This document shows positions 1-64,000 of a DNA stretch of 64,000 nt, one piece after another. Numbering within the stretch: position 1 is the first letter of the stretch; every line of letters starts with the position of its first letter. Location of the stretch: the NCBI RefSeq assembly GCF_015277855.1, contig NZ_CP063812.1, positions 434,001 through 498,000 on the forward strand. The letters run 5' to 3'. Position numbers and translations under genes: made by a program. Origin of the DNA: Microbacterium cremeum. Lineage in GTDB: Bacteria; Actinomycetota; Actinomycetes; Actinomycetales; Microbacteriaceae. Below the pieces are notes generated by a model that made no database searches, was not told where the DNA came from, and saw only the letters and a list, made by a program, of their open reading frames with translations.

Positions 1-1258
1 TGAACATCGGGATCTCGTACCCGCCGGTCCAGTCGTGCACCGCGCCCGTCACGTACGGGGCCGAGAAGCCGGCGAGGTTGCCGATCGTGTTGATGAGCGC
101 GACGCCCGCGGCTGCGGCGGCGCCGGTGAGGAAGCGCGTCGGCAACGTCCAGAAGTTCGGCAGCGCCGCGAAGATCGCGCACGCCGTGACCGTGATGACG
201 GCGATCGTGGCGGCCGGCGAGCCGGCGAACAGCGCGAGCGGGATGCTGACGGCACCGGCGATGGCGGGAACGGCGATGTGCCACGTCTTGAGGCCTCGCT
301 TCGAGGCATCCCGCGACCAGAAGTACATGACGATCGCGGCCGGGAGGTACGGGATCGCGGTGATCAGGCCCTTCTGAAGGGTGTCGAAGGTCTGGCCGGT
401 CTGCTCCTGGAAGCCCTCGATGATCGTGGGGAGGAAGAACGCCAGGGCGTAGAGGCCGTAGATGAAGCCGAAGTAGATGAAGGAGAGCACCCACACGCGG
501 CCGCTCTGGAACGCGAAGCGGGCCGAGACGTGGCCGTGCTCCTGCTGCTGCGTAGCCGCCTTCTCACGGTCGAGCGCATCGGTCAGCCACACCTGCTCGT
601 CGCGGGTGAGCCACTTCGCGTCGGCGGGCTTGTCCTTGAGGTAGAACCACGCGATGACGCCGACCACGATCGCGGGGATCGCGACGCCGAAGAACATGAA
701 GCGCCAGCCCTCGAGCCCGAAGAACACCTCGTGCTGCTGGATCAGCCACCCCGCCAGCGGGGCGCCGACGACGGTGGTGAGCGGCTGCGCCAGGTAGAAG
801 AGCATCAGCACGCGGCCGCGGTACTGCGCGGGCACCCACAGGCTGAGGAAGAGGATCGCGCCGGGGAAGAAGCCGGCCTCCGCGACGCCGAGCAGGAAGC
901 GCAGGATCACGAGCTGCTCGAAGTTCTGCACCCACGTGAACAGCAGCGCGACGATGCCCCAGCTCACCATGATGCGCGAGAGCCAGCGCCGGGCGCCGAA
1001 CTTGTGCAGCGCCAGGTTCGACGGCACCTCGAGCAGGATGTAGCCGATGAAGAAGACGCCCGACGCGAAGCCGAACTGAGCCGCGCTGAGCGCCAGGTCG
1101 TCGTTCATGCCGTTGGGGGCGGCGAATCCGATCGCGGTGCGGTCCAGGTAGTTGATGAAGAACATCAGTGCCACGAACGGCACCAGCCGGATCGAGACCT
1201 TCCGGATCGCCGACCGGGCGACCGAGGGCCCTTCGGCGGTGCTCTGCTTACTGTCCAC
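1..1258 (-). CDS. MFS transporter, anion:cation symporter-like (3' end outside window)
   Basis: Twelve-helix-type major facilitator for import of a small organic anion or sugar acid; the substrate cannot be read from sequence. About 419 codons are visible and the C-terminus lies beyond position 1. The translation begins VDSKQSTAEGPSVARSA, then a first helix ending in NYLDRTAIGFAAP, a hallmark of the anion:cation symporter branch, followed by regularly spaced hydrophobic segments. The GTG start at 1258 is chosen because AGGAG lies about 5 nt upstream and no better start follows. It is divergent from the FadR-type regulator at 1395. Its probable promoter (-35 TTGCAA at 1334-1339, -10 CACAAT at 1311-1316, both on the minus strand) encloses one of the shared operators, so repression by that regulator is inferred. 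The family is secure; the ligand is unknown, and a nucleoside or sugar-acid compound is possible given the hydrolases downstream. Confidence 0.85.
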   Translation of the reverse strand, partial: MDSKQSTAEGPSVARSAIRKVSIRLVPFVALMFFINYLDRTAIGFAAPNGMNDDLALSAAQFGFASGVFFIGYILLEVPSNLALHKFGARRWLSRIMVSWGIVALLFTWVQNFEQLVILRFLLGVAEAGFFPGAILFLSLWVPAQYRGRVLMLFYLAQPLTTVVGAPLAGWLIQQHEVFFGLEGWRFMFFGVAIPAIVVGVIAWFYLKDKPADAKWLTRDEQVWLTDALDREKAATQQQEHGHVSARFAFQSGRVWVLSFIYFGFIYGLYALAFFLPTIIEGFQEQTGQTFDTLQKGLITAIPYLPAAIVMYFWSRDASKRGLKTWHIAVPAIAGAVSIPLALFAGSPAATIAVITVTACAIFAALPNFWTLPTRFLTGAAAAAGVALINTIGNLAGFSAPYVTGAVHDWTGGYEIPMF

Positions 1259-1310
1259 GCTGACTCCTGCTCGTCGACGGCGATCGAGATGTACGGGGTT
1301 ACCGCCGACC

Positions 1311-1356
1311 ATTGTGACAAACCGGTTGACCAATTGCAAGAACCGGTTGACCGATT
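1311..1356. promoter_or_regulatory. Divergent control region with two FadR-type operators
   Basis: Two direct copies of ACCGGTTGACC(A/G)ATT occur at 1321-1335 and 1342-1356, 21 bp apart (two helical turns). The first lies between the -35 (1334-1339) and -10 (1311-1316) elements of the MFS promoter. The second lies just upstream of the regulator's own promoter. A third copy, in the opposite orientation, is at 2604-2618. The half-site GGTC/GACC pattern fits a GntR/FadR-type dimer; binding by the adjacent regulator is inferred. Confidence 0.7.
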
Positions 1357-1394
1357 GCCACTGTTCTTCGAGGCGGCTGTCGTATGTTGTTCCC

Positions 1395-2132
1395 GTGCCC
1401 GCCTTTCCGGATGACCGCTCCGCCGAGATCACTGCCGCGCTCGGCGCGCTTCCGGCGGGCACCCCGGTGTCGGAAGTCGCCCGGCGGCTCATGGACCTCT
1501 TCACGGGCGGCTCGCTCGACGCCGGCACCCGCCTGCCTCCCGAACGCCAGCTCGCCGCCACACTGGGTGTCGGCCGCTCCGCCGTGCGCGAGGCGCTCGC
1601 CGCGCTCGAGATCCTCGGCATCGTCGACGTACGGCCGGGCTCGGGGACCTACCTCCGCGGCACCGCGAGCGACCTGCTGCCGCAGACGCTGCGGTGGGGC
1701 CTGCTCATCGGCAAGAAGAACACCGAGGAGCTGCTCGAGCTGCGCTCGGGCCTGGAGATCTACGTCGCCCGACTCGCCGCCGGCCGGGCGACCGACGGTG
1801 ACATCGCTGAGCTGGCGGCCTCGCTGCGCCGGATGTCGGCATCCGTCGCCGATCTGAAGGCGTTCGCCCACGCCGACGCCGAATTCCACAACGCGCTCGC
1901 GGCGGCCGCCGGCAACGACACCCTCGTCGACATGCTGCACGTGGTGCGGTCGCTGCTGCAGGTGTACGCAGACCGGGCGGTCCACGACGAGGCAGCCGCC
2001 CGCCTGGCGATCGACGAGCACGAGACGGTGTTCCGTGCCGTGGAGAGCCGGGACGCGGATGCCGCGGCCTCCGCCATGGCCGTCCACATGGCGACCGCGT
2101 CGGCCCGGCTCTCCTCAGAGTCGGCCGCGTGA
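1395..2132 (+). CDS. GntR-family transcriptional regulator, FadR subfamily
   Basis: Metabolite-responsive repressor, 245 aa. Residues about 20-90 form a winged helix with the GntR signature (LPPERQLAATLGVGRSAVRE followed by GIVDVRPGSGTYL), and residues about 105-240 form the all-helical FCD ligand-binding domain. The GTG at 1395 is preferred: TATGTT at 1383-1388 with a 6-nt gap gives a typical actinobacterial leaderless start, and the protein then begins VPAFPDDRS, a normal length for the family. It is divergent from the MFS gene and lies 529 bp before the nucleoside-hydrolase pair. The three shared 15-bp operator copies suggest that it controls all of these genes and itself. The inducer is unknown; a purine, pyrimidine or ribosyl compound is a guess from the targets. 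Confidence 0.88.
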   Translation: MPAFPDDRSAEITAALGALPAGTPVSEVARRLMDLFTGGSLDAGTRLPPERQLAATLGVGRSAVREALAALEILGIVDVRPGSGTYLRGTASDLLPQTLRWGLLIGKKNTEELLELRSGLEIYVARLAAGRATDGDIAELAASLRRMSASVADLKAFAHADAEFHNALAAAAGNDTLVDMLHVVRSLLQVYADRAVHDEAAARLAIDEHETVFRAVESRDADAAASAMAVHMATASARLSSESAA

Positions 2133-2216
2133 CCGCTGGGCGCTGACGCCCTCTCGCCGGCGGTTTCGGCACGGCGGTCGCTGACCGTGCTCCGGTGCGA
2201 GTTGTGCTCGGGGTGG

Positions 2217-2251
2217 CTCTGTGCGCTGTGCTCTGTGCTCTGTGCTCTGTG
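2217..2251. repeat. 7-bp tandem repeat, five units
   Basis: Five consecutive units of CTCTGTG (the second reads CGCTGTG) lie just before the 159-bp tandem repeat. The tract is non-coding and could change length by slippage. Confidence 0.8.
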
Positions 2252-2254
2252 CTT

Positions 2255-2572
2255 GGGGTGCTCGCGGCGCACCGGTTGAGGTTGAGAAACCACACGTAGG
2301 TTGAGAAGCCACCCCAGCGGTGGTGTCTCAACCTCTGCGTGGTTTCTCAACCTCCACACTCTCCGCTCACCGTCGGTGGCGACGGATGCCGCGTCCCGCG
2401 CCGGGTGCAACTCGGGGTGCTTGCGGCGCATCGGTTGAGGTTGAGAAACCACACGTAGGTTGAGAAGCCACCCCAGCGGTGGTGTCTCAACCTCTGCGTG
2501 GTTTCTCAACCTCCACACCCTCCGCTCAACGTCGGGGGCGACGGATGCCGCGTCCGGCGCCGGGTGCAACTC
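2255..2572. repeat. Tandem duplication of a 159-bp palindromic unit
   Basis: Two head-to-tail copies, 2255-2413 and 2414-2572, differ at only a few positions. Each holds nested inverted repeats. In copy 1 the outer arms are GGTTGAGAAACCAC (2280-2293) and its exact complement at 2339-2352. The inner 16-nt arms (2298-2313 and 2319-2334) have two mismatches. The unit could fold into a long hairpin or cruciform and looks like a MITE or REP-type element. Together with the 7-bp repeat it fills most of the 2133-2661 gap; no gene is supported there. The copies end 31 bp before the operator at 2604. Confidence 0.85.
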
Positions 2573-2603
2573 AGGGCGAGAGGCGAGAAGAGTGACGGGG
2601 CGA

Positions 2604-2626
2604 AATTGGTCAACCGGTGGTACAGT
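2604..2626 (+). promoter_or_regulatory. FadR-type operator and probable -10 of the nucleoside-hydrolase operon
   Basis: AATTGGTCAACCGGT at 2604-2618 is an exact inverted copy of the site at 1321-1335. TACAGT at 2621-2626 is a likely -10 element, 36 bp before the first start codon. A bound repressor would cover the spacer of this promoter. Confidence 0.65.
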
Positions 2627-2661
2627 TTCGCGAAGATGGCGCTTGCAACGGAGGAGCCGCG

Positions 2662-3738
2662 ATGACGAGGGTGCCGACACCGGCCGAAACCGAGGCCGTG
2701 CGCGCGGCCCGCACCTGGAAGCTGGGCGAGACGCCGTGGCAGGTCATCCCGCCGATCGGCGCCCCGCGGGCGCGCGTCATCGTCGACAACGACTTCTCGG
2801 GCGATCCCGACGACCTCTACCAGCTCGTCCATCACGTGCTGTCGCCGAGCGTGGACGTGCGGCTGGTGGTCGCCTCGCACCTCAGGCCGGGGGATCCGTT
2901 CGATCCCGGCGAGCAGCAGGCCGCCAACGCCGCCGCGGTCGCGCGCGACGTCTTCGCCCGCATGGGCCTGGAGTCGGCCGACGCGATCGTGGAGGGGGCG
3001 AACGAGCCGCTGAGCGACCGCGCCACCCCCCGACCTGCGCCGGCCGTCGACGCGATCATCGCCGAGGCGCTTCGCGACGACGTCGCCACCCCGCTCTTCT
3101 ACGTCGCCGGCGGCGGACTCACCGACCTCGCGTCGGCGTGGCTTCGAGAGCCGCGGATCGCCGAGCGCCTCACGCTGGTCTGGATCGGCGGCGGCGAACA
3201 CGAGGGTCTGGCGGTGCCGCCGCCCGGTGCGATGCCGATCGAGTACAACCTCCTCATCGACGTGGCCGCCGCGCAGGTCGTCTTCGCCGATTCGGCGATC
3301 CCGGTCTGGCAGGTGCCGCGCGACGTCTACCGGCAGTGCCTCGTGTCGGACGCCGAGCTGCGCCTGCGCGTCGCCACGGCCGGCCCGCTCGGCCGCTACC
3401 TCTACGACGAGGTCGCCGAGGTCATGCGCGCGGTCTCGTCGTACCTCGGCGGCGCCGCCGAGACCTACGCGCTCGGGGACTCCCCGCTCGTCCTGCTGAC
3501 GGCACTGCAGTCGGTCTTCGAGCCCGACCCGGCGTCGAGCCGGTACGTGGCGCGGCCCACGCCCGCGATCGGCGACGACGGCGGGTACGTCGACGTCGCC
3601 GGCGCGCGACCGATGCGCGTGTACACGTGGGTCGACACGCGTCTGATGTTCGAGGACCTGTACCTCAAGCTCGCCGAGTTCGGCCGGTGGCAGACGGCGA
3701 CGGATGCCGCGACCGCCGCATGGGAGGTGACCCGATGA
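2662..3738 (+). CDS. Inosine-uridine-preferring nucleoside hydrolase-like protein
   Basis: Hydrolase of 358 aa that probably cleaves an N-ribosidic or related bond. Residues 42-51 read DNDFSGDPDD, equivalent to the Asp-rich calcium and ribose site (DTDPGxDDA) of the nucleoside hydrolase family; the middle region (LFYVAGGGLTDLA, then LTLVWIGGGEHEG) matches the family core. There is no signal peptide, so it should be cytoplasmic. The ATG at 2662 follows GGAGGAG by about 5 nt. It overlaps the next gene by 4 nt (ATGA), so the pair is co-translated. The Asp cluster differs slightly from the classical motif, so a substrate other than purine or pyrimidine nucleosides is possible. Regulation by the upstream FadR-type protein is inferred from the operator at 2604. 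Confidence 0.82.
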   Translation: MTRVPTPAETEAVRAARTWKLGETPWQVIPPIGAPRARVIVDNDFSGDPDDLYQLVHHVLSPSVDVRLVVASHLRPGDPFDPGEQQAANAAAVARDVFARMGLESADAIVEGANEPLSDRATPRPAPAVDAIIAEALRDDVATPLFYVAGGGLTDLASAWLREPRIAERLTLVWIGGGEHEGLAVPPPGAMPIEYNLLIDVAAAQVVFADSAIPVWQVPRDVYRQCLVSDAELRLRVATAGPLGRYLYDEVAEVMRAVSSYLGGAAETYALGDSPLVLLTALQSVFEPDPASSRYVARPTPAIGDDGGYVDVAGARPMRVYTWVDTRLMFEDLYLKLAEFGRWQTATDAATAAWEVTR

Positions 3739-5225
3739 CCGCGCACGAGCGCGCCGCGTCGACGAGCCCGCGCCCCCGGACGATCGTGACCGCCGACCCT
3801 GAGCTCGATGACCTGAACTCGATGATCCGCTTCCTGCTGTACAGCAACGAGGTCGAGGTCGCCGGGCTCGTCTATGCGTCCAGCCGGTTCCACTGGCGGG
3901 GGGACGGCCGGGGAACGACCTTCTTCCTTCCCGATCGCGAGTACGTCGAGCCACAGACGTCGTGGCGGTGGGCGCCCGGCGAGCGCTTCATCGACGATGT
4001 CCTCGACGCGTACGGCGACGTGTACGGAACGCTGCGACAGCATGATCCGCGCTACCCCGCGCCGGAAGCCCTCCGGGCGGTCGTCCGCGAGGGCAACGTC
4101 GACTTCGAAGGCGACATGTCGTCAGAGACCCCGGGGTCGCAGCTCATCGCCGACGTGCTGCTCGACGACCGTCCCGGCCCGGTGTTCATCCAGCTGTGGG
4201 CCGGGCCGAGCACCGTCGCCCGGGCGCTCAGGTCGGTCGAGGAGCGGTTCCACGGCACCCCTGAGTGGGAGAGCGTCCACGCGGCGGTGTCGGCCAAGGC
4301 GGTCATCACGAAGTTCGCCTCGCAGGACGGCACGTACGACGACTACATCGCGCACGTCTGGCCCGGCATCCGCGTGATCGAGGTCGCGACGCTGGCGTGG
4401 GGCTACCTGGCCCGCAAGACCGTCCGCCCCGACGACCAGCGGCTGCTGAGCGCCGAGTGGCTGCGCGAGAACGTCACGAGCGTCGGTGCGCTCGGGGCCC
4501 TGTACCGCGTGTGGGGTGACGGGCGGCAGATGGTGCCGGGCGACCCGACCGACTACTTCCACCTCTCGGGCCTGTCGGCCGACGAGCTGCGGGCACAGGG
4601 ATACCAGGTGTGGATGGAGCCGCAGCCCGCGGGCGAGTGGATCTCCGAGGGCGACACCACGAACATGCTGAACCTCCTGGTTCCGGGGCTGCGCGCACAC
4701 GAGCATCCCTCGTACGGCGGATGGGGCGGGCGGTACGAGCCGACCCCCGACGGGGCCGACACGTGGGGACTCGTCGACGCCGCTTTCCGGCCCGGCGGCG
4801 CCGAGTGGACGGACGGCGGCCCCACCGCCGACGAGGGCTCCGTGGTGCGCTGGTTCGCCGATGTCCAAGCGGACTTCGCCGCGCGCCTGCAATGGACGGT
4901 GTCGTCCTACGCCGAGGCCAACCACCACCCCCGGCTGACGGTCGACGGCGGCATCGACCGCGACGTCGTCCCCGGCGAGCAGGTCGTGCTCGCGGCATCC
5001 GTCACCGATCCCGACGGCGACGCCGTCACCGTGCGCTGGTGGATATACGACGACGCCGGCACGTACGTCGGCGAGGTGCCGGTGGAGGCGCGGGGGACGG
5101 ATGCCGTGGTGTCGGTGCCCGCGGACGCTCCAGCCGGCGCGACCATCCACATCATCGCCGAGGCCGTCGACGACGCCCCCGCGCCGTTGAAGAGCTACCA
5201 GCGGGTGATCCTCACCGTCCGCTGA
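3735..5225 (+). CDS. DUF1593-type nucleoside-hydrolase-like protein
   Basis: Protein of 496 aa of the DUF1593 (Sde_0182-like) type. The N-terminal two thirds have a nucleoside-hydrolase-like fold beginning TADPELDDLNSM, with Asp21, Asp25 and Asp26 as candidate metal ligands. The C-terminal region from about residue 395 (HPRLTVDGG, then VLAASVTDPDGDAVTVRWW) resembles the beta-sandwich found at the end of this family. The family is often linked to degradation of plant or algal polysaccharides or their glycosides, but the reaction is not established here. No clear signal peptide is visible. The start at 3735 overlaps the preceding stop by 4 nt. It converges with the GH43 gene, leaving 24 bp between the stop codons. 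Confidence 0.78.
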   Translation: MTAHERAASTSPRPRTIVTADPELDDLNSMIRFLLYSNEVEVAGLVYASSRFHWRGDGRGTTFFLPDREYVEPQTSWRWAPGERFIDDVLDAYGDVYGTLRQHDPRYPAPEALRAVVREGNVDFEGDMSSETPGSQLIADVLLDDRPGPVFIQLWAGPSTVARALRSVEERFHGTPEWESVHAAVSAKAVITKFASQDGTYDDYIAHVWPGIRVIEVATLAWGYLARKTVRPDDQRLLSAEWLRENVTSVGALGALYRVWGDGRQMVPGDPTDYFHLSGLSADELRAQGYQVWMEPQPAGEWISEGDTTNMLNLLVPGLRAHEHPSYGGWGGRYEPTPDGADTWGLVDAAFRPGGAEWTDGGPTADEGSVVRWFADVQADFAARLQWTVSSYAEANHHPRLTVDGGIDRDVVPGEQVVLAASVTDPDGDAVTVRWWIYDDAGTYVGEVPVEARGTDAVVSVPADAPAGATIHIIAEAVDDAPAPLKSYQRVILTVR

Positions 5226-5249
5226 GACGTGTGCGCGCGCGCCGCGCGG

Positions 5250-6770
5250 TCACTCGTCGTCGCCCTCGGCCACCCAGCTCGACACGGCCACCTCGCCCTC
5301 GACCGCGTAGACGCCGATCACGCGGCCGGTGAACGACTCCGTCACCTCCGACGACAGGAAGCGCCCGTCCACGACCGCGAGCTCGGTGCGCACGCCGTCG
5401 ATCGTCGCGGCGAGGTGGAACTCGTCGCTCGTGGTCGCGAGGCCGCCGCTGGGCGCGGGCTTGCGCGACTCCACGTGCAGGTCGAGCTCCGACCCCGCGA
5501 ACGGCGTCCGCCACTCCTGCACGAGGCCGCCGATCGCCGCGCGGGCGACGACCTCGCCCTGGCGCGCCTCGAGCTGCACGGAGAACCGCTCGTCGTAGCG
5601 GACCGCGACGCCGCCGGCTCCGCGCGAGACGTCCATCCGCACGGTGACCGCGCTGTTCAGGTGCTCCTGCCGCCGTCCGATGAAGACGGGCCGGAGGTCG
5701 TCGAGGCGCGAGCCGTCGGCGTGCAGGACGAGGCATCCGGGCCGGGAGCCGAGATCGGCGTGGGCGGAGGGCAGCGCCCGCACCGCGATCCACTCGCCGT
5801 CGAGGCCGGAGTCCGGCGAGAACGTCACCTCGGTGCGCGTGCCGGGACGCGGATTGAGCAGCACAGGGTCGATCGCCGGCCAGCCGTCGTGCCACGTGAC
5901 CGGGGTGACGAACGTCTCACGGCCGAGCGCCGAGAACGCGCGCGTGCCGCTGCGCGGGCGCACACCGAGCAGCACGCACAGCCACTGACCGCCGGGACCG
6001 ACGACGAGGTCGCCGTGCCCGGTGTTCTGGACCGGGCGTGGCGTCGAGCGGGCCGAGACGAGCGGGTTGCCGGGCGCTCCGGCGAACGGCCCCTCGGGGG
6101 ATGCCGCGCGCGCGATCGAGATGCTGTGCCCGCGCTCGGTGCCGCCCTCGGCGATCATCAGGTACCACCAGCCTTCGACCTCGTAGAGATGCGGCGCCTC
6201 GGGGAACATCAGCCCGGTGCCCGACCACAGTGCGCGGGGCTCTTCGAGGGCCCGGTGCTCGCCGAGGTCGACCTTCACCTGCTGGATGCCGAGGTGAGCC
6301 GGCTGGTTCGGGTCGAGCGCACCGCTCAGCTGCAGCCCCGAGAAGGTCACGTAGCACGTGCCCTCGGCGTCCCAGGCGATGTCGGGGTCGATGCCCTCGA
6401 GCGTCCCCGAGCCGTCCGCCGTGCGCAGCAGGTCGCCGTCGCTCCACGGACCCGCGGCATCCGTCGCCGTGAAGTGCAGCATCCCCCGCCCCATCGCGTC
6501 GGTGACGACCAGATGGAACACGCCGTCATGATGGCGGATCGTCGGCGCCCAGGCGCCGCCGCCGGTGGGCACGTCCTCGACCGCCAGCTGCCCGGGCCGC
6601 GTCGCGACGTGGCCGATGAGCTCCCACGTCTCGAAGTCGGTCGACCGGTGGATCGGGATGCCGGGCAGGTACTCGAACGTCGAGGTCGCGAGGTAGTACA
6701 CGCCGTCCACCGCGACGATGCTGGGGTCGGGGTGGAAGCCGCCGACGAGCGGGTTGTACAGGGTCGTCAC
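5250..6770 (-). CDS. Glycoside hydrolase family 43 (beta-xylosidase / arabinofuranosidase type)
   Basis: Enzyme of 506 aa, probably cytoplasmic, removing xylose or arabinose from short oligosaccharides. The N-terminal five-bladed propeller carries GGFHPDPS with the candidate catalytic base Asp15, GIDPDIAWD holding the Asp that tunes pKa, and MFPEAPHLY with the candidate acid Glu. A C-terminal beta-sandwich follows from about residue 315, as in two-domain GH43 xylosidases. The GTG start at 6770 has AAGGAG 5 nt upstream and gives the usual N-terminus; longer in-frame openings into the neighbour are unlikely. It is last in a minus-strand run with a serine hydrolase and a GH3, 16 bp behind its neighbour, suggesting one transcript for intracellular breakdown of imported saccharides. 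Confidence 0.87.
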   Translation of the reverse strand: MTTLYNPLVGGFHPDPSIVAVDGVYYLATSTFEYLPGIPIHRSTDFETWELIGHVATRPGQLAVEDVPTGGGAWAPTIRHHDGVFHLVVTDAMGRGMLHFTATDAAGPWSDGDLLRTADGSGTLEGIDPDIAWDAEGTCYVTFSGLQLSGALDPNQPAHLGIQQVKVDLGEHRALEEPRALWSGTGLMFPEAPHLYEVEGWWYLMIAEGGTERGHSISIARAASPEGPFAGAPGNPLVSARSTPRPVQNTGHGDLVVGPGGQWLCVLLGVRPRSGTRAFSALGRETFVTPVTWHDGWPAIDPVLLNPRPGTRTEVTFSPDSGLDGEWIAVRALPSAHADLGSRPGCLVLHADGSRLDDLRPVFIGRRQEHLNSAVTVRMDVSRGAGGVAVRYDERFSVQLEARQGEVVARAAIGGLVQEWRTPFAGSELDLHVESRKPAPSGGLATTSDEFHLAATIDGVRTELAVVDGRFLSSEVTESFTGRVIGVYAVEGEVAVSSWVAEGDDE

Positions 6771-6786
6771 GAGTCTCCTTCGAAGG

Positions 6787-7923
6787 TCAGGAGGAGAGCA
6801 GGATGCCGAGCTCGCGCGCGAGCGCGACGGCCCGGGGGTCGGCGCCGCCCGGCCACGGGCCGCGCGCGATCGTCCACGCGAAGGCGAGGCCGGTGTCGGG
6901 GTCGACGCACGCGAGCGCGCCGGCGGCACCGTCGTGGCCGAACGATCGAGGACCGCCGAACGCGAGCTGCTGCGACGGCTTCTGGAACACGATCGCGTGC
7001 GCGCGGTCCTGCTGGTGCAGCACCTCGTCGTACCCGCGGATCTGCTGCTGGCTGATCTGCTCGACCGTGTCGGCGCTGAGGAACGGCGCCGCGCCCTCGA
7101 CCCCGGTGACGGCCGCCGCCATCAGGCGGGCGAGGCCGCGCGCGGTGCCCGTGCCCGATCCGGCCGGGTGCCCGTACCGCCAGCTGCGCGGGGAGTTGCC
7201 GAGGTCGACGTCGCCTGCCATCGAGGCGAAGACGACGGGGCCGAGCGCGGAGTACTCGCGGGCCGTCGTGTCGGACACCGGCTGGATCATCGGCAGCACG
7301 TCGGCGCGACGGTGCTCGTGCTCGGCGGGCAGCCCCAGGAAGAAGTCGATCCCGTGGGGACGGCGGATCTCGTGCTCGTAGAAGTCGTGGAGGGTTCGCC
7401 CGGTGACGCGGAACACCAGCTCGTCGCCCAGGTTGCCGATCGTGATGGCGTGGTAGCCGAACGCGCTGCCGGGATGCCAGAACGGCCGGCTCGCCGCGAG
7501 GCGCTCCGCCGCCGCGTGATGGTCGAGCAGCTCGTCCCAGCCCAGTGACGGCGTGGCCTGCGGCAGCCCGGCCTGGTGCGAGAGCAGCTGCCGCACCGTG
7601 ACGCGGAACTTGCCCTTCGCGGCGAACTCCGGCCAGTAGTGCGCGACGCGCTCGTCGAGGTCGAGCTCGCCGCGCTCCACCAGGAGCCCGACCGCGAGGC
7701 CGATCGTGTTCTTGGTCACCGAGTAGGGCACGATGACCGAGTCCTCGCCCAGGTGCGGTCCGCCCCAGGCATCCAGCACCGGCACGCCGTCGTGGAACGC
7801 CGCCACCTGGAACGACAGATCCGGGTCGGCGCCGAGGTGGCTGTCGAGGCGCGCGACGACATCGGCGAGCCGGGCGTCGGCGGCGCCGTGCAGCCGCTCG
7901 GCGGTGAGGGTGACGAGGCTCAT
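6787..7923 (-). CDS. Serine hydrolase, beta-lactamase/EstB-like
   Basis: Protein of 378 aa of the class C beta-lactamase/penicillin-binding fold. Residues 68-71 read SVTK, the SxxK nucleophile and base pair, followed by IGLAVGLLVERGELDLDE, a common family signature, and LLSHQAGLPQ. No signal peptide is evident, which favours a cytoplasmic esterase over a wall enzyme. It starts at 7923 with a 4-nt overlap on the end of the GH3 gene. Placed between two glycosidases it may deacylate acylated (acetyl or feruloyl) sugars before cleavage; that role is inferred from context only. Antibiotic resistance is not indicated. Confidence 0.8.
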   Translation of the reverse strand: MSLVTLTAERLHGAADARLADVVARLDSHLGADPDLSFQVAAFHDGVPVLDAWGGPHLGEDSVIVPYSVTKNTIGLAVGLLVERGELDLDERVAHYWPEFAAKGKFRVTVRQLLSHQAGLPQATPSLGWDELLDHHAAAERLAASRPFWHPGSAFGYHAITIGNLGDELVFRVTGRTLHDFYEHEIRRPHGIDFFLGLPAEHEHRRADVLPMIQPVSDTTAREYSALGPVVFASMAGDVDLGNSPRSWRYGHPAGSGTGTARGLARLMAAAVTGVEGAAPFLSADTVEQISQQQIRGYDEVLHQQDRAHAIVFQKPSQQLAFGGPRSFGHDGAAGALACVDPDTGLAFAWTIARGPWPGGADPRAVALARELGILLSS

Positions 7924-10355
7924 GCCGCGCCTCCTGCGACGTGCCACTCGAGCGTGAGAGGCAGGTCGGCGACCGAGGCGCCGGCCCGGAGCGCGTACAC
8001 GCCGGGCTCGACCACCCACTCGCCGTCCCAGTGGGCGAGACGCCGCGTCGGGACGGGGATCGTCGCGGTGACGCGCTCGCCGGGGGCGGCGTGAACGGTC
8101 GCGAAGCCGACGAGCCAGCGTGCCGGCCGTTCCACCGAGGAGCCGGTCCGCTCGGCGTAGACCTGCACGACCTGCTTCCCGGCGCGCTCGCCGGTGTTCG
8201 CGAGCGTCACCTCGATCGTGTCGCCGATGCGACGTGCCGCACCCCACGACCACGTCGTGTAGCCGAGACCGTGGCCGAACGGGAAGGCCGGCTCGGCATC
8301 CGCCCGCAACCAGGCCCGGTAGCCGATGTGGATCCCCTCGCCGTACTCGAGGAGCCCGTCCGTCGGCGCGACCTCCGCGACCGGTACGTCGGCGAGCGCG
8401 GCCGGCCACGTGGTGGGAAGGCGACCGCCGGGCTCGGCGGCGCCCGTCAGCACGTCGGCGAGCGCGTGGCCGAACTCCTGCCCGCCGAAGTAGCCCTGCA
8501 CGATCGCGGCGACCTCACGCGCCCAGGGCAGCACGACGGGCGAGCCCGCGTTGACCACCACGATGGTGGGCGTGCCGGTCGCCGCGACGGCGCGCACCAG
8601 GTCGTCCTGGCGGCCCGGAAGATCGAGGTCGACGCGGTCGTACCCCTCCGACTCGACCTTCGAGTTCGTGCCGACGACGACGACGGCGACCTCGGATGCC
8701 GCGGCCGCGGCCGCGGCGCGCGCGATGAGCTCGTCGGGGTCGGTGCGTTCGGGGGCGATGCCCAGCGTCGCGCTCATGGCCCCGGAAAGGGCGCCCCGGA
8801 GCTCGCGGACGAACTCGACGCGGATCGCGATCTCGCGGCCCGCTTCGACGGCGACCGTCGTCGTCACCGACGGCGGATTGAGGAAGGCGGCGCCGAGGTC
8901 GGTGCCCTCGATCACCGGCGCATCCTCCAGCACGAGGGTGCCGTCGACGTAGAGCCTGGCCGGATTGGCGCCGGCGAAGCCCAGCTCGATGTCGCCGGTC
9001 TGCGCCGGCGTGAACACCGTCTCGAACACCACGGTGGCGCTCTGCGCGATGGGCGCGTCGCCGCCGAACCACACCAGCGCCGTCGAGCGGCGGTTCTCGG
9101 CGAAGAGCTCGGTGCCGTCGGCGTCGAGGAACGCGACGCGCAGGCCGGCCTCGTCGGTCGCGGGGTTGCGCAGCTGCGCGAGCGGGATCTCGGCGACGCC
9201 CTCCTGCACCACTGCGCCGATCTCGTACCGCACGTCGGCATCCGGCATCGCCGCGCGGATCGCGTCGAGGGGTGAGACCACGGCCTCGGGGATCACCGTC
9301 GCGCTGCCGCCGCCCTGGGTCCTCGCCTCGCGTGCGTTCTGGCCGATGACCGCGATGCGGCCCAGGGTCGCGGCATCCCACGGCAGGGCGCCTTCGTTGC
9401 GCAGCAGCACCGTGCCCAGGGTCGCCGCCTCACGGGCGAACGCGGGGCCGTCCACGGCGGCCGGCTCGACCGCGGTCGCGTCGCCCAGTGCGCCGACGCG
9501 CTCGGCGAGCAGCAGGATGCGGAGCACCTTGCGGTCGAGGTCGGCCTCGTTCAGGCGCCCGTCGCGGATCGCCTCGGCCAGTTCTGCCCACGCCGGTGCG
9601 GGGCCGGGCATGGCGAGGTCCTGCGCGGCGGGCACCGAGCCCAGCGACCGGACGGCCGTCCAGTCGCTCACGACGACGCCGTCGAAGCCCCACTCCGAGT
9701 TGAGGGGCGTCTCGAGCAGGTCGTTCTCGGTCATCGTGACGCCGTCCACCGCGTTGTAGGCGCTCATGATCGCCCAGGCGCCCGCCTCGACGGCCCGCTC
9801 GAACGGCGCGAGGTAGAGCTCGCGCAGCGCGCGCTCGTCGACGCGGACGTCGACGGTGAAGCGGTCGGTCTCGGAGTCGTTCGCCACGTAGTGCTTGGGG
9901 GTGGCGGCGACGCCGTTGTCTTGAAGGCCCCGGACATATGCGGCCGCGAGTTCCGCGCTCAACTCGGGGTCTTCGCTGAAGCACTCGAAGTGACGCCCGC
10001 CGAGGGGGGAGCGATGCAGGTTGATGGTCGGGCCGAGCACGACGTCCACGCCCTTGCGACGGGCCTCGGATGCCGCGGCCGCGCCGTACCTGTAGGCGAG
10101 GTCGACATCCCACGAGGCGGCGAGAGCCGAGCCCGACGGGAGGTTGAGCGACGGCTCGCGCTCGTCCCACCGGGGTCCGCGCACGCCCGCCGGACCGTCC
10201 GAGAGCGTCATCGCGCGCAGGCCGATCTCAGGCAGCGCGATGGTGGTCCAGAAGTCGGCGCCCTGCACGAGGGCCGCCTTCCGCTCGAGGGTCAGGCGGT
10301 CCAGCAGCGGCACGAGGTGCTGGACGGTGGCGGGGTGAAGGGCGGTGTCGGTCAT
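7920..10355 (-). CDS. Glycoside hydrolase family 3 beta-glucosidase/xylosidase with PA14-like insert
   Basis: Enzyme of 811 aa hydrolysing terminal beta-linked sugars from oligosaccharides. The TIM-barrel domain contains GVDVVLGPTINLHRSPLGGR and KHYVAND, and the nucleophile Asp231 in VVVSDW. In the C-terminal half an insertion at about residues 395-500 (LFAENRRSTALVWFGGD, then RLYVDGTLV) looks like a PA14 sugar-binding domain, and a fibronectin-III-like domain closes the protein. No signal sequence is seen. It is the first gene of the minus-strand run GH3, serine hydrolase, GH43. Its upstream gap of 85 bp holds the hairpin that ends the ABC-transporter operon, so any promoter of its own must be very close to the start. 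Confidence 0.9.
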   Translation of the reverse strand: MTDTALHPATVQHLVPLLDRLTLERKAALVQGADFWTTIALPEIGLRAMTLSDGPAGVRGPRWDEREPSLNLPSGSALAASWDVDLAYRYGAAAASEARRKGVDVVLGPTINLHRSPLGGRHFECFSEDPELSAELAAAYVRGLQDNGVAATPKHYVANDSETDRFTVDVRVDERALRELYLAPFERAVEAGAWAIMSAYNAVDGVTMTENDLLETPLNSEWGFDGVVVSDWTAVRSLGSVPAAQDLAMPGPAPAWAELAEAIRDGRLNEADLDRKVLRILLLAERVGALGDATAVEPAAVDGPAFAREAATLGTVLLRNEGALPWDAATLGRIAVIGQNAREARTQGGGSATVIPEAVVSPLDAIRAAMPDADVRYEIGAVVQEGVAEIPLAQLRNPATDEAGLRVAFLDADGTELFAENRRSTALVWFGGDAPIAQSATVVFETVFTPAQTGDIELGFAGANPARLYVDGTLVLEDAPVIEGTDLGAAFLNPPSVTTTVAVEAGREIAIRVEFVRELRGALSGAMSATLGIAPERTDPDELIARAAAAAAASEVAVVVVGTNSKVESEGYDRVDLDLPGRQDDLVRAVAATGTPTIVVVNAGSPVVLPWAREVAAIVQGYFGGQEFGHALADVLTGAAEPGGRLPTTWPAALADVPVAEVAPTDGLLEYGEGIHIGYRAWLRADAEPAFPFGHGLGYTTWSWGAARRIGDTIEVTLANTGERAGKQVVQVYAERTGSSVERPARWLVGFATVHAAPGERVTATIPVPTRRLAHWDGEWVVEPGVYALRAGASVADLPLTLEWHVAGGAA

Positions 10356-10393
10356 CGGGATCGGTTCTCTCTCAGGTGGTCAGGGGAGGTCGC

Positions 10394-10426
10394 GGGGCCC
10401 GGCCCTTCGAGGAAGGGACGGGCCCC
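10394..10426 (-). terminator. Strong hairpin after the ABC-transporter operon
   Basis: Arms GGGGCCCGGCCCTT (10394-10407) and AAGGGACGGGCCCC (10413-10426) pair with one mismatch around a 5-nt loop, 14 bp after the last stop of the transporter genes. There is no T-run, which is usual for high-GC actinobacterial terminators. It separates the transporter from the GH3 operon. Confidence 0.7.
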
Positions 10427-10440
10427 GGCATCCGGGTTCG

Positions 10441-11304
10441 TCATGCCGCGTCGGCGGCCGCCTCGGCGTCGAGCAGAGCGCGGCGGGCGACGCGGCGCTC
10501 TTCCTGGCGGTCGGGATCCGGCACCGGCGCGGCCATGAACAGCCGCTGCGTGTAGGGATGCTCGGGCCGCGACGTGACGCGGTCGGCGTCGCCGGTCTCG
10601 ACGATCTCGCCGCGGTACATCACCGCCACCCGGTGGCTGATGTGGCGGACGACGGCGAGGTCGTGCGTCACGAAGAGGTACGCGACACCGGTGCGGTCCT
10701 GGATCTCGATGAACAGATCGAGCACGCGAGCCTGGGTCGACAGGTCCAGTGCCGAGACCGGCTCGTCGCAGACGATCAGCCGCGGCTGCAGCGCGAGGGC
10801 GCGCGCGATCGCGACGCGCTGCCGCTGACCGCCCGAGAACTCGCGGGGGAGCCGGTCGCGTGCGTCGGCGGGAAGCCCCACCTGATCGAGGAGGTCGCGC
10901 ACCCGCGTCCTCGCCGTGCCGGTGGCGAGCCCCGCCGCCGTCAGCGGCTCGGTGAGGATCTGCTCGACCGTCATCGACGGGTTCAGCGACGAGTACGGGT
11001 CCTGGAACACGACCTGGATCTCGGAGCTGAGCGACCGGCGCTGCGGGCGGGTGAGGTGCGAGATGTCGCGGCCGTCGTAGACGATCGAGCCCTCGGTGAC
11101 GGGTGCCAGGCCCAGCGCCGCGCGACCCAGCGTCGTCTTGCCCGAACCGGATTCGCCGACGAGGCCCACGGTCTCGCCGGGCAGGATGTCGAGCGAGACG
11201 CCCTTGAGCGCCCGGAACGGCTGCGCCCGGAAGCCCTTGCCCGGATATTCGACCACGAGGTCCTTGATGTCGAGCAGCGGAGTGCCCGGCTGCGCAGTGC
11301 TCAT
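10441..11304 (-). CDS. ABC transporter ATP-binding protein, OppF/DppF type
   Basis: ATPase subunit of 287 aa of an oligopeptide/dipeptide-type importer. It has Walker A GESGSGKTT (residues 50-58), signature FSGGQRQRVAIARAL, Walker B LIVCDEPVSALD and the H-loop FVTHDLAVVRH; the C-terminus carries the HPYTQRLF segment typical of OppD/OppF proteins. It overlaps the fused permease-ATPase gene by 4 nt and is the last gene of the operon, followed by a strong hairpin. In actinobacteria such importers often carry oligosaccharides instead of peptides; the flanking GH43, GH3 and GH2 enzymes support a plant-glycoside ligand, as an inference. Confidence 0.9.
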   Translation of the reverse strand: MSTAQPGTPLLDIKDLVVEYPGKGFRAQPFRALKGVSLDILPGETVGLVGESGSGKTTLGRAALGLAPVTEGSIVYDGRDISHLTRPQRRSLSSEIQVVFQDPYSSLNPSMTVEQILTEPLTAAGLATGTARTRVRDLLDQVGLPADARDRLPREFSGGQRQRVAIARALALQPRLIVCDEPVSALDLSTQARVLDLFIEIQDRTGVAYLFVTHDLAVVRHISHRVAVMYRGEIVETGDADRVTSRPEHPYTQRLFMAAPVPDPDRQEERRVARRALLDAEAAADAA

Positions 11305-13163
11305 GCCTGTGCTCCCTTCATGGCCAGCGGCTCGCGCGCGGGGCCTTCGTCGAGGATCGCGTCCAGCAGCGTTCGCGTGTACGGATGCTGTGCGTCGTGG
11401 AAGATGGCGCGCACCGGTCCCTGCTCGACGAACCTTCCGTTCTGCATCACCGAGACCCGGTCGCACAGGTCGGCGACCACACCGAAGTTGTGCGTCACGA
11501 GCAGCATCGCCATGTGCCGCTCGGCCTGGAGGTCGCGCAGCAGATCGAGCACCTCCGCCTGCACCGTCACGTCGAGGGCGGTCGTCGGCTCGTCGGCGAT
11601 GATGAGGTCGGGATCGGTCGACACGGCGCCCGCGATGAGAACACGCTGCGCCATGCCGCCCGAGACCTCGAACGGGTACGCGTCGAACGTGCGCTTCGGG
11701 TTCGGGATGCCGACCCGGTCCAGCAGCTCGAGGGAGCGGTCGGTGGCGGCCTTCTTCGAGAGCCCGAGGTTCTTGCGCAGGGGCTCGACGAGCTGGCTGC
11801 CGATCGTGAAGGCGGGGTCGAGGTTCGACATCGGCTCCTGCGGGATGTAGCCGATGCGCCGGCCGCGCACCCCCGCGTAGGCGCGCTCGTCGGCGTCGGC
11901 GAGCTCGGTCCCCTCGTAGAGGATCGACCCGCCCGTGACGTGCCCGCCGCGGGGCAGCAGGCCCAGCACGGCGAACGCCGTCTGCGACTTGCCGGAGCCC
12001 GACTCGCCGATGAGGCCGTGGACCTCGCCCTTGCGGATGTCGAGCGAGACCCCGTGGACGACCTCGATGTGCGATCCGTCGGGCTGGTCGTAGCCGACGC
12101 GCAGGTCGCGCACCTCGAGCACCTTCACCGACGCCTTGCTGCGGTCGTCGTCTTCGTGGACGATGACGCCGGCGCTCTCGTAGACGGGCGGCTCGTCGAG
12201 GTCGACGATGTCGCCGCCGCCGGTCGAGACGGCGGTGGTCACGGCCGCGATCGACCCGGTCGCCGTCGCGACCGCCCGGCGCCGCTTGCGGCGCACCGAC
12301 ACGGTCCGCTCGATCTCGTCGCGCATCACGTTGGCCAGGAGCGTCAGCGCGATGCACGTGAGGGCGATGGCCAGCGAGGGCCACAGCATGAGGATGGGCT
12401 CCTTGTAGATGTTCTTGAAGCCGTCGTTGAGCATCTGCCCCCACGTGGGCACCCCGATGTCGCCGAGGCCGAGGAACTCCAGTCCCGACTGGATCGCGAT
12501 CGCGATGCCGGCGATGATCGCGCACTGGATCACGATCGGCGCGCGCACGACCGACAGCACATGGCGCCCGATGATGCGCGCGTCGCTGAGGCCCGACACG
12601 CGCGCGGCGTCGACATAGAGCTCGGAGCGCACCGCCGTCACCGAGGCGTAGACGAGGCGGTAGAACGCGGGGGCGAGCAGGATGCCGAAGATGAACATCG
12701 AGATCCACACCGAGGGGCCGAGCACCGCGCGGGCGGCGAGCAGCACCACGATCCCGGGAAGGGCCATGTTGAGCTCCGTGACCCACGTGGCGGCGCTGTT
12801 GAACCAGCCCTGGTAGTAGCCGGCGACGAGTCCGCTGGTCACACCCAGGATGAGCGCCACGACGAGCGCCAGCAGCGCGGCGAACACGCTCGTCTGCGTC
12901 GCCGCCAGCAGTCGGGAGAACACGTCGCGGCCGCTGCCGTCGGTGCCGAGGAGGTGCTCGGCGCTGGGGGATGCCAGCACGTTGCGGATGTCGGAGTAGT
13001 TCGCGTCCTGCGGGGCCAGCCACGGGCCGACGATCGCGATGACCATCAGCAGGGCGAGGAAGAGCAGCGACGCGAGGCCGAGCGGACGGCGCAGCAGGCG
13101 GCGCCAGAGCGAGACGCGGACCGGGGCGACCGGTACGTCGAGGGGGACATCGATGGCGGTCAT
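11301..13163 (-). CDS. Fused DppC-type permease and DppD-type ATPase
   Basis: Single protein of 620 aa joining two subunits that are usually separate. Residues about 15-285 are a DppC-like permease with six hydrophobic segments and the EAA-type loop (AARVSGLSDARIIGRHVL). A charged linker of about 50 residues follows. Residues about 335-610 are an ATPase with GESGSGKSQT, the signature VSGGMAQRVLIAGA, DLIIADEPTTALD and VTHNFGVVADLCD. The ATG at 13163 overlaps the upstream permease stop by 4 nt. Such permease-ATPase fusions are known in actinobacterial Opp/Dpp systems. A transporter built from one fused chain, one DppB and one OppF keeps the usual two-permease, two-ATPase stoichiometry. Confidence 0.9.
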   Translation of the reverse strand: MTAIDVPLDVPVAPVRVSLWRRLLRRPLGLASLLFLALLMVIAIVGPWLAPQDANYSDIRNVLASPSAEHLLGTDGSGRDVFSRLLAATQTSVFAALLALVVALILGVTSGLVAGYYQGWFNSAATWVTELNMALPGIVVLLAARAVLGPSVWISMFIFGILLAPAFYRLVYASVTAVRSELYVDAARVSGLSDARIIGRHVLSVVRAPIVIQCAIIAGIAIAIQSGLEFLGLGDIGVPTWGQMLNDGFKNIYKEPILMLWPSLAIALTCIALTLLANVMRDEIERTVSVRRKRRRAVATATGSIAAVTTAVSTGGGDIVDLDEPPVYESAGVIVHEDDDRSKASVKVLEVRDLRVGYDQPDGSHIEVVHGVSLDIRKGEVHGLIGESGSGKSQTAFAVLGLLPRGGHVTGGSILYEGTELADADERAYAGVRGRRIGYIPQEPMSNLDPAFTIGSQLVEPLRKNLGLSKKAATDRSLELLDRVGIPNPKRTFDAYPFEVSGGMAQRVLIAGAVSTDPDLIIADEPTTALDVTVQAEVLDLLRDLQAERHMAMLLVTHNFGVVADLCDRVSVMQNGRFVEQGPVRAIFHDAQHPYTRTLLDAILDEGPAREPLAMKGAQA

Positions 13164-14101
13164 GAGAGTCGCACCTTCGGGTTCAGCGCCGCCTGGGCGA
13201 GATCGATGAGCAGGTTCACCACGACGACGATGACCGCGAACGCGATCACCACCCCCATCACCACGGGGATGTCGCCGAGCGTCGTGGCACGGACGGTGAG
13301 CTGGCCCATGCCGGGGATGGCGAAGACCTGCTCGACGATGACGGCGCCGCCGAGGAGGCCGATGAACTGCACGGCCAGCACCGCGAGCGCGGGCCCGCCG
13401 GCGTTTCGCAGCACGTGGCGGTAGACGACCGACCCGGTGCTGAGCCCGCGCGAGCGGAGCGTTCGGACGTAGTCCCGCGACATCGCGTCGATGACCGAGC
13501 CGCGGACCTGTTGCGAGACGGCGGCGATGGCGCCGATCGACAGCGCGACGATCGGCAGCGTCACCGAAGAGAGCCAGCCGGTGAGGGAGGTCGTCGCCGG
13601 CACATAGCCGGTGGCCTTGAACCAGCCCAGGTTGATCGCGAACACGAGCACCAGGCCGAGGGCGATGAGGAAGCCCGGGATCGCGAAGCCGATGAGGGAG
13701 ATCACCTGGACGCTGCCGTCGACGGCGCCGCCGCGGCGGGCGGCGAGGACGCCGAGCACGACGGCGACGATCGCCGAGACGACGGTCGCGCCGATGACGA
13801 TGGAGAGGGTGACGGCGAGGCGGGTGCTGACGCTGGTCGCGACGAGCTCGCCGGTGAACCAGCTGCGGCCGAGGTCGCCCGAGAACGCCGAGACGACCCA
13901 CTCCCCGTATTGCGCCAGCAGCGGCCGGTCGAGCCCGAGCTCTTCGGTCTTCTTGGCGACCGTGTCGGCGGTGGCGTTCTCGCCGAGGATGCGCCGCGCG
14001 ATGTCGCCGCCGCTGACGTAGAGCAGGACGTAGGCGAGGAACGAGATCACCGCGATGAGGACGACGCCCGACAGGACGCGCCGGAGGATGAATGCAAGCA
14101 T
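13160..14101 (-). CDS. ABC transporter permease, DppB/OppB type
   Basis: Membrane subunit of 313 aa. It starts MLAFILRRVLSGVVLIAVIS, the standard N-terminal helix of DppB proteins, contains a periplasmic-type loop (LGLDRPLLAQYGEW) and ends with an EAA-loop (DYVRTLRSRGLSTGSVVYRH) and two hydrophobic segments. The start at 14101 lies 59 bp after the binding-protein gene, across a strong intra-operon hairpin. It overlaps the fused permease-ATPase by 4 nt. Confidence 0.92.
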   Translation of the reverse strand: MLAFILRRVLSGVVLIAVISFLAYVLLYVSGGDIARRILGENATADTVAKKTEELGLDRPLLAQYGEWVVSAFSGDLGRSWFTGELVATSVSTRLAVTLSIVIGATVVSAIVAVVLGVLAARRGGAVDGSVQVISLIGFAIPGFLIALGLVLVFAINLGWFKATGYVPATTSLTGWLSSVTLPIVALSIGAIAAVSQQVRGSVIDAMSRDYVRTLRSRGLSTGSVVYRHVLRNAGGPALAVLAVQFIGLLGGAVIVEQVFAIPGMGQLTVRATTLGDIPVVMGVVIAFAVIVVVVNLLIDLAQAALNPKVRLS

Positions 14102-14123
14102 GTCGATTCCCGTGGGTGGTGTC

Positions 14124-14154
14124 GCCCCGCCCGCGCACTCGGCGCGGGCGGGGC
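14124..14154 (-). promoter_or_regulatory. Perfect intercistronic hairpin between binding-protein and permease genes
   Basis: Arms GCCCCGCCCGCGC (14124-14136) and the exact complement (14142-14154) enclose a 5-nt loop. Inside an operon this most likely acts as a partial terminator or RNA 3'-end stabiliser that raises the level of binding protein over the membrane subunits, as known from other binding-protein operons. The effect here is inferred. Confidence 0.75.
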
Positions 14155-14160
14155 GAGGCT

Positions 14161-15693
14161 TCAGTTCTTCGGCGAGAAGCCGAAGATCGACGGGTAGGCG
14201 TTGGTCGGCCAGAACTCGAGGTTCGTGTTCGCGTCGACCGCGTAGGTGCCCTGCACCCGGTAGAAGGGCGCGAACCACGCGTTCTCGACGATCCAGGCGT
14301 TGAGGTCCTTGGTCGCCTGGTCGGCCTCGTCCTGGGTGCCCATCTGGATGGTCGTGATGTACTCGTCGACCTGCGGGTCCTCGGAGTGGAACGGGTTGAA
14401 CGTCGCGTCGGGCGCGATCATGAAGTTGATCAGCTGCCAGTCCGGGTTCTGCTCCAGCGCCATCCACGTCGCCGGGTACTTCGGGGCGAGCATGTCGGTG
14501 ATGAAGTTGCCCGTGCCGGGGTCGGTGTAGTTCACCGTGATCCCGATGTCGGCGAGCTGCTGCGCGACGAGGTCGAACGTGGTCTGGAACGCCGGGGTCG
14601 ACATCATGTTCAGCGTGAAGCCGTCGGGGTAGCCGGCCTCGGCGAGCAGGTCCTTGGCTGCCTCGGGGTCGTATCCGTACGTGCTGTCGAGCGCGTCGTC
14701 ATAGCCGACCGAGGTCTCGGGGAAGACCTGCTCGGTCACGGTGCCGTAGCCCGCCTGCAGCGCCTGGAGCAGCGCCTTGCGGTCGAAGGCCATGTTGATC
14801 GCCTGGCGCACGCGCACGTCGGCGAGCTCGGGTGCCATGGTGCCCGCCCGGTCGAACAGCAGCAGGCCCTGGAAGTCGAGCTCGTTCGACTCGATCGTCC
14901 AGCCGGATGCCTCGATCTCGGGGATCGTGTCGTTGTTCACGATCTTCGCGCCGTTGGCCTCGCCGGCCTTCAGGGCGTTGAGCGTCGCGGTGGGGTCCTC
15001 GATGACGTTGATCGTGAGGTTGTCGTACTTGATCGCGTCCGCGTTCCAGTAGTCGGGGTTCGCCGTGTAGACGTAGGTCGTGCCGGTGACGGTCGCCGCC
15101 GTGTCGAGGACATACGGCCCCGAGCCGATCGGCTCGGTCGCCGAGTCGGGGTCGTCGAAGGTCGACGGCGCCTGGATCAGGCCCGGCGCGATCGACAGCA
15201 GGTTGACGAGCGAGGGGTCGGGCGCCGGCTGCGTGATGGTGACGGTGGTGGCGTCGGACGCGGCGAACTCCTTGCCGGCGAGCGTGGCCGCCTGGGGCGA
15301 CGTGCCGTCGCGGAAGCGCTCGAGGCTGCCGACGACCGCCTCGGCGTCGAGGGGCGTGCCGTCGGTGAACTCGACGCCGTCCCGGAGCGTGAGGGTGAGC
15401 ACCGTGTTGTCGTCGTTGTACTCCCAGTCGGTCGCGAGCCAGGGCTCGATCTCGCCTTCCGCGTTCTTCTGGAGCAGCGTGTCGAAGACGGCCTGGAAGA
15501 AGGGGCTGCGGTTGCCGTACTCGGCGCCCTGCCCGATGTCGTAGCTCGTCGGGCCGACGATCGCCGTGAGGGTGAGTCGGTCTGCGCGACCGGAGTCGCT
15601 CGCTCCCGATCCGTCATCTCCGCCACCGGCGCAGCCGGTGAGGGCGAGAGCGGCGATCGCGATGGTGGCTGCTGTGGCCTTCCAACGGAACAT
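14161..15693 (-). CDS. ABC transporter substrate-binding lipoprotein, family 5 (DppA/OppA-like)
   Basis: Extracellular lipid-anchored receptor of 510 aa. A signal peptide precedes the lipobox LTGC (residues 18-21), with Cys21 the lipidation site, then a Gly/Asp/Ser-rich linker. The body matches family-5 solute-binding proteins: PWLATDWEYNDDNTVLTLTL, then LRDGVEFTDGTPLDAEAVV, and DVRVRQAINMAFDRKAL. The ATG at 15693 is preferred over 15708 because AAGGGA lies just upstream and the signal peptide is then compact. It is the first gene of the transporter operon and divergent from the TetR regulator at 15890, with a large palindrome in the shared control region. The ligand is not readable; a glycoside is likely from context. 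Confidence 0.9.
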   Translation of the reverse strand: MFRWKATAATIAIAALALTGCAGGGDDGSGASDSGRADRLTLTAIVGPTSYDIGQGAEYGNRSPFFQAVFDTLLQKNAEGEIEPWLATDWEYNDDNTVLTLTLRDGVEFTDGTPLDAEAVVGSLERFRDGTSPQAATLAGKEFAASDATTVTITQPAPDPSLVNLLSIAPGLIQAPSTFDDPDSATEPIGSGPYVLDTAATVTGTTYVYTANPDYWNADAIKYDNLTINVIEDPTATLNALKAGEANGAKIVNNDTIPEIEASGWTIESNELDFQGLLLFDRAGTMAPELADVRVRQAINMAFDRKALLQALQAGYGTVTEQVFPETSVGYDDALDSTYGYDPEAAKDLLAEAGYPDGFTLNMMSTPAFQTTFDLVAQQLADIGITVNYTDPGTGNFITDMLAPKYPATWMALEQNPDWQLINFMIAPDATFNPFHSEDPQVDEYITTIQMGTQDEADQATKDLNAWIVENAWFAPFYRVQGTYAVDANTNLEFWPTNAYPSIFGFSPKN

Positions 15694-15770
15694 CCTTGGT
15701 CCCTTCATCTGCGGCGATGCCCCTGCGGATCGCCTACTGCGGGCTGACGCTAACACCAATTTCGAGGACG

Positions 15771-15799
15771 CGCTAGGTTTTTGACGCAAAAAGCTAGCG
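15771..15799. promoter_or_regulatory. Palindromic operator between TetR and the transporter operon
   Basis: Arms CGCTAGGTTTTT (15771-15782) and AAAAAGCTAGCG (15788-15799) pair with one mismatch around GACGC. It lies in the unusually AT-rich 15709-15889 gap between divergent genes, where a TetR dimer would bind; it is not placed like a terminator. The assignment to the neighbouring TetR is inferred. Confidence 0.65.
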
Positions 15800-15889
15800 A
15801 CGACTCGGAATTCGTTATAGAACGGAGAGGAAGGATCCCGGCGGGCACCGAAGGAGGTGCGCGAGACGACCCGGGGATACGGTGAGACG

Positions 15890-16612
15890 ATGACCGAGAC
15901 AACCTCCGCCGCAGCGCGGAAGGGGACCGCTCCCACGAAGAGAGGCAAGCCGCGCGGCGAGTACGCGAAGTCCGCGGCCACGCGCACGGCGATCCTGGAT
16001 GCCGCCCTGGAGGTGTTCGCGGAGTCCGGCTACCGCGCCGGCTCTCTGCGAGAGGTCGCCGAGCGCGTCGGCATGAGCGAGGCCGGGCTGCTCCACCACT
16101 TCCGCAGCAAGAGCGCGCTGCTGCTGGCCGTGCTCGACCACCGCGACGACCTGGCTCGCCGGCTCGTCGACTTCGACATGCCGGACGGCGTCGAGGCGCT
16201 CCGCGGTCTCGTCACCCTGGCCCGCTACAACGCGTCCATCCCCGGGGTCGTCGAGCTGTACTGCACGCTTTCGGCGGAGGCGACCTCGCCGACGCACCCC
16301 GCGCATCCCTACTTCGTGAACCGGTACGAGTCCGTACGCGAGAGTGTGACCGATTCCTTCCAGCGCGTCGCCGACGCGGGGCGTCTGATGCCGGGGGTGG
16401 ACCCGGGCCGTGCCGCCGTCGCGACGATCGCCCTCATGGACGGCCTGCAGGTGCAGTGGCTGCTCGATCCCGCGTCCACGGATATGGCGGAGGCGCTCGC
16501 CGAGGCGTTCCGCGCGATGATCAGCGGATTCGACCTCGTCGGCCTCGAACAGGTGCTCGACGCGCGGTCGGAGGAAGCGGCATCCGTCGACGTCTCCGAG
16601 CAGGACGCGTGA
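15890..16612 (+). CDS. TetR-family regulator of the GH2/transporter locus
   Basis: Repressor of 240 aa. The N-terminal helix-turn-helix spans about residues 25-75 (TRTAILDAALEVFAESGYRA, then LREVAERVGMSEAGLLHHF), followed by a helical ligand domain. The ATG at 15890 is chosen because TACGGT at 15878-15883 with a 6-nt gap makes a leaderless start; the GTG at 15857 would have no spacing from its Shine-Dalgarno. The stop overlaps the GH2 start by 4 nt, so regulator and enzyme are co-translated. The HTH is very similar to that of the TetR at 44389-45018, which is also coupled to a hydrolase and divergent from a sugar gene. The ligand is probably a glycoside or its aglycone (inference). Confidence 0.87.
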   Translation: MTETTSAAARKGTAPTKRGKPRGEYAKSAATRTAILDAALEVFAESGYRAGSLREVAERVGMSEAGLLHHFRSKSALLLAVLDHRDDLARRLVDFDMPDGVEALRGLVTLARYNASIPGVVELYCTLSAEATSPTHPAHPYFVNRYESVRESVTDSFQRVADAGRLMPGVDPGRAAVATIALMDGLQVQWLLDPASTDMAEALAEAFRAMISGFDLVGLEQVLDARSEEAASVDVSEQDA

Positions 16613-19062
16613 TCCGCGCGCCGTTCCTCGACGGATGGACGGTCGGCCCCAAGCTCGGCGCGTTCGAGGCGCCGACCCCGGAGTCCGCGCCGAAGCCCGT
16701 GCGCCTGCCCCACGATGCCGTGCGCGACCTGGCCCGCTCGGCCGACAGCGACCAGGGCGTGCACACCGGCTACGTGCCGGGGGGAGTGTTCGAGTACGCC
16801 AAGACGTTCGACGTGCCGGAGGAGTGGCGCGACAAGACGGTGCGGCTCGAGTTCGAGGGCGTCTACCGTGACGCGGTCGTCTTCGTGGGCGGCGACGCGG
16901 TCGTGCACGAGCCGAACGGCTACAACGCGTTCGAGGCCGTGCTCGACCCCTATCTGCGCTACGGCGAGCCGAACCGGATCACCGTCGAAGCGCGGGCGCA
17001 CCGCGACAGCCGGTGGTATTCCGGAGCGGGAATCTACCGGCCGGTGCATCTCGTGGTCGCCGATCCGGTGCACATCCCGCTCGACGGCACCCGCGTGACG
17101 ACGCCCGACATCGACGCCGACCGCGCCGTCGTGCGCGTCGCGACGACGGTGCGCAACGGCTCGCGGCACACTCGAACCCTGCGGCTCGACTGGGTGGTGG
17201 AGGGGCCGGACGGCTCCGAGGTCGCCGCGGGGACGTCGCCGGTGACGGTGCTGCCCGGCTCGGACGCCGTCGCGCGCTTGCGCCTGGCGGTCGGCGACCC
17301 GGCGCTGTGGAGCGACGCGACGCCCTCCCTCTATCGCGTGCAGACGACTCTCGCCGATGACGGCGGACACGCGATCGACACGGATGCCGTGGCCTTCGGC
17401 ATCCGTCGTCTGCAGGTCGATGCGCGCCGCGGCTTGCGCATCAACGGCGAGACGGTGAAGCTGCGCGGCGCCTGCGTGCACCACGACAGCGGACCGCTCG
17501 GCGCGGCGACGTTCGCCGACGCCGAGGACCGGCGCGTGCGCCTGCTCAAGGCCGCCGGCTTCAACGCGCTGCGCAGCGCGCACAACCCGATGAGCCGCGC
17601 GATGCTCGACGCGTGCGACCGGCACGGCATGCTGGTGATGGACGAGCTGACCGACACCTGGACCCGCTCGAAGGTCGCCTTCGATGCCGCCCCGGGCTTC
17701 GCAGCGCGGTGGCGGCACGACGTCGAGGCGATGGTCGCCAAGGACTTCAACCATCCGAGCGTGATCATGTACTCGATCGGCAACGAGATCCTCGAGCTCG
17801 CGACGCCGGCGGGCTCCGCCTGGAGCCGGCGCCTCGCCGAGGCCGTCCGCGAGCGCGACGACACGCGGTTCGTCACCAACGGCATCAACGGCATCATCGC
17901 GAACCTGGACCGGATGAGGGAGGCCGACACCGGCGAGGGCGCCGACGCGGCCGGCTCCGATCCGAACACCATGATGGCGGCGATGGGCGACGTGATGGCC
18001 CGCGCGAACGCGTCGGAGCTCGTGACGACCTCGACCGAGGAGTCGGCGGCCGTGCTCGACATCGTCGGGTTCAACTACGCCGAGTCCCGTTACGAGCTCG
18101 ATCGCGAGCTCTTCCCGGACCGCGTGATCGTCGGATCCGAGACCTTCCCGTCGCGCATCGAGAAGTTGTGGGCGCTCGTCGAGAGCCTGAGCCACGTCAT
18201 CGGCGACTTCACGTGGACCGGCTGGGACTACCTCGGAGAGGCGGGGATCGGCCGCGTCGACCACCCCGACGAGGAGGGATACCAGCCCACCGGCACGGCC
18301 GGACCGTACCCGCACCTGCTCGCCGGTTGCGGAGACATCGACATCACCGGTCACCGCCGGCCGGTGTCGTACTACCGCGAGATCGTCTTCGGGCTGAGGA
18401 CGGAGCCGTACCTCGCAGTCCATCCGCCGCAGCACCACGGCCGGCCGACGGCCACGACGCCCTGGTCGTGGGACGACTCGGTGTCGTCGTGGACGTGGGA
18501 TGCCGAGCCCGGCGCGCCCGTCACGGTCGACGTGTACGCGGCGGCCGAGGAGGTGGAGCTGCGGCTCGACGACCGCGTGATCGGGGTCGCCGCCGTGGGC
18601 GCCGAGAAGGAGTTCCGCGCACGCTTCGAGACGCGGTACCACCCGGGCGAGCTCGTCGCCGTCGCCCGAAGCGGTGGGCGGGAGATCGGCCGCACCGCGC
18701 TGCGGACCGCGGGCCGGCTCGGGCTCACCGCGATCGCCGAAGAGCCCGAGATCGCCGAGGACGGGCTCGGCTTCGTCGGCATCGCGCTCACCGACGCCGA
18801 CGGCATCGTGCCCGGCGACGCCGATCGGCTCGTGACCGTGACGGTCGAGGGCGACGCCGAGCTCGCCGGGCTCGGCACCGGGCGCATCCGGACGGAGGAG
18901 TCGTTCGCAGGCCCCGCCGTGACGACGTTCGGCGGCCGGGCGCTCGCGATCGTGCGACCCACCGGTCCTGGCGCGGCGACGGTCACGATCGCGTCCGACG
19001 GCCTCGCCACGGCCGTCACGAGGCTCTCGATCGCCGGAGCCCGGGCGCCCGAGGCGCCGTGA
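16609..19062 (+). CDS. Glycoside hydrolase family 2 (beta-galactosidase/glucuronidase type)
   Basis: Enzyme of 817 aa. The N-terminal jelly-roll sugar-binding domain carries the segment RWYSGAGIYRPVHLV typical of GH2. Ig-like domains and a TIM barrel follow, with HNPMSRAMLDACDRHGMLVM, the candidate acid/base Glu393 in SIGNE and the candidate nucleophile Glu511 in VGSET. The C-terminal third (about 600-817) has further beta-sandwich domains (DUF4982-like and Ig-like). No signal peptide is present, so it should act on imported oligosaccharides. The GTG at 16609 overlaps the TetR stop by 4 nt. Specificity among beta-galactoside, glucuronide and mannoside cannot be set from sequence alone. Confidence 0.88.
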   Translation: MIRAPFLDGWTVGPKLGAFEAPTPESAPKPVRLPHDAVRDLARSADSDQGVHTGYVPGGVFEYAKTFDVPEEWRDKTVRLEFEGVYRDAVVFVGGDAVVHEPNGYNAFEAVLDPYLRYGEPNRITVEARAHRDSRWYSGAGIYRPVHLVVADPVHIPLDGTRVTTPDIDADRAVVRVATTVRNGSRHTRTLRLDWVVEGPDGSEVAAGTSPVTVLPGSDAVARLRLAVGDPALWSDATPSLYRVQTTLADDGGHAIDTDAVAFGIRRLQVDARRGLRINGETVKLRGACVHHDSGPLGAATFADAEDRRVRLLKAAGFNALRSAHNPMSRAMLDACDRHGMLVMDELTDTWTRSKVAFDAAPGFAARWRHDVEAMVAKDFNHPSVIMYSIGNEILELATPAGSAWSRRLAEAVRERDDTRFVTNGINGIIANLDRMREADTGEGADAAGSDPNTMMAAMGDVMARANASELVTTSTEESAAVLDIVGFNYAESRYELDRELFPDRVIVGSETFPSRIEKLWALVESLSHVIGDFTWTGWDYLGEAGIGRVDHPDEEGYQPTGTAGPYPHLLAGCGDIDITGHRRPVSYYREIVFGLRTEPYLAVHPPQHHGRPTATTPWSWDDSVSSWTWDAEPGAPVTVDVYAAAEEVELRLDDRVIGVAAVGAEKEFRARFETRYHPGELVAVARSGGREIGRTALRTAGRLGLTAIAEEPEIAEDGLGFVGIALTDADGIVPGDADRLVTVTVEGDAELAGLGTGRIRTEESFAGPAVTTFGGRALAIVRPTGPGAATVTIASDGLATAVTRLSIAGARAPEAP

Positions 19063-19157
19063 GCTCGCGTCCGGCCCGTGTATCAGCCGGACGGCCGCAC
19101 GTTCCCTCATTGTGTGAGAGCATCCGCGACACCTGATCCGGGACGGGACGGCCCGCG

Positions 19158-20024
19158 ATGACCCCGGGCGATCAGTTCGGTCCGACGGGCGTCGCGGCTT
19201 CGGGGGCACCGCCGTTCGCGGTGGCCGGTCCGACGCAGCTCGCGCTCGACGCATCGCGCAGCGGGGCGGGGTCGTTCACGGTGTCGAACGTGACGGGGCG
19301 CCCGGTGCGGGCGCGGCTGCTCGTGACGCCGGGGGCGGGGGCGGATGCCTCGTGGTTCGCGATCGGCGGAGGCCCCGAGCGCGCGCTGCCCCTGGCCGGC
19401 ACGGCGACCGTCGAGGTCGCGGTGACCGTGCCGGGCGATGTCGCGGCGGGCGCGTACTCGTTCACCGTCGGCGCTGCGCTCGAGGAGGCCCCCGACCAGG
19501 TCGTGCCCGGTCCGACCGTTGCCCTCACGGTGCCGGCCGCGCAGCCCCGGAGGTTCCCGTGGTGGATCGTGATCGTCGCCGCCGTGGCCCTCCTGCTCCT
19601 CGTCGGCGGCGGCATCCTGATCTGGATCCTCACGCGCCCCGGCCCGCAGCCCGAACCGACCCCGGCCGACACCGGTCCGCCGGTGCTGCGCACCGATGAG
19701 CTGCTCATGGAGTTCTCGCCGCTGGATCTTGATCTCGACCTCGACGGCGTGCAGGACCTCACCATCTTCGACGCCGACCTGAACGTCGTGCCGTTCGATC
19801 GTCCGACGACGGTCTTCGGCCTGATGCGCGGCGTCGCGATCGTCGACGACCCTCGCTTCGAGGTGTGCCGCGAGGTGTTCCTTCAGGAGTCGGTCGACAT
19901 CGCGGACGCCGCGGCGACCACGTTCGTGTGCGTCTTCACGAGCGAGGGCCACGCGGGCCTGCTCGAGATCGGCGCGACCGGGGCCGACCAGACCAGGACG
20001 ATCGCCGTGACGGTGTGGGAGTGA
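19158..20024 (+). CDS. Bitopic membrane protein with N-terminal Ig-like domain (copy 1)
   Basis: Protein of 288 aa with no recognised family name. Residues about 15-125 form an Ig-like beta domain (FTVSNVTGRPVRARLLVTPG, then AGAYSFTVGAALEEAP). A basic stretch precedes one hydrophobic helix at about 134-157 (FPWWIVIVAAVALLLLVGGG). A Pro-rich spacer and a C-terminal domain with two Cys (FEVC and FVCVF) follow. Positive charges before the helix suggest N-terminus inside and C-terminus outside, where the Cys could pair. The next gene is a paralogue with a nearly identical N-terminal half. The pair heads the contractile-injection locus, so an adaptor or anchor for the device is plausible but unproven. 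The Shine-Dalgarno is weak. Confidence 0.7.
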   Translation: MTPGDQFGPTGVAASGAPPFAVAGPTQLALDASRSGAGSFTVSNVTGRPVRARLLVTPGAGADASWFAIGGGPERALPLAGTATVEVAVTVPGDVAAGAYSFTVGAALEEAPDQVVPGPTVALTVPAAQPRRFPWWIVIVAAVALLLLVGGGILIWILTRPGPQPEPTPADTGPPVLRTDELLMEFSPLDLDLDLDGVQDLTIFDADLNVVPFDRPTTVFGLMRGVAIVDDPRFEVCREVFLQESVDIADAAATTFVCVFTSEGHAGLLEIGATGADQTRTIAVTVWE

Positions 20025-20063
20025 TCATGCGGGGAGTGCGAGCACGAGTCGAGGAGGTCTGCC

Positions 20064-20975
20064 ATGGGTGTCGCATCCGGTGACGGATTCGGTCCGGAGG
20101 GGCCGACGGCCTCGGGCGCGCCGCCCTTCGCGGTCGCGGGTCCGACGCAGGTGGCCCTGGACCCCGCGCGCACCGGGACGGGGTCGTTCACGGTGTCGAA
20201 CGTGTCGGGGCGTCCCGTGCGCGCTCGGCTGCTCGTGATGCCGGGGGCGGGGGCCGATGCCTCGTGGTTCACGATCGAGGGCGGCCCGGAGCGGGCGCTG
20301 CCGCTGGCGGGCACGGCCACGGTCGACGTCGCAGTGAGCGTGCCGGGCGAGGTCACGCCGGGCGGGTACTCGTTCACCGTCGGGGCGGCGCTCGAGGAGG
20401 CCCCCGACCAGGTGGTGCCCGGTCCGACGGTCGCGCTGACGGTGCCCGCCGCTCGCCGGCGGAAGTTCCCGTGGTGGATCGTGATCGTCGCCGCGGTGGC
20501 ACTCGTCCTGCTCATCGGCGCCGGTGCGGCGGTGTGGCTGCTGACGCGTCCCGATCCGCAGCCGGACCCCACGCCCACGCCCACGAGCACGCACGACGTG
20601 TTCGCCCAGTACTCGTTCCCCGCGTTCGGCAACCTGTCGTACGACCTGGACGGCGAGCGCGCGGTGGACTACTCGGTCGAGTTCGAGATCGCCGACCTGT
20701 ACTTCTCGGGCGCGTTGCACGGCACCGGGTTCCTGAGCGTCGTCGGCTACGGCAACGCGTCGCTCGCCGTCGTCGACGATCCGACCTTCGAGGCGTGCGA
20801 GAGCGCGCTGGACTACACGACCGGCGAGCCGATCACGATCCCGGCCGAGGCCGAGACCTTCGTGTGCGTGCGCTTCACCGATCAGGAACGCCGTGCGCTC
20901 ATGGCGTTCCAGCCGAGCGAGCCGGCGACCGGCCTGCACGTCGTCGACACGACGGTGTGGGCTCGCGGCGAGTAG
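20064..20975 (+). CDS. Bitopic membrane protein with N-terminal Ig-like domain (copy 2)
   Basis: Paralogue of the preceding gene, 303 aa. The N-terminal Ig-like domain and the membrane helix (FPWWIVIVAAVALVLLIGAG) are almost the same as in copy 1. The C-terminal domain has diverged but keeps the pattern DDPxFExC ... TFVCV and ends in TTVW, against VTVW in copy 1. The start at 20064 follows GAGGAGGT by 6 nt. The topology is predicted as Ig domain in the cytoplasm and Cys-containing domain outside. The duplication with a conserved inner half and a changed outer half suggests a constant partner in the cytoplasm and a variable outside partner. No database family could be assigned by eye. Confidence 0.7.
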   Translation: MGVASGDGFGPEGPTASGAPPFAVAGPTQVALDPARTGTGSFTVSNVSGRPVRARLLVMPGAGADASWFTIEGGPERALPLAGTATVDVAVSVPGEVTPGGYSFTVGAALEEAPDQVVPGPTVALTVPAARRRKFPWWIVIVAAVALVLLIGAGAAVWLLTRPDPQPDPTPTPTSTHDVFAQYSFPAFGNLSYDLDGERAVDYSVEFEIADLYFSGALHGTGFLSVVGYGNASLAVVDDPTFEACESALDYTTGEPITIPAEAETFVCVRFTDQERRALMAFQPSEPATGLHVVDTTVWARGE

Positions 20976-21038
20976 CGCGCGAAGGTATCTGCGCGAGGAC
21001 CTCGGTGCTCTTCCAGGTGTACGGAGAGGTGCGGACCC

Positions 21039-21758
21039 ATGACTCGCAGGGATGACGTCGGCCAGGACTACCAGCTGGCCCTCGCTCCCGTCCGCGCGTG
21101 GGCGCAGGACGTGACCGGCCTGAAGGTCGTCGACGACTGGGACGCGGGCGACGAGGGTGCGAGCGCCGTCGTGCTCCGGCCGCTGGCGCTCGCCGTTGCT
21201 GCGGCATCCGGTCCCGTGCTGCGACAGGTGAGCAGCGCCGAGCTCCTACTCGACCTGCTCGTGACCGTCATCGCCCCCACCGCGAGCGAGGCTGCCGCGG
21301 CGACGAGCGACCTCGCGCTCGCGGCGCAGAGCGAGAACGACTGGGCGATCGCGTCCGACGCGCCCGGCCTCGACCTGTGGCGCGCCCTCGGGCAGCCGCC
21401 GGTGCCCGCGATCGTGCTGCGAGTGCCGGTGCGGCGCGTCATCGAGCGCGACCCGGCACCTCTCGTGCGCGAACCCCTGCGGCGGACGTTCGTGCCGCTG
21501 CGGATGGTCACGGGTCGGGTCGTGTGGCCGGACGGGCGGCCGATCTCGGCGGCCCGCGTGTCGCTGGCCGAGGCCGACGGCCCGCCGGCGACGACCGACC
21601 ACCGCGGACGGTTCCGGATGCCTCTTGCCACGGCATCCGACGAGCTCACGGTGAGCATCACGGCGCGTGGCGCGTCGGTGCAGCTTCGGCTCGCGGCATC
21701 CGCCCTGGGTGCCGCGGGCGACCTCGGAGACCTGCGGGTCCCCGTTCCCACTGGATAA
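21039..21758 (+). CDS. Pvc16/DUF4255-like cap protein with carboxypeptidase-regulatory-like domain
   Basis: Protein of 239 aa. Residues 1-145 (LRPLALAVAAASGPVLRQVS, then LLLDLLVTVIAPTASEA, then PPVPAIVLRVPVRR) resemble the N-terminal domain of the tail-terminator or cap proteins of contractile injection systems (Pvc16, DUF4255). Residues about 155-239 are a compact beta domain (VTGRVVWPDGRPISAARVSL, then TTDHRGRFRMPL) like a carboxypeptidase regulatory or CNA-B domain. It lies 18 bp before the sheath gene, the usual neighbourhood for this component. The start at 21039 follows GGAGAGGT. The cap assignment rests on position plus weak similarity; the C-terminal domain is clear. Confidence 0.55.
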   Translation: MTRRDDVGQDYQLALAPVRAWAQDVTGLKVVDDWDAGDEGASAVVLRPLALAVAAASGPVLRQVSSAELLLDLLVTVIAPTASEAAAATSDLALAAQSENDWAIASDAPGLDLWRALGQPPVPAIVLRVPVRRVIERDPAPLVREPLRRTFVPLRMVTGRVVWPDGRPISAARVSLAEADGPPATTDHRGRFRMPLATASDELTVSITARGASVQLRLAASALGAAGDLGDLRVPVPTG

Positions 21759-21776
21759 CGCCGAGAAAGGCTCGAC

Positions 21777-23075
21777 ATGCCCCAATATCTGACACCGGGC
21801 GTCTACGTCGAAGAACTCATGGGCGGTGCACGCCCGATCGAAGGGGTCGGCACCGAGATCGCCGCCTTCGTGGGGTTCGTCGACGACGACGAGGCGCCGA
21901 GAGGCGTCCCCACGTCCGTCAACAACTGGACGCAGTACACCAGCATCTTCGGGACGGAGGGCCCCAGCACGCCGCTGACGCTGGCGGTGCACGGCTTCTT
22001 CCTCAACGGAGGCCAGCGCTGCTACGTCCTCAACGTCGGGCCCGACGGCACCGTCGGGGGCACACCCGGCGAGCCCGGCATCTCGGCTCTCGAGCACATC
22101 GACGAGATCGCGATCGTCGCTGCGCCCGGCATGACGGATGCCGCGTCCTACGACGCCGTGCTGAGCCACTGCGAGCTCATGAGAGACCGCGTCGCCGTTC
22201 TCGACGGGCCCGCGCACGTCGACGACCTGAACGACCTCATCCGGCCCGCGACGATGTCGACACCATCGGCGGCGAGCGCGTCGTCGAGTTCGTCCTCGAG
22301 TTCGCCCTCGGGGTCATCGGCGGGGTCGGAGGAGTCGACCGGGGAGGGCGAGGAGGGATCGGCGCCCCCGCCGCCCGCACCGACCCCGCGACGCGGCGGT
22401 GGCAGTGGAGGTCCCGGGGGCGGGATGGCCCGCGCGTCGGAATGGGGAGCGGAGTACGTCCCTTGGATCTCTGTGGTCGACCCGCTCACCGGAACCCTCG
22501 TCGAGGCACCGCCGTCCGGGCATGTCGCCGGAGTGTGGGCGCGCACCGACGGCAGCCGCGGCGTGCACAAGGCCCCCGCGAACGAGACGGTGCGCGGTGC
22601 GCTCGATCTCACTCGCGCGTTCACGCCGAGCGAGCAGGGACTGCTCAACAGCGCCGGGATCAACGCCATCCGCAACATCCACGGCAGCATCAAGATCTGG
22701 GGCGCGCGCACGCTCGCCGGCAGCGCCAGCGAGTGGCGCTACCTGCCGGTGCGCCGCCTCTTCGCGTTCGCCGAGGAGTCGATCCAGCAGGGCACCGGGT
22801 GGGTCGTCTTCGAGCCCAACGATCAGGTGCTGTGGAACGCCATCCGACGTGACGTGCGCGGGTTCCTGCGCCGGCTGTGGCGCGACGGAGCCCTGATGGG
22901 CGCGACCGAGCGCGAGGCGTTCTTCGTCAAGTGCGACGCCGAGACGAATCCGCAGGAGAACATCGACGCCGGCATCGTGACGGCCCTCATCGGCATGGCG
23001 CCGGTCAAGCCTGCCGAATTCATCGTGTTCAAGGTGAGCCAGTACACGGCCGCCGCAGGAGAGGAAGCACAGTGA
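21777..23075 (+). CDS. Contractile tail sheath protein
   Basis: Sheath subunit of 432 aa that surrounds the inner tube and drives contraction. It starts with the classical sheath motif YLTPGVYVEE, continues with GVGTEIAAFVGF and the domain that contacts neighbours, and ends with the conserved C-terminal handshake region (GSIKIWGARTLA, then WRYLPVRRLFAFAEESIQQG, then TNPQENIDAG). Between about residues 160 and 220 a Ser-, Gly- and Pro-rich segment replaces or extends a surface domain, so the protein is at the short end for sheaths. The GTG of the tube gene overlaps its stop by 4 nt. Only one sheath gene is present, while many extracellular systems have two or three. Confidence 0.93.
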   Translation: MPQYLTPGVYVEELMGGARPIEGVGTEIAAFVGFVDDDEAPRGVPTSVNNWTQYTSIFGTEGPSTPLTLAVHGFFLNGGQRCYVLNVGPDGTVGGTPGEPGISALEHIDEIAIVAAPGMTDAASYDAVLSHCELMRDRVAVLDGPAHVDDLNDLIRPATMSTPSAASASSSSSSSSPSGSSAGSEESTGEGEEGSAPPPPAPTPRRGGGSGGPGGGMARASEWGAEYVPWISVVDPLTGTLVEAPPSGHVAGVWARTDGSRGVHKAPANETVRGALDLTRAFTPSEQGLLNSAGINAIRNIHGSIKIWGARTLAGSASEWRYLPVRRLFAFAEESIQQGTGWVVFEPNDQVLWNAIRRDVRGFLRRLWRDGALMGATEREAFFVKCDAETNPQENIDAGIVTALIGMAPVKPAEFIVFKVSQYTAAAGEEAQ

Positions 23076-23557
23076 GCGACGCATCGGCGGCCACAGGGAC
23101 GGCGGCCGCGAAGAGCCAATGGGTCGACCCGTTCGGGGTCTACAACTTCAAACTCATGATCAGTGGGATGGCGGTGGGACACTTCACCGAATGCTCGGCG
23201 CCACAGGTCTCGATCGACACGGTCGAGTACCGCGAGGCCGGGCAGTCGCAGGTCGTGCACCACATCCCGACGATCACGACACACGGCGAGATCTCGTTGA
23301 AGCAGGGCCTTACCCGCTCGACGGAGCTGTGGGACTGGTTCATGGCGACCGCGGCGGGCGAGATCCGGCGGCTGCCGGTCTCGATCATCCTGCTCGACTC
23401 GCGGGGCACGACGCCGGTCGTGCAGTGGGACCTGTTCGACGCCCTCCCGGTTCGATGGTCCGGAGCCACCCTGCGCGCGACCGCGCGCGAGGTCTACGTC
23501 CAGGAGTTCGCGCTGAAGTACGAGTCGATCGAGAGGGTCGGGGCGCGCGATGCCTGA
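23072..23557 (+). CDS. Contractile tail tube protein (T4 gp19-like)
   Basis: Inner tube subunit of 161 aa, the normal length. It contains the family hallmarks DPFGVYNFKLMISGMAVGHF, FTECSAPQVSIDTVEYREAG and HGEISLKQGLTRSTELWDWF. The hexameric tube formed by such proteins is the conduit pushed through the target membrane. The GTG at 23072 overlaps the sheath stop by 4 nt, matching the tight sheath-tube coupling seen in these loci. The next gene starts 8 nt before its stop. Confidence 0.93.
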   Translation: MSDASAATGTAAAKSQWVDPFGVYNFKLMISGMAVGHFTECSAPQVSIDTVEYREAGQSQVVHHIPTITTHGEISLKQGLTRSTELWDWFMATAAGEIRRLPVSIILLDSRGTTPVVQWDLFDALPVRWSGATLRATAREVYVQEFALKYESIERVGARDA

Positions 23558-24638
23558 CAGCCGCCGATCCGCTCCCCGGCGAGGAGTCGCCGGGTTCGCG
23601 CGGCGCGTGACGGCGGCGCTCGCCGAGGCCTGGCGCGTGCTCCGGGACGGCCCGCCGCCGCCGGATGATCCGCGGCTGGCCGAGGCCGACTCCGGGCTCG
23701 CCGCGTACGTCGCGGCACACGACCCGGAGTGGTTCGCGATCGACGTGGACGATCCGTCGCGCGCCGGGCATCCGGAGGCTCGCGGGTCGCGACACGCGGC
23801 GTCGCCACCTCGACCCCGCGTGTTGCGCCACTCGAACGCCGGCGCGACGGCGACGGATGCCGGGGCCGACGGCCCCGACGGCGCCAGGGCCGACGGACCC
23901 GACGGACCCGCCGCGGAAGCGGAACCGACGCCGAGCGACGCTCGCGGGTCGCGACACGCGGCGTCGCCACCCCGACCCCGCGTGTTGCGCCACTCGAACG
24001 CCGGTGCTGCGAGGGCAGCCGAGGGGCCGGTGGCGGGGGACGAGGACGCGAGTGCGTCGCCGCCGCCGCGCGTGAGCTTCCGCGCGCCCGAGGCGACGAG
24101 CGCCCGGGCCTCGTCGGGGCATCGGTCGCCTGAGCAGATGACCTCGCCTGCGGGCCCGGCCGCGGCATCCGTTCGCGTGCACGACGGCGATTCCGCCGCA
24201 CCGCCGCCGGTGGGCCACGCCACGCCGCCCACCGCGGGCAGCCCGGACGATGGCCGTCTTTCACCGGTCCCCACCGCACCGCCGACGCCGATGACCGAGG
24301 AGGCATCGGTCGTCCGCGAGGAGCCGGGACTGCGGCATCCGTGGACACCGCCCGCCACCGGGGCACCTCGCGACGACGCGACCGCCGTGCTTCGCGAGCC
24401 CGGCCGCCCGGACGCCGGGCTTGCCGTCGAGCCCCCGGGCACGGCCGGCTCGCCGCGGCCGCATGCGACCGTGACCGCGGCGCGGCCGCGCGCACCTCGG
24501 CCACATCTCGCCACCGCAGGACGATGGCCCGATCTGCCGGAACCGCGCGACGACCGCGACGACCGCAGCGCCGGAAGGCTCGCGTGGAGCACGATCGTCG
24601 CCCGTGACGCCCTCGTCGAGGAGCAGCGGAGGATCTGA
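23550..24638 (+). CDS. Low-complexity protein of the contractile locus, unknown
   Basis: Protein of 362 aa that I do not recognise. Only the ends look folded: residues 1-70 (FARRVTAALAEAWRVLRDGP, then YVAAHDPEWFAIDVD) and the last 25 (GRLAWSTIVARDALVEEQRR). The middle is rich in Pro, Ala, Asp and Arg and is probably disordered. It holds two 65-bp direct repeats (23778-23842 and 23940-24004) that encode the same run ARGSRHAASPPRPRVLRHSN. Each is internally palindromic, which suggests an inserted element expanded in frame. Overlap with the tube gene and a 1-nt overlap with the LysM gene show that it belongs to the machine. Its position equals that of Pvc6-type small proteins, but no similarity supports that name. 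Confidence 0.65.
   Translation: MPDSRRSAPRRGVAGFARRVTAALAEAWRVLRDGPPPPDDPRLAEADSGLAAYVAAHDPEWFAIDVDDPSRAGHPEARGSRHAASPPRPRVLRHSNAGATATDAGADGPDGARADGPDGPAAEAEPTPSDARGSRHAASPPRPRVLRHSNAGAARAAEGPVAGDEDASASPPPRVSFRAPEATSARASSGHRSPEQMTSPAGPAAASVRVHDGDSAAPPPVGHATPPTAGSPDDGRLSPVPTAPPTPMTEEASVVREEPGLRHPWTPPATGAPRDDATAVLREPGRPDAGLAVEPPGTAGSPRPHATVTAARPRAPRPHLATAGRWPDLPEPRDDRDDRSAGRLAWSTIVARDALVEEQRRI
23778..24004. repeat. Two 65-bp palindromic direct repeats inside a reading frame
   Basis: Copies at 23778-23842 and 23940-24004 (162 bp apart) differ at one position. In copy 1 the arms CGCGACACGCGG (23788-23799) and CCGCGTGTTGCG (23816-23827) pair with one mismatch. The element resembles a REP-type palindrome that has become coding sequence. 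Confidence 0.8.
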
Positions 24639-25468
24639 TGGAACGCGTCGCGTTCATCGTCGAGGAGACCGGCGAGCGGATCTCGTGCATGCTCAACCCC
24701 GAGCACATCGTGCATCGGCGCTCGGCCGGACTCGCGCCGCGTCGCAGCGGCTCGGGCATCGTCTCGGGTCAGGGGCTGAGCGACGCGCCGCTGCTGCACA
24801 CCGGCGGCGGCCGCACCGAGCTCGACCTTCAGCTGCTGTTCGACGTCGACCTCGTTCCGCAGCCGCTCGTGCCGACGCCGTCTCCTCCCGGCACCGCGAC
24901 GACCGACGCCGCGGTCGCGCCCGCGCCGCCGCTGCGCCCGCGGCGTCGCGACGTGCGCGACTACACGCGGCCGCTGTGGCAGCTCGCCGAGAACACCGAC
25001 CTCGCCGGGCGCGGCGCGCCGCACGTGCGCATGGTGCTCGGCAAGGGCTGGAACATGCTCGCGGTCGTGGAGTCGCTGTCCGAGCGGTTCGAGAAGTTCG
25101 ACGCGAGCGGCACCCCGGGCCGGTCGTGGCTGTCGATGCGCCTCGTGCGCGTGCCCGATCCGAATCCGCCGGCACCCGAGACCGCTCCGGCAGTGCGGAT
25201 TCCGGATGCCGCGGCCGCCGTCGCCGCGGCGGCCGAGCCCGCCGCGGTCCACGCCGTCGTCGGGGCCGGCGCCGACGAGAACGGCGACGCGGCCGGCGGC
25301 GAGACGCTGCCGGAGCTGGCCGCGCGCTACTTCGGCGGACGCTCCGCCCTGTGGCGCTGGATCGCCGACGTGAACGTGCTCGACGACGTCATCTGGCCCG
25401 AGCCCGGGCGTGACCTCATCATCCCGGCGGCGCCCGAGGACCTCGCTCGACCGGAGGACGCGAGATGA
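24638..25468 (+). CDS. LysM-containing tube-baseplate adaptor (Pvc7-like)
   Basis: Protein of 276 aa linking the tube to the hub. The N-terminal part (MERVAFIVEETGERISCML, then LLFDVDLV, then DYTRPLWQLAE, then VRMVLGKGWNMLAVVESLSE) matches the CIS tube-adaptor domain. After an Ala/Pro-rich linker the C-terminal 50 residues (GETLPELAARYFGGRSALWR, then DVIWPEPGRDLIIPA) form a LysM domain, which in phage and injection-system adaptors helps assemble the hub and need not touch peptidoglycan. It overlaps both neighbours. Length and order agree with the seventh gene of the Photorhabdus PVC cluster. Confidence 0.87.
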   Translation: MERVAFIVEETGERISCMLNPEHIVHRRSAGLAPRRSGSGIVSGQGLSDAPLLHTGGGRTELDLQLLFDVDLVPQPLVPTPSPPGTATTDAAVAPAPPLRPRRRDVRDYTRPLWQLAENTDLAGRGAPHVRMVLGKGWNMLAVVESLSERFEKFDASGTPGRSWLSMRLVRVPDPNPPAPETAPAVRIPDAAAAVAAAAEPAAVHAVVGAGADENGDAAGGETLPELAARYFGGRSALWRWIADVNVLDDVIWPEPGRDLIIPAAPEDLARPEDAR

Positions 25469-27009
25469 GCCTCCCGGTCGTGCTGCCCGCGCCCGCCCCG
25501 GCGCAGATGCCGGGCGTGCGGCTGCGCGTCGCGGGCGCCGAGGTCGATCCTGTCGGCGTCGGCATGCTCACGACCGTCCGCGTGCGCCGCGAGGCGAGCG
25601 CGCCCGCCGTCTGCGCGGTCACGTTCGACGATCCCGCGGGCGCTGCCGAGCTCGAGCGGCTCCTCGCACCGGGAGTCGATGTCGAAGTCGGCGTCGACGG
25701 CTTCGCCGAGCCGCTCTTCACGGGTGACGTCGTCGTGCTCGAGCGCGCCTTCCGGCCCGACGGGACGATGCTGCTGACCGCGCGATGCCAGGACGCCGCG
25801 CACCGGCTGCGCGCCGACTCGAGGATGCGGGCCTTCGTGGACGTGTCGGTCGCCGAGCTGGCGCGCGACCTCGTCGCGCCGGCGGGCCTCGACGTGCAGG
25901 CGCCCGACGAAGGACCGCGGATGCCGCGACTGCTGCAGGACGGCCGAACGGCGCTCGACCTGCTCACGCACGCGACGCGACGTGCCGGCCTGTGGTGGCA
26001 GATCGACGCCGCCGGCAGCACGCTGCGCCTGTTCGACAGGGCCGGGACCGGGCGCGAGGCGACCGCGGCGTACGGCCGGGACCTCGTCGAGGCCGTCGTG
26101 ACGACGAGCGCGCTCGCGCATCGCTCGGGGTGGCGGGTGCTCGGCTGGGATCCGGTGACGGGGGAGGTCGCGGGAGGATCCGCCGATGCCGCGGTCGACG
26201 ATGCCGAGGCGCGGGAGGGCGTCCTCGGCGGGAGCCTGACCGCCGGGGTGGACCACGCCGACGCGCTGGCGCGGGGACTCGCCGCCGACGAGGAGGCCGC
26301 GAGTCGCGGCATCCGTGCCGTCGTCGAAGGCGACCCGGCGCTCGCGCCCGGGACCGTCCTCACGGTCGCCGGGCTGACGCCCGACGCGTCGGCGAGCTTT
26401 CTGCTGCTCGCCGCGGACCACGTGATCGACACGGTCGGCGGCTACACGTGCACGGTCTCGTCGCACCCGCCCGAGCACCTCCAACTGCGGAGCGTGGCCG
26501 GGCGGCCGTGGTCGAGAAGCGAGGCGGCGGTCACCGTCGGCGAGGTGCTGCGCATCGACGATCCGGAAGGCCGCGGCCGGGTTCGCGTGACGCTGCCCGC
26601 CTACGACGGCCTCGAGAGCGAGTGGCTGCCGGTGCTCGCGCTCGGCGCCGGCGAGTCCAAGGGGCTCGCACTGCAGCCGGACGTGGGCGACCACGTCGTG
26701 GTGGCCCACGACGCGTGGGATGCCGGGCGCGGCGTCGTGCTCGGAGGCCTGCGCTCGTCCGACGGCGGCGAGCCGGGCGTGGGCGTCGTCGACGGCGCGG
26801 TCGGGGTCTACGGCCTGCGCCTGCCCACCGGGCAGTCGCTGCGTCTCAGCGCCGACGGCGACGCGGTCGCCGCGGCGAACAGCGGCGGGAGCCGCGTCGA
26901 GCTGACGGAGGACGGCATCGTCGTGCACGCCGCCGGCGACCTCGTGGTGGAGGCGCCCGGACGGACCTTGACGCTGCGCGCGAAGCGCATCGAGATGGAG
27001 CAGGCGTGA
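25465..27009 (+). CDS. VgrG/Pvc8-like hub and spike protein
   Basis: Central hub and spike of 514 aa. Residues about 15-335 correspond to the gp27-like hub (VRREASAPAVCAVTFDDPAG, then HRLRADSRMRAFVDVSVAEL, then ALDLLTHATRRAGLWWQID). Residues about 350-455 match the gp5 OB-fold (VGEVLRIDDPEGRGRVRVTL, then ESEWLPVLALGAG, then PDVGDHVVVA). The last 60 residues (LRLPTGQSLRLSADG, then VELTEDGIVVHAAGDLVVEA) form the start of the beta-helical needle. It overlaps the LysM gene by 4 nt and shares one base with the tip gene. Confidence 0.9.
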   Translation: MSLPVVLPAPAPAQMPGVRLRVAGAEVDPVGVGMLTTVRVRREASAPAVCAVTFDDPAGAAELERLLAPGVDVEVGVDGFAEPLFTGDVVVLERAFRPDGTMLLTARCQDAAHRLRADSRMRAFVDVSVAELARDLVAPAGLDVQAPDEGPRMPRLLQDGRTALDLLTHATRRAGLWWQIDAAGSTLRLFDRAGTGREATAAYGRDLVEAVVTTSALAHRSGWRVLGWDPVTGEVAGGSADAAVDDAEAREGVLGGSLTAGVDHADALARGLAADEEAASRGIRAVVEGDPALAPGTVLTVAGLTPDASASFLLLAADHVIDTVGGYTCTVSSHPPEHLQLRSVAGRPWSRSEAAVTVGEVLRIDDPEGRGRVRVTLPAYDGLESEWLPVLALGAGESKGLALQPDVGDHVVVAHDAWDAGRGVVLGGLRSSDGGEPGVGVVDGAVGVYGLRLPTGQSLRLSADGDAVAAANSGGSRVELTEDGIVVHAAGDLVVEAPGRTLTLRAKRIEMEQA

Positions 27010-27353
27010 TGTGGTACTGGCTGACGATCGACGCGGATCTGAGATGCGCGCACAAGCTCGGCAGGGTCCAGGTCGTCGCGCCCGAGGAGTTCGTCTTCGT
27101 CGGCGGCCGGCCGGTCGTCACGGGCGACGACCCGATCGGACGCCCCGTGAAGGGCTGCCCGAACGTCAGCATCAACATCAAGCCATGCACCGAGACGGTC
27201 GATGTGAAGAAGGGCCGGTCGGGCTTCGTCACCATCGCGGGTCGCCCGGTCGTCCGCGCCGACCTGTCGGGTCTCACCGACGGCACGCCGCAGGGCGGGG
27301 TGTCGTACGAGGTGGAGCATCCCGGCCAGGTGCTCGTGAAGGAGGCGCCATGA
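27009..27353 (+). CDS. PAAR-like spike-tip protein
   Basis: Small protein of 114 aa located exactly where spike-tip genes occur, between the VgrG-like hub and the gp25-like wedge. It has spaced Cys/His residues (RCAHKLG, VKGCPN, IKPCT) and repeated turns of the type GGRPVV and AGRPVVRADLSGLTDGTPQG, resembling PAAR-like or DUF4280-like proteins that bind a metal and sharpen the spike. The classical PAAR tetrapeptide is absent. The ATG at 27009 is used; a GTG three bases upstream is also possible. The next gene starts 4 nt before its stop. The function is inferred from position and the Cys/His pattern. Confidence 0.68.
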   Translation: MWYWLTIDADLRCAHKLGRVQVVAPEEFVFVGGRPVVTGDDPIGRPVKGCPNVSINIKPCTETVDVKKGRSGFVTIAGRPVVRADLSGLTDGTPQGGVSYEVEHPGQVLVKEAP

Positions 27354-27796
27354 CCCCGCAGGCTCCGACGCGGCGCACGCCCCCGGTCTCGACGGGGTGG
27401 CGCTTCGGACACCCCGACTTCGACGACGGGCTCAGTGGCGTCACGATCGCGCCGACCGGCCGCGTCGACCTCGTGCACGGCGCCGACGCTGTGCGGCAGT
27501 CGCTCATGCTGCTGCTGTCGACGACTCCGGGCGAGCGCGTGATGCGCCCCGACTACGGCTGCGACCTCGCGAAGCTCGTCTTCTCGCCGGGTGACGACAC
27601 GACGGCAGGCCTCGCCATCCACTACGTCCGGCGCGCGGTGCAGCGGTTCGAGCCGCGCGTCGTGGTGCTCGCGGTCGACGCCGGCCCCGCGCCCGATGCC
27701 CCCGACCGGCTGGAGGTCGTACTCGACTACCGGCCGAGGCTGGGCGGACCCGCCGACCGCCTCGTCGCCGCCATCCCCCTCCAGGGAGGTGCCTGA
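27350..27796 (+). CDS. Baseplate wedge protein, gp25/GPW family
   Basis: Protein of 148 aa. The signature of the gp25-like family is clear: QSLMLLLSTTPGERVMRPDY followed by GCDLAKLVFSPGD. In contractile systems this protein starts sheath assembly at the baseplate. It overlaps the tip gene by 4 nt and ends 1 nt before the baseplate-J start. Confidence 0.92.
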   Translation: MTPQAPTRRTPPVSTGWRFGHPDFDDGLSGVTIAPTGRVDLVHGADAVRQSLMLLLSTTPGERVMRPDYGCDLAKLVFSPGDDTTAGLAIHYVRRAVQRFEPRVVVLAVDAGPAPDAPDRLEVVLDYRPRLGGPADRLVAAIPLQGGA

Positions 27797-27797
27797 C

Positions 27798-30365
27798 ATG
27801 CCCATGCCGATCCCGAACCTCGACGACCGCGACTTCGACCGGCTCGTATCCGACGCCAAGGCGATGATCGCCGCACGCAGTCCCGAATGGACCGACCTCT
27901 CGCCGGGCGACCCGGGCATCACCCTCCTCGAGGTATTCGCGTACCTCACCGACACCCTGCTCTACCGCGTGAACCGGCTGCCCGAGAAGGCCTTCGTGCA
28001 GTTTCTCGAACTCATCGGGGTTCGCGTCATGCCGCCGGCCGCGGCATCCGTCGATCTGGAGTTCTCGCTCGCGACGCCCGCCGCGACCGACGTCGTCATC
28101 CCGCGCGGCAGCCACGTCTCGACGGCGCGGGCGGATGCCGAGTCCCCCGTCTTCACCACGGTCGAGGATGCCCGCATCGCTGCGGGCGATCGCTCCGCCG
28201 TCGTGCGCGCGTACGCAGGCGAGGTCGTCGAGGCGGAGGATCTCGGCGAGGGCACGGGCAAGCCGGGACAGTCGGTGCGGGTCGCCCGACCGCCCATCAC
28301 CCTGCCGACGGGCGACGTCTTCGATCTCGTCGTCGGGGTGCAGGCCGAACCGGGTGAACTCGGCGACCGGGCCCCCGCCCGCGAGCACCGCGGCGCGACG
28401 TACCGCATCTGGACCGAGGTCGAGCACTTCGGCGCTCCGCCCGCCCCCGGTGAGGACGCCCACCGCTACACGGTCGATCGCGCCGAGGGCGTGATCATGT
28501 TCGCCCCCGCGGCGCAGCTCGCCCAGCCCGACGGCGCGCTCACCGCCCAGCCCGTCGCGCTCGCCGAGGTGCCCGCCCACGGCCGGCGGATCGTCGCGTG
28601 GTACCGCCGCGGCGGCGGCGCGAACGGCAACGTCGCTCCGGGCGCGCTCACGACCCTGAAGGACCCCGTACCAGGCGTGACGGTCACGAACCCCGCGGCT
28701 GCGACGGGTGGGCGCGATCGCGAGACGCTCGAGAACGCGATGGTCCGCGGGCCCCAGTCGATCCACACGCTCGACCGCGTCGTCACGGCGCGCGACTACG
28801 AGCAGTTCGCGGTGGCCTCCAGCGGCGGGGTGTCGCGTGCGCGAGCCGTGACGAGGGCGGATGCCTGGACCGGCGCGACACCCGGAGAGGTCCAGGTGTA
28901 CGTGGTCCCGGGTCTTGCCGACCCCGGCAGCGCGGCGGTCGATCGCGCCTCTCTCGACGCCGCGATGACACCACACGTGCTCGACCGGCTGGCGGCCGCG
29001 CTGCACGAGCGGCAGCCGATCGGGGCGCGCGTCGGGGTGACCTGGGCCGGGCTCATGCCCATGCGGGTGCACGCCTCGGTCGTGGTGCACCGCGCCGAGG
29101 ACCGCGCCGCCGTCGAGCGACGCCTGCGCGAGCGGCTCGACCGCATGCTCTCGCCGGTGCCGCTGGAGGGGGCCACCGGCTGGCCGTTCGGCGAGCACCT
29201 GCGGGTGGCGCGCGTCTACGACGCCCTGCAGAGCGAGCGCGGCGTGCGGTACGTCTCCGACGTGAAGCTGGTCGTCGAGGAGGTTCCCGGGGTCGTGCCG
29301 TCGGTCGTGCGCGATCCGAACCACCCGCGCACCTGGTTCTGCGCGAGCGGCGCGCGCGTGTTCCGCAGCGTCGACGATGCGACGGGCTGGGTCGCCGTCG
29401 CCCGCTTCGAGGGCGAGGCTGTGGAGCGCGTCGCCGTGCTGGCCACGGCACCCGGGTGCGTCGTCGCCAGCACACGGCTGGGCGAGACCGAGTCGAGCCT
29501 CGTCCGCGCGTCGTTCGACTACGGCGAGACGTGGACGCGCATCGCACAGTTCGAATTCCACGTCGAAGAGGTGGCGCTCGCCGTCATCGAAGGCACGCCG
29601 CACGCGTTCCTGGCGACGGACGCGGGACTCTTCCGCCAGCCTCTCGCCGAGGGGGCGGTCGGCGACCGCATCCTCGTGGCCGCCGAGGACGCCGGCATGG
29701 GCTTCTACGCGGTCACGACCGTCGTCGACTCGTCGGGGTCGCTGCGGGTGGCGGCCGCCGCCCAGGAGCTGAAGGGCGTCTACCTCTCGCTCGAAGCGGG
29801 GCGTCCGGGCACATTCACCCACATCGGGCTCGAAGCCCAGGACATCCGCGTGCTGCGCACGCTCGAACTGGCCAATCGCCGCTTCCTCGTCGCGGGAGCG
29901 TACGCGACCGGTCAGGAGGAGGGCGCCGGCGTCTTCCGCGTCGAGCTGATCGGCACCGAACTGGACGCCAAGGGGTGGGAGGCCGCCGGGGCGAAATGGA
30001 CCGGCGGCAGCTGCCGCGACATCGCCTTCATCGGCGAGACGATCCTCGCGGCCACCGAGCGTGCCGGCATCGCGGTCGCCAACCCGAGGCAGGAGAGCGG
30101 AACCTGGCGCACGCCGACCCGCGACTGCGGCCTGCCGCTGCGGGAGTCCGGCGCCTTCCAGGCGCTCTACAGCGTCGCCGCGGGCGACACGGTCCCTCCG
30201 CTCGCGCTGGCCGGCGGCCCCGACGGGGTCTTCCGCAGCGGCGACGGCCGCGGCTGGCGCCTGGCGTCGCCGGGGGAGTTCACCGATGAGGTGTCGCTGC
30301 CGCCCAACTGGCTGTTCGCGCCGGGCGTCCACGAGATCGAGGTGGAGTACGGCGATGCGGGCTGA
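27798..30365 (+). CDS. Baseplate J-like protein with C-terminal propeller-like extension
   Basis: Wedge protein of 855 aa. Residues 1-500 are baseplate-J/gp6-like (SPEWTDLSPGDPGITLLEVF, then YLTDTLLYRVNRLPEKAFVQ, then IHTLDRVVTARDYEQFA). From about 505 to 850 the sequence changes to repeated short blades (TWFCASGARVFRSVDDATGW, FDYGETWTRIAQ, LATDAGLFRQPL, GGPDGVFRSGDGRGWRLAS), each with the Asp-box-like pattern of BNR/sialidase-type propellers. Such a fusion is unusual and could serve as a target-binding or scaffold domain in place of separate fibres. The start at 27798 follows GGGAGGT by 7 nt. The next gene begins 11 nt before its stop. Confidence 0.87.
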   Translation: MPMPIPNLDDRDFDRLVSDAKAMIAARSPEWTDLSPGDPGITLLEVFAYLTDTLLYRVNRLPEKAFVQFLELIGVRVMPPAAASVDLEFSLATPAATDVVIPRGSHVSTARADAESPVFTTVEDARIAAGDRSAVVRAYAGEVVEAEDLGEGTGKPGQSVRVARPPITLPTGDVFDLVVGVQAEPGELGDRAPAREHRGATYRIWTEVEHFGAPPAPGEDAHRYTVDRAEGVIMFAPAAQLAQPDGALTAQPVALAEVPAHGRRIVAWYRRGGGANGNVAPGALTTLKDPVPGVTVTNPAAATGGRDRETLENAMVRGPQSIHTLDRVVTARDYEQFAVASSGGVSRARAVTRADAWTGATPGEVQVYVVPGLADPGSAAVDRASLDAAMTPHVLDRLAAALHERQPIGARVGVTWAGLMPMRVHASVVVHRAEDRAAVERRLRERLDRMLSPVPLEGATGWPFGEHLRVARVYDALQSERGVRYVSDVKLVVEEVPGVVPSVVRDPNHPRTWFCASGARVFRSVDDATGWVAVARFEGEAVERVAVLATAPGCVVASTRLGETESSLVRASFDYGETWTRIAQFEFHVEEVALAVIEGTPHAFLATDAGLFRQPLAEGAVGDRILVAAEDAGMGFYAVTTVVDSSGSLRVAAAAQELKGVYLSLEAGRPGTFTHIGLEAQDIRVLRTLELANRRFLVAGAYATGQEEGAGVFRVELIGTELDAKGWEAAGAKWTGGSCRDIAFIGETILAATERAGIAVANPRQESGTWRTPTRDCGLPLRESGAFQALYSVAAGDTVPPLALAGGPDGVFRSGDGRGWRLASPGEFTDEVSLPPNWLFAPGVHEIEVEYGDAG

Positions 30366-31272
30366 CCGGATCGCCCGCCTCCTGCCGGACGTGTACCGGC
30401 GCGCCATCGTGCCCGGGACTCCGCTCGCGGCACTCGTCGACGTGATGGCGGAGCAGCACGCGCCGGTCGAACAGGCGCTCGCCGATCTGCCGGACTACTT
30501 CGACCCGCAGCGCGCGCCCGATCACTTCGTGCCCTTCCTCGCGCACTGGGTCGATCTGGCACGGTGGCTCGACGACGCGTCGGGCGAGTTCGACACGGGC
30601 CCGGGGCGCCTGCGCCAGGTCGTCGCCGGCGCGGCGGCTCTGTCGCGGCGCCGGGGAACCGCGCGCGGGCTGCGCGAGGCACTGGAGTGGGCGACGGGTG
30701 TTGCGGGCGTGCGGGTCGAAGAGACGGCTCCGGTCCCCACGCCCTCTCCGCACAGCGCTGGTGCGCTGCGCGGAGCCTCCGGGCGCGAGGGCCCGGCCGG
30801 GGGCGTGGGCCCGGCCGGGGGCCGGGGGCGCAGGTTCCACGCGAGGGTCGTGCTGCCGCACGCCGCGTCCGCATACGAACCGCTGGTGCGGCGGATCGTG
30901 GAGCAGGAGAAGCCCGCGCATGTGACCGTGGAGATCGTGTTCGAGGACGCGACCCCGAGCGGGCCGGACGGCCCGGGGGCGACCGGCGGCACCGAGGCGT
31001 CGGAGGTTCCCGAGCCGCCTGAGCCGCCGACCCTGCCGGTCGAGGCGCCTCCGGCTCCGCCCGAGCCCGCCTTCCCAGGGACGGAGCGACTGCCGGTGAT
31101 CTCCCACGCGCCGGCCGAGCCGCCACCGCTGCCTCCGGGTGCCGCGCTGGCCGAGCCGATCACCGGCGGGCTGCCGCCTTCGCCCGCCGATCCGGCCGAC
31201 GCTGCGGCATCCGCCCCCACGATCGCGGTGGAGCGGCCGCCGCGCCCCGACGCGGAACCGGCCGGCCGATGA
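30355..31272 (+). CDS. Tail protein I-like baseplate component with Pro-rich tail (Pvc12-like)
   Basis: Protein of 305 aa. Residues 1-120 match the P2 gpI/phage tail domain found in injection systems (ARLLPDVYRRAIVPGTPLAA, then YFDPQRAPDHFVPFLAHWVD, then LSRRRGTARGLREALEWATG). A second segment (FHARVVLPHAASAYEPLVRR, then IVEQEKPAHVTVEIVF) completes the domain. A tail of about 100 residues rich in Pro, Glu and Ala follows and is probably disordered. It overlaps the baseplate-J gene by 11 nt and the following membrane protein by 4 nt. A disordered C-terminus on this component is unusual and may tether something. Confidence 0.82.
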   Translation: MRADRIARLLPDVYRRAIVPGTPLAALVDVMAEQHAPVEQALADLPDYFDPQRAPDHFVPFLAHWVDLARWLDDASGEFDTGPGRLRQVVAGAAALSRRRGTARGLREALEWATGVAGVRVEETAPVPTPSPHSAGALRGASGREGPAGGVGPAGGRGRRFHARVVLPHAASAYEPLVRRIVEQEKPAHVTVEIVFEDATPSGPDGPGATGGTEASEVPEPPEPPTLPVEAPPAPPEPAFPGTERLPVISHAPAEPPPLPPGAALAEPITGGLPPSPADPADAAASAPTIAVERPPRPDAEPAGR

Positions 31273-31769
31273 ACGTCAAGTTCTTCGTCGTCGTGCTCGT
31301 GGCCCTCGTCGTCGCGGCCGTGCTCGTGATCTTCTATGGCGCGGTGCGGCCCCCGGCGACGCCCGACGACGCCCGCGGCGGTGTCGAGGGGCCCCTCGGC
31401 TGGCTCGACAGGAGCCGCACGCTGACGTTCGCCGACGTCGCGGATGCGCCGTGCGCGATCGAAGAACTCGAGACGCTCTTCGTGCCGGCGCAGACGGCGT
31501 GCGACATCGAGCTGCCGGAGCCGGCGCGTCTCGTGCTCTGCACCGACGCCCCCGACGCGATGATCGTGCGCACGAAGGGGTCGCAGTATCCCGCGCAGGA
31601 CGTGGACTCCGCAGACCTCTCGTGTACGGAGCCCGAGCCGATTCCCGTCTACGACGACGGCACCGTCCTCACCCTCACGTGCGTCGCGGTCGCGGATGAA
31701 TGCGTGGTGCGGGTGCTGTCGCCCGAGGACGCGAATTCCGCCAGGGGGAGGACTAGGGTGGCCGCGTGA
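31269..31769 (+). CDS. Single-pass membrane or secreted Cys-rich protein, unknown
   Basis: Protein of 166 aa that I cannot place in a family. A hydrophobic N-terminal helix at residues 5-25 (FFVVVLVALVVAAVLVIFYG) is followed by an outside domain with six Cys (APCAIEE, TACDIE, VLCTDA, LSCTEP, LTCVAVADECV), suggesting disulfides outside the cell. It overlaps the tail-I gene by 4 nt and the next small membrane gene by 4 nt, so it is transcribed with the injection machinery. With the two bitopic proteins at the other end of the locus it points to a membrane-linked device. Confidence 0.68.
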   Translation: MNVKFFVVVLVALVVAAVLVIFYGAVRPPATPDDARGGVEGPLGWLDRSRTLTFADVADAPCAIEELETLFVPAQTACDIELPEPARLVLCTDAPDAMIVRTKGSQYPAQDVDSADLSCTEPEPIPVYDDGTVLTLTCVAVADECVVRVLSPEDANSARGRTRVAA

Positions 31770-31972
31770 AGCGAATCTGGCCGTTCGTGGTCGTCGGTGT
31801 GATCCTGAGCGCCGTGGGGCTGGTGTGGACGCTGCAGGGTCTGGGCGTGCTGGGCGGGTCGGCGATGAGCGGCTCCGCGCTGTGGGCGATCATCGGCCCG
31901 ATCGTCCTGGTGGCGGGACTGGTGCTGATCGGGATCGGTATCGCGCGCCGCCGTCGCAGCGGGGCCTCCTGA
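31766..31972 (+). CDS. Small two-helix membrane protein
   Basis: Protein of 68 aa with two hydrophobic helices (WPFVVVGVILSAVGLVWTL and ALWAIIGPIVLVAGLVLIG) and a basic C-terminus. The GTG at 31766 overlaps the previous stop. It also has TAGGGT at 31754-31759 with a 6-nt gap, so it may additionally be made from a leaderless transcript of its own. Similar short membrane proteins are common in actinobacteria without known function. It closes the plus-strand run. Confidence 0.65.
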   Translation: MKRIWPFVVVGVILSAVGLVWTLQGLGVLGGSAMSGSALWAIIGPIVLVAGLVLIGIGIARRRRSGAS

Positions 31973-32018
31973 TCAGCTGAAGACCGGAGTCTGTCGGCGG
32001 TTCCGGGCAGGCCCCGTG

Positions 32019-32855
32019 TCACGTGGCGAGCGGGCTGTCGCTCTCGTCGGCCTGGCGCAGCGGCCCGCCCGCCTGGCGGGCGAGGTTCAGCTGCTTGAGG
32101 AGCGCGATGATGCCTCCGACGAACAGCAGCAGCGCCCACACCGTCCCGACGATCGCCGTGACGAGGGCCGCCACCGCGTCGGTGATGCTCACGAGGATGA
32201 TCGGCACGATCGAATGCAGCACCATCGTGACGAACGTCAGCAGCAGGGCGAGCAGGAGGAAGACGACAAGGCGCTTGTTTCCCAGCATCCGTCGCTCGGC
32301 CACGACGAGGAAGACGACGGCCGCGAGCTGCAGCACGAGCACGAGCCCGAGTACTGCGGCCGAGGCCCAGATGTCGAAGAAGCCGAAGATCGCCAGATAG
32401 GCCAGCGTGCCGAACGGCGCGGCGAGGAAGAGCGTCACCATCGCCGTCAGCGCGACGAACGCGAAGATCGCCATCACGAAGCCGGCGATCGTGGCGACCA
32501 GGCCCCCGACGAGGCTCACGATCCCGTTCACGAGCGCGGTCGCGCGGTGGCCGATGAGGGCGGGCAGTGCCATGAGGGCGACGGTGAGGAGCAGCAGGCC
32601 GACCGGGAGGACGAGATAGGGGATGCCGAGACCCGGCGGATCCGTCGCCTCGCCGAACGCGCCCTCTTCGCCGAGAGTCGCGAGCTCGTCCGGTCCGATG
32701 CCGTCGGGCAGGTCGGCGCCGGGAGAGGTGAGCGCGGCGATGCGCTCGCCGAGCGGCGGCGGCGAGATCGACAGACCCGCACCGACGCACGCGAGGACCG
32801 CGAGCAGGATCGCCGCGACGGCGACCCACAGCGCCCAGCGGCGAAGGCTGTCCAC
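32019..32855 (-). CDS. Polytopic membrane protein, unknown
   Basis: Protein of 278 aa with about six hydrophobic helices: one at the N-terminus, a loop of about 45 residues, then helices around residues 80-100, 108-135, 140-185, 195-220 and 232-255. No catalytic motif is recognised. The GTG at 32855 has no clear Shine-Dalgarno. It lies 28 bp after a smaller membrane protein on the same strand, suggesting a two-gene unit. It converges with the injection-system operon, leaving 46 bp. Confidence 0.65.
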   Translation of the reverse strand: MDSLRRWALWVAVAAILLAVLACVGAGLSISPPPLGERIAALTSPGADLPDGIGPDELATLGEEGAFGEATDPPGLGIPYLVLPVGLLLLTVALMALPALIGHRATALVNGIVSLVGGLVATIAGFVMAIFAFVALTAMVTLFLAAPFGTLAYLAIFGFFDIWASAAVLGLVLVLQLAAVVFLVVAERRMLGNKRLVVFLLLALLLTFVTMVLHSIVPIILVSITDAVAALVTAIVGTVWALLLFVGGIIALLKQLNLARQAGGPLRQADESDSPLAT

Positions 32856-32883
32856 GGTCGACGGCCGGCGGTGTCGGCGGGTG

Positions 32884-33204
32884 TCAGACCGCGATCATGA
32901 TCGCGCCGATGACGACGCCGACCACGAGGATGGCCGCGGCGACGTACCAGGCCCAGTCCGGAGGGACGAACTTGCCCCCGTACTCGGGCTTGAGCGATCC
33001 TCGCGGGCTCGCCGTCGCACCCGCGATGAACGCGACGGCAACCGCCGCGAGGAACGCGATTCCGATGACGATGAACCCGGGCTCCGGGCGCGTGGCGCCG
33101 ACCACGATGGCCGTGACGCCGGCGGCGAGACCCAGGACGTAGCCCGCGATCGAGAGCACGAGCTTGACAGTGCGGTTGCCGGTGATGGCGGATGTGGTGT
33201 TCAT
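32884..33204 (-). CDS. Small membrane protein with three helices, unknown
   Basis: Protein of 106 aa with hydrophobic segments at about 14-36 (KLVLSIAGYVLGLAAGVTAI), 42-62 and 85-106. No family was recognised. The ATG at 33204 gives a compact protein beginning MNTTSAITGN; longer in-frame starts exist but lack support. It precedes the polytopic membrane protein gene by 28 bp and is divergent from the D,D-carboxypeptidase gene. Confidence 0.6.
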   Translation of the reverse strand: MNTTSAITGNRTVKLVLSIAGYVLGLAAGVTAIVVGATRPEPGFIVIGIAFLAAVAVAFIAGATASPRGSLKPEYGGKFVPPDWAWYVAAAILVVGVVIGAIMIAV

Positions 33205-33300
33205 GCCTTGAAGAGCCCGCGTGCGGCGCGCGTGATACCGGGCAGGGACTGCGGCGCTCGCGTGTTGCATGATGGACCAGGACTACCGACAGGGCCATCG

Positions 33301-34671
33301 ATGACGACGCACCACTCGCCGGACGATCTCTCCGACTTCGCCGAGCTGATGAGCCACGAGCAGGAGTTCGCCGAGGGGCGCGGGCGGCTTCCTCCAGAGG
33401 TGCGGCGTGCCCGTCGCCGACGCGCCGGCATCGTCGTCTCGGTCGTGATCCTCGTGATCCTCGCGACGATCGGCGGCTACACGGGCTGGGCGCTCACCGC
33501 CCCGCTGAGTCCGCCCACGGGAACGTGGAGCGCACCGCCGGCGCCGGCACCCGCCGCGGCCGCGATCGCCCTCCCGACCGAAGGTGCGTCGGCCATCAGC
33601 ATCTCGGGTGCGGACGCCTATCTCGGGGCGGAAGCGAGCGGCATCTGGGCGTCCAGCGGCACGAACGAACCCCGGTCGATCGCGAGCATCAGCAAGCTCA
33701 TCACGGCGCTCGTCGTCCTGGAGGCGAAGCCGTTGGACGGCGCCGGCGATCCCGGTCCGACGATCACGTTCAGCGAGGCCGACCACGATCTCTACGACGA
33801 GTACTACGCGCGCGGGGCCACGATCGCCGAGATGCCCGCCGGCAGCTCGATGTCGCTGCACGACGCGCTCGCCGCGATGCTCATCCCCTCCGCGAGCAAC
33901 TACGCCGAGGCGGTCTCGACCTGGGCGTACGGCTCGCAGGGCGCGTTCCTCCGCGCGACGCGCGGATGGCTCGGTGCCCACGGCCTCACGGGCACCACGA
34001 TCGTCGAACCCACCGGCATGGACCTGCGCAACGTCAGCACCCCCGCCGACCTGATCGCGCTCGGGAAGATCGCAGCCGCCCATCCGGTGATCGCGGCGAT
34101 CACCGGTGCCGCGTCGTTCTCGCACCCGACGATCGGCGTCATGACCAACACCAACAACCTCCTCGGCACCGAGGGGATCACCGGGCTCAAGACCGGCAAC
34201 CTCGGGGAGGGAAGCTACGGTCTGCTGTACACCGCGATGCTCGGCGTCGGATTGCCGGAGCGGCTCAGCGTGACCGGCGTCATGCTCGGCGGATCCTCAC
34301 GGCAGTCGCTCGGCAGCGACGTCGTCGAACTGCTGGCCAGCATCCGCGGCGGCTTCCGCCAGGTGCCTCTCGCGAGCACCGGCGACCGGCTCGGCTCGTT
34401 CACGACGCCGTGGGGCGAGAGCGCCGAGGTCGCCGTGGCCGACTCCGCGTCGATCTTCACGTGGTCGGACACCCCGATCACGGTCACGGTCGACACGAGG
34501 ACGCCCGCCGACTATGCCGACGGCGAGGTCATCGGCACGATCACGTGGACGGCGGGGCCGAACACGGCGAGCGCCGACGTCCACATCGTCGGCGACATCG
34601 CCCCGCCCACCGAGTGGTGGCGGCTCACGCACCCCGCCGAACTACTGGCCGCGGGCGAGCCGCGATCCTAG
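33301..34671 (+). CDS. D-alanyl-D-alanine carboxypeptidase (penicillin-binding protein, S11 type)
   Basis: Peptidoglycan-trimming enzyme of 456 aa anchored by one N-terminal helix at about residues 43-67 with the catalytic domain outside. The active-site SxxK is SISK (Ser129, Lys132), and the KTG box appears in GLKTGN. The middle box, normally SxN, reads SASN at 197-200, so the Asn is shifted by one residue; this may alter activity. The last 90 residues form a beta-rich domain. The start at 33301 has only a weak Shine-Dalgarno. No partner gene is adjacent. Confidence 0.85.
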   Translation: MTTHHSPDDLSDFAELMSHEQEFAEGRGRLPPEVRRARRRRAGIVVSVVILVILATIGGYTGWALTAPLSPPTGTWSAPPAPAPAAAAIALPTEGASAISISGADAYLGAEASGIWASSGTNEPRSIASISKLITALVVLEAKPLDGAGDPGPTITFSEADHDLYDEYYARGATIAEMPAGSSMSLHDALAAMLIPSASNYAEAVSTWAYGSQGAFLRATRGWLGAHGLTGTTIVEPTGMDLRNVSTPADLIALGKIAAAHPVIAAITGAASFSHPTIGVMTNTNNLLGTEGITGLKTGNLGEGSYGLLYTAMLGVGLPERLSVTGVMLGGSSRQSLGSDVVELLASIRGGFRQVPLASTGDRLGSFTTPWGESAEVAVADSASIFTWSDTPITVTVDTRTPADYADGEVIGTITWTAGPNTASADVHIVGDIAPPTEWWRLTHPAELLAAGEPRS

Positions 34672-34681
34672 GGCGGGGGGC

Positions 34682-35176
34682 ATGAGGCCCGAAGACGCCG
34701 CGGTCTACAACGCACGGTCGGACCAGCGGCGCCTCGGGGAGTGGGACCACGCCAGGCTGCGCGAGCCGGCACGCCACCGCCTGTACCGCGCCATCCCGAT
34801 CGAGTCGTTCGTGCTCGACGACCACGACGAGCGGATCCGGATCCCGGAGCCCTCGGCGAGGGGTCAGGCGGTGCGGCGCTGGCGCGGGTCGTGGTCGACG
34901 GGGAGGCGGATCGGGGTCGTGCCGGCGACGGCGTCGCTGAACTCCTCGGGCGGGACCACCGAGAGGGGGCGCGTCTCGTCGATCGTGAGGCGGAAGCGCT
35001 TCTGCTCGTGGCGGTGCAGGCGGCCCGAGACGACGAGCCACGTCGCGCCCACCGCGAAGGCGACGAGCGCGGCAGCAGCGCCGAGGAGGATGGCGGCGCG
35101 CGGGCCGAACTGGTCGGCGACCCAGCCCACGATGGGCGCGCCGATGGGCGTTCCGCCCATGAGGATCGCCATGTAG
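34682..35176 (+). CDS. Doubtful reading frame, possibly a truncated gene
   Basis: The first 60 codons (MRPEDAAVYNARSDQRRLGE, then RHRLYRAIPIESFVLDDHDE) have third-position GC like real genes and follow a purine-rich stretch. The rest of the frame, up to 35176, lies antisense to the MFS gene and reads like a shadow. One explanation is that the 3' part of a real gene was lost when this sequence was joined to the end of the MFS gene. Another is a real short gene that overlaps by chance. No family was recognised. Confidence 0.25.
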   Translation: MRPEDAAVYNARSDQRRLGEWDHARLREPARHRLYRAIPIESFVLDDHDERIRIPEPSARGQAVRRWRGSWSTGRRIGVVPATASLNSSGGTTERGRVSSIVRRKRFCSWRCRRPETTSHVAPTAKATSAAAAPRRMAARGPNWSATQPTMGAPMGVPPMRIAM

Positions 35177-36273
35177 AGAGCGAGGACGCGCCCACGCAGC
35201 GCGGGGTCGGTCGTGGTCTGCACGTATCCGTTGGCGGTCGTGAGCATCGTCACGACGGCGAATCCGGTGAACATGAGCGTCGCGGCATATGCCCAGTACG
35301 ACGGCATCGCGGCCGACACCGCGGCGGCGGCGGCGAACAGCAGCGTGCCGCCGATGACGACGCGGATGCGGGCGCGATCGCGCTGCGCCGCCAGCAGCGC
35401 GCCGGCGAGCGAGCCGATCGCCAGGATCGAGCTGAGCAGGCCGTAGCCGTCGGCCTCCTGGCCGAACTCGAGCGCCATCGTCGAGGCGAAGATCGGGAAG
35501 TTCATGCCGAAGGCGCCCACGAGGAACACCATCGCGAACGTCACGATGAGGTCGGGCCGCCGTGCGACGTAGCGGAACCCGTCGGCCAGCCGCGACGCGC
35601 CCGGCGCCCTCACGCGGGGAACGAGCTGGTCGGTGCGGATGAGTATCAGCGCGACGATCATCGCCAGGAACGTCACGCCGTTGACGAGGAACACCCAGCC
35701 GGTGCCGACCGCGACGATCACGACGCCGGCGATCGCGGGCCCGATCATGCGGGCGCCGTTGAAGGATGCCGCGTTGAGGGCGACGGCGTTCGAGGCGATC
35801 TCGCGTGAGACGAGGTCCGACACGAACGCCTGGCGTGCCGGGTTGTCGAACGCGGCGATGATGCCGAGCGCGAGCGCGAACGCGTACATGATCGGCAGCG
35901 TCATGACGCCCAGGAGCAGCAGGATGCCGATCGCGATGCCGAGGAGGAGCAGCAGGGTCTGCGTCACGACGAGCAGTCGCCGTCGCTCGAAGCGGTCGGC
36001 GACCCACCCCGTCACGCCGACGAGGAGGAGCGGCGGCGCGAACTGCAGCGCCATGGTGATCCCCATCGCGGCGGCGTCGTTGTCGGTGAGCTCGGTGAGC
36101 ACGACCCAGCTGAGGGCGGTGGCCTGCATCCACGCGCCGGTGTTCGACACCAGCGCGCCGATGAACCACACCCGGTAGTTGAAGACCGAGAACGACCGGA
36201 ACATGCCACGGCGTCCGCGACCGGAGGCCCCGCGCGACGTGCCGGCGGCGGGTGGAGGGGACGAGGGGGTCAT
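34864..36273 (-). CDS. MFS exporter (EntS/MFS_3 type)
   Basis: Transporter of 469 aa with twelve predicted helices. It begins with FRSFSVFNYRVWFIGALVSN, the pattern of the EntS-like branch, and has the loop motif GWVADRFERRRLLVV and a second copy near PALRGRVLALYMAIL. Members export siderophores, drugs or unknown small molecules. The ATG at 36273 overlaps the MarR stop by 4 nt, so transporter and regulator are co-expressed, a common arrangement for inducible efflux. The substrate is unknown. Confidence 0.87.
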   Translation of the reverse strand: MTPSSPPPAAGTSRGASGRGRRGMFRSFSVFNYRVWFIGALVSNTGAWMQATALSWVVLTELTDNDAAAMGITMALQFAPPLLLVGVTGWVADRFERRRLLVVTQTLLLLLGIAIGILLLLGVMTLPIMYAFALALGIIAAFDNPARQAFVSDLVSREIASNAVALNAASFNGARMIGPAIAGVVIVAVGTGWVFLVNGVTFLAMIVALILIRTDQLVPRVRAPGASRLADGFRYVARRPDLIVTFAMVFLVGAFGMNFPIFASTMALEFGQEADGYGLLSSILAIGSLAGALLAAQRDRARIRVVIGGTLLFAAAAAVSAAMPSYWAYAATLMFTGFAVVTMLTTANGYVQTTTDPALRGRVLALYMAILMGGTPIGAPIVGWVADQFGPRAAILLGAAAALVAFAVGATWLVVSGRLHRHEQKRFRLTIDETRPLSVVPPEEFSDAVAGTTPIRLPVDHDPRQRRTA

Positions 36274-36734
36274 CGGGCAGCCACCCTCGCCATGATCTCG
36301 GCGGCCTCGGCGAGGACCGAACGCTCGTGCGGGGTCAGCTCGGCCAGCGCCGTCTCGACCCACGCGTCGCGGCGCCGCGCCGTCTCGGCGACGACCGCGC
36401 GTCCCGCGTCGGTCAGAGAGACCACGACCTTGCGGCCGTCGTTCTCGTCGGCCGATCGGGTGGTGTAGCCCGAGTCCTGCAGGCAGTTGACGGTGCGGTT
36501 CATCGACGGGGCCGACACGCGCTCACGGTCGGCGAGCTCGCCCAGGGTGTGCGGACCGTGCGTCCACAGTGCCGCCAGCACGGCGAACTGGCCGTCGCTC
36601 ATCGAGTCGACGGCGCGCTGCGTGCGCATGCGCCGAGCGAGGCGGAACGTCGCGATCCGCAGCGTCGAGGCGGCCTCCGAGTGATCGGGGGAGTCGTTGC
36701 CGGTGTCGTTCGCGGGGTTCTCTGAGGTGCTCAT
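36270..36734 (-). CDS. MarR-family regulator
   Basis: Repressor of 154 aa with a winged helix at about residues 45-110 (VLAALWTHGPHTLGELADRE, then RTVNCLQDSGYTTRSADEND, then GRKVVVSLTDAG). It is coupled to the MFS exporter by a 4-nt overlap and probably controls it in response to a small ligand. The ATG at 36734 is favoured; another in-frame start at 36749 lies next to the operator-like palindrome. Confidence 0.87.
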   Translation of the reverse strand: MSTSENPANDTGNDSPDHSEAASTLRIATFRLARRMRTQRAVDSMSDGQFAVLAALWTHGPHTLGELADRERVSAPSMNRTVNCLQDSGYTTRSADENDGRKVVVSLTDAGRAVVAETARRRDAWVETALAELTPHERSVLAEAAEIMARVAAR

Positions 36735-36742
36735 GCAGTTAG

Positions 36743-36768
36743 TTAGCATAGCTCATTAGCTTCGCTAA
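36743..36768. promoter_or_regulatory. Imperfect palindrome upstream of marR-type gene
   Basis: A 26-bp symmetric sequence with TTAGC at one end and GCTAA at the other, and AGCT in both halves, lies 8 bp before the MarR start in an AT-rich patch. Its size and place fit autoregulation by a MarR dimer (inference). Confidence 0.55.
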
Positions 36769-36775
36769 AGAAAAC

Positions 36776-36815
36776 GGATGCCGCGACCGCACGTCGCACG
36801 GCGGTCGCGGCATCC
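36776..36815. repeat. Perfect 15-bp inverted repeat built on GGATGCC
   Basis: GGATGCCGCGACCGC (36776-36790) and its exact complement (36801-36815) enclose a 10-nt loop. It lies between divergent genes, so it cannot be an ordinary terminator for either. Both arms start with the heptamer that recurs throughout this DNA. Confidence 0.75.
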
Positions 36816-36880
36816 TCCCCACTCCCCCTCCACGCGTCGCGCAGCCCGGGCGCCCGGGCCCGCGCCATAGACTGCTCCGC

Positions 36881-37732
36881 ATGCCCGAGTTCACGGATGC
36901 ACACGGCGTCGCGATCTTCTACGACGTCCACCCGGCGCAGACCGAGACTCGTGCGGTGGTGCAGCTGCTGCACGGCGTCGGCGAGCACGCCGGTCGGTAC
37001 GGCGCGCTCATCCAGGCGCTCACCGCCGACGGGTACACGGTGTACGCGGCCGACCACCGCGGGCACGGGCGCACCGGCATGGGTCACCACGGCGGGGACC
37101 TGTCGAAGCTCGGGCGCCCAGGTCCGGGTGGACTCCGCGCAGCGCTGGCTGCGATGAGCCAGCTGACGCGGCAGATCCGGGCGGAGCATCCGGGGTTGCC
37201 TCTCGTTTTGCTCGGTCACTCCGGCGGCTCGGTGCTCGCCCAGATGCTGGTCAACGACAACGCCCCGGCCTACGACGGCCTCGTCCTCACCGGCACGGCG
37301 CTGCGCCGGCCGGGCTGGATGCGCGCGAGCAATCTCAACAAGCGGTGGGACGCCCCGGGAGCGATGGGGACGGAGTGGCTCTCGAGCGATCTCTCGGTCG
37401 GCCGGGCGTTCCTCGACGACCCGCTCACCACCACCGAGGACCCGGTCCGGCTCCTGGGCGTGCGCGACTCGCTCCGCATGTACGGCCTGCCGCGCAAGAA
37501 CCTCGGTCGCGACATCCCGACCCTGCTCATGGTGGGGCGCGACGACACGGTCGGCGGCCCGCGGAGCGTCCACAAGCTCGCCGACGCCTACCGCACCCGC
37601 TCGGGCTTCACCGACGTGACGACGCTGGTGTACCCGGAGGCGCGCCACGAGATCTTCAACGAGGTCATGCAGGCCGACGTGCGCGCCGATCTGCTCGCGT
37701 GGCTCGACCGCCGCTTCCCCGAGCGCGACTGA
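36881..37732 (+). CDS. Alpha/beta hydrolase, monoacylglycerol lipase-like
   Basis: Enzyme of 283 aa. LLHGVGEHAGRY and YAADHRGHGRTG are typical of monoglyceride lipases/lysophospholipases. The nucleophile elbow is GHSGG, and the final His lies in PEARHEIFNE. No signal peptide is seen. TAGACT at 36868-36873 with a 7-nt gap to the ATG indicates a leaderless transcript. The substrate is probably a short acyl ester of glycerol, but this is family-level only. Confidence 0.82.
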   Translation: MPEFTDAHGVAIFYDVHPAQTETRAVVQLLHGVGEHAGRYGALIQALTADGYTVYAADHRGHGRTGMGHHGGDLSKLGRPGPGGLRAALAAMSQLTRQIRAEHPGLPLVLLGHSGGSVLAQMLVNDNAPAYDGLVLTGTALRRPGWMRASNLNKRWDAPGAMGTEWLSSDLSVGRAFLDDPLTTTEDPVRLLGVRDSLRMYGLPRKNLGRDIPTLLMVGRDDTVGGPRSVHKLADAYRTRSGFTDVTTLVYPEARHEIFNEVMQADVRADLLAWLDRRFPERD

Positions 37733-37794
37733 CAGCCGCGCGCGCCGCTCGGCCGCCTGCTCGGCCGGAGGCGGCGACCGTGCCGCCCTGACCG

Positions 37795-37871
37795 TTGACG
37801 CGCACGGGTCCGATGCGCCATCCTTTCCACAGCGACCGCCGTGGGAGCGCTCCCATGATCCCACGGCGGTC
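37795..37871 (+). promoter_or_regulatory. Promoter with CebR-type operator inside a hairpin, upstream of GH6
   Basis: TTGACG (37795-37800) and CATCCT (37819-37824, spacing 18) form a likely promoter. TGGGAGCGCTCCCA at 37842-37855 is identical to the consensus operator of CebR/CelR, the cellobiose-responsive LacI-type repressors of Streptomyces and Thermobifida. It overlaps a 13-bp perfect hairpin (37834-37846 with 37859-37871). Regulation by cellobiose is inferred; no cebR gene is in the window. Confidence 0.75.
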
Positions 37872-37922
37872 CTCCCCGGGCGACGGTGCCCGGTGGTCGA
37901 CGCCGACCGAAGGAGCCCCCGC

Positions 37923-39491
37923 ATGACCCATGAACCCACCCACCGCCGCCGCCGAGCCGCCGCGCTCGGCGGCGCCGTGGTGCTCGCAGCAGTCCTCGCC
38001 GCGCCGATCGGCGCGAGCGCGGCGCACGCCGACGACTCCGGACTCGCGGGGTCGGAGCTGTACCTCAACCCCTGGAGCACGACGCTCGAAGCGGCACAGT
38101 CCCTCACCGGCCAGGCGCGCGCCGACGCGCAGCTGCTGGGCTCGATCCCCTCGGCCGACTGGTTCACCAGCGGCTCGCCCGCCGAGGTGCAGGCCGCGGT
38201 CGACGAGGTCGTCACCGCCGCCGCCGCAGCCGGGCGCATGCCGGTGCTCGTCGCCTACAACCTGCCCTTCCGCGACTGCGCGCAGTACTCCGCCGGCGGC
38301 GCGCTCGACACCGCGGCCTACACCGCGTGGATCGACGGTTTCGCGGCGGGCATCGGCGATCGCCCGGCGACGGTGATCCTGGAGCCCGACGGGCTCGGCA
38401 TCATCCCCCACTACACCACGCTCGACGGCGTCACCGAGTGGTGCCAGCCGGCCGAGATCCCCGCCGAGACCGCGGCCGCGGACCGCTACGTGCAGCTCAA
38501 CCACGCGGTCGACGCGTTCGGGGCGCTGCCCGCGGCATCCGTCTATCTCGACGGCACGAGCTCTGCCTGGCTGAACGTCGGCGAGATCTCGGACCGGCTG
38601 ATCAAGGGCGGCGTGGAGCGGGCCGACGGCTTCTTCCTGAACGCCTCGAACTACCAGTTCACGACGAACTCGGTCGTCTACGGCACGTGGGTCTCGCAGT
38701 GCATCGCCTACGTCACGCAGGTGACCCCGGGCGGATTCGGGGACTGCGGCAACCAGTACTGGAACGGCGGACCCGCCACGGACTGGCAGGGCGTCGGCAT
38801 GTCGCCGTACGGCGAGTGGACCGCGGATGCCGCGGACCCGGCGCTGAACACGAGCGGCGTGGATTCGCGCTACGCCCTGATCCTGGGCGACGTCGAGGCG
38901 AGCACTCACTTCGTCATCGACACCAGCCGCAACGGCATCGGCCCGTGGCAGTACCCCGTCGGGGCCTTCCCCGAGCACGAGGACTGGTGCAATCCGCCGG
39001 ACCGGGGCCTGGGCGTGCGCCCCGACACCGACACCGGCGTGCCGCTGGTCGACGCGTACCTGTGGATCAAGGTGCCCGGGGAGTCCGACGGCAAGTGCCA
39101 TCGCGGCACCGGCGGTCCGCTCGACCCGGCACGCGGGATCGAGGACCCGGCCGCAGGGCAGTGGTTCGTCGAGCAGGCCCGCGAGCTCGTCGAGTTCGCG
39201 AACCCCGCCGTCTCGCCGCTCGACTGCCACGTGATGTGGGACGCCGAGGCAGACGGCGACGGCTTCGCGGCGAAGGTGCGGACGTCTGAGGCGGGGAACC
39301 TGGCGTTCTTCTTCTCGGGCGACCAGACCGTGCGCAAGGCGACGCGGGGCTCGTTCACCCAGGACGGTGCCGGCGTCACGGTGACCGCCGCGGCGCGACC
39401 CGGAAACGCGCCGAGCGCGCTGCTGCACGTGACGGGCGAGCCCGACCTGCCGTGGATCTTCTGGCTGGACGGACGCGCCTGCACGTCCTGA
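37923..39491 (+). CDS. Secreted glycoside hydrolase family 6 cellulase
   Basis: Cellulase of 522 aa. A signal peptide with a Arg-rich start and a long hydrophobic core ends near residue 37 (ASAAHA). The catalytic domain carries AYNLPFRDCAQYSAGG with Asp118 as the likely acid and VILEPDGLG with Asp156, both GH6 signatures. The last 95 residues start LDCHVMWDAE and end DGRACT, with Cys near both ends, and may be a divergent family-2 cellulose-binding module. AAGGAG precedes the ATG by 9 nt. It stands alone with a CebR-type operator. Released cellobiose could feed the GH3 enzymes elsewhere in the window. Endo- versus exo-action cannot be decided by eye. Confidence 0.88.
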   Translation: MTHEPTHRRRRAAALGGAVVLAAVLAAPIGASAAHADDSGLAGSELYLNPWSTTLEAAQSLTGQARADAQLLGSIPSADWFTSGSPAEVQAAVDEVVTAAAAAGRMPVLVAYNLPFRDCAQYSAGGALDTAAYTAWIDGFAAGIGDRPATVILEPDGLGIIPHYTTLDGVTEWCQPAEIPAETAAADRYVQLNHAVDAFGALPAASVYLDGTSSAWLNVGEISDRLIKGGVERADGFFLNASNYQFTTNSVVYGTWVSQCIAYVTQVTPGGFGDCGNQYWNGGPATDWQGVGMSPYGEWTADAADPALNTSGVDSRYALILGDVEASTHFVIDTSRNGIGPWQYPVGAFPEHEDWCNPPDRGLGVRPDTDTGVPLVDAYLWIKVPGESDGKCHRGTGGPLDPARGIEDPAAGQWFVEQARELVEFANPAVSPLDCHVMWDAEADGDGFAAKVRTSEAGNLAFFFSGDQTVRKATRGSFTQDGAGVTVTAAARPGNAPSALLHVTGEPDLPWIFWLDGRACTS

Positions 39492-39495
39492 CCCA

Positions 39496-39596
39496 CGGTC
39501 GTTGAGCGAGCGAGGAGCGAGCGGGACGAAACGCCCCCGGCCTCCGTCGCTCGTCGGTTGCCAGCGTTTCGTCTCGCTTCGCTCGCTCAACGACCG
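39496..39596. repeat. Inverted pair of the GTTGAGCGAGCG repeat family
   Basis: A forward copy at 39496-39533 (GTTGAGCGAGCGAGG ... GGACGAAACG) and a reverse copy at 39565-39596 flank a 31-bp spacer and could form a hairpin just after the GH6 gene. The same unit occurs at 52240-52473 and 54612-54897. Confidence 0.85.
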
Positions 39597-39622
39597 AGTC
39601 TCGCGCCCCATAGGCTGAGGGG

Positions 39623-40672
39623 ATGCACGGCGAATACAAGGTACCGGGCGGAAAGCTCGTCGTCGTCGACCTGGAGGAGCGCGACGGGCGCATCGCGGAC
39701 TTCCACCTCGCAGGGGACTTCTTCCTCGAGCCCGACGACGCGCTGGACGACATCGACGCGGCGGTGAACGGGCTTCCCGTCGAGGCTGACGTCGCCACGA
39801 TCGCGGCCGCGGTGCGCTCGGCGCTCCCCGACGGCGCGCAGCTGCTCGGGTTCACGCCCGAGGCGGTCGGCACCGCGGTGCGGCGCGCTCTGGTCACGGC
39901 ACCCGGCTGGCGCGACTTCGACTGGGAGATCGTCCACGAGAAGCCGGTGTCGCCGCGCATGAACCTCGCGCTCGACGAGGTGCTCACGGGGCGCGTCGGC
40001 GACGGCCGGCGCCGGCCGACCCTGCGCCTGTGGGAGTGGAACGAGAACGCCGTCGTGATCGGCTCGTTCCAGTCGCTGCGCAACGAGGTCGATCCCGACG
40101 GCGCCGCACGGCACGGGTTCGACGTGGTCCGGCGCATCTCGGGCGGCGGGGCCATGCTCATGGCCGCGAACTCGATCGTGACGTATTCGCTGTACGTTCC
40201 GGCATCCCTCGTCGCTGGCCTCACGTTCGCGGACTCGTACGCCTTCCTCGACGACTGGGTGCTGCAGGCGCTGCGCGCCCTCGGCATCGAGGCGACCTAC
40301 CAGCCCCTCAACGACATCGCCTCGCCGCAGGGCAAGATCGGCGGCGCCGCGCAGAAGCGCCTCGCCAACGGCGGCGTGCTGCACCACGCGACCCTCAGCT
40401 ACGACATGGACGGTCACACGATGACCGAGGTGCTGCGCATCGGCCGCGAGAAGCTCAGCGACAAGGGCACCACCTCGGCGGCCAAGCGCGTCGATCCGCT
40501 CCGGCGTCAGACCGGGCTGCCGCGCGAGGCGATCATCGAGAAGCTCAAGGACACGTTCGCGAACCTGTACGGCGCGGTGCCCGGGCACCTGACCGCCGAC
40601 GAGTACGCCGAGGCCGAGGCGCTCGTCGCGTCGAAGTTCGCGACCGACGCCTGGCTGCGGCGCGTGCCGTGA
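39623..40672 (+). CDS. lplA: Lipoate-protein ligase A-like protein with accessory domain at the N-terminus
   Basis: Ligase of 349 aa that attaches lipoate (or octanoate) to 2-oxoacid dehydrogenase E2 or GcvH. The core (SPRMNLALDEVL, then NAVVIGSFQS, then VVRRISGGGAMLM, then DIASPQGKIGGAAQKR) contains the Gly-rich loop and Lys of the lipoyl pocket. Residues 1-75 (HGEYKVPGGKLVVVDLEERD, then FFLEPDDALDDIDAAVNG) look like the accessory domain that is C-terminal in E. coli LplA, so the domain order is swapped. TAGGCT at 39611-39616 with a 6-nt gap supports a leaderless start. The stop overlaps the methyltransferase start by 4 nt, an odd functional pair. Confidence 0.85.
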   Translation: MHGEYKVPGGKLVVVDLEERDGRIADFHLAGDFFLEPDDALDDIDAAVNGLPVEADVATIAAAVRSALPDGAQLLGFTPEAVGTAVRRALVTAPGWRDFDWEIVHEKPVSPRMNLALDEVLTGRVGDGRRRPTLRLWEWNENAVVIGSFQSLRNEVDPDGAARHGFDVVRRISGGGAMLMAANSIVTYSLYVPASLVAGLTFADSYAFLDDWVLQALRALGIEATYQPLNDIASPQGKIGGAAQKRLANGGVLHHATLSYDMDGHTMTEVLRIGREKLSDKGTTSAAKRVDPLRRQTGLPREAIIEKLKDTFANLYGAVPGHLTADEYAEAEALVASKFATDAWLRRVP

Positions 40673-41820
40673 CCGATGCCACGGCCCCCGTGTCCGCGGC
40701 CGCTGAGCCCGGGACCACGCCGGCGCCGCCCGGGCTCGGAGCGGTCGAGATCCACGAGGGCGACAACCTCGAGGTCATCCGCGGGCTGCCGGACGAGTCG
40801 TTCACCCTGATCTACCTCGACCCGCCGTTCAACACCGGCCGCCCCCAGGAGCGGTCGATCGAGACGGCGCGGTCGCGGCATCCGTCCCCCTCCGCCGCCG
40901 CCGTCTCCGCGGCCGCCGCCGCGGCTTCCGCGGCCGCCGGCGTCTCCGCGGCCGCCGGTTCCGCGAGAGTGCAGCTGGCGGACGAGAGTAAGGGTGGTTC
41001 CCTCCCCCTGGTCCACCACATGCACTCTCGCGGTGACGGCGGGGACGGCGGGGACGGCGGGGACGGCGGGGACGGCGGGGACGGCGGGGACGGCGGCGGC
41101 GGCACGGACGGTGACGGCGGCGGGGACGACGGCGGGGTCGTGCGGCGCGGATTCCACGGGCGGGAGTATGTGCGCATCCGCGGGGACCTGCGCGCGTACG
41201 ATGACCGGTTCGACGACTACTGGGGGTTCCTCGAGCCGCGGCTGCTCGAGGCCTGGCGGCTGCTCGCCGACGACGGCACCCTCTACCTGCACCTCGACTA
41301 CCGCGAGGCGCACTACGCGAAGGTGCTGCTCGACGCGCTCGTGGGGCGCGAGAGGTTCCTCAACGAGCTGATCTGGGCGTACGACTACGGCGCCAAGACG
41401 CGCAAGCGGTGGCCGACCAAGCACGACACGATCCTGGTGTACGTCAAGAACCCGCAGCGGTACTGGTTCGACTCGGCCGCCGTCGACCGCGAGCCGTACA
41501 TGGCGCCGGGGCTCGTGACCCCCGAGAAGGCCGAGCGCGGCAAGCTCCCCACCGACGTGTGGTGGCACACGATCGTGCCGACCACCGGACGCGAGAAGAC
41601 CGGGTACCCCACGCAGAAGCCCGAGGGCATCCTCCGCCGCATCGTGCAGGCCTCGTCGCGGCCGGGCGATCGCGTGCTCGACTTCTTCGCCGGCAGCGGC
41701 ACCACCGGCGCCGTGGCGTCGGCGCTCGGCCGGAACGCCGTGCTCGTCGACCACAACCCCGAGGCGGTCGCCGTCATGCGCGAACGGATGCCGCACGCCC
41801 GGGTCTTCCCGGTGCGCTGA
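40669..41820 (+). CDS. Site-specific DNA methyltransferase (N6-adenine/N4-cytosine, beta class) with internal insertion
   Basis: Methyltransferase of 383 aa. Motif IV is DPPF (residues 51-54, in LIYLDPPFNTG) and motif I is DFFAGSGTTG near the C-terminus, the order of the beta class. A target region (LIWAYDYGAKTRKRWPTKHD, then TDVWWHTIVPT) lies between. Right after motif IV, residues about 58-160 are a low-complexity insertion: an Ala/Ser run, then a palindromic DNA element translated as part of the protein (40961-41033), then six perfect 9-bp units encoding Gly-Asp-Gly. Without it the enzyme would have an ordinary length of about 280 aa. No restriction gene is adjacent, so it looks like an orphan enzyme. 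Whether the insertion is tolerated is unknown. Confidence 0.85.
   Translation: MTDATAPVSAAAEPGTTPAPPGLGAVEIHEGDNLEVIRGLPDESFTLIYLDPPFNTGRPQERSIETARSRHPSPSAAAVSAAAAAASAAAGVSAAAGSARVQLADESKGGSLPLVHHMHSRGDGGDGGDGGDGGDGGDGGDGGGGTDGDGGGDDGGVVRRGFHGREYVRIRGDLRAYDDRFDDYWGFLEPRLLEAWRLLADDGTLYLHLDYREAHYAKVLLDALVGRERFLNELIWAYDYGAKTRKRWPTKHDTILVYVKNPQRYWFDSAAVDREPYMAPGLVTPEKAERGKLPTDVWWHTIVPTTGREKTGYPTQKPEGILRRIVQASSRPGDRVLDFFAGSGTTGAVASALGRNAVLVDHNPEAVAVMRERMPHARVFPVR
40961..41033. repeat. 73-bp palindromic element within the methyltransferase gene
   Basis: CCGCGAGAGTGCA at 40961-40973 and its exact complement at 41021-41033 bracket 47 bp. The arms are perfect over 13 bp. It looks like a REP/MITE-type sequence that was inserted and kept the frame open. 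Confidence 0.8.
41041..41094. repeat. Six perfect copies of a 9-bp unit
   Basis: GGGGACGGC is repeated six times in a row and codes for a Gly/Asp tract. Copy-number change would alter linker length without shifting the frame. Confidence 0.9.
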
Positions 41821-41871
41821 GGTGCCGCGGCGCCGGGCCGAGGCATCCGCCCTCGCCCTAGGCTGGGGGGC

Positions 41872-42858
41872 ATGCGCTTCGGAACCTTCATCCCCCAGGG
41901 CTGGCGATTCGACCTCGTGGGCATCGACCCCGAGCAGCACTGGGAGGTGATGAACGGGCTCGCGCAGCGCGCCGACGCCGGACCGTGGGAGTCGCTGTGG
42001 GTGTACGACCACTTCCACACCACCCCGGTGCACTCCGAGGAGGCCACGCACGAGGCGTGGACGCTCATGGCCGCGTTCGCGGCCTCGACGAGCCGCATCC
42101 GCCTCGGGCAGATGTGCACGTGCATGGGCTACCGCAACCCCGCCTACCTCGCGAAGGTCGCCGCGACCGCCGACATCGTCTCGGGCGGCCGCGTCGAGAT
42201 GGGCATCGGCGGCGGGTGGTACGAGCACGAATGGCGCGCGTACGGCTACGGCTTCCCGACGATCCCGGAGCGCCTGCGGATGCTGCGGGAAGGAGTCGAC
42301 ATCATGCAGCAGGCGTGGACCACCGGCCGCGCGACCCTCGACGGCGAGTTCTACCAGGTCGACGGAGCCATCGTGCGCCCGCTGCCGCTGCAGGACGGCG
42401 GCATCCCGATGTGGGTCGCCGGCGGCGGCGAGAAGGTGACGCTCAAGATCGCGGCGCAGTACGCCGCGTACACCAACTACGCCGGATCGCTCGAAGACAT
42501 CGACCGCAAGAGCGACGTGCTTCGCCGCCACTGCGACGCGATCGGCCGCGACTTCGCGTCGATCACCCGCACCTCGAACTTCAACACGATCGTGGGTGCC
42601 ACCGAGACCGAGGCGCGTGAGCGCCTGGCGGCCGTCATGGACCGGCTGACTCCGCACCTCGGTCAGGAGCGGGCCGACCACCTCGAGCGCGACTACCTCA
42701 ACTCGCCCGCGTTCGGCTCGGTCGAGCAGGTCGCCGAGCGTCTCGCCGAGCGCGAGCGGCACGGCATCACGTACGCCATCCACTACTTCCCCGAGGCCGC
42801 GTACGACGTCTCGGGGGTCGAGCTCTTCGAACGCGAGGTCGTCGCCGCCCTGAGCTGA
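41872..42858 (+). CDS. LLM-class (luciferase-like) flavin-dependent oxidoreductase
   Basis: Protein of 328 aa with the luciferase-like TIM barrel. It begins MRFGTFIPQGWRFDL and contains SLWVYDHFHTTP, RIRLGQMCTCMGYRNPAYLA, VSGGRVEMGIGGGWYEHEW and PMWVAGGGEKVTLKIAAQYA, typical of coenzyme F420-dependent members in actinobacteria. FMN use cannot be excluded. TAGGCT at 41859-41864 with a 7-nt gap marks a leaderless start. It stands alone; the substrate is unknown. Confidence 0.85.
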   Translation: MRFGTFIPQGWRFDLVGIDPEQHWEVMNGLAQRADAGPWESLWVYDHFHTTPVHSEEATHEAWTLMAAFAASTSRIRLGQMCTCMGYRNPAYLAKVAATADIVSGGRVEMGIGGGWYEHEWRAYGYGFPTIPERLRMLREGVDIMQQAWTTGRATLDGEFYQVDGAIVRPLPLQDGGIPMWVAGGGEKVTLKIAAQYAAYTNYAGSLEDIDRKSDVLRRHCDAIGRDFASITRTSNFNTIVGATETEARERLAAVMDRLTPHLGQERADHLERDYLNSPAFGSVEQVAERLAERERHGITYAIHYFPEAAYDVSGVELFEREVVAALS

Positions 42859-42898
42859 CGTCGTCGGGCCCGATTGCGGCCGGGTCGCGTCGCCGGGA

Positions 42899-44392
42899 TC
42901 AGAGTAGAGCGGCCACGCTCCGGTAGCCGTCGCGCACGACGTCGGGGGCGGATCCCTCGGCCCCGAAGATGCGGGTGGTCCCGGGTGCGTCCGACCACGC
43001 CCGCCAGCCGGGCGTCCCGTCGCGGACCAGGGCGACGGCGGCGCCGTGCACGGCGTCGGCGAGCCGCCGCGGGGGAGCGTCGCCGGCGATGGCGCGCACG
43101 TGCGGGTCGTCGAGGCAGTCGAACCAGAACGGCACGTCGAGGCAGTGCATCGCCCACCCGCGCGCGGGCGAGGGCCACGTGAAGCGATAGACCCAGGTCG
43201 GAGCGCTCCCGCGCGCCTCGGCGATCCGCACCACCTCGGAGCGGAACACCACGTCCGTGACGTACCGGCCGAGCAAGGCCGCCGTCCCCTTGCGGCGCTG
43301 CGGCCCGTTGTCGGCGAGATAGGCCCGTCGCCGCTCGCGGGGGACCCCCAGGTTGGCGAGACCGAGGGTGGGCGGCACGAGGCGCAGTGCCCGCTTGGCG
43401 TCGTCCATCACCATCGTGAACTCGTCGTCGGTCGAACCGAGCACCAGCGGCTTGCCGGCACCGACCCCCGATCGCAGGGATGCGAGCGTGGGCTGCTCGA
43501 GCAGTTCACCGTCGATCACGGGACCCCACGGGAGCCCGTCGGCGAGCAGCGCACGCACCGGGGCGAGCCGGTCTTTCGAGTCGGGCTCGCCGGCCGTGGT
43601 CTGCAGTTCGTGCAGCGTCGCCTCGGAGGCCGACGCGAAGCCGTCGCGCGTCGGGGCCACGCCGGCGAGGTGGGCGAGCCTGGCCGACGCCGTGCGGGCC
43701 CGCTCGGCGGAGACGTCGGCGACGGCGCCGGAGAGCGCGTACACCGAGTGGAACAGGTGCTGGGCCGCCGGCATCCCGAGCAGCGTCAGCACCGCGCCGC
43801 CGCCCGCGGACTGACCGGCGATCGTGACGCGCGAGGGGTCGCCGCCGAACGAGGCGATGTTCTCCTGCACCCAGTGCAGCGCGAGCAGCCAATCGCGCAC
43901 GCCGCGGTTCGACGGGGCGCCGGGGATGTGCCCGAACCCGTCGAAGCCGAGCCGGTACGAGACGGACACGGTGACGACGCCGTCGCGGTTGAACGAGCGG
44001 CCGTCGTACCACGGGCTCGCGGGCGATCCCGAGATGTAGCCGCCGCCGTGGATCCACACGAGCACGGGGAGCGCGGCATCCATCTCCCGCGGTGAGGGCG
44101 TGAAGACGTTGACGTTGAGCGTCGCATCGCCGGGGATCGAGGGCTCGGGGATCAGGGTGATGCCGGTGTCACCGCGTTGCGCGGTCGGGCCGAACTCGAG
44201 CGCGTCGCGCACGCCGTCCCACGGGTCGACCGGCACGGGGGCCGCGAAGCGCAGGTCCCCCACGGGTGGCTTCGCGAACGGGATGCCGAGGAACGCCGCC
44301 GACCTGTCGCGCGCGTCCGCGCCGCCGCGCCAGAAGCCTCGCACCCGGCCGCTCGCGGTGGCGACGACGGGACCGTCGTCGTGCCAGCTCAT
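42899..44392 (-). CDS. Type-B carboxylesterase
   Basis: Esterase of 497 aa. LGIPFAKPPVGDLRFAAP, VWIHGGGYISGS (oxyanion hole) and IAGQSAGGGAV (nucleophile elbow, with Gln where Glu is usual) define the family. The start at 44392 overlaps the TetR stop by 4 nt, so it is co-translated with the regulator. A signal peptide is absent. It may remove acyl groups from plant glycosides handled by the divergent GH3; this is inferred from the arrangement. Confidence 0.87.
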   Translation of the reverse strand: MSWHDDGPVVATASGRVRGFWRGGADARDRSAAFLGIPFAKPPVGDLRFAAPVPVDPWDGVRDALEFGPTAQRGDTGITLIPEPSIPGDATLNVNVFTPSPREMDAALPVLVWIHGGGYISGSPASPWYDGRSFNRDGVVTVSVSYRLGFDGFGHIPGAPSNRGVRDWLLALHWVQENIASFGGDPSRVTIAGQSAGGGAVLTLLGMPAAQHLFHSVYALSGAVADVSAERARTASARLAHLAGVAPTRDGFASASEATLHELQTTAGEPDSKDRLAPVRALLADGLPWGPVIDGELLEQPTLASLRSGVGAGKPLVLGSTDDEFTMVMDDAKRALRLVPPTLGLANLGVPRERRRAYLADNGPQRRKGTAALLGRYVTDVVFRSEVVRIAEARGSAPTWVYRFTWPSPARGWAMHCLDVPFWFDCLDDPHVRAIAGDAPPRRLADAVHGAAVALVRDGTPGWRAWSDAPGTTRIFGAEGSAPDVVRDGYRSVAALL

Positions 44393-45018
44393 CGTGCGTC
44401 GCCTTCCGCGGCGGGACGCGGATCCAGGGCGTCGAGCAGCGCCGACACCGTCGCGGCCATGTCGACGTCGGGTTCGAGCATCCATTGCACCTGCAGCCCG
44501 TCGGCGACGGCCTGCAGAACGCGGGCGAGGGCCGCGGGCTCGATGCGGTCGGTGAGCTCACCCGCCGACTGCCGGCGTGCGATCTCGTCGGCGAACATGC
44601 CGCGCAGCGCTTCGCCGCGCTCGAGGAAGAACCTGTGTGCGGGATGCCCCGGGTCGGCCGCGTCGACGGAGAGCCGGGCGTACAGCTGCACGAGGCCGGG
44701 CACGTCGGCGTTGTGGCCGAGGACCGCGACGTACGCGTCGCGCAGATCGTGGTTCTCGGGGTGCTCGCCGTCGGGGCCGAATGCCGCGGAGTCGAGCTCG
44801 TCGCGCTTGCGCAGGATCTCGGTGAAGAGCTCCTCCTTGCTGCCGAAGTAGTGCAGGAGGCCCGCCTGACTCAGACCTGCGGCATCCGCCAGCTCCTTCA
44901 CGGAGGCGCCGCGGTACCCCTCGCGCGCGATGACCTCGAGGGCGCGCGTGAGGATCTCCTCCCGCTTCGCCACGCCTTTCGCGTAGGAGCCCCGCCGGCC
45001 CGATCGGCTGTCAGCCAT
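44389..45018 (-). CDS. TetR-family regulator of the esterase/GH3 module
   Basis: Repressor of 209 aa. The N-terminal HTH (KREEILTRALEVIAREGYRG, then VKELADAAGLSQAGLLHYFG) is closely related to that of the TetR at 15890-16612. The ligand domain ends with VADGLQVQWMLEPDVDM, again mirrored in that paralogue (MDGLQVQWLLDP). The ATG at 45018 has no Shine-Dalgarno; TTTACT with a 6-nt gap upstream may give a leaderless start. It is coupled to the carboxylesterase and divergent from the GH3 at 45103, the same arrangement as the other TetR module. Confidence 0.85.
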   Translation of the reverse strand: MADSRSGRRGSYAKGVAKREEILTRALEVIAREGYRGASVKELADAAGLSQAGLLHYFGSKEELFTEILRKRDELDSAAFGPDGEHPENHDLRDAYVAVLGHNADVPGLVQLYARLSVDAADPGHPAHRFFLERGEALRGMFADEIARRQSAGELTDRIEPAALARVLQAVADGLQVQWMLEPDVDMAATVSALLDALDPRPAAEGDAR

Positions 45019-45049
45019 AGGAGAAGTAAACCCGAATCTTGCTTGATTT

Positions 45050-45079
45050 CTCAAAACCTAGTGACGTATGGTTTTCGAG
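45050..45079. promoter_or_regulatory. Semi-palindrome between TetR and GH3 genes
   Basis: AAAACC (45053-45058) and GGTTTT (45070-45075) form short arms around an 11-bp centre in the 84-bp AT-rich gap of the divergent pair. It is a weak candidate operator for the adjacent TetR. Confidence 0.35.
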
Positions 45080-45102
45080 TAGCACCCGATGAGAGGACCC
45101 CG

Positions 45103-47427
45103 ATGGCACTCCCCGATGTGACGGAGCTGACGCTCGAAGAGAAGGCGTCGCTGACCAGCGGTGCGAGCTTCTGGAAGACCAAGCCGATCGAACGCGCCGG
45201 CGTGCCCGCGATCATGGTCACCGACGGCCCTCACGGTCTGCGCAAGCAGCGCGAGGGGGGCGACCACCTCGGCCTGGGCGACAGCGTGCCCGCCACGTGC
45301 TTCCCGCCGGCGGTCGGTCTGGGGTCGGCGTGGGACGCCGACCTCGTGCATCGGGTCGGCGAGGCGCTCGGCACCGAGGCCTCGCTCGAGAACGTGGCCG
45401 TGCTGCTGGGCCCCGGCATCAACATCAAGCGCTCGCCGCTATGCGGCCGCAACTTCGAGTACTTCTCGGAGGACCCGATCGTCTCGGGCGTGCTCGGCGC
45501 GGCGATGGTGCGAGGCATCCAGTCGAAGGGCGTGGGCGCGTCGCTCAAGCACTTCGCCGCCAACAACCAGGAGCACGACCGCATGCGCGCCTCGAGCGAC
45601 GTCGACCCGCGGCCGCTGCGCGAGATCTACCTGCGCGGATTCCAGCGGGTGGTCGAGGCTGCGCAGCCGTGGACCGTGATGTGCTCGTACAACCGCATCA
45701 ACGGCGTCTACGCGTCGGAGGATCCCTGGCTGCTGACGCACGTGCTGCGCGACGAGTGGGGCTTCGAAGGTCTCGTCGTCTCGGACTGGGGCGCCGTCAA
45801 CGACCGTGTCGCGGGCCTGAGAGCGGGCATGGACCTCGAGATGCCGTCGTCGGGCGGCGTGACCGATGCGCAGATCGTCGCCGCCGTGCACGACGGCTCG
45901 CTCGACGAGCAGGTGGTGGATGCCGCGGCGGGCCGCGCGCTCGACCTCGTGCGCAAGGCGACCGCGGGTGCAGGAGCCGTCGCAGGGCCCCTCGACGTCG
46001 ACGCGCACCACGCGCTCGCGCGCGAGGCCGCGGGCCGATCGATCGTGCTGCTGAAGAACGACGCCCCGGAGCACGCGGCTGCGCTGCGAACGGGCGACGC
46101 CCGCGGAGCCCTCCTGCCGCTGGCCCACGACGCGAAGCTCGCGGTCATCGGCGACTTCGCCGCGCAGCCCCGGTACCAGGGCGCGGGCTCGTCGCTGATC
46201 CGGCCGACGCGCCTCGACACCGCGCTCGACGAGATCCGCGCGCTCGCCGCGGGCGACGTCGCCTACGCCCGGGGCTTCAGCAACGCCCTCGAGGTCTCGG
46301 CCGACGAGACGGCGGCGCTGCGCGACGAGGCGGTGGCCGCGGCATCCGTCGCCGACGTCGCCGTCGTGTTCCTGGGCCTGCCGGCGCGCCTCGAGTCCGA
46401 GGGCTACGACCGCGACGACATCGATCTGCCCGCCGAGCAGCTCGCCCTGCTCGACGCCGTGGTCGCGGCGAACCCGAGCACCGTCGTGGTGCTCTCGAAC
46501 GGGGGCGTGGTCGCGCTGCCGTTCGCGGACCGCGTGCCGGCGATCCTCGAGGCGTGGCTGCTCGGCCAGGCCGGCGGCGGCGCGATCGCCGACGTGCTGT
46601 TCGGCGAGGTCAACCCGTCGGCGAAGCTCACCGAGACGATCCCGCTGCGGCTCGAAGACACGCCCGCCTACCTCGACTTTCCCGGCGAGTTCTCGCACGT
46701 GCGGTACGGCGAGGGGCTCTTCGTCGGCTACCGCTGGTACGACGCGCGCCGCATCGAGGTCGCGTTCCCGTTCGGGCATGGGCTGTCGTACACGTCCTTC
46801 GCCTACGGGGATGCCTCGGCAGCCGTGAACGCGGACGGCGACGTCGAGGTGACCGTGGCCGTCACCAACACCGGCGACCGCGCGGGGCGCGAGGTCGTGC
46901 AGGTGTACACGTCGCTGCCCGGCGGCGAGGTGCACCGCCCGGTGCGCGAGCTCAAGGCGTTCGCGTCGGTGGCGCTGCAGCCGGGCGAGACCCGCGACGT
47001 CGCGCTCACCGTGCGCCGGAAGGACCTCGCCTACTGGGACACCCGCGTCGACCGCTGGCTCGTCGAGGGCGGATCGTACGTCGTCGACGTCGCCGCATCG
47101 AGCCGCGACATCCGCTCCAGCGTCCGGGTGGACGTCGACGGCGACGAGTTCACGCTGCCGCTGTCGCGCAACTCCTCGATCGCCGAGGTCATGGCCCACC
47201 CCGTGGTCGGCGACATGGTGCAGGCCGCGATCGCCGAGATGATGGGCGGCATGGACGGCGTCACGAGCATCCTGCCCGAGGGCGTCGAGGTCACGAAGAT
47301 GCTCGAGTCCTTCCCCATCGGGCGGGCGGCGATGTTCGCCGGACCCGACTCGGGCGGGGCCATCGATCCCGCGATGATCGACGGCCTGATCGCGCTGGGC
47401 AACGCCGGCGGCGCGCCGCAGGAGTAG
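45103..47427 (+). CDS. Glycoside hydrolase family 3 beta-glucosidase-like enzyme
   Basis: Enzyme of 774 aa. The barrel domain has LGPGINIKRSPLCGRNFEYF, SLKHFAANNQEHDRM and the nucleophile Asp in LVVSDWGAV. The second domain has LPARLESEGYDRDDIDLP, and the fibronectin-III-like domain ends near YWDTRVDRWLVEGGSY. An extra segment of about 85 residues (SIAEVMAHPVVGDMVQAAIA, then MDGVTSILPEGVE) follows and is helical; it occurs in a subset of GH3 proteins but has no known role. No signal peptide is seen. The start at 45103 follows GAGAGGA. It is divergent from TetR plus carboxylesterase and probably induced by a beta-glucoside. Confidence 0.9.
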   Translation: MALPDVTELTLEEKASLTSGASFWKTKPIERAGVPAIMVTDGPHGLRKQREGGDHLGLGDSVPATCFPPAVGLGSAWDADLVHRVGEALGTEASLENVAVLLGPGINIKRSPLCGRNFEYFSEDPIVSGVLGAAMVRGIQSKGVGASLKHFAANNQEHDRMRASSDVDPRPLREIYLRGFQRVVEAAQPWTVMCSYNRINGVYASEDPWLLTHVLRDEWGFEGLVVSDWGAVNDRVAGLRAGMDLEMPSSGGVTDAQIVAAVHDGSLDEQVVDAAAGRALDLVRKATAGAGAVAGPLDVDAHHALAREAAGRSIVLLKNDAPEHAAALRTGDARGALLPLAHDAKLAVIGDFAAQPRYQGAGSSLIRPTRLDTALDEIRALAAGDVAYARGFSNALEVSADETAALRDEAVAAASVADVAVVFLGLPARLESEGYDRDDIDLPAEQLALLDAVVAANPSTVVVLSNGGVVALPFADRVPAILEAWLLGQAGGGAIADVLFGEVNPSAKLTETIPLRLEDTPAYLDFPGEFSHVRYGEGLFVGYRWYDARRIEVAFPFGHGLSYTSFAYGDASAAVNADGDVEVTVAVTNTGDRAGREVVQVYTSLPGGEVHRPVRELKAFASVALQPGETRDVALTVRRKDLAYWDTRVDRWLVEGGSYVVDVAASSRDIRSSVRVDVDGDEFTLPLSRNSSIAEVMAHPVVGDMVQAAIAEMMGGMDGVTSILPEGVEVTKMLESFPIGRAAMFAGPDSGGAIDPAMIDGLIALGNAGGAPQE

Positions 47428-47454
47428 TCCGCGACGGCGGGGGCGGGGGAGTGC

Positions 47455-47487
47455 GTTCCCGCGCCGTTCACCTGTCGTTCGTCCTGC
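47455..47487 (+). promoter_or_regulatory. Apparent PHO box: three 11-bp direct repeats
   Basis: GTTCCCGCGCC, GTTCACCTGTC and GTTCGTCCTGC follow each other without a gap at 47455-47465, 47466-47476 and 47477-47487. Tandem 11-bp units starting GTTCA are the PhoP binding pattern known from Streptomyces. The box sits 70 bp before the start of the phytase-like surface protein, a sensible phosphate-regulated target. Confidence 0.7.
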
Positions 47488-47556
47488 GCTGTGAAGATCC
47501 AGGCACCCGTTCGGATGCCGGTCTGGGGATCGGCATGCCTCGCAAGGAGTCCCCTG

Positions 47557-50500
47557 GTGCCCAATCATCGTCGTGCGCTCGCCGCTGCCCTGGCCGCGAT
47601 CGTCGGCTTCGTCCCCCTCACGGTCTTCGCCGCCGCGCCGGCTTCGGCCGCGGTGACCGATCTCGTCATCAACGAGGTCAACTCCGACCCGGACGACTGG
47701 TTCGAGCTGGCCAACCCGACAGGGGCCGACATCGACCTCACCGGCATGTGGTTCGTCGACAGCGGCACCGGCGACCCGACGCACTGGGTGCCTCTCGCAG
47801 GCGTCGTCCCGGCCGACGGCGTGCTCGCCGTCGACTCGCCCGACGGCCTCGGCAAGGGCGACAGCGTCTCGGTCTACCAGGGCGGGAAGGCGGAGTTCGA
47901 CGCCGGCACCGCCACGCTCGTCGACACCGTCACGTGGCCCGCCGGGGTCCACGCGACGTCGATGGGTGTCTGCCCGGCGCCCTACACGGGCCTGGTCGCC
48001 ATGACCCCGACGAAGGGCGCGGCGAACGACTGCCCGACGCCGGGCCTCGACGAGATCCGCATCAACGAGGTGTTCTCGGCGGGCGCCGACTTCGTCGAAC
48101 TCGTCAACATCGGCTCGGTCCCGATCGACATCGCCGGGTGGACCGCCGTCGACGGCGACCCGGCTCACGTGCCGCTGGTGCTGGCCGAGACCTCCACGCT
48201 GATCGAGCCCGGCGGGCACTACGTCTTCCACCCCGACGACGCGACCGAGTTCCCCACCGGCGGCTTCGGCCTCGGCAAGGGCGACTCGATGACGATCGCC
48301 CTGCCGGACGGCACCGAGGTCGACACGACGACGTGGCCGGCCGACACCCACGCGTCGCCGTCGTGGGGCCGCTGCCCCGAGGGCACCGGCGGCTTCGTCA
48401 TGACCACCGCGGCGACGCCCGGCGCGGTCAACGACTGCCCGGCGGTTCCCGGGGCCGCCCAGATCAAGATCAACGAGGTCAGCTCCGACCCTGCGGACTG
48501 GATCGAACTCACCAACATCGGCAGCACAACCGTCGGCATCTCGGGCTGGCTGCTCTCCGACAACGCGCGCACGACAGACCCGACCCACCTCCAGGTGATC
48601 GCGGCGGGGACCACGATCGAGCCGGGCGCGTTCGTCACGATCGACTACACCGCGGCCGGTCTCGGCAAGGGCGACGAGGCCAACCTCTACCTCGCCGACG
48701 CCACGACGCGAGTCGACACGACCACCTGGCCCGCCGACACCCACGCCTCGTCGTGGGGTCGCTGCGCCGACGGCATCGGCGCCTTCCGCACCATGACGCC
48801 CACGCCGGGCGACGCGAACGACTGCACTGTCACTCCGCCGCCCGCCCTCGACCCGCACTGGGACGACGTCGAGATCAACGAGATCTCGTCGCTCAACGAC
48901 GGCGACCCCGGCAATCCCGGCCTCCGCGACGCGGTCGAGCTGGTCAACACCGGCAGCCATGACGTGTCGATCCAGGGCTGGTATCAGACCGACAGCGGCG
49001 CCGCCTCCGGCGCGTCGCCGCTGACCCTCGCCGACCTCCGGGTGTGGAACGGCGACTCGCTCGAGCCGGCGGGCTCGTGGATCGTTCCGGCGGGCGGATA
49101 CGTCGTCTTCTCGTCGAAGAAGGGACTCTCGGGCGAGGGTGACGCCGTCAAGCTCTACGGTCCCGGTGCCGATGCGGCCTCCCGCCAGCTCGTCGACGAG
49201 CAGGCGTACGGCGACGGCGAGGCGGGCGTGTCCGACACCTTCGCCTCGAACGCGCTCTCGTCCGCCGCGTGCCCGGACGGGTCGGACGCCTTCTGGTCGG
49301 TGACCGAGAGCAGCTTCGGCCGCGACAACACCGCCTCATGCGACACCCGGTTCCGCCCCCTCGACACCACGATCGTCCTGAACGAGGTCTCGAACGTCGC
49401 GGGCAAGGCCGAGCTCCTCAACACCGGTCAGGAGCCGGTCGACATCTCGGGCTGGGAGCTGCTCGACGCCGGTGACGCCCTGGTCCACACCGTCCCCGCC
49501 GGCACCGTCCTCGCGCCGGGTGCGTTCTACGTCGCGCATGACCTCACCGGGCTCGAGAGCGTCGACGCGCTGACGATCCGCCGGGCCGGCGACGGCGCCA
49601 GCATGGTCGGCCACACCTGGTACGAGGACGGCCACGCGTCGTACAGCCGATGCGTGCTGTTCGGAACCGTCTCGTACGTCGAAACCCCCACGGCGACCTG
49701 GGGTGCCGCGAACGCGTGCCCCGGACTCGTCACCGAGACGTGGCCCGGTGCCGCGGAGATCACCGTCGTCGACGCCGTGGACGCGTTCACCGACCTCGAC
49801 GCCAACGACGAGGGCGACGTGTCGGGTGCCGCCTTCGACCCGTCCGACCCGGGCATCCTCTGGGTCGCGATGAACAAGGGCCGCCTCTTCAAGATGCACA
49901 AGGTGGGCGGTGTCTACGAGGCGTTTCCCGGAGTGGGAGGGCGGCATCCCGCTGCGCTTCGCCGACGGCGGCGGCGAACTCGACTCCGAGGGCGTCACGA
50001 TCGGACCCGACGGCGCCGCGTACATCACCTCCGAGCGCGACAACGCGCGCGCCAAGGGCACGTCGTACAACAAGATCGCCCGATTCGACGTGAGCGCGGT
50101 GACCACGGCGACGACCGAGCTCGTGGCCACCCACGAGTGGGATGTGAACGGGTTCGTGACGACGGGCACCAACCTCGGTCTCGAGGGCATCACCTACGTG
50201 CCCGACGGGTTCCTGGTCGAGTCCGGCTTCCAGGCCGGCGGCGCCGCCTACGCTGCGGCCGACCACCCGACTCCCGGCCTCTTCGTGACGGCGGTCGAGG
50301 GGACGGGAGCCCTGCACTTCTTCTCGCTCGCGCTCGGCGCCGCACCCGTCGAGGTGAAGGTCGAGCCCTCGGGTCTCCCGTGGTCGATGGACGTGGCGTA
50401 CGACGCCGATCGCGGGGCGCTGTGGGCGCTGTGCGACGACGGCTGCGGCGGCGTCTACAACCTCCTGACCGTCGTCGACGGCGACTTCGAGGTCGAGCAC

Positions 50501-51148
50501 TCGTACTCCCGTCCCGCGGGGATGCCGAACCTCAACAACGAGGGCATGGCGATCGCTCCCGCCTCGACCTGCGTCGACGGCTTCCAGGAGGTCGTGTGGA
50601 CCGACGACGGCGACACCGGCGGCCACTCGTTGCGGGCGGGGACGCTGCCGTGCCCCGAGACCGGCGGGCCGGGCGGTCCCGGCGAGCCGACGCCGACGCC
50701 GAACCCCACGCCCACGCTGCCTTCGACCGGCGCGCCGGGGCCGGTCTCGGACGACCAGCTCACCGGCGCCACCCGCGGCGGCATTGAGGCGCCCGCGTCG
50801 GCGGCACCGGGTGAGACCATCACCATCCGAGTGGGCACCGCCTACGCCGGCGAGACGGTCTGGGTCTGGCTGCACTCCACGCCGGTCCTGCTCGGGGCGT
50901 ACGTCGTGGCGGCCGACGGCACGGTGACCGTGACGCTCCCCGCGGGAGTCGACCTCGGGCTCCACCGCCTGGTCGTGCTCGATGCGGACGGCAACATCAT
51001 CGGCTGGACCGAGATCGCCGTCACCGCGGCCCTCGCCGCGACCGGTGCGAACGGCGCGGGCCTCGCCGCGACCGCAGGTCTCGCGTTCGCTCTCATCGCC
51101 GCCGGCGCCCTGGGCGTCGTCGTGCGGCGCCGCCGGGCCCGCGCCTGA
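47557..51148 (+). pseudogene. Lamin-tail/phytase-like LAxTG surface protein, split by a frameshift
   Basis: As read, the frame from 47557 fails after about 49926 and the rest continues in another frame to 51148. Removing one T from TTTCCC (49924-49929) restores one protein of 1,196 aa. Parts in order: signal peptide ending near ASA (residue 32); five lamin-tail-like repeats, each opening with INEV, INEI or LNEV; a beta-propeller resembling esterase-like phytase proteins (GILWVAMNKGRLFKMHK, then FADGGGELDSEGVTIGPDGA, then PNLNNEGMAI); a Pro/Thr linker; an Ig-like domain; and a C-terminal sorting signal LAATG, hydrophobic helix and RRRR tail for a class E-like sortase. The GTG at 47557 follows AAGGAG by 7 nt. 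A PHO box lies upstream. A sequencing error in the short homopolymer is as likely as a true mutation. Confidence 0.8.
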
Positions 51149-51244
51149 CGACACGCGAACGGATGCCTCGGCACCGCGCCTGCGCAGGCGCCGTGCCGAG
51201 GCATCCGTCGCCCCGTCCGTCTCCAACGGCGAGGCGGGTCCGCG

Positions 51245-52138
<894 letters not shown>

Positions 52139-52239
52139 CTAGGCCGAGGCATCCGTCGCCGCCAGGGGTTGCGCCCGCCGGCCGGAGGGTTCACGCGCCG
52201 TTCAAGTTCAGCGGGCGCGCGGTGCCGGCGGGTGCGGGG

Positions 52240-52473
52240 CGTTTCGTCTCGGTCGCTGCGCTCCCTCGCTCAACGACCGGAGCAAGGTCGTCGAGCGGGC
52301 GGAGCCCCCGGCTGGTGCGGGCGGGGCCCCCGGTCGTTGAGCGAGCGAGGTGCGGGCGGAGCCCCCGGCCGTTGAGCGAGCGAGGTGCGGGCGGAGCCCC
52401 CGGCCGTTGAGCGAGCGAGGAACGAGCGAGACCCCGGTCGTTGAGCGAGCGAGGAACGAGCGAGACGAAACGC
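52240..52473. repeat. Cluster of GTTGAGCGAGCG repeats
   Basis: One reverse copy (52240-52280) is followed by a degenerate unit and four forward copies beginning at about 52331, 52366, 52401 and 52435, each with GTTGAGCGAGCGAGG; the last ends GAGACGAAACG. The repeats fill the 52088-52487 gap, which holds no gene. Spacing between forward copies is about 35 bp. Confidence 0.85.
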
Positions 52474-52487
52474 AGCGACCACCAGGA

Positions 52488-53240
52488 TCAGCGGTCCAGC
52501 TGCAGGCGATGCCAGACGACGGTGGTGGCCGCGGCGAAGCACGCGCCGAACACCACCGACAGCGAGAGCTGCACAGGAGTCGCTGCGGATCCCGCCGACA
52601 TCGCCCATAGCGCCGGTGCGGCCAGCGGCAGCCAAGCCTCTGCGCCCGCGATCACCCCGACCTGCGCGACGACGACCAGGCCGATCGTCGTCGCGACGCC
52701 GCCGAGGAGGGAGCGGGTGAGCGAGGCGACCCACGCCACCGGCAGCGCGATCGCCGCGGTGAGGATCCCCAGGACGAACTGGCGCGCGAGTCCGCTCCAG
52801 ATCCCGTCGCCGGGCGGCTCGAGACCGGAGGCGAGCCCCAGGACGGCCAACGCCACGACCAGCAAGCCGCTCACGACGACCGACCACGCGATGTAGACGG
52901 CGAGCTTCGCGACGGCGAGGGCGCCCCGGCCGATGGGCAGCGCGAACAGGCCGGTGATGGTGCCATCGGCGAACTCGCGCGCGAGCAGCCACGAGAGTAC
53001 GACTCCGTAGGCGACGAGCCCTCCGGCCGCCGTGATCTGCGCGGCGGTCGCGAACAGCCCTTCCCACCCGCCCACGGCACCCGGTCCCAGCTTCGCCAGG
53101 ATCTGCGGATCGCCGGATGCCGCGGCCCACAGCATCCCGCCGCTCAAGCCCGTCACCCCGAGGACGACGGCAGCCGTCGCGACGACGCCGACGGGCGAGC
53201 GCAGGAGCTTGCGCAGCTCCACCGGGATCGCCGCGTTCAT
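52488..53240 (-). CDS. ABC-2 type transporter permease
   Basis: Membrane subunit of 250 aa with six hydrophobic segments and the N-terminal signature IPVELRKLLRSPVGVV of ABC-2 permeases. LAREFADGTITGLFALPIGR is the conserved loop between helices. It overlaps the ATPase gene by 4 nt and is the last gene of a TetR-ATPase-permease operon. Such two-part exporters move drugs, lipids or peptides; the substrate is unknown. Confidence 0.87.
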   Translation of the reverse strand: MNAAIPVELRKLLRSPVGVVATAAVVLGVTGLSGGMLWAAASGDPQILAKLGPGAVGGWEGLFATAAQITAAGGLVAYGVVLSWLLAREFADGTITGLFALPIGRGALAVAKLAVYIAWSVVVSGLLVVALAVLGLASGLEPPGDGIWSGLARQFVLGILTAAIALPVAWVASLTRSLLGGVATTIGLVVVAQVGVIAGAEAWLPLAAPALWAMSAGSAATPVQLSLSVVFGACFAAATTVVWHRLQLDR

Positions 53241-54019
53241 GCCGATGCTCCGGCAGGTCGCGACCCCGTCGGCGCGGTGCCGGCGGAGTCCTCGCCCTCG
53301 CCGTCGTCCGCGTCTGCGCGGGCGTCGTCCTCGCGGACGCGCTCGAAGAACACCCGCTCCAACTCAGCGGTGGCCGGGTCGAGCTCGCCGATGAGGCGCC
53401 CCCGGTTCATCAGCACGATGCGGTCGGCGATGCGCGACACCTCGTCGAGGTGATGGGTGCTGACCAGCACCGCAGCACCGGCCCGCGCCCGCGCGGCCAG
53501 CGCATCGCGCAGGATGATGACGCCCGAGGGGTCGAGGGCGTTGCCGGGTTCGTCGAGCACCACGAGATCGGGGTCGTGCTGGAGCGCGGCGGCGAGCCCG
53601 ATGCGCTGGCGGTTGCCGAGCGAGAGGCGACGTACCCGCTGATCCGCCCACCGCTGCAGGCGCCACATGCGGAGGGCGTCGTCCGCGCACGCCGGATCCA
53701 CGCCGCGCAGCTCGGCTGCCGCGCGCAGATTCTCGCGCGCGGTCAGCTCGGGGTAGGCGAGCGGCACTTCCACGAGGTGCCCCACCCGTCGCCACAGCTC
53801 GGCCGGTGCGCGGTGCACGGGGGTGCCGGCCAGCAGCACCTCGCCGGCCTGAGCACGCAGCATCCCCAGAGCGAGGCGCATGAGGGTGGTCTTGCCGGCA
53901 CCGTTCAGCCCGACGAGAGCGACGATCTCGCCGGCGGCGACGGTCAAGTCGAGCCGGGTCACCCCGGCGCCACCGCCACGCCGGCCGAAGGAGCGGTCCA
54001 CCGCGCGCAGCTCGAGCAT
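53237..54019 (-). CDS. ABC transporter ATP-binding protein (exporter type)
   Basis: ATPase of 260 aa. Walker A is GLNGAGKTT and Walker B LVVLDEPGNALDP; the signature reads LSLGNRQRIGLAAAL, with LSLGN in place of LSGGQ as in some drug exporters, and the H-loop is VSTHHLDEVSRIADR. The last 35 residues are acidic and disordered. It shares one base with the TetR stop and overlaps the permease by 4 nt. Confidence 0.9.
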   Translation of the reverse strand: MLELRAVDRSFGRRGGGAGVTRLDLTVAAGEIVALVGLNGAGKTTLMRLALGMLRAQAGEVLLAGTPVHRAPAELWRRVGHLVEVPLAYPELTARENLRAAAELRGVDPACADDALRMWRLQRWADQRVRRLSLGNRQRIGLAAALQHDPDLVVLDEPGNALDPSGVIILRDALAARARAGAAVLVSTHHLDEVSRIADRIVLMNRGRLIGELDPATAELERVFFERVREDDARADADDGEGEDSAGTAPTGSRPAGASA

Positions 54020-54561
54020 CAGCCGGCGTCCATCGCGTGTGCCGCCGCCCGCAGCGCCGTGCCCGGATCGGGGTCGTCCCCCAGTGACCACGCCAGGAGC
54101 GCGGTGTTCAGCGCGGCGATGACGGATGCCGCGACGATGCGCGCGGACCCCGCATCGGTGCGATCGGCCAGCGCGCCGGCGATGGCGTCTTCGGTCGCCC
54201 GGCTCCCGGCCGCGAGCGCCGCGCCGAGCGAGGGGGTCAGCGCGACGATGCGAAGGCGCTCGCGCACGGCCGCGGAGTCCGGCGGGGGGACCGAGCCCCA
54301 CGCATCCAGCACGCCCGCCATCGTCGCGCGCAACGGCGACTCCGCCGCCGGACGGGCACGCACGGCCTCGGCGATCAGTGGATCGTACGGGTCGTCGACG
54401 ACGAGCGAGGCCTTGGTCGGGAAATGCCGGAACAGCGTCATCTCGGTCACGCCCGCGCGCGCCGCGATGGCGGCCGTGGTGGTCGCGTCATAGCCGCGCT
54501 CGCCGAACAGCGAGAGCGCGGCGTGCAGCAACGCGCGACGGGTGTCGTCCTTCTTGGCCAT
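54019..54561 (-). CDS. TetR-family regulator of the ABC exporter
   Basis: Repressor of 180 aa with an N-terminal HTH (RRALLHAALSLFGERGYDAT, then AIAARAGVTEMTLFRHFPTK). It is the first gene of the operon and directly preceded by a perfect palindrome that contains its -10 hexamer TAACAT, 6 nt from the ATG, so the message is leaderless and autorepression is very likely. The ligand would be the exported compound or a relative (inference). Confidence 0.88.
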   Translation of the reverse strand: MAKKDDTRRALLHAALSLFGERGYDATTTAAIAARAGVTEMTLFRHFPTKASLVVDDPYDPLIAEAVRARPAAESPLRATMAGVLDAWGSVPPPDSAAVRERLRIVALTPSLGAALAAGSRATEDAIAGALADRTDAGSARIVAASVIAALNTALLAWSLGDDPDPGTALRAAAHAMDAG

Positions 54562-54565
54562 GGGT

Positions 54566-54586
54566 GAATGTTAGTCACTAACATTC
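54566..54586. promoter_or_regulatory. Perfect 21-bp palindromic operator over the TetR promoter
   Basis: GAATGTTAGT (54566-54575) and ACTAACATTC (54577-54586) are exact complements around one central base. The minus-strand -10 element TAACAT lies inside, so bound repressor would block RNA polymerase. Confidence 0.85.
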
Positions 54587-54611
54587 GTGGATGGCAAGCG
54601 CCGGTCCGGCG

Positions 54612-54893
54612 CGTTTCGTCTCGGTCGCTGCGCTCCCTCGCTCAACGACCGGGAGGGGGCGAGTCTCGGTCGTTGAGCGAGCGAGGAACGAGCGAGACGA
54701 AACGCCCCGGCCCCGCGACGGTCAGGGTGGCTGCGCTCCCTCGCTCAACGACTGAAGACCGAGGCCCGGGTCGTGGGTGGTGAGGCGGCGTTTCGTCTCG
54801 GTCGCTGCGCTCCCTCGCTCAACGACCGGGGCGAGTCTCGGTCGTTGAGCGAGCGAGGAACGAGCGAGACGAAACGCCCCGGCCCCGCGACGG

Positions 54894-54897
<4 letters not shown>
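54612..54897. repeat. GTTGAGCGAGCG repeats, duplicated block reaching the galK stop
   Basis: Reverse copies at 54612-54651 and 54789-54828, forward copies at 54666-54704 and 54838-54876, and a partial reverse copy at 54729-54753. A block of about 110 bp is present twice, about 175 bp apart, and each copy ends GCGACGGTCAGG. In the second copy this includes the galK stop codon, so the first copy carries a relic of the gene end. The repeats fill the 54562-54893 gap. Confidence 0.85.
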
Positions 54898-56083
<1,186 letters not shown>

Positions 56084-56087
<4 letters not shown>

Positions 56088-57265
56088 AGGGTCTCCTCCG
56101 GGATCGATGCGACGGCCTCGCGCAGGCGCGCGGCGGCGGACTCGGGCGGGATGTCGCCGATCCATGCGCCCATGGCGGCCTCCGAGCCCGCCAGGAACTT
56201 GAGCTTGTCGGCGGCCCGGCGCGGCGAGGTCAGCTGCAGGTGCAGGCGCACGGTGTCGCGACCGCGGTGCACCGGCGCCTGGTGCCACGCCGCGATATAC
56301 GGCGTGGGCGAGTCGTAGAGCGCGTCGACACCCCGGAGCAGACGCAGATAGAGCGTTGCGAGCTCGTCGCGCTCGGCATCCGTCGTCCCGGCGAAGTCGG
56401 CGACCTGACGGTGGGGCAGCAGGTGGATCTCGATCGGCCAGCGCGCCGCGAACGGCACGAACGCCGTCCAGTGCTCGCCCTCGAGGATGACGCGTTCGCC
56501 GGCGCGCTCGAACTCGAGGATCCTCGCGAAGAGGTCGGGTCCCTCGCGCTCGATCGACGCGAGGAGGCTCGTGGTGCGCGGGGTGATGTAGGGGTAGGCG
56601 TAGATCTGGCCGTGCGGGTGCGGGAGGGTCACGCCGATGGCCTCGCCGCGGTTCTCGAACGGGAACACCTGCTCGACGCCGGGCAGCGCCGACAGCGCCG
56701 CGGTGCGATCGGCCCATGCCTCGATGACCGTGCGCGCGCGGGTCGGGGTGAGGGATCCGAACGACCCCTCGTGCTCGGGGCTGAAGCACACCACCTCGCA
56801 TCGCCCGACGCTCGTGCGGGTGCGGCCGAGGCCGGGTGCGTCGAGGTCGTCGACGCCGCGCGGGGCGTCCTCGCCCGCCGGCGCATCGCCGAGCGCGGCC
56901 GCGAGCGCGGGGCCGAACGAGGGCGACTTGTTCTCGAACACCGCCACGTCGTAACGCGAGGGCACCTCGGACGGGTTCGTCGGGGTCTGCGGCGCGAGCG
57001 GGTCGAGCTCGGCCGGAGGGAGGAACGCGCGGTTCTGCCGCGCGGCGGCGATCGAGACCCAGTCGCCGGTGAGCACGTCGCGGCGCATCGTCGCTGTGGC
57101 GGGCCGCGGGGCGAGCTCGCGCGAATCGACCGCGCGCTCCGCGCCGAGAGCTGTGCCCGGATCGTCGTAGTAGATCAGCTCGCGGCCGTCGGCGAGGCGC
57201 GTCGGGCGTTTGACGACACCGGCGCCGAGGGTGACGGCATCCGTCGCGTTTCCAGGCATGTTCAC
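56084..57265 (-). CDS. galT: Galactose-1-phosphate uridylyltransferase
   Basis: Enzyme of 393 aa that exchanges UMP between UDP-glucose and galactose-1-phosphate. The active-site HPHGQ lies in GVTLPHPHGQIYAYPYI, and the second half has PIEIHLLPHRQVADF and AWHQAPVHRGRDTVRLHLQL. The GTG at 57265 is preferred over the ATG at 57259 because -10 TAGCGT (57272-57277) leaves a 6-nt gap, giving a leaderless start, and -35 TTGACG (57296-57301) lies 18 bp further. Two LacI-type operators cover this promoter. Confidence 0.93.
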
Positions 57266-57303
57266 GTCAACACGCTAACAGCGGCGCTATGTTATCGTCA
57301 ACA
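57259..57303. promoter_or_regulatory. galT promoter with two LacI-type operators
   Basis: TGTTCACGTCAACA (57259-57272) and TGTTATCGTCAACA (57290-57303) each have the central CG and TGTT/AACA ends of LacI-family sites; their centres are 31 bp apart, about three turns. One covers the transcription start and the other the -35 (TTGACG, minus strand, 57296-57301). They also lie upstream of the divergent LacI-type gene, so both units could be repressed together. Confidence 0.78.
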
Positions 57304-57319
57304 CGGAATCGGGGGTCGC

Positions 57320-58310
57320 ATGACGGACAGACGGGTGTCGATGGCGGACGTCGCGGCACGGGCGGGCGTGTCGGGCCAGACCGTGTCACGCGTCGTGAAC
57401 GCGAGTCCGCGCGTCGACCCCGAGACGCGGGGCCGCGTCGAGGCGGCGATGGCCGAGCTCGGCTACCGGCCGCACCGTGCCGCCCGCGCGCTGCGCACCG
57501 GCCGCACCCACACCATCGGGCTCGTGGTGTCGACTCTCGCCTCGGTGGGCAACTCCCGCATGCTGCAGGCGGTGGCGGATGCCGCGGCCCACCGCGGCTA
57601 CGCCCTCACGGTGGTGACGCTCGCCGCCGACGGCGACGTGGCCGCCGCGTTCGAACGCCTGGCCGAGCAGGGGGTCGACGGCGCGATCGTGCTGAACGAG
57701 GCCACCGAACGGGTGCGCGAGGCCGACCTGCGTGCGGCGGGCCTGCGGCTGATCGTCGTGGACTCGCCGCGGGACGACCGCTTCGGCATCGTCGAGACCG
57801 ACCACGCCGGCGGCGCGCGGCTCGCGGTCGAGCACCTGCTCGGGCTGGGGCACCGGCGTGCACCACGTGGCGGGCCCCGCCGGATCGTTCGCCGCGGCCG
57901 AGCGCGAACGCGGCTGGCGCGAGGCGCTCGCCGCGGCAGGAGCGCCCGTGCCGCCCATCGTGCGCGGAGACTGGACGTCCGCGTCGGGGCATGCCGCGGC
58001 ATCCGCCCTCGTCGCCGCCGACGCGACCGCCGTGTTCGCCGCCAACGACCAGATGGCGCTCGGGCTGCTGCGCGCGTTCGCGGAGGCGGGGCGGGGGGTT
58101 CCGGCCGAGGTGAGCGTCGTCGGGTTCGACGACGTGGCGGATGCCGCCGACTACCGTCCGCCGCTGACGACGGTGCACCAGGACTTCGATGCGCTCGGAT
58201 CCCGCGCGGTCACCGCCCTCGTCGAGGGGATCGAGACCGGCGCCTCCGCCGAGTTCGAGACGGTGCCGACGCGTCTCGTCGTGCGGGCGAGCACCGCCCC
58301 CGCCCGCTGA
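57320..58310 (+). pseudogene. LacI-family regulator with a frameshift
   Basis: The frame from 57320 encodes a LacI HTH (MADVAARAGVSGQTVSRVVN) and the first part of the sugar-binding domain up to LLGLGHRR. Then the reading passes to the frame starting at 57858 (VHHVAGPAGSFAAAERERGW, ending SVVGFDDVADAADY and RPPLTTVHQDFDALG) up to 58310. Adding two bases, for example CG within CGGCGTGC at 57854-57861, restores a normal protein of 330 aa. Divergent from galT and next to two operators, it is the expected repressor of galactose genes. If the lesion is real, galT-galK would be constitutive. An assembly or sequencing error remains possible. Confidence 0.82.
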
Positions 58311-58390
58311 GCCGGCGCGGCTCGCGGGGCGGGGTTGGCTGGCGGCGGGGTGGAGTGAGGGTCGGGGCGGGGTGAGGGGGCCGGGGCAGC

Positions 58391-58875
58391 CTCCGAAATT
58401 CGGAGTTCGCGTCGGTTGCCGGATCGCCGCGCGTTGTGTGCTCCGGAAAGCGTGTGGATGTCCGATTTCCGGATCCGAAGATCGGCGGGGTGAGGCTGCG
58501 GGATTCGGAGTTCGGGGCTGGCCAGGGGGGTGGGGTGGGGCTGCGGGACTCGGCGTCCGCGCGGGCGCCTCGCGGCGGGCGGCCTCCGAAATTCGGAGTT
58601 CGCGTCGGTTCTCGGATCGCCGTGCCTCGTGGGCTCCGGAAAGCGTGTGGATGTCCGATTTCCGGATCCGAAGATCGGCGGGGCGGGGTGCGGGATTCGG
58701 CGTTCAGGGCTGGCCAGCGGGGTGGGGTGGGGCTGCGGGACTCGGCGCTCGCGCGGGCGCCGCGCGGGGCGCGGGCTCCGAAATTCGGAGTTCGCGTCGG
58801 TTCTCGGATCGCCGCGCCTCGTGGGATCCGGAAAGCGTGTGGATGTCCGATTTCCGGATCCGAAGATCGGCGGGG
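58391..58875. repeat. Three copies of a 100-bp repeat, period about 192 bp
   Basis: Copies at 58391-58490, 58584-58683 and 58776-58875 start CTCCGAAATTCGGAG, itself a palindrome, and contain a second inverted pair TCCGGAAA / TTTCCGGA. The spacers are also related, so the whole is a threefold tandem array. It occupies most of the 58311-58908 gap between the LacI and galE genes; no gene is supported there. Confidence 0.88.
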
Positions 58876-58908
58876 GTGGCGCGTCCGGCGGCACGCCGGG
58901 CCGGGTCC

Positions 58909-59889
58909 TCAGGCGCCGGCGGCGCGACGGGCCTCCCAGCCCGAGCGGACCATCTCGTCCACGCTGTAGCGGTTGGCCCACGCGAGGTCGCGGGCCGCGA
59001 GCTCTCCGGTGGCGACGATGCGGTCGGGGTCGCCGGCACGGCGCGGACCGATCTGGGGTGTGAAGTCGATGCCGGTGACCCGGGCCATCGCGTCCATGAT
59101 CTCGCGCACGCTCAGCCCGTTCTGCGAGCCCAGGTTGTACGCGGGCTCCACCGGCTCGCCCGCCGCGAGCCGCTTCGCCGCCACGACGTGTGCGGCGGCG
59201 ATGTCGGCGACGTGTACGTAGTCGCGCACATTGGTGCCGTCGGCGGTGTCGTAGTCGTCGCCGTTGATTCGCGGCGTCCGGCCGTCGAGGAGCGCCTCGA
59301 ACACGAGCGGGAAGAGGTTGTGCGGGCTGGTGTCGTACACGCTCGGGTCGCCCGAGCCGACGACGTTGAAGTACCGCAGCGACGTGTGACGCAGGGGGTG
59401 CGCCGAGTCGGCCGTCGCGATCGCCTGGTCGCGCAGCAGCCACTCTCCGATGAGCTTCGACTCGCCGTACGGCGACGCGGGGCGCTTGGGCAGGTCTTCG
59501 GTGACGAGCGGCACGTCGGGGGTGCCGTACACCGCGGCCGACGACGAGAACACGATGTTCGCGACATCCGCCGCCTCCATCGCCTCGAGCAGCACGCGCG
59601 TGCCCTCGACGTTCTGCGCGTAGGTGTGCAGAGGGCGGCGCACCGAGACCCCGGCGTACTTGTAGCCCGCGACATGGATGACGCCCTCGACGTCGTGATC
59701 GCGCAGCGTGCGCTTGACAAGGTCGCGGTCGAGGATCGAGCCCGGCACGAACGGCACGCCCTCGGGAACGAACGACGCGTGCCCGCTCGACAGGTCGTCG
59801 AGCACGACGGGCGAGAGTCCCGCATCGGCGAGAGCGCGGACGATGTGGGCGCCGATGTAGCCGGCGCCTCCGGTCACGAGCCAGGTCAT
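58909..59889 (-). CDS. galE: UDP-glucose 4-epimerase
   Basis: Short-chain dehydrogenase-type enzyme of 326 aa interconverting UDP-glucose and UDP-galactose. The NAD loop is TGGAGYIGAH, the catalytic YxxxK is YGESK, and FSSSAAVYG provides the Ser of the triad. RYFNVVGSG and DYVHVADIAAAH complete the family pattern. GGAG lies 5 nt before the ATG at 59889. It belongs to the galactose set but is separated from galT-galK by the broken regulator and a repeat array. Confidence 0.94.
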   Translation of the reverse strand: MTWLVTGGAGYIGAHIVRALADAGLSPVVLDDLSSGHASFVPEGVPFVPGSILDRDLVKRTLRDHDVEGVIHVAGYKYAGVSVRRPLHTYAQNVEGTRVLLEAMEAADVANIVFSSSAAVYGTPDVPLVTEDLPKRPASPYGESKLIGEWLLRDQAIATADSAHPLRHTSLRYFNVVGSGDPSVYDTSPHNLFPLVFEALLDGRTPRINGDDYDTADGTNVRDYVHVADIAAAHVVAAKRLAAGEPVEPAYNLGSQNGLSVREIMDAMARVTGIDFTPQIGPRRAGDPDRIVATGELAARDLAWANRYSVDEMVRSGWEARRAAGA

Positions 59890-60039
59890 GTCACTCCGGG
59901 GGTCGGGGTCGCCGAGCGGCGCCGCGTTCCATTCTGCCCGCTCCGGGTCGCGGGCCGTGTCGACCGGTGGTTGCAGGCGACGGATGCCTCGCCCTCTCGT
60001 CCCGGCTGGTCACTGAATCGGCACCCGGCGCCGCGCGTC

Positions 60040-60153
60040 GGGGCGGGCGTGCGGTCGCGCGCCGGGCTCGGCGTGGTGGGCGGCGCACTCCGCGTTCGGT
60101 GCGGACGTCGGGCCGTGCTCGGCGGGGCGGGCGTGCGGTCGCGCGCCGGGCTC
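60040..60153. repeat. Two 30-bp direct repeats in the galE-thuA gap
   Basis: A 30-bp sequence starting GGGGCGGGCGTGCGGTCGCG occurs at 60040-60069 and 60124-60153, 84 bp apart. The 59890-60173 stretch holds no other feature that I can support. Confidence 0.8.
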
Positions 60154-60173
60154 CGCGTCGGGCGGGCGCCGGA

Positions 60174-60872
60174 TCACACCCTTCCGGCCCAGCGTGCGGC
60201 CCGCTGCAACAGTGCGATGTGCTCGGGGGAGTCGTACGCGCGCTCGTCGTGGCCGAGCGAGGAGACGACCGCGCGGGTCGGGCGCTCGCGCACCCACACC
60301 GCGGCGTGGGCGGTGCCGTCGACGTCGTGCTCGGCGAGCACGTGCGACCCGTCGTCGACCGCGAGGTCGCTGTAGCGCTCGTCGAGAACGTCGAAGCCCG
60401 GCACGCCCGCGGTGACGGCGTGCTCGGCATCCACCACCCGCACGTGGGCGTCGCCGAGAGGCGGATGCCACGACCGGCCGGGTTCCCACTCGCCCCCGAT
60501 CGCCTCGCGCCACGCCGGATGGTCGCGCAGCGTCGAGAGCGCGGCGTGCACCGCGATGATGCCGATACCGCGGTCGATCGCCGACCGCAGGCCGGCATCC
60601 GCTGCCGCGTCGGTGCGATGCGCGAGCTCGGTGTCGCCGTCGCGCCACGGATCGCCCGCGTTGACCACGAGCAGATCGACGCCGTCGAGTCGTGTGAGAG
60701 CGCGGTCGACGTCGTCCTCGATCGTCACGTCCCATCCGTCGTCGCGCAGCGCGCCGGCGAGGCGGGCGGAGGTCGCGGGGAACGGATGCCACGGATCCGC
60801 GTACCGGCCCGTGCCCGTGGCGATGACGGCGCGCGGCGCGGGTTGGGCTTGCGTTCGCTCCATGGCTACCAT
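60174..60872 (-). CDS. ThuA-like (trehalose utilisation) family protein
   Basis: Protein of 232 aa with a glutamine-amidotransferase-like fold of the ThuA family, associated in rhizobia with trehalose and maltitol use; its reaction is not well defined. GVDLLVVNAGDPWRDG, GIGIIAVHAALSTLRDHPAW and VVSSLGHDERAYDSPEHIAL are the conserved pieces. The ATG at 60872 is favoured over 60863 because TATCCT (60880-60885) with a 7-nt gap gives a leaderless start. The -10 overlaps a LacI-type operator. It is divergent from glycerate kinase. Confidence 0.82.
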   Translation of the reverse strand: MVAMERTQAQPAPRAVIATGTGRYADPWHPFPATSARLAGALRDDGWDVTIEDDVDRALTRLDGVDLLVVNAGDPWRDGDTELAHRTDAAADAGLRSAIDRGIGIIAVHAALSTLRDHPAWREAIGGEWEPGRSWHPPLGDAHVRVVDAEHAVTAGVPGFDVLDERYSDLAVDDGSHVLAEHDVDGTAHAAVWVRERPTRAVVSSLGHDERAYDSPEHIALLQRAARWAGRV

Positions 60873-60880
60873 GATCCGTA

Positions 60881-60894
60881 GGATAACGCTTTCC
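60881..60894. promoter_or_regulatory. LacI-type operator between thuA-like and glycerate kinase genes
   Basis: GGATAACGCTTTCC has a central CG and partly symmetric ends like LacI-family sites, and overlaps the -10 of the ThuA-like gene. The cognate regulator is not identified. Confidence 0.5.
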
Positions 60895-60954
60895 CAATTT
60901 GTGGAGCGGACCCGTGTCGAACGCGGGCCCCGCGCCGGCGAGGAGAATGACGCC

Positions 60955-62094
60955 ATGACCGGCACCGTCGTGATCGCCCCCGACTCCTTCAAGGGCACGA
61001 TCGCGGCCGCGGCCGCAGCAGAGGCGATCGCCGAGGGGTGGCGCCGCGAGCGTCCGTCGGACGACGTGCGCCTCCTGCCGATGGCCGACGGCGGCGAAGG
61101 CACGGTGGACGCGTTCGCGACAGCCGTGCCCGGGGCCCGCCGAATGCCGGTCACCGTGACGGGGCCGGAGGGGGCGCCGGTCGAGGCATCCTGGGTCCGC
61201 CTCCCGCCGACGGCCGACGCGACGGCCGACGCGCCGGGTGGAACCGGCGTCGTCGAGCTCGCGAGCGCCAGCGGCATCGAACTGCTCGGCACGCCGCCGC
61301 GCCTGCGCCCGTTCGACGCGCACACGCGCGGATTCGGCGAGGCGATCGCGGCCGCCCTCGCGAGCGGGGTCTCGCGGCTGGTGCTGGGCATCGGGTCGAG
61401 TGCGTCGACCGACGGCGGGGCCGGCCTGCTGACGGCGCTGGGGGCGCGATTCACGGATGCCTCGGACTCGCCGATCGCCGACGGCGCGCGCGGGCTCGCC
61501 ACGGTGTCGCGCGCCGACCTGTCGCGGCTCGCTCCGCTCCCGCCGCAGGGCGCGACGGTGCTCAGCGACGTGACGAACCCGCTCCTCGGCGAGCACGGCG
61601 CCGCCGCGGTGTTCGGACCGCAGAAGGGCGCGGCGACCGACGACGTCGCGGTTCTCGACGCCGCGCTCGCCCGGCTGGCGTCGCTGCTCGGCGCGGACCC
61701 GGACGCGCCCGGCGCGGGCGCCGCCGGAGGTGCCGGATTCGGTCTCCTGGCGTGGGGCGCCCGGCTCGTGCCCGGTTCGGCGGCGGTGGCCGAGCTCATC
61801 GGACTCGACGACGCGGTGGCCGCGGCATCCGTCGTCGTGACCGGCGAAGGGTCGTACGACGGGCAGTCCGCCGCGGGCAAGGTACCCGCCCACGTCGGCG
61901 CGGTGGCCGCGGCCGCGGGAGTGCCGGTCGCACTCGTGGCCGGGCGCATCGCCCCGGACGCCGACGTCGCGGGCTTCGCCGCGACGGCTTCGCTCACCGA
62001 GCTCGCAGGCTCGAGCCGGGGTGCGATGGCCGACCCCGTGCGCTGGCTCACCGAGGCCGGCGCCGCGCTCGCCCGGAGCCTCTCCGACGGCTGA
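60955..62094 (+). CDS. Glycerate kinase (GlxK/GarK type)
   Basis: Enzyme of 379 aa phosphorylating D-glycerate, feeding sugar-acid or glyoxylate-derived carbon into glycolysis. It starts IAPDSFKGTIAAAAAAEAIA, has MADGGEGTVDAF, the Gly-rich LGIGSSASTDGGAG and VTGEGSYDGQSAAGKVPAHV, all family hallmarks. The ATG at 60955 follows GAGGAG by about 9 nt. It is divergent from the ThuA-like gene. A nearby aldehyde dehydrogenase for sugar-acid semialdehydes fits a shared sugar-acid theme. Confidence 0.92.
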   Translation: MTGTVVIAPDSFKGTIAAAAAAEAIAEGWRRERPSDDVRLLPMADGGEGTVDAFATAVPGARRMPVTVTGPEGAPVEASWVRLPPTADATADAPGGTGVVELASASGIELLGTPPRLRPFDAHTRGFGEAIAAALASGVSRLVLGIGSSASTDGGAGLLTALGARFTDASDSPIADGARGLATVSRADLSRLAPLPPQGATVLSDVTNPLLGEHGAAAVFGPQKGAATDDVAVLDAALARLASLLGADPDAPGAGAAGGAGFGLLAWGARLVPGSAAVAELIGLDDAVAAASVVVTGEGSYDGQSAAGKVPAHVGAVAAAAGVPVALVAGRIAPDADVAGFAATASLTELAGSSRGAMADPVRWLTEAGAALARSLSDG

Positions 62095-62169
62095 GCCGCC
62101 GCGGTGTCTGCCGGACCGCCGTCCGGCATGCCCGGGGTTCGGCATCTCGCGTTCGGCATCCGTCGTGGT

Positions 62170-62254
62170 TGCGAAAACACCAGTCCGTCGTGCGACACGC
62201 CGGGTGTGGCACGACTCTGTCGGCGTGTCGGCGTGACCGACTGGTGTTTTCGCA
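62170..62254. repeat. 85-bp element with perfect 16-bp terminal inverted repeats
   Basis: TGCGAAAACACCAGTC (62170-62185) and its exact complement (62239-62254) flank a region that itself contains GACACGCCG/CGGCGTGTC-type symmetry. It lies 75 bp after the glycerate kinase and could act as a terminator, but its structure is that of a palindromic mobile-type element. Confidence 0.8.
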
Positions 62255-62261
62255 CGAGGCG

Positions 62262-62420
62262 ACCGCCGCCCCGCCGACCGCCGCCCCGCCGACCGCCCGA
62301 CCACCGCCCCGCCGACCCGCCGACCGCCGCCCCGCCGACCGCCGCCCGCCGACCGCGCCCCGCCGACCGCGCCCCGCCGACCGCCCGACACGCCGGCCCG
62401 CCGACCGCCCGACCCGCCGC
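62262..62420. repeat. GC-rich degenerate tandem repeat
   Basis: Units such as CCGCCGACCGCCGCCC repeat irregularly. The tract is non-coding and fills the rest of the 62095-62442 gap between convergent genes. Confidence 0.75.
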
Positions 62421-62442
62421 GGCGCCGGAGGGGTTTCCCGGC

Positions 62443-63888
62443 TCAGGGCACCTGCAGCACGCCGTTGCGGCGGTGCGGCAGCGTCGTGAGCGACTCGTCG
62501 CGCAGCACGGGAGGCAGCAGGGCCGCCGGGGCGTCCTGGAAGACGATCGGGCGCAGGAAGCGCCGGATCGCGGTGGCGCCCACCGAGGTGTGCAGCGAGG
62601 TGGTGGCGGGCCACGGTCCGCCGTGCTGCTGCGACCACGTCACGGCGACGCCCGTCGGCCACCCGGCGAAGAGCACACGGCCGGCCTTGCGCTCGAGCAC
62701 CGAGAGCACCGCGGCGACGTCGTCGCCCGACTCGGAGTGCAGCGTGCCGGTGAGCGATCCCGGCACCGCGTGCAGCGCGGTGAGCAGCTCGGCCTCCGAC
62801 GAGTAGCGCACCAGGAGGGTGACCGGCCCGAAGCACTCCTCGAGGAGCGTCTCGGGGCGCGCGGCGACGGCCGCGGCATCCGTCGCCAGCACCACCGGCT
62901 GGGCGGCGCCCGACTCCGCCGGAAGACCCTGCGCGACGATCGACACCGACGGGTCGGCTTCGAGGTGCTCGATGCCTGCCGGGAACGCCGATGTGATGCG
63001 GTCGGTGAGCAGGGGTCCGCCCGCGGCGCCTGCCGCGAAGCCCGCCATGAGCTCTTCGAAGCCGGCGCCCTCCGGCACGAACACGACGCCGGGCTTCGTG
63101 CAGAACTGACCGACGCCGAGGGTGAACGATCCGACGAGCCCCTGCGCGAGCGCCTCGCCGCGCGCGGCGACGGCGGCCGGCGTGATCACGACCGGGTTGA
63201 CCGAGCCCAGCTCGCCGTAGAACGGGATGGGGTCGGGACGCCCGGCGGCGAGATCGAACAGGGCACGGCCGCCGCCGAGCGAGCCGGTGAAGCCGGCGGC
63301 CTGGATGACCGGATGCCGCACCAGGGCGTTGCCGGCCTCTCGCCCTTCGACGAGCGCGAGCGAGCCGGCGGGGGCGCCCGCGGCGACGAGGGCCTCGCCG
63401 ACGATCGCGGCGGTGCGCTCCGACAGGCGCGGATGCCCCGAGTGCGCCTTCACGATGACCGGGTTGCCGGCCGCGAGGGCCGACGCGGTGTCGCCGCCGG
63501 CGACCGAGAACGCGAACGGGAAGTTCGAGGCCGAGAACACCGCGACGGGTCCGACGCCGACGAGCATGCGTCGCAGGTCCGGCCGCGGCGGCACCGCCGA
63601 CGGATCGGCGTCGTCGACGGTGAGTTCGAGGTACGAGCCCTCCTCCACGACCGAGGCGAACAGCCGGAGCTGCCCGGTGGTGCGGCCCACCTCGCCGCGC
63701 AGGCGGGGCTCGCCGAGCCGCGTCTCCTCGTCGGCGATCGCGACGAGCTCGTCGATGTGCGCGTCGAGGGCGTCCGCGGCCGCGCGCAGCCACGCGGCGC
63801 GGGTCGCGGCATCCGTCGCCCGCCAGATCGGGGCCGCAGCAGCGGCGGCATTCGCGAGGGCGTCGAGCTCTTCAGGGGTGGTGGTCAT
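62443..63888 (-). CDS. Aldehyde dehydrogenase, alpha-ketoglutarate semialdehyde type
   Basis: NADP-dependent dehydrogenase of 481 aa resembling enzymes that oxidise 2,5-dioxovalerate at the end of non-phosphorylative pentose or glucarate pathways. FSASNFPFAFSVAGGDTASA, FTGSLGGGRALFDLA, the catalytic Glu in FYGELGSVNPVV and the catalytic Cys in GVGQFCTKPGVVF are visible. AAAGGA lies upstream of the ATG at 63888. A further minus-strand gene ends 65 bp upstream, so this is probably the second gene of a sugar-acid catabolic operon. Confidence 0.88.
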   Translation of the reverse strand: MTTTPEELDALANAAAAAAPIWRATDAATRAAWLRAAADALDAHIDELVAIADEETRLGEPRLRGEVGRTTGQLRLFASVVEEGSYLELTVDDADPSAVPPRPDLRRMLVGVGPVAVFSASNFPFAFSVAGGDTASALAAGNPVIVKAHSGHPRLSERTAAIVGEALVAAGAPAGSLALVEGREAGNALVRHPVIQAAGFTGSLGGGRALFDLAAGRPDPIPFYGELGSVNPVVITPAAVAARGEALAQGLVGSFTLGVGQFCTKPGVVFVPEGAGFEELMAGFAAGAAGGPLLTDRITSAFPAGIEHLEADPSVSIVAQGLPAESGAAQPVVLATDAAAVAARPETLLEECFGPVTLLVRYSSEAELLTALHAVPGSLTGTLHSESGDDVAAVLSVLERKAGRVLFAGWPTGVAVTWSQQHGGPWPATTSLHTSVGATAIRRFLRPIVFQDAPAALLPPVLRDESLTTLPHRRNGVLQVP

Positions 63889-63953
63889 GTCGGTGTCCTT
63901 TCGGAGCGTGCGGGCGAGTCGAGGGGGATGGCGTGGCTCGTTCCCGGGGCGAT

Positions 63954-64000
63954 TCAGGAGAAGCGGATGCCGAGCCCGGCGTGCTCGACCTCGGTCAGGG
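63954..64000 (-). CDS. C-terminal end of an unidentified gene (runs off the window)
   Basis: The minus strand reads LTEVEHAGLGIRFS followed by a TGA at 63954-63956. Codon choice looks coding. Too little is present for a product name. It is probably co-transcribed with the aldehyde dehydrogenase, 65 bp downstream. Confidence 0.45.
   Translation of the reverse strand, partial: LTEVEHAGLGIRFS

Follow-up and report, generated by a model that had tools for sequence, protein, structure and literature searches.

A compact contractile injection system of Microbacterium cremeum, its accompanying membrane proteins and its relatives in five phyla

A run of phage-tail-like genes in Microbacterium cremeum raises the question of what kind of machine they encode, and where such a machine would act. 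In a 64,000-nucleotide stretch of contig NZ_CP063812.1 (positions 434,001 to 498,000; "the window", to which all coordinates refer), we identified a contractile injection system (CIS) at 21039-31272, comprising a sheath, one tube, an adaptor, a VgrG hub, a tip, gp25, baseplate J and tail-I (Table 1). A first-pass annotation had placed these genes here, and profile HMM searches bore it out, with CIS or phage-tail family matches for the sheath, tube, adaptor, hub, gp25, J and tail-I; the adaptor it had called LysM-like matches the CIS_tube family and no LysM family. The sheath matches PF04984 (2.6e-16) and PF17482 (3.6e-16) among Pfam profiles and phrog_23 (1.5e-58) among PHROGs, and the NCBIfam models TIGR02241, TIGR02242 and TIGR02243 exceed their own cut-offs in the cluster. 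Across the genome, which is one contig of 3.98 Mb, PF04984 matches once, at this sheath. From the sheath to 31972, 9 of the 10 gene junctions overlap, by 1-11 bases (J and K are separated by a 1-base gap), as the annotation had noted; its end point of 31972 falls short, since the conserved partner O lies past it.

Table 1. Genes of the M. cremeum cluster and its flanks, in window coordinates.
Gene	Position	Strand	Features
A1	19158..20024	+	Bitopic; cytoplasmic PapD/MSP-like Ig domain (residues 20-125), one TM helix (135-158), beta-rich ectodomain (176-287)
A2	20064..20975	+	A1 paralog, same layout; 59% identical to A1
C	21039..21758	+	Cap/Pvc16-like by position; CarboxypepD_reg domain PF13620 5.1e-8
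D	21777..23075	+	Tail sheath; low-complexity Ser/Pro/Gly insert; PF04984, PF17482, phrog_23
E	23072..23557	+	Single inner-tube protein; PF06841 1.6e-31
F	23550..24638	+	Long Pro/Ala-rich protein; N-terminal basic/hydrophobic stretch, short C-terminal motif
G	24638..25468	+	CIS_tube / LysM-type tube-spike adaptor; PF19266 5.2e-8
H	25465..27009	+	VgrG-like hub/spike; PF04717 Phage_base_V 9.5e-15, PF05954 Phage_GPD
I	27009..27353	+	PAAR-position tip protein; no family match
J	27350..27796	+	gp25-like baseplate wedge / sheath initiator; GPW_gp25 PF04965 1.5e-22
K	27798..30365	+	Baseplate J (residues 1-~490) fused to predicted Asp-box beta-propeller (~500-851)
L	30355..31272	+	Tail-I baseplate protein, Pro-rich C-terminus; Tail_P2_I PF09684 1.1e-11; 9gtp_E 4.9e-6
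M	31269..31769	+	Small bitopic membrane protein; N-terminal TM, Cys-containing ectodomain
N	31766..31972	+	68 aa, hydrophobic stretches; overlaps M; cluster membership unsure
O	32019..32855	-	Polytopic membrane protein; 7 hydrophobic stretches by hydropathy

Two core proteins, the cap-like C and the tip I, match no CIS family and were assigned through their size, order and homology to other loci, which is how the tip proposed by the annotation keeps its place. C has no Pvc16 family match and no solved relative, and its profile matches proteins in other CIS loci; I was found by profile 3′ of H in 23 of 24 other loci, the exception being a locus cut inside H (L030). The tube E is closer to the CIS5 model (2.9e-27) than to the CIS1 model (8.8e-7), both under cut-off, and H matches NF033848 at 6.3e-32, also under its cut-off. 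K matches Baseplate_J (PF04865, 1.6e-16) and TIGR02243 (3.8e-75) and is predicted to end in an Asp-box propeller: the propeller profile matches BNR/Asp-box structures, and in the structural model (mean pLDDT 87.7) the C-terminal part is almost all strands. F has no match in the Pfam search, is probably disordered as judged by its composition, and is a candidate tape-measure or plug; an ORF of this type, 171-679 aa long, occupies the same position in 23 of 24 other compact loci (in locus L012, F is broken over two frames). No effector or immunity genes were recognised by the family searches made.

The same module (gene order C-D-E-F-G-H-I-J-K-L plus A) is common to loci in five phyla among the matches listed. 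Our compact sample (n = 29) consists of 22 loci picked by this module from the best 80 of 587 loci, two further loci (L094, L095), four plasmid loci and the window. In a sheath tree of 89 rows, 31 compact rows fall on one side of a branch with SH-aLRT 95; in a first tree, 30 did so with SH-aLRT 94. Both trees were quick and are unrooted, with many long branches flagged. A length filter removed 4 of 91 rows from the first, L025 and L039 being compact loci among them. With profile envelopes, the second retained L025, and just L039 (whose sheath is split) and L091 dropped out. Three loci with compact-type sheaths on short contigs (L016, L018, L019) count as compact in the trees and among the 62 "other" loci in the gene counts. 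These 62 further contain short contigs as well as the fragments L090-L093.

Gene content sets the compact loci apart from other CIS as well, through one tube, no ATPase match, the J-propeller fusion, the long Pro/Ala-rich F after the tube, and the membrane proteins A, M and O. Tube copies number one in 28 of 28 compact loci, as they do in the window, versus at least two in 30 of the 31 other loci of at least 19 kb. A CIS ATPase profile, grown from the ATPases of Streptomyces loci, matches none of the 29 compact loci and 22 of those 31 others; a cruder search for Walker motifs, which it superseded, had found them in 0 of 24 compact loci and in 21 of 62 others, by ORF count. Across whole genomes, M. 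cremeum itself and the same-genus genome G119 have only a distant AAA match (E 4.3e-9, 3.4e-10), and a further genome of the genus that also carries a second CIS (G110) has a strong one (7.1e-69), near that second CIS. On a Deinococcus plasmid, a 224-codon gene annotated as an "AAA family ATPase" lies upstream and does not match the CIS ATPase profile. Judged by sequence, the compact loci are thus a distinct CIS lineage found in five phyla among the loci listed; the annotation had foreseen a small, distinct lineage bounded by membrane proteins, and of this the distinctness and the compactness hold, while the lineage is not local and the membrane proteins are more than its borders.

The AlphaFold model of A1 (mean pLDDT 91.4, pTM 0.50) contains an Ig domain, one TM helix and an ectodomain, and Foldseek matches A to PapD/MSP/ASH Ig folds; of these, we counted the matches confined to a single domain (for example 2e6j, TMt 0.68, rmsd 3.4, or 6fvi, 0.52, rmsd 5.5), since the ranks also contain whole-chain alignments with rmsd >20. 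The genome has two A matches, both at the cluster (A1 and A2), and A homologs are present in compact loci, with no match in L028. In 40 of the 45 A proteins with a detected TM helix, the N-flank is more positive than the C-flank. The cytoplasmic domain is constant among loci and the ectodomains are exchanged (PASTA, Kelch or unnamed): PASTA, a peptidoglycan-binding module in other proteins, occurs in 17 of 49 A proteins and Kelch in 1 of 49, and PASTA was not found in A1 or A2 of the window. We had considered carbohydrate-binding sandwiches for the Micromonospora A ectodomains and dropped them, as the L013 ectodomain scanned alone gave no such Pfam match. The Ig profile also gives weak matches (E 5e-5 to 8e-4) to proteins of 5 Streptomyces-type loci, which means that the combination of Ig domain and TM helix is not entirely peculiar to the compact lineage.

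Neither M nor O is matched anywhere in the 62 other loci. A profile from a Catellatospora homolog matches the window M at 4.7e-19, and M was found in 20 of the 29 compact loci (window included) and missed in 9. O homologs occur in 22 of the 29, again counting the window; of the seven misses, five are stretches that end about 300 bases or less from M, one is cut earlier, and one is L014. In three overlapping samples, the genomes with O and those with a full-length K propeller coincided exactly (3 of 149, 3 of 376 and 4 of 391), giving 8 distinct genomes with both and none with O alone. The N profile finds no homolog among 24 other compact loci. A, M and O are conserved parts of the CIS, beyond mere boundaries.

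A membrane-protein set of its own, present in relatives too, suggests action at the cell's own membrane rather than release. We therefore favour, with moderate confidence, a compact CIS of its own lineage that most likely acts within the cell that makes it while docked at the cytoplasmic membrane, and we infer that A, M and O would hold it there as a cell-associated machine. A would span the membrane; its cytoplasmic Ig domain may hold or sense the baseplate, perhaps through the rim of the K propeller or the tail of L, and its ectodomain, often PASTA, may hold or sense the cell wall. O and M would build a membrane platform, and F would measure or plug the tube. A wall or contact signal would then trigger sheath contraction and drive the tube outward through the platform. 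The tube would end in a neighbour, or would do no more than pierce the envelope of its own cell and so kill it. Alternatively, A may serve as a sensor, an adhesin or cargo; an injected toxin is unlikely, because the constant part is the cytoplasmic domain and the named ectodomains are binding modules. Membrane proteins are part of other CIS: CisA of Streptomyces is described as bitopic, encoded 3′ of the baseplate genes and required for firing (PMC12237407), and haloarchaeal CIS in T6SS mode are described as marked by a membrane protein (PMC11566945). More tentatively, and with somewhat less than even confidence, the compact loci may represent a class of membrane-docked CIS that arose apart from T6SS, joining an ATPase-less phage-tail core to a three-protein platform (A, M, O), with exchangeable wall- or glycan-facing ectodomains setting the trigger, in monoderm and diderm bacteria and also on plasmids.

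It is unlikely, though to be taken seriously, that the machine is instead a free-floating cytoplasmic CIS of the Streptomyces kind, which would fire only under stress, meet the membrane through A as CisA does, and kill or remodel its own cell. The best or only solved relatives of the sheath, baseplate J and tail-I come from one CIS (8bky, 8bl4 and 9gtp, which we take to be Streptomyces CIS), and 9gtp ranks third for the tube, after 9rce and 9r9h; A also has the topology of CisA and, outside Microbacterium, its position, a likeness in these two features. However, the compact sheaths lie outside the Streptomyces-type (IId) clade in both unrooted trees (SH-aLRT 94 and 95), and the single tube, the missing ATPase match and the lack of M and O matches in the 62 other loci point the same way. 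Caspase-fold protease genes upstream of 9 of the 29 compact loci (7 CHAT, 2 C14) and of none of the 62 others speak for this reading, but these profiles were seeded from compact loci, which favours them, and match nothing in the window or in two other Microbacterium loci. We do not treat this association as main evidence, since in addition the seven CHAT loci are from related actinobacteria. Among 92 flank proteins, PADLOC matches were scattered (3 for caspase, 2 for Pycsar cyclase, 1-2 for others), which we read as no clear defence setting.

A classical extracellular CIS, released by lysis and using A or the K propeller as its receptor-binding part, is improbable. The swapping of A ectodomains among loci is what one expects of binding domains, and fibre genes are reported to follow tail-I in about 90% of cases (PMC12923769); but with its TM helix and a single cytoplasmic domain that stays constant, A is hardly expected on a released particle, and the Pfam, PHROGs and NCBIfam profiles matched no fibre or lysis family in the cluster. 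A prophage remnant or tailocin, already discounted by the annotation, is very improbable and we reject it: the tail genes match phage families, but among 50,697 phage records none reaches 80% coverage of the sheath and none reaches it for K (909 and 6 match in part), no relative of K was confirmed when viral contigs were scanned by pattern, the gene order is kept across five phyla along with the membrane proteins, and PHROGs found no head, terminase, portal or lysis families among C to L (10 proteins) or 10 flanking window proteins, four of which match PHROGs of unknown function or "esterase".

If true, membrane docking of such a compact machine would show how few parts an injection machine needs, and would give a second route from phage tails to membrane-anchored weapons or self-destruction devices. 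A, M and O would offer a named, co-occurring set for testing how a CIS that lacks both fibres and a T6SS membrane complex locates a membrane and fires through it. In published surveys, the filters are described as ten or more core genes together with one of Afp12, 13, 14 or 16 (PMC8213781), or as listed baseplate, tube and sheath-initiator categories (PMC12210884); as the filters are worded there, compact loci may fail them, and we infer that this kept the lineage out.

Compared with known systems, the locus has the features of CIS in the broad sense (a contractile sheath around a gp19-type tube, with VgrG hub, gp25, baseplate J and tail-I together and without head genes), but not those of eCIS or Cis15-bearing CIS, namely the AAA+ ATPase Cis15 and more than one tube gene (Cis1 and Cis5). 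It shares with the extracellular PVC/Afp systems the core order sheath-tube-adaptor-VgrG-gp25-J; the "PVC-like" of the first-pass annotation misleads in that there is no second tube, AAA+ ATPase or recognisable tail fibre, whereas PVC/Afp have an ATPase, fibres and release, and several sheath and tube paralogs (Pvc1-5 and Afp1-5 entries among the structure matches). Like T6SS types i-iii, it would act at a membrane, but we reject a T6SS, in agreement with the annotation, since the cluster proteins lack TssJLM and ClpV families; TssE and VgrG models match only under their cut-offs. With the Streptomyces-type CIS (lineage IId; CIS-Sc with CisA), compact loci share a bitopic membrane protein after the baseplate genes, and they differ in their own sheath branch, one tube, no ATPase match, the J-propeller fusion and M/O. 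The T6SS-mode CIS of haloarchaea (Halogeometricum borinquense) likewise resembles a phage tail and has as its hallmark a conserved multi-TM protein, which occurs in 29 of 41 clusters and is proposed to anchor the machine in the membrane (PMC11566945). O is like this protein (Hbor_38620) by description; unlike the compact loci, that system has 14 structural genes, an ATPase being named among them in a figure legend (PMC11566945). The CIS kind is already known, and the lineage with its own membrane set is a variant within it.

We called the genes of the cluster from codon-position composition and start sites, and identified a full phage-tail-like core: the sheath (gene D), tube (E), adaptor (G), hub (H), gp25 (J), baseplate J (K) and tail-I (L) proteins all matched contractile injection system (CIS) or phage-tail families in Pfam, PHROGs and NCBIfam. 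The gene set proposed in the first-pass annotation (sheath, tube, adaptor, hub, tip, gp25, baseplate J and tail-I) has family matches except for the tip; gene I, the tip, and the cap-like gene C matched no CIS family in these three collections, and both names rest on position. With a profile built on C, proteins in other CIS loci were matched as well. The sheath family has a single match in the window's genome (one 3.98 Mb contig).

A pattern scan for sheath relatives, with one genome per species, confirmed at least 587, of which the best 80 were kept. Among these 80, the module C-D-E-F-G-H-I-J-K-L followed by A (a membrane protein) was found in Catellatospora, Allorhizocola, Rhizocola, Actinopolymorpha alba, Micromonospora and Arthrobacter, and also in Ktedonobacter, Acidobacterium, Caballeronia, and Ardenticatenaceae, Gammaproteobacteria and Chromatiaceae MAGs. 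Jannaschia has the C-to-L module without a match to A, and the locus of an Alphaproteobacteria MAG is cut off inside H. The module is also plasmid-borne, in Deinococcus, Rhodovulum and Paracoccus (four loci; plasmids of 67-239 kb), with C undetected by profile in the two Rhodovulum loci; the Rhodovulum MB263 plasmid has a VgrG/PAAR pair upstream as well. Of the 149 genomes sampled in the genus, counting that of the window, only G119 (75%) and G110 (71%) had a close relative, and seven further genomes had partial sheath matches only (41-56%). This patchy distribution is compatible with transfer.

The suggestion that the cluster belongs to a possibly distinct lineage was borne out by the sheath phylogeny: in a quick tree of 89 rows, in which the program flagged many long branches, one branch separates the 31 compact rows from the rest (SH-aLRT 95), as it did 30 compact rows in a first tree of 87 rows (SH-aLRT 94). 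We recognised no account of this lineage in the CIS literature searched, though the main eCIS catalogue (Chen 2019) may list some of its loci.

An Asp-box propeller forms the C-terminal part of K in the window, in all 23 further loci that extend as far as K (24 in the set) and in the four plasmid-borne loci; the L012 copy of K has a J part broken over frames. Comparison with solved structures gave the propeller distant matches to BNR, and in a confident model of K this part is nearly all strands. No match to it was found in 62 other CIS loci (a comparison set including short contigs and three loci with compact-type sheaths); as judged from sequence, the propeller sets the compact lineage apart. 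Profiles of two further membrane proteins, the small bitopic M and the polytopic O, matched 20 and 22 of the 29 compact loci, respectively (24 sequences for O with another seed), and neither matched in the 62 other loci. Near M's place, five loci (L020, L021, L025, L105 and L106) have small transmembrane proteins that have diverged too far for the profile to score. The strand and side of O vary, with its distance to the core staying within about 5 kb, and O is the only one of six window flank genes common to the G119 and G110 stretches, which extend only a few kilobases past the cluster. O and K also occur together: O was found in 3/149 genomes of the genus sample, the three with full-length K (in a fourth, the match to K is confined to its J part); in 3/376 of the phylum sample, the three with a full-length propeller (E below 1e-100), 18 others having partial propeller matches (2.3e-15 to 9.6e-9) and no O; and, with the propeller, in the same 4/391 genomes of the order sample (cut-offs 1e-8 for O, 1e-30 for the propeller). 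These samples overlap, the window's genome being in each, and the distinct genomes with both number eight. Scoring 8000 candidate proteins with the O profile yielded at least 228 relatives; one of the 120 listed has a Pfam domain, and is a fusion.

Three further features distinguish the lineage: its tube gene number, its lack of a CIS ATPase match and the protein F. The compact loci each have one tube gene (28/28), and two or more are present in 30 of the 31 large other loci. None of the 29 compact loci matched the CIS ATPase profile, which matched 28 of the 62 other loci (22/31 among those of at least 19 kb). When whole genomes were searched, those of the window and of G119 yielded only a distant AAA protein of ~690 codons, which we guess is FtsH. 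G110 gave a clear ATPase match, and this one genome carries, beside the compact CIS, a second CIS that has its own ATPase (L092, L095, L096); a small AAA gene (224 codons) annotated upstream on the Deinococcus plasmid does not match the profile. Between tube and adaptor lies F, a Pro/Ala-rich protein of 362 aa in the window (171-679 aa across compact loci), for which no family was found. In 19 of 20 F proteins measured, 69-86% of the residues are P, A, S, G, T, E, D, Q or R (41% in L021); the N-terminus is basic or hydrophobic, and most F proteins end in a motif. Proteins that set length or form a plug would be expected to have such a layout, which makes F a candidate for either role.

Coordinates of features in the window and in other CIS loci
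Locus	Position	Strand	Feature
Window	23781-23846		F, direct repeat of 22 residues (RGSRHAASPPRPRVLRHSNAGA)
Window	23943-24008		F, second occurrence of the repeat
Window	32019-32855	minus	O
L002	6633-9185		CHAT-domain gene
L002	5304-6617		Adjoining gene, a subtilase
L020 (Acidobacterium)	5443-7455		C14 caspase-domain gene, upstream of CIS
L020 (Acidobacterium)	2958-4241		C14 caspase-domain gene, upstream of CIS
L021 (Gammaproteobacteria MAG)	6055-8862		C14 caspase-domain gene, upstream of CIS
L039 (Ktedonobacter)	9989-11280		Sheath, split in two on overlapping frames by a frameshift or an assembly error
L048 (Streptomyces-type)	8196-9530		Ig-like domains, hydrophobic stretch before C-terminal part; just upstream of sheath
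L071 (Streptomyces-type)	7838-9184		As in L048

The structural model of A (very high confidence by mean pLDDT, intermediate by pTM) starts with a beta-sandwich, followed by one helix and a C-terminal domain rich in beta strands. In single-domain structural comparisons the N-terminal part matches PapD/MSP/ASH Ig folds; our script found no hydrophobic stretch near the start, and from charge bias the Ig domain is predicted to lie inside in 40 of the 45 proteins in which a helix was detected (1/46 without). The ectodomains are exchanged between proteins, with PASTA in 17/49, Kelch in 1/49 and another, unnamed domain in the window's two copies; no paper joining PASTA to contractile injection was found in the literature searched. 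A lies upstream in Microbacterium, in one to three copies, and after L elsewhere. The Ig-like proteins of L048 and L071 weakly match A (E about 5e-5).

Caspase-fold protease genes lie beside nine compact loci, CHAT in L002-L008 and C14 in L020 and L021. None was found in the window, nor in the 62 other loci with profiles that were seeded from compact loci. These neighbours lean toward a setting of self-death or defence in those nine hosts. In all seven L002-L008 loci, the CHAT-domain gene and an adjoining second gene family are upstream of the CIS.

We favour the reading that the compact CIS would be a cell-associated, membrane-docked machine, since both of the membrane-protein kinds discussed below occur in the lineage. 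The wall-facing ectodomains may hold or sense the envelope, and the machine might either fire at neighbours or end its own cell. In excerpts of PMC12237407, CisA of the Streptomyces CIS is a membrane protein encoded after the baseplate genes and required for firing, and in excerpts of PMC11566945 a multi-TM protein marks haloarchaeal systems that act at the membrane. Like CisA, A follows the baseplate genes in compact loci outside Microbacterium, and the compact lineage combines a membrane protein in this position, as in Streptomyces, with a multi-TM protein, as in the membrane-acting systems of haloarchaea.
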